Shown piece by piece: positions 1-21,739 of a stretch of 21,739 nucleotides of DNA. Position numbers and translations under genes: made by a program. The notes under the pieces are model-generated. The model was not told where the DNA came from and searched no databases. It saw nothing but the letters and a program-made list of their open reading frames with translations. Origin of the DNA: a virus; IMG/VR virus record IMGVR_UViG_3300046002_003028, positions 1 to 21,739 of that record, one strand, 5' to 3'. Position 1 is the stretch's first letter. The number at the start of each line of letters is the position of its first letter.

Positions 1-214
1 TCATGCCTTGGTTGGTGAGGTCGATGAGCCACTTAATCTGGAGCGCGGTCGGCTTCTTGCCTTGAGACTTGAACTCAAGGAAGAGGTGCTTGCCGTCGCG
101 AATGAATAGCCGGTCTGGCTGACCGCGCTGATTCATCCCGGCGAGCTTGAGCGTGATGCAGCCCTTGGTCTTCGCATACGCGCAGACTGCCTTCTCAATC
201 GTGGACTCTCTCAT
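1..214 (-). CDS. VRR-NUC family nuclease, N-terminal part (runs off left edge)
   Basis: The ATG at 214 opens a frame that stays open for 71 residues to the window edge. The visible part contains GQPDRLFI (residues 31-38), then LFLEFKSQGKKPT (44-56) and a Gln at 59. This gives the PD...ExK pattern (Asp34, Glu47, Lys49) of the VRR-NUC branch of the PD-(D/E)xK nucleases. Small stand-alone VRR-NUC proteins of about 90-130 residues are common in phage replication and recombination modules, where they are thought to cut branched or structured DNA. The start overlaps the stop of the preceding gene as ATGA, so the two are probably translationally coupled. The C-terminus is outside the window. The family call is strong; the exact substrate is unknown. 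Confidence 0.85.
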   Translation of the reverse strand, partial: MRESTIEKAVCAYAKTKGCITLKLAGMNQRGQPDRLFIRDGKHLFLEFKSQGKKPTALQIKWLIDLTNQGM

Positions 215-471
215 AGTTTGTCCTTGTAGTTGCAGATTTTAGCGTAGAACTGAGTGCGCAGGCTTGCCATTACATAGGCGTTGACTCCGTCGGTGTTGTC
301 GATGTCGGCAGCAGCCTCGCAAGCGTCGATCTCACGACCTGTCATAAGGTGGCGAACGGTTGCCAGCAGTGCGATAGCGTCTGATTGCAGATCATCACCG
401 ATTTTTTTGTATTTCTGATCCTCTTCCGAAGTCGGCATGTTGATCGTCTCTTCTGTGTCTGTGAGTGTCAT
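211..471 (-). CDS. Small acidic phage protein of unknown function
   Basis: An 86-residue protein beginning MTLTDTEETINMPTSEE. The frame is open further upstream, but that part lies inside the preceding gene and reads as a shadow. The ATG at 471 was chosen because it follows a short spacer, TACAAAACT, also found before another gene (start 6341). It has an acidic, polar N-terminus and a likely helical core (residues 28-70), with no cysteine pair, signal peptide or membrane segment. Its stop overlaps the VRR-NUC start (ATGA), which ties it to the recombination module. I do not recognise the family. Confidence 0.7.
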   Translation of the reverse strand: MTLTDTEETINMPTSEEDQKYKKIGDDLQSDAIALLATVRHLMTGREIDACEAAADIDNTDGVNAYVMASLRTQFYAKICNYKDKL

Positions 472-482
472 AGTTTTGTATG

Positions 483-1184
483 TTAGCGGCTCGAGACGAT
501 TGGTTTTTTGAATGCGCGGATGCCGGGCATAGCTACAGCAAATCCGTTGGATTCCAACTCTTTGAGAGCTGTAAGGATTGCTGCGCGTTTGAGTGTTATT
601 TCGCAAAGATCTGGCTCGGCAGCATAAAATGCCTCAATCCTCACGACCTCGAAGTCCCACGCGAACCGGATGCCGTCGGAGAGTTTGGTCGCGGCGACCT
701 CGTTGCTCGCTTGGAGCTTGTCGGCGAGAGCCTTCTTTGCGGCGATGACTGCGGCGATCCCGCCGTTCTCAGCCTCCTCCTTCGCTGCCCGAGCAGCGTC
801 GAACGCCTTGCGCTCTTCCGCCTCCTTCGCTGCCTTGATGCGCAGGACCTCCTCGGCATGGTCGCCGACGAGCTTCTTGATGCGGTTCTCCTCGGCGGTA
901 ATCTCTTCGAGGAAGTCAGCAGCGGCGGCGTCGATCATCTTGCCGATGCGGTTGACTGGCTCTTTTACGAGCTTGCGGCTCTTCTCGACCTCGATCCGCA
1001 TGGCAGCGAGTGAGCGTGTCTGGAACTGAGCGCGACCGCTCTCGTCGTTGCTTGTGACGGTCGTGATCGAGGATGCCTTCTCAATGAGCGCTGCCTTGCG
1101 AGCCTCGGCCTCTGGCGAGATGGTCAGTTGATACCCATCCCCAGCGAGGATGAGCGGAGTTATTTCGGATAGTTCGGATGTCAT
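483..1184 (-). CDS. DUF1351-like phage recombination-module protein
   Basis: A 233-residue soluble protein. Residues 25-165 are strongly helical and charged, with runs such as EEVLRIKAAKEAEERKAF that suggest a long coiled coil. The C-terminal segment has an RFAWDFEVV stretch followed by a helix and the end AMPGIRAFKKP. This layout (coiled coil, then a small domain with W-F and a closing 'PGI' strand) resembles DUF1351-type proteins that sit beside single-strand annealing proteins and SSBs in phage recombination modules. The neighbours fit: an SSB-like gene upstream and a VRR-NUC gene downstream. The start follows an A-rich leader (AACAATAACACAA) without a Shine-Dalgarno. The resemblance is by memory of the family's shape, so the call is moderate. 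The molecular role is unknown; a partner of an annealase is an inference. Confidence 0.65.
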   Translation of the reverse strand: MTSELSEITPLILAGDGYQLTISPEAEARKAALIEKASSITTVTSNDESGRAQFQTRSLAAMRIEVEKSRKLVKEPVNRIGKMIDAAAADFLEEITAEENRIKKLVGDHAEEVLRIKAAKEAEERKAFDAARAAKEEAENGGIAAVIAAKKALADKLQASNEVAATKLSDGIRFAWDFEVVRIEAFYAAEPDLCEITLKRAAILTALKELESNGFAVAMPGIRAFKKPIVSSR

Positions 1185-1189
1185 TTGTG

Positions 1190-1402
1190 TTATTGTTTGG
1201 AGAATGGTCTAGGTGGTGAGAGGTCGATGTGTCCGGTGCAGACGCAGCAGTCGATGAGCAGCGCTCGGTAGTGCTTGTGGAAGCAGGTTGGGCAATGATT
1301 GGGTTGGCAGACTCTCGCTCTGGCTTTGTGAGCGCGTTCGGCGAGTGCCTGCTTAATGGTTAGAAAGGTTGGCTGTCGGTCGGCTGGCGAGGATAGTCCC
1401 AC
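1190..1402 (-). CDS. Small putative zinc-ribbon protein (start uncertain)
   Basis: With a GTG start at 1402 this is a 70-residue protein. It holds two CxxC pairs, CPTC and CCVC, 11 residues apart (residues 37-40 and 52-55), typical spacing for a small zinc ribbon, followed by TGH. It ends 5 nt before the next start, in keeping with the tight packing of real genes here. The start is unsettled: the frame is open back to an ATG at 1507, but that would overlap the upstream gene by almost 150 nt. GTG codons at 1411 and 1402 give shorter overlaps, and no good ribosome binding site decides between them. An ATT just after the upstream stop (1357) is a rarer option. Function unknown; nucleic-acid binding is a guess. 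Confidence 0.5.
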   Translation of the reverse strand: MGLSSPADRQPTFLTIKQALAERAHKARARVCQPNHCPTCFHKHYRALLIDCCVCTGHIDLSPPRPFSKQ

Positions 1403-1830
1403 AGAAGCCACGGCAGGCGATGCAGCAGGATCGGAGGCATTCCGTCGCGGTAGGGTCGGATTGCCAGCCAGACCGCTTCCGAATCCGTTGGATCGCGCAT
1501 CACGCACAGCTCTGTCTCGAATGCGTTCGAGGCTGCGTGCCAGGTTGTCTGCTCTGGATCCGCGTTGACTGGCGTCATCGGGATCGCCTCGCCGTTCGTC
1601 CGCGACAAGCTGCGGTTCTCCTTGTGTGCTGCCTTCTCCGCGATGACTGCCGGCTGGAGTGGCGTCTTGTTGCTCACGACCAGACCGGCGCGGCGCTTTC
1701 CCGGCGGGTCGATGCGGTTGATGGCTGCTTCCAACATAGGGTCGTCAACTCCTACATAGGGTTTGCATAGGGTTTGCGTAGGTTTTGCTGCGGCTTTCTT
1801 GGCGGCGATGATTTCGGCGATGGTTGGCAT
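1360..1830 (-). CDS. Hypothetical protein of recombination/early module
   Basis: A 156-residue protein beginning MPTIAEIIAAKKAAAKP. An upstream ATG at 1905 is possible. The internal ATG at 1830 is preferred because it is preceded by ACCAACAAGACACACC, almost the same leader as the gene starting at 2859, and because the extension (FWAKLPTRHT) looks like translated leader. The N-terminal IAEIIAAKKAAAK is an amphipathic helix. The C-terminal part has WLAIRPYRDGMPPILLHRLP and several tryptophans, suggesting a small folded domain. It lies directly downstream of the SSB-like gene. I do not recognise a family. Confidence 0.65.
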   Translation of the reverse strand: MPTIAEIIAAKKAAAKPTQTLCKPYVGVDDPMLEAAINRIDPPGKRRAGLVVSNKTPLQPAVIAEKAAHKENRSLSRTNGEAIPMTPVNADPEQTTWHAASNAFETELCVMRDPTDSEAVWLAIRPYRDGMPPILLHRLPWLLWDYPRQPTDSQPF

Positions 1831-1921
1831 GGTGTGTCTTGTTGGTAGTTTCGCCCAGAATGCCCCACCCCGCGTGAGCAGGATGAGGCGTGCCATGCAA
1901 TGCACTATTTATCCAGAGAGA

Positions 1922-2611
1922 TCAATAGTCGTCCCCGATTAGGATCGCTGAGAGTTCGGTCAGAGCGGCGATGAGCGCCTTGTCCTCTGGCTTCTTGTCA
2001 GCGACCGCCTTCGGCAGCCATTTCTCGATGAGTGTCGAGACGCCTGCCTCGTCGACTTCACCGAGCTTCTTCCCCTTGTATTTGCCGACGTGGATCTCGA
2101 CCGACTCCCAGCCTTGCTCTTCGGACTTCTCCTCGGAGTCGCCAGCAGCGGCGCCATCGATCTCACGGTCGCGGATGCGCGTATATTTGCCCGACGGCTT
2201 CAGCGTGGTCTTGTCGCGGTCAGGTGCCATGAACGAGATGTTGGCGTAGGTCTTGTCGTCCTTCGTCTCGTGCTGGATGATGAGCTTGACGCCGTGACCG
2301 ATGAGCGCCTCAAGGTCAAACTCGTTGAGTTCGTTGCTGGTCAGATCGCGACCCATGAGCTTCTTCAGATCCCTGCGGAGTGCTGCCTTCTCGTTGAGGC
2401 TCGGCGTGTATCCGCGTGACCAGATGCAGAAGCGGCGGTCGTTCTCTTCGTCCATGACCTCGGTCTCGAAGACGAGCCGGAACTCATCCTTCTCGCCGTA
2501 TTGTGTCATGCGTTTTTTCAGCTCCGTAACGTCCACCAGCACGGCCTTGATCGGTCCTTCGGTTTCGGGGTGCGGGGTGAAGTTGCTGTTTTTCTTTTCG
2601 CTTAGTTTCAT
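1922..2611 (-). CDS. Phage single-stranded DNA-binding-like protein with extra C-terminal domain
   Basis: A 229-residue protein. Residues 18-135 follow the layout of phage SSB-like/DUF669-type proteins: a first strand block (KAVLVDVTEL), FRLVFETEV, a basic FCIWSRGYTPSL, a helix (LRRDLKKLMGRDL) and the phrase NEFDLEALIGHGVKLIIQH, then KTYANISFMAP. That phrase and the following 'YANI' strand are hallmarks I associate with the OB-like ssDNA-binding proteins next to phage annealases. After a linker rich in Glu and Ser (about 150-167) comes HVGKYKGKKLGEVDEAGVST and a Trp-containing helix. This resembles the small 'GKYKGK' domain seen at the end of some exonuclease-X-like and DUF3820 proteins. It probably coats ssDNA during replication or recombination. 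The two-domain fusion is the unusual part. Confidence 0.7.
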   Translation of the reverse strand: MKLSEKKNSNFTPHPETEGPIKAVLVDVTELKKRMTQYGEKDEFRLVFETEVMDEENDRRFCIWSRGYTPSLNEKAALRRDLKKLMGRDLTSNELNEFDLEALIGHGVKLIIQHETKDDKTYANISFMAPDRDKTTLKPSGKYTRIRDREIDGAAAGDSEEKSEEQGWESVEIHVGKYKGKKLGEVDEAGVSTLIEKWLPKAVADKKPEDKALIAALTELSAILIGDDY

Positions 2612-2649
2612 GTATTTTACTTGGTTTGGTTTGTTGTTATTTGGGGAGA

Positions 2650-2859
2650 TTAGTTCGGAAGCAGTCCGAGGCAGTAAGCGGCTATGATGCCGATAATGAA
2701 TCCGGTGATCGTCGCTGTGACGATGACTGGAGTGAGAGTGCGGTCAACATTTATTGACTTGCGCTGATTCATCTCGTTTAGCGTGAGCTTAGAGAGATCG
2801 TCGATGTGGAGGCGGAGGAACTTGTCTGTGCCGGGCTGGATGTCGTAGTTTTGTTTCAT
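2650..2859 (-). CDS. Small single-pass membrane protein
   Basis: A 69-residue protein with a charged, soluble N-terminal part (residues 1-42) and one hydrophobic helix near the C-terminus (TPVIVTATITGFIIGIIAAY, about 43-62). This is a tail-anchored or N-in topology. It is the first gene after the non-coding region at 2860-3060, so it is probably the first gene of the early/recombination transcript. The leader ACCAACAAGAACACC before its ATG is nearly the same as that of the gene starting at 1830. Its start also overlaps the stop of an 18-codon upstream reading frame (ATGA). Function unknown; superinfection exclusion or host membrane modification are possible. Confidence 0.65.
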   Translation of the reverse strand: MKQNYDIQPGTDKFLRLHIDDLSKLTLNEMNQRKSINVDRTLTPVIVTATITGFIIGIIAAYCLGLLPN

Positions 2860-3060
2860 GGTGTTCTTGTTGGTTTGTTAAATCGCGTTGGCGATGAGAG
2901 GAAACTAGGCATTGCCCACCAAAAAGAAAAGAACTATTTTCGTATAAATGAAAATAATTTATTTTATGGTAGAACTAAAACATCCAAAACGGATGTTTTA
3001 ATGAGTATCTACCTGCGTTTTGTAACGGGTTGGTTGCGTTTTATGCAACTATCTCGCGAC
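2860..3060 (-). promoter_or_regulatory. Non-coding control region between the late and early gene blocks
   Basis: The longest stretch without a convincing gene. It is AT-rich in its middle (about 2925-2980). It holds a perfect 10-bp inverted repeat (2976-3000), two direct copies of TGCGTTTT 21 bp apart (3014-3021 and 3035-3042) and smaller hairpins at 3033-3049 and 2882-2895. A weak promoter-like pair on the minus strand is TTGGAT, 15 bp, TAAAAT, overlapping the palindrome. That would place an operator on a promoter for the small membrane protein and SSB genes downstream. The wHTH gene lies immediately upstream and could encode the factor that binds here. The promoter itself is weakly supported. 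Confidence 0.5.
2976..3000. repeat. Perfect 10-bp inverted repeat (operator or hairpin)
   Basis: TAAAACATCC and GGATGTTTTA are exact reverse complements separated by the 5-nt loop AAAAC. The element is symmetrical, so it could act as a protein-binding palindrome. Transcribed from the minus strand it could form a hairpin ending in TTTTA, a weak terminator for the preceding wHTH gene. The stem is AT-rich for a strong terminator and is not followed by a long T run, so an operator is at least as likely. Confidence 0.65.
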
Positions 3061-3342
3061 CTAAACGAATCGGAAAATCTTTGACTGGCGACCATTAACC
3101 GAAGCCTTACGCATCGTAACAACCCCATCCGTCAGTAGTTGATTCATTTTGCGATTCAACGCGCTCTCGCCTAGCTTTTTGCCCTTACTAGCCAGTTGCT
3201 CGCTAATCTGAGCGGTAGTAAATTCATCCGGCTGGATTGGTTGAGAATTAGTGAACTGCTGCTCGATTAGTTTGTCTAGTGCGCTTAGATGATTCCTTGT
3301 GGACTGATCCAAGTCTCGCCGCCCTCTTTGGTTACTTGCCAT
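3061..3342 (-). CDS. Small winged-helix/HTH-type DNA-binding protein
   Basis: A 93-residue basic protein beginning MASNQRGRRDLDQSTRN. Residues 41-93 read as a winged helix: FTTAQISEQLA (helix), a turn (SKGKKLGES), the recognition-like helix ALNRKMNQLLTDG, then VVTMRKASVNGRQSKIFRF as the wing and closing strand. It overlaps the upstream phosphoesterase gene by 58 nt, more than any other overlap here. Its start is preceded by AGGAG about 11 nt away, one of the few Shine-Dalgarno-like sites in the window, which supports the long version. It lies next to the non-coding region at 2860-3060 and is a good candidate regulator of it, but no target is proven. Confidence 0.65.
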   Translation of the reverse strand: MASNQRGRRDLDQSTRNHLSALDKLIEQQFTNSQPIQPDEFTTAQISEQLASKGKKLGESALNRKMNQLLTDGVVTMRKASVNGRQSKIFRFV

Positions 3343-4019
3343 AATTTAGTGTCTCCTGTTTTTGTGTTGATAATGCCGTATGCAAAACCTTGCCGCCAGC
3401 CGAGCTTCGCTGTGTAGCGGTCGGCGTATTCCATCTGATCGATGTCTCCGATGCAGCCGATTGAATGACCTTCGCCTTGATCGATGTGCCTGCCTGTGTA
3501 TTGGTTCGGAGTATGAACGTGTCCATGGACGCAAGGACCATATCGCTCGAAGTGCATCTTTGCTGGATTGACTCCGCTGTGAAATCCGTGGATGAACTTC
3601 GGTCCGCCCTCTGGTAAGCGCAGGTAGTTGCCGACCTTGTAATGGATCCACTTGATCTTGCGCTTATCGAACTGTCGCTCTGCGGCTTCGGCAAGTCCCT
3701 GGCAATGTTCTCGCAGGACGCCGTTGGTAGTTGTTTGAGCCATCTGAAAAATTCGATCGTCGTGATTGCCAAGTGTTAGGTAGTTTGGCTTAAAGTCATC
3801 CAGAAAAGCGATCCCAGCGGCGAAGTCCTCAGACAATCCACCGGCTTTTTCATCTGGGCTGGCGCCTCCTCGGAGCGGTGCAAAATCCCAGTTGTCGCCG
3901 AGGTGGATGGTGTAGTGAGGTTTCCAGTCGGCTTTGAATTTCAACAGAATCCTCAATGATTCCCGATGAATTAAGCTCCCATGATTGTCAGCAGCGACGA
4001 TGAATTTCTTGAAGATCAT
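3285..4019 (-). CDS. Calcineurin-like metallophosphoesterase
   Basis: A 244-residue protein with all the metal-binding blocks of the calcineurin-like phosphoesterase family in order: DNH (Asp11, His13), HLGDNWD (Asp42, Asp45), LGNHDD (Asn85-His86-Asp87), FIHGFH (His144 or His147) and HGHVH (165-169). These residues hold two divalent metals and cleave phosphoester bonds. Phage members include lambda phosphatase (protein phosphatase) and enzymes acting on nucleic acids or cyclic nucleotides; the sequence alone does not say which applies. Its start overlaps the stop of the zincin-like gene as ATGA, so the two are co-translated. It has no signal peptide and is presumably cytoplasmic. Its place after the lysis genes is unusual for a DNA-repair role. 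Confidence 0.9.
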   Translation of the reverse strand: MIFKKFIVAADNHGSLIHRESLRILLKFKADWKPHYTIHLGDNWDFAPLRGGASPDEKAGGLSEDFAAGIAFLDDFKPNYLTLGNHDDRIFQMAQTTTNGVLREHCQGLAEAAERQFDKRKIKWIHYKVGNYLRLPEGGPKFIHGFHSGVNPAKMHFERYGPCVHGHVHTPNQYTGRHIDQGEGHSIGCIGDIDQMEYADRYTAKLGWRQGFAYGIINTKTGDTKLWQVTKEGGETWISPQGII

Positions 4020-4339
4020 ATTGGATTAAGTCTTTTGATTTTTTTCTCGAGCCGATTGATAGCCGGTTGATAGATCTCGTCCTTACATCTCACGATCTGC
4101 TCCTGTTGGTATTTCTTGCCCCAGCCGACTCCGCTCAACAAAAGACAAGCCTCGAAGATCTCATGCCTCATCGTCTCGATGAATAGCTTTTTGTTCGCGG
4201 CGACTTTGACGTCAAGATCTATGGTCTTTTTGTCGAAATGAAACTGGCCGTAGAGTTCGCCATCGAACTGTCTGACTACGATTTTGATCTTCTGACCAGC
4301 TATCGATAATGAAGTTGGGATCTTGAAGGTTCGTTTCAT
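4016..4339 (-). CDS. Zincin-like phage protein with HExxE motif
   Basis: A 107-residue protein: N-terminal beta strands (KIKIVVRQF, ELYGQFHFDKKTIDLD) then a helix ETMRHEIFEACLLLSG (residues 55-70). The HEIFE stretch (His59, Glu60, Glu63) sits where small phage zincin-like (ImmA/SprT-type) proteins have HExxH. A Glu in the second ligand place is something I recall in a subset of these phage proteins (HExxEA), so it may be a family trait rather than damage. The end (DEIYQPAINRLEKK) resembles their C-terminal helix. Whether it binds metal or cleaves protein is open. It is coupled to the phosphoesterase gene and lies 15 nt after the lysin gene. Confidence 0.6.
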   Translation of the reverse strand: MKRTFKIPTSLSIAGQKIKIVVRQFDGELYGQFHFDKKTIDLDVKVAANKKLFIETMRHEIFEACLLLSGVGWGKKYQQEQIVRCKDEIYQPAINRLEKKIKRLNPI

Positions 4340-4354
4340 GGCTTTTGATTGGCG

Positions 4355-4945
4355 CTAGGCGACTGCTTCATCGGTGAGGATGTATTCGATCCGGCGGTCG
4401 CCGATGATCTCGGCAAGGGTCTTGTCGAAGTCGATCCATTGCGATGGTGGGATCGTCTGGCAGCCCTCGGATGAGGTGCCGATGTTGCCGCCTCGATGCA
4501 GGTTGATGCCGAAGACTCCTGTCTCGGTTACAGCTACGCTGCCGTCCTGCTTGATCCGCTCGACCGTGACAGGTGCCGATCCTTGCCCGAACGCCATGTA
4601 GCCGCGCGGCGAGTTCATCTTGTGCTTGAGCCTGCGGAATGACCAGATGCCCGGCTTGAGTCGTGCCATGAACTTCCCAGCGGCTGCGTTCCATCCGTAG
4701 CGGCTCGGATCCGTGTTGGCGTTCCACGCGCTGAAATGGTCGGGGGTGACGATGAAGATCGCGTCATCGTAGATGCCGGTGTCGTTGACGCCAGGCTTGC
4801 CCATCGTGTCTCGATAGTAGGCGCGACTGGCAAAGATATAGGTCGTCGGGAACTCCTCAGCTTTTCGTCCGGATTCCTTCCATTTTCTCAGCGCAGCGAC
4901 TTCTATACGCTGACGGCTGGCTTTTGGCTTAGAGTTTGGTGTCAT
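4355..4945 (-). CDS. L,D-transpeptidase (YkuD)-fold protein, probable lysin
   Basis: A 196-residue protein. The C-terminal half has GINLHRGGNIG then TSSEGCQTIPPSQW (residues 146-170). This is the catalytic pattern of YkuD-type L,D-transpeptidases, with His150 and an SxGC motif whose Cys162 is the nucleophile. The His-to-Cys spacing (12) is shorter than the usual 16 or so. The preceding strands (DAIFIVTPD, KPGIWSFR, VTVERI) fit a beta-rich domain. No signal peptide is present, so export would need the holin. Cellular YkuD enzymes make or break peptidoglycan cross-links. In a phage lysis block the most economical reading is a peptidoglycan-cleaving endolysin. No lysozyme, amidase or CHAP gene is present elsewhere in the window, which supports this. 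Fold assignment is good; hydrolytic activity is inferred. Confidence 0.75.
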   Translation of the reverse strand: MTPNSKPKASRQRIEVAALRKWKESGRKAEEFPTTYIFASRAYYRDTMGKPGVNDTGIYDDAIFIVTPDHFSAWNANTDPSRYGWNAAAGKFMARLKPGIWSFRRLKHKMNSPRGYMAFGQGSAPVTVERIKQDGSVAVTETGVFGINLHRGGNIGTSSEGCQTIPPSQWIDFDKTLAEIIGDRRIEYILTDEAVA

Positions 4946-4948
4946 GGA

Positions 4949-5080
4949 TTACTTGGTTGCGTAGACGACGATCGCCTTGGCTGCTTCTCCGCTGAAAGAC
5001 CAGTTGCGAGTGCCGTCTGGATCCACGGTCAGGTTGCAGCTCGGCAGGAGGAGGATCAATAAAAGTAATAAAGTTTTCAT
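4949..5080 (-). CDS. Tiny lipoprotein, outer-membrane spanin candidate
   Basis: A 43-residue protein MKTLLLLLILLLPSC followed by NLTVDPDG. It has a classic lipoprotein signal: a basic start, a Leu-rich core and a lipobox LPSC with Cys15. After cleavage the mature part is only 29 residues and ends AIVVYATK. The frame is open upstream for over 90 codons, but that part is a shadow of the hydrolase gene. The ATG at 5080 overlaps the hydrolase stop as ATGA. Lipoproteins of this size inside a lysis cassette are usually o-spanins (Rz1-like) that disrupt the outer membrane, which implies a Gram-negative-type host. No i-spanin is obvious, so the assignment is a strong guess rather than proof. Confidence 0.7.
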   Translation of the reverse strand: MKTLLLLLILLLPSCNLTVDPDGTRNWSFSGEAAKAIVVYATK

Positions 5081-5685
5081 TCTGGTATCAAGATTGCCTT
5101 CGGTGGGTTCGCCCAGATGCTCAGCTCGTCCTTGACGACCTGCCAGAACTCTGGCGACTCGTCGATCTCGCTGTGACCGTAGGTGTGAAAGACGCCAGCC
5201 AGCTCGACGATCTGCGCCGGCGAGGTTGGGACGAGGTCGTGACCGTTGGGTCGATCGCGCTCTTGGCGGACGTAGACGGTCCGAGCGATCCCCTTCGGGA
5301 TCTTGATGGTGCCGCGCTTGAGCATGGCGCGGACTGAGACGGCTTGTGCGAGCGTGCAGCGAGGCAGCCATGTAGGACGATAGACTGGGTCACAGGCGAT
5401 CCATAGATCGATGTCGAGTCCGATCTCGTATGCGTAGCGAGCGAAGGCCGTGGTCGCTGCTTGCCCGTGCGAGTAGCTGAGGACTGCGACGCTGCTCAGC
5501 CGCTGCCTGCGGAGTTGATCGGCAAGAGCTTTGACGTTCGACTTCCAAGTCCGCGGTGCGTAGACGTAGATCTCGCCCGGCTTTGCGAAGGAGGAGACGA
5601 CGCGGAAGAATCCGTCCTCGAAGCCGTTGCGGTTGTCCTCGGACTCTTGGAAGCCGGAGAACGATATGATCGCTCTCTTGTTCAT
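5077..5685 (-). CDS. Alpha/beta-hydrolase (esterase/lipase-like) protein in lysis module
   Basis: A 202-residue protein from the ATG at 5685. That ATG overlaps the preceding stop as TGATG; a GTG one codon earlier is less likely. The layout fits an alpha/beta hydrolase. A first strand RAIISFSGF is followed by a region rich in Asp/Gly, YVYAPR, a helix (NVKALADQLRR) and then SSVAVLSYSHGQAATTA. This is a strand, tight turn and helix with S-x-S-x-G in place of G-x-S-x-G (Ser72 as nucleophile). The next strand, DLWIACDPVYRP, offers Asp99, and YGHSEI near the C-terminus offers His171, giving a plausible Ser-Asp-His triad in canonical order. It resembles in role the LysB-type esterases of some phages, which attack envelope lipids. 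Here the substrate is unknown. It is coupled on both sides to the holin-like and lipoprotein genes. Confidence 0.65.
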   Translation of the reverse strand: MNKRAIISFSGFQESEDNRNGFEDGFFRVVSSFAKPGEIYVYAPRTWKSNVKALADQLRRQRLSSVAVLSYSHGQAATTAFARYAYEIGLDIDLWIACDPVYRPTWLPRCTLAQAVSVRAMLKRGTIKIPKGIARTVYVRQERDRPNGHDLVPTSPAQIVELAGVFHTYGHSEIDESPEFWQVVKDELSIWANPPKAILIPE

Positions 5686-5867
5686 CACTTCCGTTTCCTT
5701 GCGAAATTGTAGAGCGTCACCAGCCCGATCGCGATACCGATCAGTCCGCCAGTAATCCGGACGCTAAATTCGAGTTGCTCTTGGAACGTGCTGATGACGC
5801 CGAGTAGGGATCCGACAGTTCCTATGGCGCCGTTGACTAGATTGTAAAGGTGGGAATGTTCGTGCAT
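5685..5867 (-). CDS. Holin-like small membrane protein
   Basis: A 60-residue protein with a His-containing N-terminus (MHEHSHLYNLV) and two hydrophobic stretches, GAIGTVGSLLGVISTF (about 13-28) and ITGGLIGIAIGLVTLY (about 38-53). They are separated by a short charged turn, and the protein ends in the basic tail NFARKRK. Two helices, small size and a basic C-terminus are typical of class II holins, which form the membrane lesion that times lysis. It lies directly before the hydrolase, lipoprotein and lysin genes. A membrane anchor for another function cannot be excluded. Confidence 0.65.
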   Translation of the reverse strand: MHEHSHLYNLVNGAIGTVGSLLGVISTFQEQLEFSVRITGGLIGIAIGLVTLYNFARKRK

Positions 5868-5870
5868 GGC

Positions 5871-5978
5871 TTATTGGAAGTTATAGAAGATGATTAAAAT
5901 AGCGAGTATTACAAGCGCGATCGATAGGGAAATCATTGAGTCTGATTGCGGTGGTCGGTATGGATACATTGGTTTCAT
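5871..5978 (-). CDS. 35-residue single-pass membrane peptide
   Basis: A short frame starting MKPMYPYRPPQSDSM, followed by a hydrophobic helix ISLSIALVILAILIIFYNF and the stop. It fits exactly between the 116-residue gene upstream (12-nt gap) and the holin-like gene downstream (3-nt gap), as expected for a real gene in a packed cassette. The Pro/Tyr-rich head and single helix suggest a membrane-inserted accessory lysis protein: an antiholin, pinholin or a very reduced i-spanin. No Shine-Dalgarno is visible. Small size keeps confidence moderate. Confidence 0.5.
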   Translation of the reverse strand: MKPMYPYRPPQSDSMISLSIALVILAILIIFYNFQ

Positions 5979-5990
5979 CGTCTGGATCGA

Positions 5991-6341
5991 TCATGGTTGC
6001 GGTGCTGGCGGATTGTCAGTTATGTCTGGAATAGGCGGGGCTGTATAGACAAACCCAGCCTGCCCTAATTCCCAGCCGCTCGGCATGGTGATTGGAACTC
6101 TGACGGTAAAACGATCATCATTGACTAGATCGAGGATAGCATTGATTGCTGTTGCTATCTGTGCGTTGAGTTGGAAGATTGCGCCTGACTTTACAAGGTC
6201 GGAGTTAAGCTCGGCTGCGACGATCTCAGGTGCGCGATTCCATACCTGCTCCCATCCCGCTTTGAGCGTGACTGCTAAATGATGAGCTGCTTCAGCCCCT
6301 TGGATTGTTACTTGATCGATTGTTGTGAGTTTTGGTATCAT
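5991..6341 (-). CDS. Small phage protein of unknown function after the tail fibre
   Basis: A 116-residue protein. Residues 10-80 look helical (VTIQGAEAAHHLAVTLKAGW, then IATAINAILDLV), followed by FTVRVPITMPSGW and a Pro-rich C-terminus ending DNPPAPQP. There is no membrane segment or signal. It begins after a spacer TACAAAACT identical to that of the gene starting at 471. Its place between the fibre and the lysis genes would suit a fibre-assembly factor or a small virion protein. I do not recognise a family. Confidence 0.65.
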   Translation of the reverse strand: MIPKLTTIDQVTIQGAEAAHHLAVTLKAGWEQVWNRAPEIVAAELNSDLVKSGAIFQLNAQIATAINAILDLVNDDRFTVRVPITMPSGWELGQAGFVYTAPPIPDITDNPPAPQP

Positions 6342-6350
6342 AGTTTTGTA

Positions 6351-9308
6351 TTAAAATTGCATTATCTTAGCATCTGATATTTGCGTTATGAATCCCGTTG
6401 GACTCCCTGACGCATTATTTACAGCAACCAGCGCGACTGCGGCATTTGCACCTGAGGCTGTTCCGCTCAAACTTGTTGATAGAGTTGCTGTATAAAAAGA
6501 AGCCGCGCCGTTTTCTTGGCTTATGTAGCCTGTTATATTGCCTGATCCATCAGTTTCAACGCTTACCATGCGATTGTATAAACTGGCGTTTCCATCTCCA
6601 AAACTAACCCAAGAACTAGCAGAGAACGTGCTGCCATCGTGTGCAAATACTCGGAAAACATGATTAGTTCCGTTACTTGTTATTTCCATTCCGAAGCCTT
6701 TTGCTGTTAATGCGTTTGAGTCAGCATTAGGATATGTATATCCCCATCCATAAAATAACCTAACCACTCCTAGAGGGTCGGATACGGTTGTCTTAAAATA
6801 TTGAAGATTTACAGATACGCCGCAACGCCTGTCATATCTGATATAATAAGCCCCGCCGATTGGTTCGTATGAAATAGTTTGGTGTGCGTATCCTGCATTA
6901 GTTGTTCCTGCATTAACTCTTAAGCCAGATGATTGTGTTACTGATGAACCAGCCCCTGAATTTGCTGAATTTCTCGATTGATAGATTGGAGAGTAAATCT
7001 TACCAATGCCGTAAAAGTCATCTGATAGTTTATCACTTGCGGTTATCAAGCTATTACTCGCAGGCGTTCCAGTTCCGCTGCTTGTAGGTCGGGTTGTGGA
7101 CGAAAATGCTTGCGCTCCTGCTATCGTGCTGCCGTTCCATGTATTCGTTCCGCCAACTGTAAGAGTTCCGCTAACTTTTGCGCTTCCAGTCACATCGAGA
7201 GCTTCGGCCGCGCTTGTGCCTCCGATAGTAACCTTAGCAGCATCGACACCAGTGCCGCCTAGTGCTATCGTATTAGATGCTGAAAAATTTGATTTGTAAC
7301 CAATCGCAGTCGAGTTGGTTGCTGTTGCAAGTGACGATCTTCCAGCAAAATACCCAATGATTGTGTTATTTGTTCCAGATGTGATGGATACTCCAGATTC
7401 TCCGCCAATACTGGTGTTACCGCTGCCAGTATCATTGCCTAAAGTATTACTTCCAATCCCTATGTTTTGGGTGAATCCTGCACTATCGGTGATATTTCTC
7501 AGCGAGTTGTATCCAATTCCTATGTTATCGCTGCCAACTTGTATTGGATAACCTGTTGCATCTCCAATCAGCATATTTCGAGAGCCAGTTGTGATCGTTC
7601 CGCCAGCGTATTGACCGAGAGCTACGTTTCTAGATCCAGTCGAAACAATGCTTAAAGTGTTAGTTCCTACTGCGAAATTAGATGTTCCTGTTGTGGTAAG
7701 AGATCCAGAATTTGTTCCAAGAAACATACTTGCAGACCCTGTTTCGTGATAAAATCGACTTCCGCCGCGATATATTTTCGTAGTGCTGCCAGTTAGTAAG
7801 TCGCTACTAACACTTAAATCTCCACTAAACGTCTTGTTGCCAGCTACTGTCTGGTTGCCCGTCAAAGCCACGTAGAGCGTATCTAGGTAGGTTTTGAGAA
7901 ACGCCTTGAGATTTGTCCCCGTAACGCGCTTGGCTGCGTTAGAATCGGCTGAATCAACGATGTTAAACGAATCGGCATCAATCGGTGTTGTCTTGCTCGA
8001 TGCGCCTGCGAACTTGCTTTGTATCCACGTCCAGATCGCCGTCAGCGTTGAGTGCTTGGGTGCGTCTGATGCTGCCGAGTCGAGGATAGCCACCTTGTCA
8101 GCGTCAACTGGAGTTGCTTTTGCCGTGGTGAAACCAAGATTGGTCACGGCTTGCAACTTGTTCGGTGCGGTCAGCGTTTGCGCTGCGTCATATCGAACGT
8201 ATCTTGCCTCAGCGACCGATTCGAGAATGTAGACAGGGCCAGCGGTCTGGGAGGCTGGAGAATTGCTGATGATATCTTCGCGCAGGATCGCTGGGGATTG
8301 GAGCGTGGTCCATGTGTCACCTGTAACTGTATCGACAACTTGAACTTCGATGGTGACGTCGGCGCGGGTTGCTCCTGAGAGAATCTCAACGACGCCTGTG
8401 GTATTGAGTGAGATCGAACCTTTTTTTCCTGTTGGAACGATCAGAGAATCAGCCGCCACAGTTAGCAGCGACACGTTGGCATAAGTCGAAAGGAAGGTGA
8501 TGGTGAAGGTCGGGAATGAACCCGTGACACTGATGCCGGTTGTGTCCACATCGGTCAGCGCGATCAAGGCAGCTTGGATTTCCTCCGCTGTTGAATCCCA
8601 AGCGAGGTCGGTGGTCTCTTCGCCATCATAGGCGAGAGTATAAACGCCATCGTAAGGAATCGGATCGAAGGTCAATTTCTGGATTTCAGAAACCCCAACC
8701 GATCCAGCCCGAACGGTGGTGACGGCGGCGGCTGCAACGGGCAGATCATCGGTCAACTCGACATAAGCCGCTGGTTGGGTCTCCATGCGGATCACGACGA
8801 CTTCCTGCACGGACGCCGATCCTGTTTGAGCGACGGCGATGAATGAGGTCGATGTCGGGTATAGTGCTGTGCTGTTCGTGGTGATTGCCGTCCGAACTCC
8901 AACAGCGGTGAACACGATGCGATAAGATCCACCTGCTGCGGATGTCACGGAGACGCCACCTGCTGAGATGATACTGGCAAGAAGATTTAGAGCTGCCGAG
9001 ACTGTGGCAGCAGAAGCATCGAAAGCCAGAGCGGTTGTGGTGTTCGCGCCATAGGTCAGTGTGAATGTGCCAGCGGTCGGGTAACTGCCAGGAGTGCCGA
9101 TTGCAACGTGAACTTCTTGGTTGGTCAGATCAATGTCTGCCCAAGGTCTTTCAGCAGATCCGCTCGGCTGAACAAGTCGGCAAGTGATCGGAGTCAGGTC
9201 GCCGAATACGAAGCTCGGTGTGTTTCCGTTCTGGGTTGTGGAGTTGAAACCCGATAGGAGCTGTCCCGTCTGGGTGTTAATGATTAGATCTAAGGAACGC
9301 GCCGCCAT
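6351..9308 (-). CDS. Tail fibre / receptor-binding protein with YadA-like head repeats
   Basis: A 985-residue modular fibre. Residues 1-70 probably attach to the virion. Residues 80-136 and 221-285 are two diverged copies of one repeat (TFTLTYGANTTTALAFDASA versus VYTLAYDGEETTDLAWDSTA). Residues 399-433 and 441-480 are a second pair (TPVDADKVAILDSA versus TPIDADSFNIVDSA), typical of phage fibre shafts. Residues 530-700 are YadA/Hia-type head repeats with N-x-x-(I/L)-G turns (NVALGQYAG, NMLIGDATG, NIGIGYNSL, NTIIGYFAG), expected to form a trimeric left-handed beta roll. Residues 760-985 are rich in aromatic residues, Gly and Ser and look like a beta-sandwich tip that would bind the receptor. 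The last 1.5 kb is visibly more AT-rich than the first, suggesting a swapped tip. The start follows a TTGAAA box 19 nt upstream. Confidence 0.85.
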   Translation of the reverse strand: MAARSLDLIINTQTGQLLSGFNSTTQNGNTPSFVFGDLTPITCRLVQPSGSAERPWADIDLTNQEVHVAIGTPGSYPTAGTFTLTYGANTTTALAFDASAATVSAALNLLASIISAGGVSVTSAAGGSYRIVFTAVGVRTAITTNSTALYPTSTSFIAVAQTGSASVQEVVVIRMETQPAAYVELTDDLPVAAAAVTTVRAGSVGVSEIQKLTFDPIPYDGVYTLAYDGEETTDLAWDSTAEEIQAALIALTDVDTTGISVTGSFPTFTITFLSTYANVSLLTVAADSLIVPTGKKGSISLNTTGVVEILSGATRADVTIEVQVVDTVTGDTWTTLQSPAILREDIISNSPASQTAGPVYILESVAEARYVRYDAAQTLTAPNKLQAVTNLGFTTAKATPVDADKVAILDSAASDAPKHSTLTAIWTWIQSKFAGASSKTTPIDADSFNIVDSADSNAAKRVTGTNLKAFLKTYLDTLYVALTGNQTVAGNKTFSGDLSVSSDLLTGSTTKIYRGGSRFYHETGSASMFLGTNSGSLTTTGTSNFAVGTNTLSIVSTGSRNVALGQYAGGTITTGSRNMLIGDATGYPIQVGSDNIGIGYNSLRNITDSAGFTQNIGIGSNTLGNDTGSGNTSIGGESGVSITSGTNNTIIGYFAGRSSLATATNSTAIGYKSNFSASNTIALGGTGVDAAKVTIGGTSAAEALDVTGSAKVSGTLTVGGTNTWNGSTIAGAQAFSSTTRPTSSGTGTPASNSLITASDKLSDDFYGIGKIYSPIYQSRNSANSGAGSSVTQSSGLRVNAGTTNAGYAHQTISYEPIGGAYYIRYDRRCGVSVNLQYFKTTVSDPLGVVRLFYGWGYTYPNADSNALTAKGFGMEITSNGTNHVFRVFAHDGSTFSASSWVSFGDGNASLYNRMVSVETDGSGNITGYISQENGAASFYTATLSTSLSGTASGANAAVALVAVNNASGSPTGFITQISDAKIMQF

Positions 9309-9360
9309 ACAAAGACGAGCGTTTCAACTTTGATCTTATTGTCCATCAACGAGATAAATA

Positions 9361-10011
9361 TCAAGGAGTAGGCTCGTAAGTGGCACTTCCGCCAACTGGC
9401 CATATATCATCAACTATGTATTGTTTTAATACAGAAGCAATGTTTTCTACTGAGTCCCAACCAACGCTTGCCAATGGTATGGCGAAATTACGGGCGGTTG
9501 GGGTATTATTTTGGGGGGAATAAACTGATGGTGCATCAGTCGAAAAAATAACTTCTGGAGTTCCGCTAAAACCATCTCTTTCGCTCCAAAATGGAATACC
9601 AGATGCGCCTGTATCATTCAAAACTAATATTTGTGCAATGTCACAAAGAGCATACACGTAACCCGTAGCTGTAATTGTTAAATCATCAACCCCATCAAAC
9701 TCTAATGGGAAAGCGGTATAATTAAGAGGATCGCCAGCGTAGCCCGTGCCATTGTTGCGATAAGTCCACATATTTCCGCTCAATACCGTAATCGTATTGC
9801 CTCCATTAGCTATACATTTCCACGGGTGAGTTGGGATGGGTGGGATGGTTACAGTTTTATTTTTTTGAAGATTGATCAATGTCCCGCTGTGGGTGTGGGT
9901 GATCTGCATGTTCGGACCGCGAACCATCTGGCGATGGAGTTGATCGAGCAAGCGAGGATCACCGGGGACGCCAGCTTGAGGGAATGCGTTGCCTTTGCGG
10001 TGCGGGTTCAT
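9361..10011 (-). CDS. Probable tail or baseplate protein
   Basis: A 216-residue protein, the last before the fibre gene. The first 35 residues are polar, with HRKGNAFPQAGVPGDPRLLD. The rest is a mix of beta strands rich in Asn, Thr, Gly and aromatics (NTITVLSGNMWTYRN, DDLTITATGYVYALCDI), typical of virion-surface domains. It begins 3 nt after the preceding stop. A further 52 nt separate its end from the fibre start. A role as distal tail protein or fibre adaptor is inferred from position. The region is also AT-rich compared with the tape measure and head genes. Confidence 0.65.
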   Translation of the reverse strand: MNPHRKGNAFPQAGVPGDPRLLDQLHRQMVRGPNMQITHTHSGTLINLQKNKTVTIPPIPTHPWKCIANGGNTITVLSGNMWTYRNNGTGYAGDPLNYTAFPLEFDGVDDLTITATGYVYALCDIAQILVLNDTGASGIPFWSERDGFSGTPEVIFSTDAPSVYSPQNNTPTARNFAIPLASVGWDSVENIASVLKQYIVDDIWPVGGSATYEPTP

Positions 10012-10014
10012 GGT

Positions 10015-10686
10015 TTAAGGATAGAGAATGGTTGAGAATCCGTTCGGGCCGCTGCCCATGATCTGCTCGGTGACTTGGTAAAAGTTCCCGATTTGCCGGT
10101 ATGGATAATCGAGAATCAAGAACTCCTTGCAATCGGATGGTTTCCTAAACCCCGGAATTGTGGTGATGCGCTTCATCCTCTTGTTGAGCAATGGCACAGT
10201 CTTCGTCCAATAAGTCCTAGAAAGTAAAGTGGCAGGTGTGAGGTAATACATCACGCCAAAAAGGTTTTTTATGGCTGGATCGAAGAATCCAAGGAATTCC
10301 CCAGTGTCCTCGTCAAAGGTCGCACCGTTGGATGGATTTTCAGATGTCCCTGCAAACGATTCAAATTGCGGATGAGATGTGATCGGTTCTTGGTTTGTGT
10401 TCGGGGTGTAACTGATGATTGCCTCGGTTGTGTTTGCAACGAGTCCGAAATAAGAACCCGTCATCTGGATACGATCCAGAGTCAGATAGGTGATCTCGCG
10501 GTTGTAGAGTTCGCAGCGATAATCCGTTGGGTGTGCGCTGCCCATTTGTGGGAGGTTACTAAGCCCACTGCTGTCACAAATGAAAACAACCTGACCCTCG
10601 ATCGTGCCATCGTTTTTTTCAGTGAGTGAGAAACCCGGTTGGATAGCGTAACTACTGCCGAGACTGCCTTTGATTTTGATTGCCAT
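10015..10686 (-). CDS. Probable minor tail protein
   Basis: A 223-residue protein starting MAIKIKGSLGSSYAIQPGFS, 3 nt after the tape-measure stop. It is beta-rich with little charge clustering; features include TDYRCELYNREITYLTLDRI and a C-terminal KEFLILDYPYRQIGNFYQV. The position directly after the tape measure is that of distal-tail or minor tail proteins in siphoviruses. I do not recognise a family from the sequence alone. Confidence 0.65.
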   Translation of the reverse strand: MAIKIKGSLGSSYAIQPGFSLTEKNDGTIEGQVVFICDSSGLSNLPQMGSAHPTDYRCELYNREITYLTLDRIQMTGSYFGLVANTTEAIISYTPNTNQEPITSHPQFESFAGTSENPSNGATFDEDTGEFLGFFDPAIKNLFGVMYYLTPATLLSRTYWTKTVPLLNKRMKRITTIPGFRKPSDCKEFLILDYPYRQIGNFYQVTEQIMGSGPNGFSTILYP

Positions 10687-10689
10687 GAT

Positions 10690-12381
10690 TTAGATTGGGT
10701 CAGGGATTTTTATGCCGCCACCTTCTGCGCGTGCAGTGTTGCGAGCGATAACTTCAAGGAGGGAGATTTGACGGTCGATTTTCTGAGTTCCTGCTGCGAG
10801 GATGTTTGCGCTGCCGCCACCACCGATAGATGCGAGTGAGCTTGTCGAAAGTGTTGGGAGGACGTTTTCTTTTTGGTCCGCCAAAATGCCAGCAATCTCT
10901 GATCCCTTGTCACGAGCCTCCATTCGAAGGTTGATCTTGTCCTCTTCGGTTTTTGCTTTCTGGGCTTTTTTCAAAAGGTCTGACTGCTCTTTTGCGAGCA
11001 TCGCGACCTTTTCCTCATCTGTCTTGAGTCCTTCAAATTTAACGTCACGGATCTGCTTTTCCTCATCCTTGCGTAGTTCGGCGAGTTCTTCCGTTTTCTT
11101 TGCTTCCTTCTCCTTGGCTTTTTCTGCAAGGTCTTTGGCTTTTTTATTTGCTGTCTCTTGAGTTTTTTCTTGATCCTCGCGAAGTTTTTTTAGCTCCTTC
11201 TCAGTTTCAAGCATTTCCTTTTGAGCCTCTAAGGATTGGTTGCCGACTGTCTTGTAAGCCTTTTTGCGCATCTCTTCGCTTTTTGTTTCCAAAGCGAGGA
11301 TTTTCTCGGCGAGTTTGAGTTCATTGAAAGCTGCGTCCTCTTTGAGTTTTGCGATTTCCTCTGCGAGTTTCTTTCTGTCTTCTTCTGTTTTTTCTGCAAT
11401 TTTGGAACGCTCTTCCTCTTGCTGCGCCATTTCAGCAAGCATTTCAACATCGGCAGATGATCCCTTTTCCCCAGTCTTGCCGCCAGCCAGCGCGTAGTCC
11501 AAATCTGACACAAAACCATAAGCGTTCTCAACAATCTGATCGAATGAGGTTTTAAAATTCTTTTTTAGATTGTTGATTCCTTGTGCTGCTCCTTGAAAAT
11601 CGCCAGTAAAAAGTTTTTTCATAATTGAAGCGCTTTCCATTGAGCTATCGGCTAACAGGGAAAATGCCTCCATCCATCCGCGAATGCTGAAATTGAGCAA
11701 TGCGCCAATTCCTTTTCCTAACATATCAAAGAACTGGAAAATATATCCACCAAGCACCATTGATTTTTGCTTCAAATCATCCATGCCATCACCGAATTGC
11801 TCGATGGTAGCAACTGTTGATTCTGAAAGAACGCTGGTGTTCTTCATCTGCTCTTGAAGCTCTTCAAATCCCTGAGATAAAAGAGGTATCATTTCAGCGC
11901 CAGATTTACCAAGGACCTGCATCATCTGCGCGAGGTTTTGTCCGCTGCCTTTGCCGTTATCCATCGCTTTTGCGAGGGTGAGAAGTTTGTCTTCGATCGG
12001 CATGTTCACGAAGCTAGAAACATCGATGCCGAGGGCCGCGAATGCTTCAGCCATAGATCCGCCCTGTGATGCTGCTGTGTTGGCGTTTTTTGTGACGATT
12101 GTCATCGCCTTGGCAACTCCTTCCAGATCAGAGCCGGCTTGTTGGGCGGCGGCCCCTACGCGCTGGATCGATTCAGCGGATTCACCAAAGCGAGTCGCGA
12201 GATCTGAGATGCGGCTGAAATACTCAACAACAGTTTTAAGTCCTGTGAGAATAGTTCCAACGCCAATCGCGCCGGCAAGCATTCCTTTCACGCTGCCAGC
12301 AAAAGCCTTGGTCTGTGTGCGCATGTCATCCAGCCCTTTGCGGAATGGTGTCGTGTCTGCTCCAAATACCCATTTCATCAT
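10690..12381 (-). CDS. Tail tape measure protein
   Basis: A 563-residue protein. The N-terminal WVFGADTTPFRKGLDDM (residues 4-20) is the usual 'D-x-x-x-F-x-x-G-L' entry of tape measure proteins. Residues 31-48 and 209-232 are hydrophobic. Residues 60-175 contain RFGESAESIQRVGAAAQQ and GIDVSSFVNMPIEDKLLTLA, both typical of phage tail tape measures. Residues 310-490 are a long Glu/Lys-rich coiled coil (EEERSKIAEKTEEDRKKLAE). The end has SLLEVIARNTARAEGGG. It sets tail length and is ejected with the DNA. At this size the tail would be rather short. The start overlaps the previous stop (ATGA). Confidence 0.9.
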   Translation of the reverse strand: MMKWVFGADTTPFRKGLDDMRTQTKAFAGSVKGMLAGAIGVGTILTGLKTVVEYFSRISDLATRFGESAESIQRVGAAAQQAGSDLEGVAKAMTIVTKNANTAASQGGSMAEAFAALGIDVSSFVNMPIEDKLLTLAKAMDNGKGSGQNLAQMMQVLGKSGAEMIPLLSQGFEELQEQMKNTSVLSESTVATIEQFGDGMDDLKQKSMVLGGYIFQFFDMLGKGIGALLNFSIRGWMEAFSLLADSSMESASIMKKLFTGDFQGAAQGINNLKKNFKTSFDQIVENAYGFVSDLDYALAGGKTGEKGSSADVEMLAEMAQQEEERSKIAEKTEEDRKKLAEEIAKLKEDAAFNELKLAEKILALETKSEEMRKKAYKTVGNQSLEAQKEMLETEKELKKLREDQEKTQETANKKAKDLAEKAKEKEAKKTEELAELRKDEEKQIRDVKFEGLKTDEEKVAMLAKEQSDLLKKAQKAKTEEDKINLRMEARDKGSEIAGILADQKENVLPTLSTSSLASIGGGGSANILAAGTQKIDRQISLLEVIARNTARAEGGGIKIPDPI

Positions 12382-13043
12382 ATCGAGTTTGCCTTTCCTT
12401 TAATGTTCGTTTTCCAGTGATCGAATGAGCCTTGGACAAATTCCTCTGGAAGATCTGCTTTGAAAATTTCCATTGCCTCTTCGTCGGTGAGTTCTGAGAG
12501 ATCGATTTCGGAATCGTCGAGATCCGCGTCGTCCAAGAATCGGAGTTGGATGCCCTCAAGCTGGGCGAATTGAACATCCATCCAAAGAGCTTTACCGAGC
12601 GAACTATTCCACGCGTCATGCTCATTGACGCCGCCACGATACATGAGAGAGCAAGCGAGACCAAGGCAGCGCGGACCGCTTTCGATTCCTTTGGTGACGC
12701 CCCCGGTGTTTCCTCCTCGATAGAATCGCGGTGGGCTGCATTGCATCGACATCCAAGCATAGAACTTTGATGCCTCTTCCCTGAATCTCTTTTTGTTGCG
12801 AGTTAGCTTTAGGCGCCAGAATACGTCTTTGATCGTCGGCTTGATTTGTTGCTCACCATATTTCAAGCCACAAACCCGAACCGCCAGAAGCAGATCGGGA
12901 ATGCTGATGTTTGGTCCGCCAAGTGCGACAGGTGAATTGATCGACGATAAGACTAGATGATGCCAGAGAGTGAAGGTTTGCAGATTGCGGCCACAAACCT
13001 TTACTTCTGGAGCAAGATACGAGTGATAGAATCGATCATCCAC
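12378..13043 (-). CDS. Putative tail assembly chaperone-like protein
   Basis: A 221-residue protein with a GTG start at 13043, 4 nt after the preceding stop. Its N-terminal half contains LQTFTLWHHLVLSSINSPVA and SIPDLLLAVRVCG, a pattern of helices I associate with tail assembly chaperones, and the middle is basic. Residues 165-205 are strongly acidic (LDDADLDDSEIDLSELTDEE). Its position just before the tape measure is where siphovirus chaperones sit. No slippery site with a second -1 frame is evident, so a G/GT-type frameshift is not supported. Function rests mainly on position. Confidence 0.55.
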   Translation of the reverse strand: MDDRFYHSYLAPEVKVCGRNLQTFTLWHHLVLSSINSPVALGGPNISIPDLLLAVRVCGLKYGEQQIKPTIKDVFWRLKLTRNKKRFREEASKFYAWMSMQCSPPRFYRGGNTGGVTKGIESGPRCLGLACSLMYRGGVNEHDAWNSSLGKALWMDVQFAQLEGIQLRFLDDADLDDSEIDLSELTDEEAMEIFKADLPEEFVQGSFDHWKTNIKGKANSI

Positions 13044-13047
13044 TTGG

Positions 13048-13398
13048 TTAAGCGTAGCTTACGTATTCGGATTTTTTGATTGCGTAGGTCAGAGTGACAA
13101 AACCTTGGTTTTGCTCTTCGCGACCTTCTGAAATGATTTCGAATGCGACGCTGTTGTAGGTGTAGTTGGCACCGGGAACGAGAGCAGTGAATCCAGAACG
13201 GGGACGGATGGTCAATGTGCCTTCTGCGTGAAGGTCATCATATCTGCGCTCGATCTCGTTGCCGATTTCGTTTGCAGTTTCTGCGACGTTCTTGTTCGAA
13301 GAATTGAGCGACCAAGAGATGACGGTTGCGTTGGCGACGATAGCTACGCCGCCGACGATTCCGTATAAGTGAGCTGTGCCTTTAGTGGTGAGTGCCAT
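13048..13398 (-). CDS. Candidate major tail (tube) protein
   Basis: A 116-residue beta-rich protein starting MALTTKGTAHLYGIVGGVAI. It has strands such as ATVISWSLNSSN, AEGTLTIRPRSG and QGFVTLTYAIKKSEY, and no membrane or cysteine features. Its size, beta content and position (after the tail terminator candidate and before the chaperone and tape measure) fit a small tail-tube protein. No other gene here suits that essential role better. The leader before the ATG is A-rich (AACAATAAAAAATT) with no Shine-Dalgarno, as before the capsid gene; highly expressed virion genes may share that type of leader. Confidence 0.6.
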   Translation of the reverse strand: MALTTKGTAHLYGIVGGVAIVANATVISWSLNSSNKNVAETANEIGNEIERRYDDLHAEGTLTIRPRSGFTALVPGANYTYNSVAFEIISEGREEQNQGFVTLTYAIKKSEYVSYA

Positions 13399-13404
13399 AA
13401 TTTT

Positions 13405-13602
13405 TTATTGTTTAGATTTGGAGACTTTTGCGGGTTGATAACCATCGATCACGACACAACCGTCCTTCGGTTCGGCTGATACAGGCACATCTTTGAAAAC
13501 GAGTTTTCCATCGTCGTCGTGAAGATCTGCTTTGCCGTCTTTAGGCTCCACGTTGCGAAAGTGATGCTTGTGACCTGCTGGGTGAAAATAGACTGCGTCC
13601 AT
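13405..13602 (-). CDS. Small phage protein of unknown function
   Basis: A 65-residue protein starting MDAVYFHPAGHKHHFRNV, with four His in the first 15 residues, then charged short strands (KADLHDDDGKLVFKDVPVS) and a Lys-rich end. It lies between the tail terminator candidate and the tube candidate. The start follows a TTGAAA box 19 nt upstream, shared with three other genes. The His-rich head could bind metal, but nothing shows it does. No family is recognised. Confidence 0.6.
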   Translation of the reverse strand: MDAVYFHPAGHKHHFRNVEPKDGKADLHDDDGKLVFKDVPVSAEPKDGCVVIDGYQPAKVSKSKQ

Positions 13603-13621
13603 ACAAGACGCTGGATTTCAA

Positions 13622-14095
13622 CTAGGCGGATCGTGAATCCAGTGGCTGGCAGACAACGCCAACAACGACATCCTCAACCCAGTCGGCTCGGTCGAACTCT
13701 GTTGGCTCAGTCCCGGCTATGATGTCGTAGAAATAAAGGTCGGTGATAGTGCGGTTGTCTTGTCCTTGTGCGGGTGGATTAAGCGCTGCCAATATCGTTG
13801 GGACAGATCCTAGCGTGTCCTCGATAGTTTTTCTCCAGGTATCAAGTGACGTTCTGGCACTAGCGACTTCGGAATCAACACGAATCTGGAATCGAGTGGT
13901 GACAATGCGGATGCCGGTGAAGGTCGGCATGTCTGGATGTGGAACGCAATCCTCAGAATAAACGATGATGTGCGGGACACTAACGACCGATGCCTTGTCG
14001 TGTCCGGGATAGATCGTGATGCCAGTTGTGATGATCGTCTGGAGATAAGCGGTCAGGGCTTTTTCAACTTTGCGGTGTAGGGATAAATTACTCAT
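13622..14095 (-). CDS. Candidate tail terminator protein
   Basis: A 157-residue protein. It begins with a helix (LHRKVEKALTAYLQTI), then GITIYPGHDKASVVSVPHIIVYSE and a strand RIVTTRFQIRVDSE, a helix (ARTSLDTWRKTIEDTL) and a closing strand ITDLYFYDIIAG. The alternation of helix, strands, helix and strands is what small tail-terminator (gpU-like) proteins show. The order, after the tail-completion candidate and before the tube, agrees. The start overlaps the previous stop (ATGA). Confidence 0.55.
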   Translation of the reverse strand: MSNLSLHRKVEKALTAYLQTIITTGITIYPGHDKASVVSVPHIIVYSEDCVPHPDMPTFTGIRIVTTRFQIRVDSEVASARTSLDTWRKTIEDTLGSVPTILAALNPPAQGQDNRTITDLYFYDIIAGTEPTEFDRADWVEDVVVGVVCQPLDSRSA

Positions 14096-14859
14096 CGTCT
14101 CATTAGTTTTTTGATTTTGTTGGTCTGGATTCGATCCAGTAGAGTGGTCACGTTTTTCTGGCGATTACTGACGGCGATTGACTCATCCCCTTTTTTCAGC
14201 GCGCCTGCGCCAAGATAGTTGACAAGGTTGGTCATCGTGACGGTTAGTGTTCTGCCATCACCTGTCACCGTTCCCGTGCCTGGCGCTTTCTGACGAGTTG
14301 CCCAGCCGGGTATGCCACGAACTCCGCCGAGTTGCCGAGCTGCGGTGGCGAATCCTCCTTTTGCAAATCCAGACTTTCGAACGGTTTTGTTTGCGTAAGC
14401 TTCGACGCGGGAATAACTAGTGACAAGCAACCGACGGCTGACGTTCTTTTGTTCGGATTGTTCCTTATGAAGCTTGCCTCCGTCGAACGTGCCGATTGAG
14501 ATGTGCATGTTTGGGAGGTGCTGATCGAGTATTTGCCGCGCCTTTTGATAAGCTTTGTTATTGAATGCAAAAGCGAACGGCTTGGTCATTTTCGAATCTT
14601 TGTATCTCAGCAGCGTATAAATGACTTGAATGCTTGGATAAACCTGCGCGATCCTCGATCTGATCTTCTTCATGTGGTCCGCGTTGTCACCTGATCCCTT
14701 CCCTTTGGGATATGTGACGTACGCAAGATCAGTGGCGAGCAAGCGCATCTGTGAAGGTAGTACTTCTTTGAGCGTCTTGCCTGTGCTTTCTGCAAGTCGA
14801 TTCAACGCAAGATTGAGTTCGCGCATGGATCGCTCGTCGGCTCTTAGGTTGATGTTCAT
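14092..14859 (-). CDS. Putative tail-completion / minor tail protein
   Basis: A 255-residue basic protein. Its first 50 residues form a helical region (SMRELNLALNRLAESTGKTL, then VLPSQMRLLATDLAYVTYP) seen in gp10/gpZ-type tail-completion proteins. The middle is rich in Lys and Gln with aromatic residues, and the end is basic (RIQTNKIKKLMRR). It starts in ATGA overlap with the connector gene and ends the same way with the tail terminator candidate, so the three are probably co-translated. The precise role is inferred from gene order. Confidence 0.5.
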   Translation of the reverse strand: MNINLRADERSMRELNLALNRLAESTGKTLKEVLPSQMRLLATDLAYVTYPKGKGSGDNADHMKKIRSRIAQVYPSIQVIYTLLRYKDSKMTKPFAFAFNNKAYQKARQILDQHLPNMHISIGTFDGGKLHKEQSEQKNVSRRLLVTSYSRVEAYANKTVRKSGFAKGGFATAARQLGGVRGIPGWATRQKAPGTGTVTGDGRTLTVTMTNLVNYLGAGALKKGDESIAVSNRQKNVTTLLDRIQTNKIKKLMRR

Positions 14860-15170
14860 CGTCCTCTTGCTTCTGGTTCTTCCACTTCGATGGTGAGTGA
14901 TCCGGGGCCGTTATCGACGCGAGTGATCTGCCATGTCAGAGATCGGCAAGTCACAGTTGCACGTCGAGCTGGGGTGGTGGTGAACGCTGCACCGGGAAAA
15001 GTGATGCGGAGACCTCGGCGGACCTCATCGCCACCCTCACCCAACATTAGCTCGGTTCCAATGTCCTCAATGACTCCCTTTTTCGTCTGCGCGCCGATGG
15101 TCACGTCCTCAGCGGAAAGCGTGGTGAGTGACGAGTTGAAAGCGGTTTTGACGAATGCGGCGATGCTCAT
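14856..15170 (-). CDS. Putative head-tail connector protein
   Basis: A 104-residue protein with a helical N-terminus (SIAAFVKTAFNSSLTTLS) followed by beta strands. These include RRGLRITFPGAAFTTTPARR and LTWQITRVDNGPGSLTIEVEE. It is the first gene after the terminator at about 15.2 kb and begins the coupled trio of connector genes. Size and position fit an FII-like joining protein. The start is preceded by a TTGAAA box 19 nt upstream. No direct family recognition. Confidence 0.5.
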   Translation of the reverse strand: MSIAAFVKTAFNSSLTTLSAEDVTIGAQTKKGVIEDIGTELMLGEGGDEVRRGLRITFPGAAFTTTPARRATVTCRSLTWQITRVDNGPGSLTIEVEEPEARGR

Positions 15171-15195
15171 ATAATTTGGCTGGTTTCAACACATA

Positions 15196-15230
15196 GAAAA
15201 AGCCAGCCACCCTTTCGAGCAGCTGGCTTC
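15196..15230 (-). terminator. Intrinsic terminator after the head genes
   Basis: On the minus strand GAAGCCAGC and GCTGGCTT form an 8-bp GC-rich stem (arms 15229-15222 and 15207-15200) with a 14-nt loop. The 3' arm runs directly into TTTTTC. The stem, loop and T run fit a rho-independent terminator in the direction of transcription. It lies in the 85-bp gap between the small basic protein gene and the connector gene. That is a sensible place to reduce readthrough after the abundant capsid message. Confidence 0.75.
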
Positions 15231-15255
15231 ACTATGAACAACGAACCAGAGAAAA

Positions 15256-15471
15256 TTATTTCTTCTTTCCTTTGGGCTTAATCGGTTTTTGCGCAGAGTC
15301 TTTTACGGGTTCCTTTTTCTTAGGATAGATCACCTCTTCGATCACGCTTGGTAACCGGTAGATGTAAGATTTTCCCCCAGACTTGTTGGCAAGTTCGACA
15401 GCGATTTGGCGGGCTGCGGAGGTTGTCTCCGCAGCTTTCATTTCGCCGCCGTTTTTAACCATTAAGCTCAT
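15256..15471 (-). CDS. Small basic protein following the capsid gene
   Basis: A 71-residue protein with a helical core (TTSAARQIAVELANKSGG), a strand region (YIYRLPSVIEEVIYP) and a Lys-rich end (KPIKPKGKKK). It starts 5 nt after the capsid stop and ends 26 nt before the terminator hairpin, so it belongs to the capsid message. It could be a head-completion or small capsid-associated protein. Function not recognised. Confidence 0.6.
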   Translation of the reverse strand: MSLMVKNGGEMKAAETTSAARQIAVELANKSGGKSYIYRLPSVIEEVIYPKKKEPVKDSAQKPIKPKGKKK

Positions 15472-15476
15472 TCAGA

Positions 15477-16340
15477 TTAAGGAGTGAGTTTGATGATTTT
15501 GAGTGCGTTTGGATCGCCTTTTGCAGCACCGAACATGACATCGTAAGATGCCCAGACGGCGCGAGTTGCGCGAGAAACCCACATGTTCATTTGGACCGTG
15601 AGACCAAGATCAGGGATCTCGATGTTCTCAACTGCCATCATATCGCTTCCAGCGATGTCGTTAGAAGGAAGACCCGATGCAACTGCAATCGCTTGAGGAG
15701 AGCAAGCAAAGCCTTTGACGGTTGCTTCTGCGCCATCCCAACGGTTGTTGTAGGAGAAGAAGTCGAAACCATACATGCCGACGTTCTTGCCACCAGATGC
15801 AAGTTGGAATGCGTCCAAGTTAGCTGGGAGGAATTGAGCGTAGATGCTGCCATCAACGATCAGGTTGCGGGAATCGCCATCTTTAATGGCTGCCCACAAT
15901 GTTTTCAGGCTGGTTGCGGTAACGTCGCCAGCGGTGTCAACGTCGATGGTTGCTGCACCGAAGTTAGCTGCGGTGACAGGAGCCAAAGCCACATCGATGA
16001 TTTTGTTGGCAAGCTGATGAAGGTTGATCTTGGCGATTTTCTCAAGGCGATGACCGCCGTTGATTTGATCGTTAGTCAGGTGAAAGCTGTTGGAATACTG
16101 AGAAACCGAAACGGCTACGTTGTCGAGCGTGCTGTCGCCGCTTTCAAAGTTGGTTGCGTTGGTTTGAGTGGTTCCGCCGGCTGTTGCGATCGGCACTTGA
16201 ACAGTGGCGCGAGGCTTGAGAGGATCGGCGGAGAAGTCTTGCGAAAACGCGTTAAGCGGAGCAAGGCGGGATTGAAGGACAGTGATCGCTACGTCGCGAA
16301 GGCTGTCCGTCACTAATGCTGAGTCAAAGGTGTTAGCCAT
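15477..16340 (-). CDS. Major capsid protein (HK97-fold, P22-coat-like)
   Basis: A 287-residue protein starting MANTFDSALVTDSLRDVAI. Characteristic stretches are the N-arm, VQVPIATAGGTTQTNATNFE, LTNDQINGGHRLEKIAKIN (spine helix region), a central LKTLWAAIKDGDSRNLIVDG, and a C-terminal beta block NIEIPDLGLTVQMNMWVSRA with RAVWASYDVMFG. Length, low Cys content and position after the protease are as expected for an HK97-fold coat protein. It is preceded by an A-rich leader (AATAAAAAAATATC) without a Shine-Dalgarno. Processing by the upstream protease is possible, but no cleavage site is evident. Confidence 0.85.
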   Translation of the reverse strand: MANTFDSALVTDSLRDVAITVLQSRLAPLNAFSQDFSADPLKPRATVQVPIATAGGTTQTNATNFESGDSTLDNVAVSVSQYSNSFHLTNDQINGGHRLEKIAKINLHQLANKIIDVALAPVTAANFGAATIDVDTAGDVTATSLKTLWAAIKDGDSRNLIVDGSIYAQFLPANLDAFQLASGGKNVGMYGFDFFSYNNRWDGAEATVKGFACSPQAIAVASGLPSNDIAGSDMMAVENIEIPDLGLTVQMNMWVSRATRAVWASYDVMFGAAKGDPNALKIIKLTP

Positions 16341-16367
16341 GATATTTTTTTATTAGAGGTTAGGAGA

Positions 16368-17498
16368 TTAGAGGTTTTTCCAGTTTTTCAATCGCGCCTC
16401 CTGGCGCTTTTTCGCATCTGGAATTGCGTTGATCTGTTCGCGGGTCGAGAGAGTAGCTCCAACTTCGCTGGATGCTTCTGGAATTGATCCAGTAAATCCA
16501 AGTGATGCAATCTGGAGTTGGGCTTTGCTCGCGACTTCTTCATCGAATGAAGCAAGTTTTTCGTTGGCAGTTTCGATGATTGCTTCTTGGTCTTGAATTA
16601 CCAATTCAGCAGCGGCGATTGCTTCGGCTTTTTCGGCAAGTTCAGCGGAGATGGCTGAAACCTTTTCGGAAAGCTCGGCGGAAAGAGCGACGATCTTCTC
16701 GTCACGCTCTGCGATTGCTTCGGATGCGGTTACTTGTTCAGCCTTGAGAGCTTCGACCTCGGCAGCGTGTGCGGAGATTTCGGCTTCCAATTCTGCGGTC
16801 CGTGCTTCCAGTCCAGAGATTTTCTCGACTGCGGCTTTGTTGGTGAGGAAGATCATGTCAGTTTCTGAGTTTGAATTTTGCGTATCTGTATTGAGAGTGA
16901 TTTCAACCAAGGCGTTTGCTTTGCTGACAACTTCATCGGCGAATCCGTTCTCAACTGTGGTTTTTGAGTCCATCCAAGTTTCCTTTTTCATCATGGCGCG
17001 GATCTCGGCGACTTCCTTGCCGGTCCGAGCTGAGTAGATGTTGGCAATGTCTGCGCTGATCCCATCAAGAAGGTCGGCTTGTTTTCTCATCTGTTCAGCA
17101 TTGCCAGAGAATCCGCTGGATGCGTCATGGATCATCATGCGGCCATGCGGGACGATTGAGACTTTATCGCATGCCATGCAGATGACCGACGCCATCGATG
17201 CCGCCATGCCGGTGATGGTTGCGTTGACCACAACGCCGCGATCCTTGAGGCTTTGAATCTCATGATATACTGTGTAGCCATCGAACACGCTGCCACCCGG
17301 GGAATTGATCTCGATCTCAAGAACATCCACTGCGTTTTCCGCTGCGTTCATGATCTCTCCAAAGTCTGCACCTGATGCTGATGCGGTTGCGCCGAATAGC
17401 TTGCCGATCTCATCAATCATTTTGCCGATGGATTCACGGGTGACTACTTCGTTGAGCTTTACTTTTCCGCTCTTGTTTTCGATTAAAATGGTTTTCAT
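16368..17498 (-). CDS. ClpP-like head maturation protease with C-terminal coiled-coil (scaffold-like) region
   Basis: A 376-residue protein. Residues 60-195 match the phage ClpP/S14 head-protease domain: EINSPGGSVFDG (64-74), TGMAASMAS with Ser101 as nucleophile, MMIHDASS with His124, and ETWMDSKTTVENGFADEV. In that last block a Glu (173) lies near the place of the acid residue of ClpP, as is common in phage members. From residue 215, which is an ATG at 16856, a long Glu/Ala/Lys coiled coil runs to about 320 and ends in a basic segment (RQEARLKNWKNL). The C-terminal part resembles a head scaffold fused to the protease, as lambda gpC contains Nu3. The start overlaps the portal stop (ATGA). Confidence 0.85.
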   Translation of the reverse strand: MKTILIENKSGKVKLNEVVTRESIGKMIDEIGKLFGATASASGADFGEIMNAAENAVDVLEIEINSPGGSVFDGYTVYHEIQSLKDRGVVVNATITGMAASMASVICMACDKVSIVPHGRMMIHDASSGFSGNAEQMRKQADLLDGISADIANIYSARTGKEVAEIRAMMKKETWMDSKTTVENGFADEVVSKANALVEITLNTDTQNSNSETDMIFLTNKAAVEKISGLEARTAELEAEISAHAAEVEALKAEQVTASEAIAERDEKIVALSAELSEKVSAISAELAEKAEAIAAAELVIQDQEAIIETANEKLASFDEEVASKAQLQIASLGFTGSIPEASSEVGATLSTREQINAIPDAKKRQEARLKNWKNL

Positions 17499-19009
17499 TC
17501 TTCTTCTTTTTTGGGTGTGTTTTCCTGATCGATGTTTTCATCTTCGCTCGATGGCGCCGCAATCGGGATTTCATTCGGTGTCATCATTTCAAACTTGCGA
17601 CGATCCACGGTGAATCCCTCCAGTTGCTCACGTTCACGGATCTTCTTCTCATAACGGAACACGGCTTCGATGCGGTCATCTTCCATGACCTCTTCGTTGC
17701 CACCTTCTTCGGTGATGATCTGACCGCGGTTCTTAAACCCGATCTTGAAATCTTCGCGGCGTTGTGCTGCGTCTCTGCCAGCATCAATGCTGAACTTGCG
17801 TGGCATGATGAAATCCCACTTCCACCAATCGCTTTGATTCTTAGGTTGTGGAAGGATTCCTTCTTTGATGGCTTTTGCAATTGCCCAGCGAACCTGACGA
17901 ATGGCGCCAACCTTCAAGGTGTCTTGGCGATCCTCGACGCTCATCCGCGCTTGATCTTGGATCGAGCGGACAAGTGCTGCGTTGATCTCGTTGGCTTTCC
18001 ATGCCAGCTCATACGGCCACTTCAACGATTTACACATCATCCGAATCACGCGATCTTGGAAGCGATCCCACATGTCGCCAGGGCGATCATGTTTGACCTG
18101 CTCGATCTTGCCGCCTGAATTGCTGCGGAAATAGCGAATCGTGCCGTTCTGTAAAAGCTCGGTTGTCGGAGTCGTTGTGGAATCGGTCGGGCTTGTATAG
18201 CCGGGGTCGTCGATGTCCGGTCCGCCAGTTTCGTTGTATTCAACCAATCCGATCGATGAGACCATGAGCTGCGCCATCTGCTCCCATTCGTGGGAGAGCA
18301 AAGATGATCTCACAAATTTCAATGCTCCCGAAAGGCTTGGCAGTCCGCGAGTTTGGTCGTGCCAGTTTGGATCACTTGAAAACACGCAATCGACCGCGTT
18401 GATTTGAATATCCTCTTCGGGTGTGTCGCCGAGGATGTTATAGGCTAAAGGAACGCCGCGACGATCAATGATGACCCCGTGCCTCATCTTCGCTCCTTTG
18501 TATGCACCCACTAAAATCTTGTCGTCGAATGACGATCTTTGACCGATGCGGTTTGCTGGGATGCGGCGAGTCATGGGCCATCCGCTTTCGGTCGGTTCGA
18601 ATACAGTTAAGAAATCCCCGTCGCGATCCAGAGCAACGCAATCCAGCCAGATCAAGGATTTGAAGTCGTTTCCTTTGATGTCGCACATTCCATACCATTG
18701 AAGATTCAGCCAATCGGCTGCGAGCTTGCCCCATTCCTTATCTTCGCCGTTGAACTTTGCGTCCCATGCTCTGCCGACTACGTTGTCAGCTTTCTGCGTG
18801 ATCGCTCCTTCTGCTGGCGGAAAGTTTTGAAACATTTTCCGAGATCCAGAAACCAAAGTCTTGCGATCCCAATCGGGAACAAGCGCGTCGAAGTCCTGCG
18901 TGAAAAGAGGCTCAACTGGTTGTGATCTGTCATAGCGAGTCGCTGCGTTGGCAAATCTTCCGCCGCTGCCGCTAGTCACTGGGTTTCCGTATGAATCAAG
19001 GATTGGCAT
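17495..19009 (-). CDS. Portal protein, lambda gpB family
   Basis: A 504-residue protein. The N-terminal part has SGSRKMFQNFPPAEGAITQK and DNVVGRAWDAKFNG, close to the opening of lambda-type portals. Further on come IWLDCVALDRDGDF and MTRRIPANRIGQRS, then HGVIIDRRGVPLAYNIL, and the long helix region ELAWKANEINAALVRSIQDQ. The acidic end (NTPKKEEE) is disordered. Portals form the dodecameric ring through which DNA enters and leaves and which the terminase docks on. Length is near the family norm. It is coupled to the protease and has a 3-nt gap to the gpW-position gene. Confidence 0.9.
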   Translation of the reverse strand: MPILDSYGNPVTSGSGGRFANAATRYDRSQPVEPLFTQDFDALVPDWDRKTLVSGSRKMFQNFPPAEGAITQKADNVVGRAWDAKFNGEDKEWGKLAADWLNLQWYGMCDIKGNDFKSLIWLDCVALDRDGDFLTVFEPTESGWPMTRRIPANRIGQRSSFDDKILVGAYKGAKMRHGVIIDRRGVPLAYNILGDTPEEDIQINAVDCVFSSDPNWHDQTRGLPSLSGALKFVRSSLLSHEWEQMAQLMVSSIGLVEYNETGGPDIDDPGYTSPTDSTTTPTTELLQNGTIRYFRSNSGGKIEQVKHDRPGDMWDRFQDRVIRMMCKSLKWPYELAWKANEINAALVRSIQDQARMSVEDRQDTLKVGAIRQVRWAIAKAIKEGILPQPKNQSDWWKWDFIMPRKFSIDAGRDAAQRREDFKIGFKNRGQIITEEGGNEEVMEDDRIEAVFRYEKKIREREQLEGFTVDRRKFEMMTPNEIPIAAPSSEDENIDQENTPKKEEE

Positions 19010-19012
19010 AAC

Positions 19013-19291
19013 TTAAAAGAGGCGAGCGATGGTTCGTGATTGTGGCAGTGTGCCTCTGTCAATATGTTCTAAAACTTCACCTAGCACTTCAACCCATTCA
19101 TAGTTGGTCATTGATGTCATCTTGGTGAACGCGCTTCCGTTGGTTGATCCGCTGACTAAATCGCCACCCTTTTGCGCTGCGATTTCAACAATGGCTTCTG
19201 TTTGCCATGTTTGAAGGTTGGTCAGGTTCCCCGCAGACGCATTCCCGTATCGGATCAATGCTTTCAAAAAAGAGTTGGAAGGTCGCGCCAT
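19013..19291 (-). CDS. gpW-position head-tail joining protein candidate
   Basis: A 92-residue protein with a helical N-terminus (NSFLKALIRYGNASAGNLTN), a middle with EAIVEIAAQKGG, and a helical end (MTNYEWVEVLGEVLEHIDRG). It sits between the large terminase and portal genes, exactly where lambda gpW lies, and its size is close to it. The sequence itself does not match gpW clearly. Its start is preceded by a TTGAAA box 20 nt upstream. The role as a head-completion protein is inferred from order. Confidence 0.55.
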   Translation of the reverse strand: MARPSNSFLKALIRYGNASAGNLTNLQTWQTEAIVEIAAQKGGDLVSGSTNGSAFTKMTSMTNYEWVEVLGEVLEHIDRGTLPQSRTIARLF

Positions 19292-19317
19292 TTAAAAAGC
19301 GTGCGTTTCAATCCATG

Positions 19318-21093
19318 TCATTCATCGACTAACTCAATCTTGAGAACTCCCCGAATCGCACAAGCAACAATGCCCATGACCTCAGTGTCCCACATGTGGT
19401 TATGGTAATGAGATTTGATCTTGTCCCACTTCCAAACACCCGGTTTCATCTCGCGTTTGGATTCCGATTGCATTTGTGAAATGTAGTTGGGCGAAGCATC
19501 GACTGGCACACCGAACGCACCATCGCCAATTTCAATCAATCCAGCCAATGCGTCTTTAGCTCGTAAGTTTGAAAAGCTGATCGTGCGATATTGCTGACCT
19601 CGGCTCGTCACCCCGCGTTGAAACTTTGAATAGATCTTCCAAACCTTTCGGGGACGCTTTGATGTCCCAACGTCAAAAGCATAGCCCTTTGAATTATCCT
19701 GACCAATCAAGATATTCCAATGGTTTTCAACTGAATTGCCACAATGAATGTAAATCTGCCGCACAACCTCGTCGATCCCATACCGACCATCGACAAACAC
19801 ATCGCGGTTTTCCAAACTAAAGCGAGATTGTAATTCAAACAGTGTTTGGTAAGTGTCAACTTTCCCCTCCCAAAGCAATCTGGATTTCGTCTCGCCAATT
19901 CTCCAGCAGCGGATCGTCACCCAGAATCCTTGCTTCTGAACGTCAATAGACATGAACCTGGCATGTTCGTTCTCCCACTTCTCCCCGTTGTTGTAAGCCG
20001 ATTTCAAATAAGGATCATGGCGGGTGTCGAGGTTGGGCGTGTCTTTGGGTTGCTCCCAGAATTGACCCATCTCTTTGTTGATGAATTGCTTGAGCGGTTC
20101 GTAGTTTCCGTTCTTCACCGAGTCATTCGCCGTGATCCAGAGTTTGACAATCTCGGACCATGTCTTTGTCCATACAGTGAGGAATGTCCATGAGTAGGTG
20201 ATGCGATCTGGAAAGTGAGCGTTGCCATTCCATACCGGCATGCACTTCGCCCACTTCCTGCGGTTGCCGTCGGAATCTTCGAACTCGGTTTCACAAGTCG
20301 GACAAACAAGTCTGACTGATTGATTGATTTTGACCCAATCATATTCCCCATTCCCGTCCTTGGTTTTTTCATATTTCAGCATCTTCATCGACACTGGCTG
20401 AAATTGTTTGCACTCAGGGCAGAGATGATGGCCGTCATGCCACTTGCCATTTCTCGCAAACTCTTCCCATTCCGTTCCTTCGTCTCCACCTTGGGATTGT
20501 AAAAGCATCTTGCGGTTGAGTCGGTTATGGTGACGTCTCAAGAACTCGCCGATCATTCCGTGTTTCCATTTCCAAGGCTCATCACCGAAGCAATACCTCA
20601 TCGACTTCTCTTGCGTGTTCGCTTCGTTGGCTCCACCCGTGAAAAGGCTCATGTGCTTGAAAATGATCTGCGTCTTTTTCGTGTCGTTGCGCTGCGCCCC
20701 AGTCGGGATGAAGTCTCTGGTCCAAGGTGATTTCCGAAGCACTTTCAAGAATCGTGACTCCATCCAATCTTGGATCAGTTTGTCGTTCTGTCCGAGGATG
20801 AGCATGTCGCCAGGATCTTGCGCGACCGCATACGAACCGCAGACTTCGAAGATGGTCGTCTTGCCAAACCCCGTCGGCGCCACGTTCGCGATCTCTTTCA
20901 CGGCTGGATCTTTGAACGAATTGAAAATGAAATCATGCGCCGGCACGACCGAGAGATCATATTTGGAACCGTATTGAGACCCAGACAAGAACACGTTCTG
21001 ACTCGCCATCTCTGCCAATGGTAAGCGGTCGGGCGGTTTAAGTCCCGATGACAAGCCCCAAACATAAGGCGATTTGTTACGTTGATCTATCAT
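19318..21093 (-). CDS. Terminase large subunit, lambda gpA family
   Basis: A 591-residue protein from the ATG at 21093, which overlaps the small terminase stop by 17 nt; the frame is open to 21150 but that part lies in the small terminase gene. It has the Walker A APTGFGKTT (72-80), Walker B region RYCFGDEP (Asp171-Glu172), two CxxC pairs CPEC (225-228) and CPTC (264-267) of the zinc element seen in gpA-type terminases. Nuclease acidic residues are FMSIDVQ (Asp384), VFVDGRYG (Asp435) and HMWDTEV (Asp569). It powers DNA translocation and cuts the concatemer. gpA-type enzymes usually act at cos sites, so cohesive ends are likely but not shown. Confidence 0.92.
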   Translation of the reverse strand: MIDQRNKSPYVWGLSSGLKPPDRLPLAEMASQNVFLSGSQYGSKYDLSVVPAHDFIFNSFKDPAVKEIANVAPTGFGKTTIFEVCGSYAVAQDPGDMLILGQNDKLIQDWMESRFLKVLRKSPWTRDFIPTGAQRNDTKKTQIIFKHMSLFTGGANEANTQEKSMRYCFGDEPWKWKHGMIGEFLRRHHNRLNRKMLLQSQGGDEGTEWEEFARNGKWHDGHHLCPECKQFQPVSMKMLKYEKTKDGNGEYDWVKINQSVRLVCPTCETEFEDSDGNRRKWAKCMPVWNGNAHFPDRITYSWTFLTVWTKTWSEIVKLWITANDSVKNGNYEPLKQFINKEMGQFWEQPKDTPNLDTRHDPYLKSAYNNGEKWENEHARFMSIDVQKQGFWVTIRCWRIGETKSRLLWEGKVDTYQTLFELQSRFSLENRDVFVDGRYGIDEVVRQIYIHCGNSVENHWNILIGQDNSKGYAFDVGTSKRPRKVWKIYSKFQRGVTSRGQQYRTISFSNLRAKDALAGLIEIGDGAFGVPVDASPNYISQMQSESKREMKPGVWKWDKIKSHYHNHMWDTEVMGIVACAIRGVLKIELVDE

Positions 21094-21667
21094 CGAGAAG
21101 TTTGCCGAGTTCGGACATTTCCAAAAGCATCGAATGGGCGAAGTCATCACACTTCTTTACCGCGTCTGGGTATTCTAACCCAACCAAGGCCTGTGGAATT
21201 TCGGATGGAATCCGCATGATCATTTGTTTGATGACTTGCCCAGCATGAAGTCCTTCGCGTTCTTGGGATTCGCGGGTGACGTATTGACCCATTTCAACAT
21301 GCAGACGGAATGCGTTCTTTAACCCGGTGAGCTGCGTGGAAATGGTCCGCGCTTCTTCGTAATCCTTCGCCGCGATCAGTTTGCTTTCCAGCTTCTTGAT
21401 CTCGTCGGGGATTTGGTCGGCAAGGATGTCGGGGAAATCTTGGTTTGAATCGTCGTCGTCGGGATCTTGGTCATCGATTGGTGGCTTGATCTTTTTTGGC
21501 ATCCGTTTTTGATTCCGAAGTTTTGCCATCAGCGCGTTAGTGTCGTGCAAGTCCAATCCTTTTTTCCGCCATTGACGAACGCAGTCCGAGGTCACATTTC
21601 GACCGAGAGCAAGCGTCAATCTCGCCGCTGCTTGTGCTATGGTTTCTTTTTTGGATTCAGTTTTCAT
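21077..21667 (-). CDS. Terminase small subunit-like DNA-binding protein
   Basis: A 196-residue protein. Residues 9-50 (ETIAQAAARLTLALGRNV, then SDCVRQWRKKGLDL) form a helix-turn-helix like that of Nu1-type small terminases. Residues 64-83 are very acidic (DDQDPDDDDSNQDFPD), followed by a helical region (DEIKKLESKLIAAKDYEEAR) suited to oligomerisation. The end (LLEMSELGKLL) probably contacts the large subunit. It lies just before and overlaps the large terminase gene. It would recognise the packaging site. Confidence 0.75.
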   Translation of the reverse strand: MKTESKKETIAQAAARLTLALGRNVTSDCVRQWRKKGLDLHDTNALMAKLRNQKRMPKKIKPPIDDQDPDDDDSNQDFPDILADQIPDEIKKLESKLIAAKDYEEARTISTQLTGLKNAFRLHVEMGQYVTRESQEREGLHAGQVIKQMIMRIPSEIPQALVGLEYPDAVKKCDDFAHSMLLEMSELGKLLDDRST

Positions 21668-21739
21668 TCTGGTTGATACTCAGCCCCCGTCGGTGTAATG
21701 ATTTTTGCAAAAGTCGTGGTTTTTCACCAAGTTCCTTTC
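21657..21739 (-). other. Right edge: possible end of an upstream gene and packaging-site region
   Basis: Upstream of the small terminase ATG the minus strand has one frame with no stop for 26 codons, reading KELGEKPRLLQKSLHRRG and ending NQNEN with a TGA that overlaps the terminase start (ATGAAAACTGA). It could be the C-terminus of a gene outside the window. A second frame is open for 19 codons, so the evidence is thin. The same stretch has a GC-rich CGACGGGGGC tract. In lambda-like phages the cos site lies just upstream of the small terminase, so this is a place to look for it. Confidence 0.25.

Follow-up and report, generated by a model that had tools for sequence, protein, structure and literature searches.

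The stretch of viral DNA analysed here (hereafter, the window) spans 21,739 nucleotides, positions 1 to 21,739 of the IMG/VR record IMGVR_UViG_3300046002_003028. Its minus strand carries a tightly packed block of five small genes, flanked on one side by a tail-fibre region (6351-9308 and 5991-6341) and on the other by a metallophosphoesterase (3285-4019). The block opens with a 35-aa peptide with a single transmembrane (TM) segment (MKPMYPYRPPQSDSMISLSIALVILAILIIFYNFQ; 5871-5978), followed by a 60-aa holin-like protein with two TM helices by hydropathy and an RKRK C-terminus (5685-5867), a 203-aa alpha/beta-hydrolase (5077-5688), a 43-aa lipoprotein recognized in translation by its LPSC lipobox (4949-5080) and a 196-aa protein of the YkuD fold, a putative endolysin (4355-4945). 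The last four had been predicted to be coupled genes of a lysis cassette, and the arrangement agrees: all four open reading frames are present on the minus strand, the hydrolase gene overlaps the holin-like gene (5685-5688) and the lipoprotein gene (5077-5080) by 4 bases each, and a gap of 3 bases (4946-4948) separates the lipoprotein gene from the YkuD-like gene. The gene for the 35-aa peptide, which lies 3 bases ahead of the holin-like gene and is conserved with in-frame indels in relatives (L004/L013 and L005), was overlooked in that original prediction. When homologues of the cassette in other contigs are compared, changes fall in excess at third codon positions; among the closer pairs, dN/dS ranges from 0.06 to 0.26 in the hydrolase and from 0.08 to 0.13 in the YkuD-like gene. 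The holin-like, hydrolase, lipoprotein and YkuD-like genes are kept in three further contigs (L005, L013 and L014), as far as these reach, with mostly synonymous changes. We conclude that these four are genuine, coupled genes maintained by purifying selection, and the case for reading the block as a lysis cassette, as originally proposed, is strong.

A second contig, IMGVR_UViG_3300044991_000781 (32,058 bases), is 100% identical to the window, with window positions 7119-21731 mapping to its start and 1-7245 to its end. Since the same 127 bases stand at both of its ends, we read it as a complete, circularly assembled genome of ~31.9 kb, the part of which outside the window encodes a primase, a helicase, a DNA methylase and small genes. 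Across nearly the full protein set of this genome, Pfam detected no other lysin, and direct searches of the complete genome for Amidase_2, Amidase_3, Phage_lysozyme, CHAP and M15_4 were negative. No endolysin of the usual types was thus found, in line with the original claim, and the YkuD-like protein is the sole lysin candidate in the complete genome. Under simple hydropathy and motif rules, used in place of a dedicated predictor, the 43-aa gene is the only lipobox reading frame in the six frames of the complete genome, and the same genome yields no i-spanin, defined as an N-terminal TM segment plus a periplasmic coil.

Pfam, NCBIfam and PHROGs provide no named match for the cassette proteins except one: the YkuD-like protein matches phrog_3000 (E 8e-12), a family annotated as 'unknown function'. 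This protein resembles no Pfam family up to E 1, including YkuD itself (PF03734), and a sequence search of the PDB returned nothing for it or for the hydrolase. Motif and structure nevertheless agree with the YkuD fold that had been proposed for it. His150, Ser159, Gly161 and Cys162, the residues of the YkuD active-site motif, are invariant across 30 diverse relatives, and the phrog_3000 family keeps the pattern H-x-x-G...S-x-G-C. The AF2 model (pLDDT 89) displays the YkuD beta-fold, with the 1,3-L,D-transpeptidase LDTGo (8qzg) as its best Foldseek match (probability 1.00, E 2.9e-3, TM ~0.5, 12% identity) and Csd6 (4xzz) as the second; a viral model in BFVD named 'Lysin' also matches (E 2.5e-8). 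The arginine of the transpeptidases, which we take to lie two residues beyond the cysteine as in the motif SHGC-hR, is missing: this position is Thr or Val in all 30 relatives and never Arg. A YkuD-fold hydrolase from E. coli, DpaA, has likewise been described without a conserved active-site arginine (PMC12729407). Like DpaA and Csd6, an L,D-carboxypeptidase of H. pylori, the phage protein would employ a Cys/His YkuD active site for hydrolysis; unlike them, it lacks a signal peptide, is expected to be released by a holin and belongs to a separate sequence family.

The genomic surroundings of this family point in the same direction. In two related contigs (L019 and L020), a gene for a 73-aa TM protein and then a portal-like gene come after the YkuD gene. 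In L007, an Amidase_3 gene precedes a homologous 65-aa TM gene (51% identity) and the same type of portal-like gene; YkuD thus takes the place of Amidase_3 in related genomes. In L026, the gene that follows YkuD encodes a 227-aa TM protein and, embedded within it, a proline-rich lipoprotein, an arrangement that resembles Rz/Rz1. The five classical lysin families have no match in 18 other YkuD phage records, some of which are possibly fragments. Being the only lysin in its operon and replaceable by other lysins, the YkuD-like protein is, on the strength of these comparisons, very probably an endolysin. Its motif, fold, genome position and missing transpeptidase arginine are the reasons for regarding it as a peptidoglycan hydrolase. 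A lysin of this kind is not new in itself, as the PhaLP database already lists 10 phage lytic proteins annotated as YkuD, a rare catalytic class there (PMC8310338). Those entries match PF03734, PF10908 or cd16913, in contrast to the present family, which matches no Pfam model; phrog_3000 would gain a probable function as a family of YkuD-type lysins.

The 203-aa protein that precedes the lipoprotein was predicted to be an alpha/beta-hydrolase, and its AF2 model, of moderate confidence (pLDDT 79), has this topology. Neither of the two findings that would have counted against the original prediction, another fold for the hydrolase or a better-partnered lysin elsewhere in the genome, turned up. 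The best Foldseek match is the lipase LipA of B. subtilis (E 5e-5, TM ~0.5), with thioesterases also among the matches. The predicted nucleophile, Ser73 in a Y-S-x-G motif, occupies the elbow between a strand (64-72) and a helix (75-88), as the hydrolase fold would have it. Ser73, Asp100 and His172, a putative catalytic triad, are invariant among relatives, as is His150. Asp100 sits after the strand following the nucleophile helix, and the usual position of the acid, after the next strand, is not conserved; the identity of the acid is therefore uncertain. No Pfam or NCBIfam model matches the hydrolase, nor does any PHROGs family at a useful E-value; a hit to Peptidase_M74 (E 0.1) was judged to be due to chance. 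Relatives are encoded at 28 loci in viral contigs, while tblastn against 50,697 deposited phage records and a scan of genome contigs found none, and a profile search of 388 Verrucomicrobiota genomes gave one distant match. This near-absence from genome searches makes the family look mainly viral.

Outside the clade of the window, 16 viral records encode the hydrolase on the same strand as a lysin and 0-1.2 kb upstream of it, and that lysin may be an Amidase_3 (L007, L096, L098), an Amidase_2 (L094, L095, L099, L100, L101), a CHAP or TIGR02594 protein (L008, L009, L010, L011, L092), an M15_4 peptidase (L090, L097) or a distant YkuD (L102). In three pairs of records, closely similar hydrolases adjoin different lysins: Amidase_3 versus M15_4 in L096 and L097 (hydrolases 91% identical), CHAP versus Amidase_2 in L092 and L094 (91%) and TIGR02594 versus CHAP in L010 and L011 (87%). 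As far as these sequence comparisons reach, the lysin has recently been exchanged beside a retained hydrolase, and the position next to the lysin persists even where hydrolases have diverged to 36% identity. One record (L091) has the hydrolase with no recognizable lysin adjoining it, and another contig (L093) ends before the lysin position can be judged. No recognizable lysin stands near three distant relatives (L103, L104 and L106; 26-29% identity), the first of which is found among tail genes, suggesting a second role or a second origin. Two further distant relatives (L105 and, in a genome from the Verrucomicrobiota search, L187) stand beside genes for a long lipoprotein and TM-coil proteins, with no recognizable lysin.

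The original prediction had singled out the combination of an esterase with a YkuD lysin. Of the gene-neighbourhood survey it proposed, the adjacency of hydrolase and lysin came through and the conserved pairing with YkuD did not: the hydrolase accompanies four other lysin classes, 22 YkuD phage records outside the clade of the window contain no match to it, and the two occur together only in that clade and in L102. Most YkuD phages do without the hydrolase, and on this neighbourhood evidence we reject the notion of a specific pair.

A contig with a YkuD protein 85% identical to that of the window (L015) holds in the corresponding slot an unrelated hydrolase (1163-1786; motifs FVHGF and GHSDG), which overlaps the YkuD gene by 4 bases. 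Homology between the two hydrolases is unsupported (hhalign probability 2%). In Shewanella phage S0112, a relative of the L015 hydrolase directly precedes a gene annotated 'putative endolysin', and a scan of the viral contigs with the L015 protein matched L015 alone. The window and L015 proteins share a C-terminal tail of the PKAILI type, which may be a recombination joint.

Several observations bear on the host. A contig from a Verrucomicrobia metagenome-assembled genome (L148), likely a prophage or phage contig, shows the same gene order of YkuD, a homologue of the 107-aa gene (dn107) and a phosphoesterase of 55% identity. Among isolated phages, Verrucomicrobia phage P8625 gives the best E-value for the terminase, and seven proteins match this phage in the same order. 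Judging from such similarities, the host, read as a diderm, is most likely a member of the Verrucomicrobiota. In the corresponding region of P8625 (NC_029047 19556-20797) there is a 53-aa gene with two TM segments and no recognizable lysin.

The remaining products of the cassette are small. The 60-aa holin-like protein has no family match at a useful E-value in Pfam, NCBIfam or PHROGs; homologues are found near the lysin in L005, L013 and L011, and several YkuD phages, L038 and L047 among them, have weakly similar ones (E of roughly 1e-4 to 1e-3). The 35-aa peptide could be part of the same holin system. Cleavage at the LPSC lipobox would leave the lipoprotein with a mature part of 29 aa that starts with CNLT. 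It carries the lipobox expected of an o-spanin, with no linked i-spanin gene seen in the hydropathy scan of the complete genome, and belongs to a family (C-xx-[ST]-[VI]-xx-DG) that is also encoded beside YkuD genes in L018, L028, L030 and L102. The last of these combines the hydrolase, a tiny lipoprotein of the same type (CTMTISADGSKSFSIDG...) and the distant YkuD with a TM-plus-coil protein that, together with a lipoprotein, is a possible spanin pair. A strict replacement of spanins by the hydrolase is rejected, given that L102 and others have both the hydrolase and possible spanin genes. Similar to the lambda cassette of holin, endolysin and Rz/Rz1, the present operon unites a small membrane protein, a lysin and a lipoprotein; it differs in its extra hydrolase, in the absence of a detected i-spanin and in a lipoprotein that is very short and not proline-rich.

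Retention of the hydrolase while the lysin is exchanged argues that its target is independent of the peptidoglycan bond that the lysin cuts. An alpha/beta-hydrolase beside a peptidoglycan lysin in a lysis operon is a known arrangement: it is that of mycobacteriophage LysB, a mycolyl-arabinogalactan esterase, with which the proposed removal of the outermost barrier would also be shared. The phage hydrolase, of 203 aa, shows no sequence relation to LysB in the family searches; LysB is absent from its best 50 fold matches in the PDB, and the host evidence points to the Verrucomicrobiota, probably without mycolates. The hydrolase cannot be called LysB, which it resembles in position and fold class only. 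That it is a lysis protein we consider quite probable; that it acts in the manner of LysB on an ester of the outer layer is our best guess by analogy, held with a slight leaning.

In a simplified view, then, the block would be the lysis operon of a ~32 kb siphovirus-like phage that deploys a holin, a YkuD endolysin and a LysB-like third lysis enzyme against a non-mycolate diderm, a reading that we favour with reasonable though limited confidence. The 60-aa protein, perhaps with the 35-aa peptide, would act as the holin that permeabilizes the inner membrane. Because neither enzyme has a signal peptide, both presumably stay cytoplasmic until the holin holes let them out. The endolysin would use Cys162 and His150 to hydrolyse stem-peptide bonds of the peptidoglycan instead of cross-linking them. 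After holin triggering, the alpha/beta-hydrolase would cleave an ester or thioester in the outer layer, possibly in outer-membrane lipids, lipoprotein acyl chains or an acylated polymer, and so remove the last barrier. The 43-aa lipoprotein may serve as an orphan o-spanin-like helper or as a link to the outer membrane. A broader generalization, that alpha/beta-hydrolases released by holins form a class of their own, without relation to LysB and kept while the lysin changes, which opens the outer membrane of non-mycolate diderms, is offered as a tentative idea with somewhat less than even prospects.

Other explanations of the two enzymes deserve consideration. The hydrolase might belong to the tail-fibre module and serve during infection as a depolymerase or de-acylase of the virion, adjoining the lysin only because fibre and lysis genes are neighbours. 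It does often come directly after tail-fibre genes, for example after a 110-aa gene in L011, and the relative in L103 lies between the tape measure and fibre genes. We nonetheless find this account unlikely, considering the 4-base overlaps of the window gene with both the holin-like and the lipoprotein genes, the overlap of the unrelated hydrolase with YkuD in L015, the order of hydrolase, 36-aa TM gene and amidase in L007 and the lipoprotein and TM-coil companions in L105 and L187. The constant adjacency of the hydrolase to a wall lysin would suit an esterase that strips O-acyl groups from peptidoglycan or another polymer so that the lysin can cut, although amidases and peptidases, whose chemistries are unrelated, are among its partner lysins and the closest folds are a lipase and thioesterases, making such a role rather improbable. 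Absence from most YkuD phages would fit an accessory gene with no part in lysis, serving for instance superinfection exclusion or lipid metabolism, which the late operon tolerates; purifying selection, the lysin-side position kept down to 36% identity and the presence of a different hydrolase in the L015 slot leave this reading with little credit.

As for the lysin, proteins of the YkuD type are best known as transpeptidases, and the top PDB match, LDTGo, is one. The phage protein could accordingly remodel peptidoglycan or lipoproteins, with lysis left to some unrecognized protein. This we hold to be improbable: the complete genome offers no other recognizable lysin, YkuD takes the place of an amidase, the arginine two residues beyond the cysteine is missing and Rz/Rz1-like neighbours occur in L026. 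LDTGo is a bacterial cross-linking enzyme, at TM ~0.5 and 12% identity. It is the closest solved fold, and an enzyme of its type also cleaves stem peptides, with notable endopeptidase activity in vitro (PMC10864386).

What is new here is a hydrolase kept beside interchangeable lysins, rather than the esterase-YkuD pair in which novelty had been sought; the open-access literature contains no description that we could find of an esterase in a non-mycolate lysis cassette or of a hydrolase beside interchangeable lysins in phages of non-mycolate diderms. A 2018 survey of spanins reported that about 13% of the phage genomes it covered have no identifiable spanin, leaving the breakage of the outer membrane in these phages an open question (PMC6139136). 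A hydrolase family found beside five unrelated lysin types is a testable candidate for an enzymatic route through this membrane, and its retention suggests an overlooked enzymatic step in the bursting of outer-membrane bacteria. If this is true, outer-membrane-opening hydrolases would offer one explanation of how phages that lack recognizable spanins pass the last barrier.

Membrane-anchored proteins that look cupin-like by eye, an unusual component for a lysis block, are also encoded beside the lysin in several hydrolase-bearing records (L100, 9151-9795; L095, 8408-9217; L010, 9855-10472). Dozens of viral contigs encode the YkuD-like family itself, and genomes of Verrucomicrobia, Bacteroidetes, Alphaproteobacteria and others contain relatives. 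A further relative is gp76 of Bdellovibrio phage phi1422 (44812-45345; L195), annotated as hypothetical, whose alignment covers 71% of the query at 39% identity; this similarity makes it a candidate endolysin of that phage.
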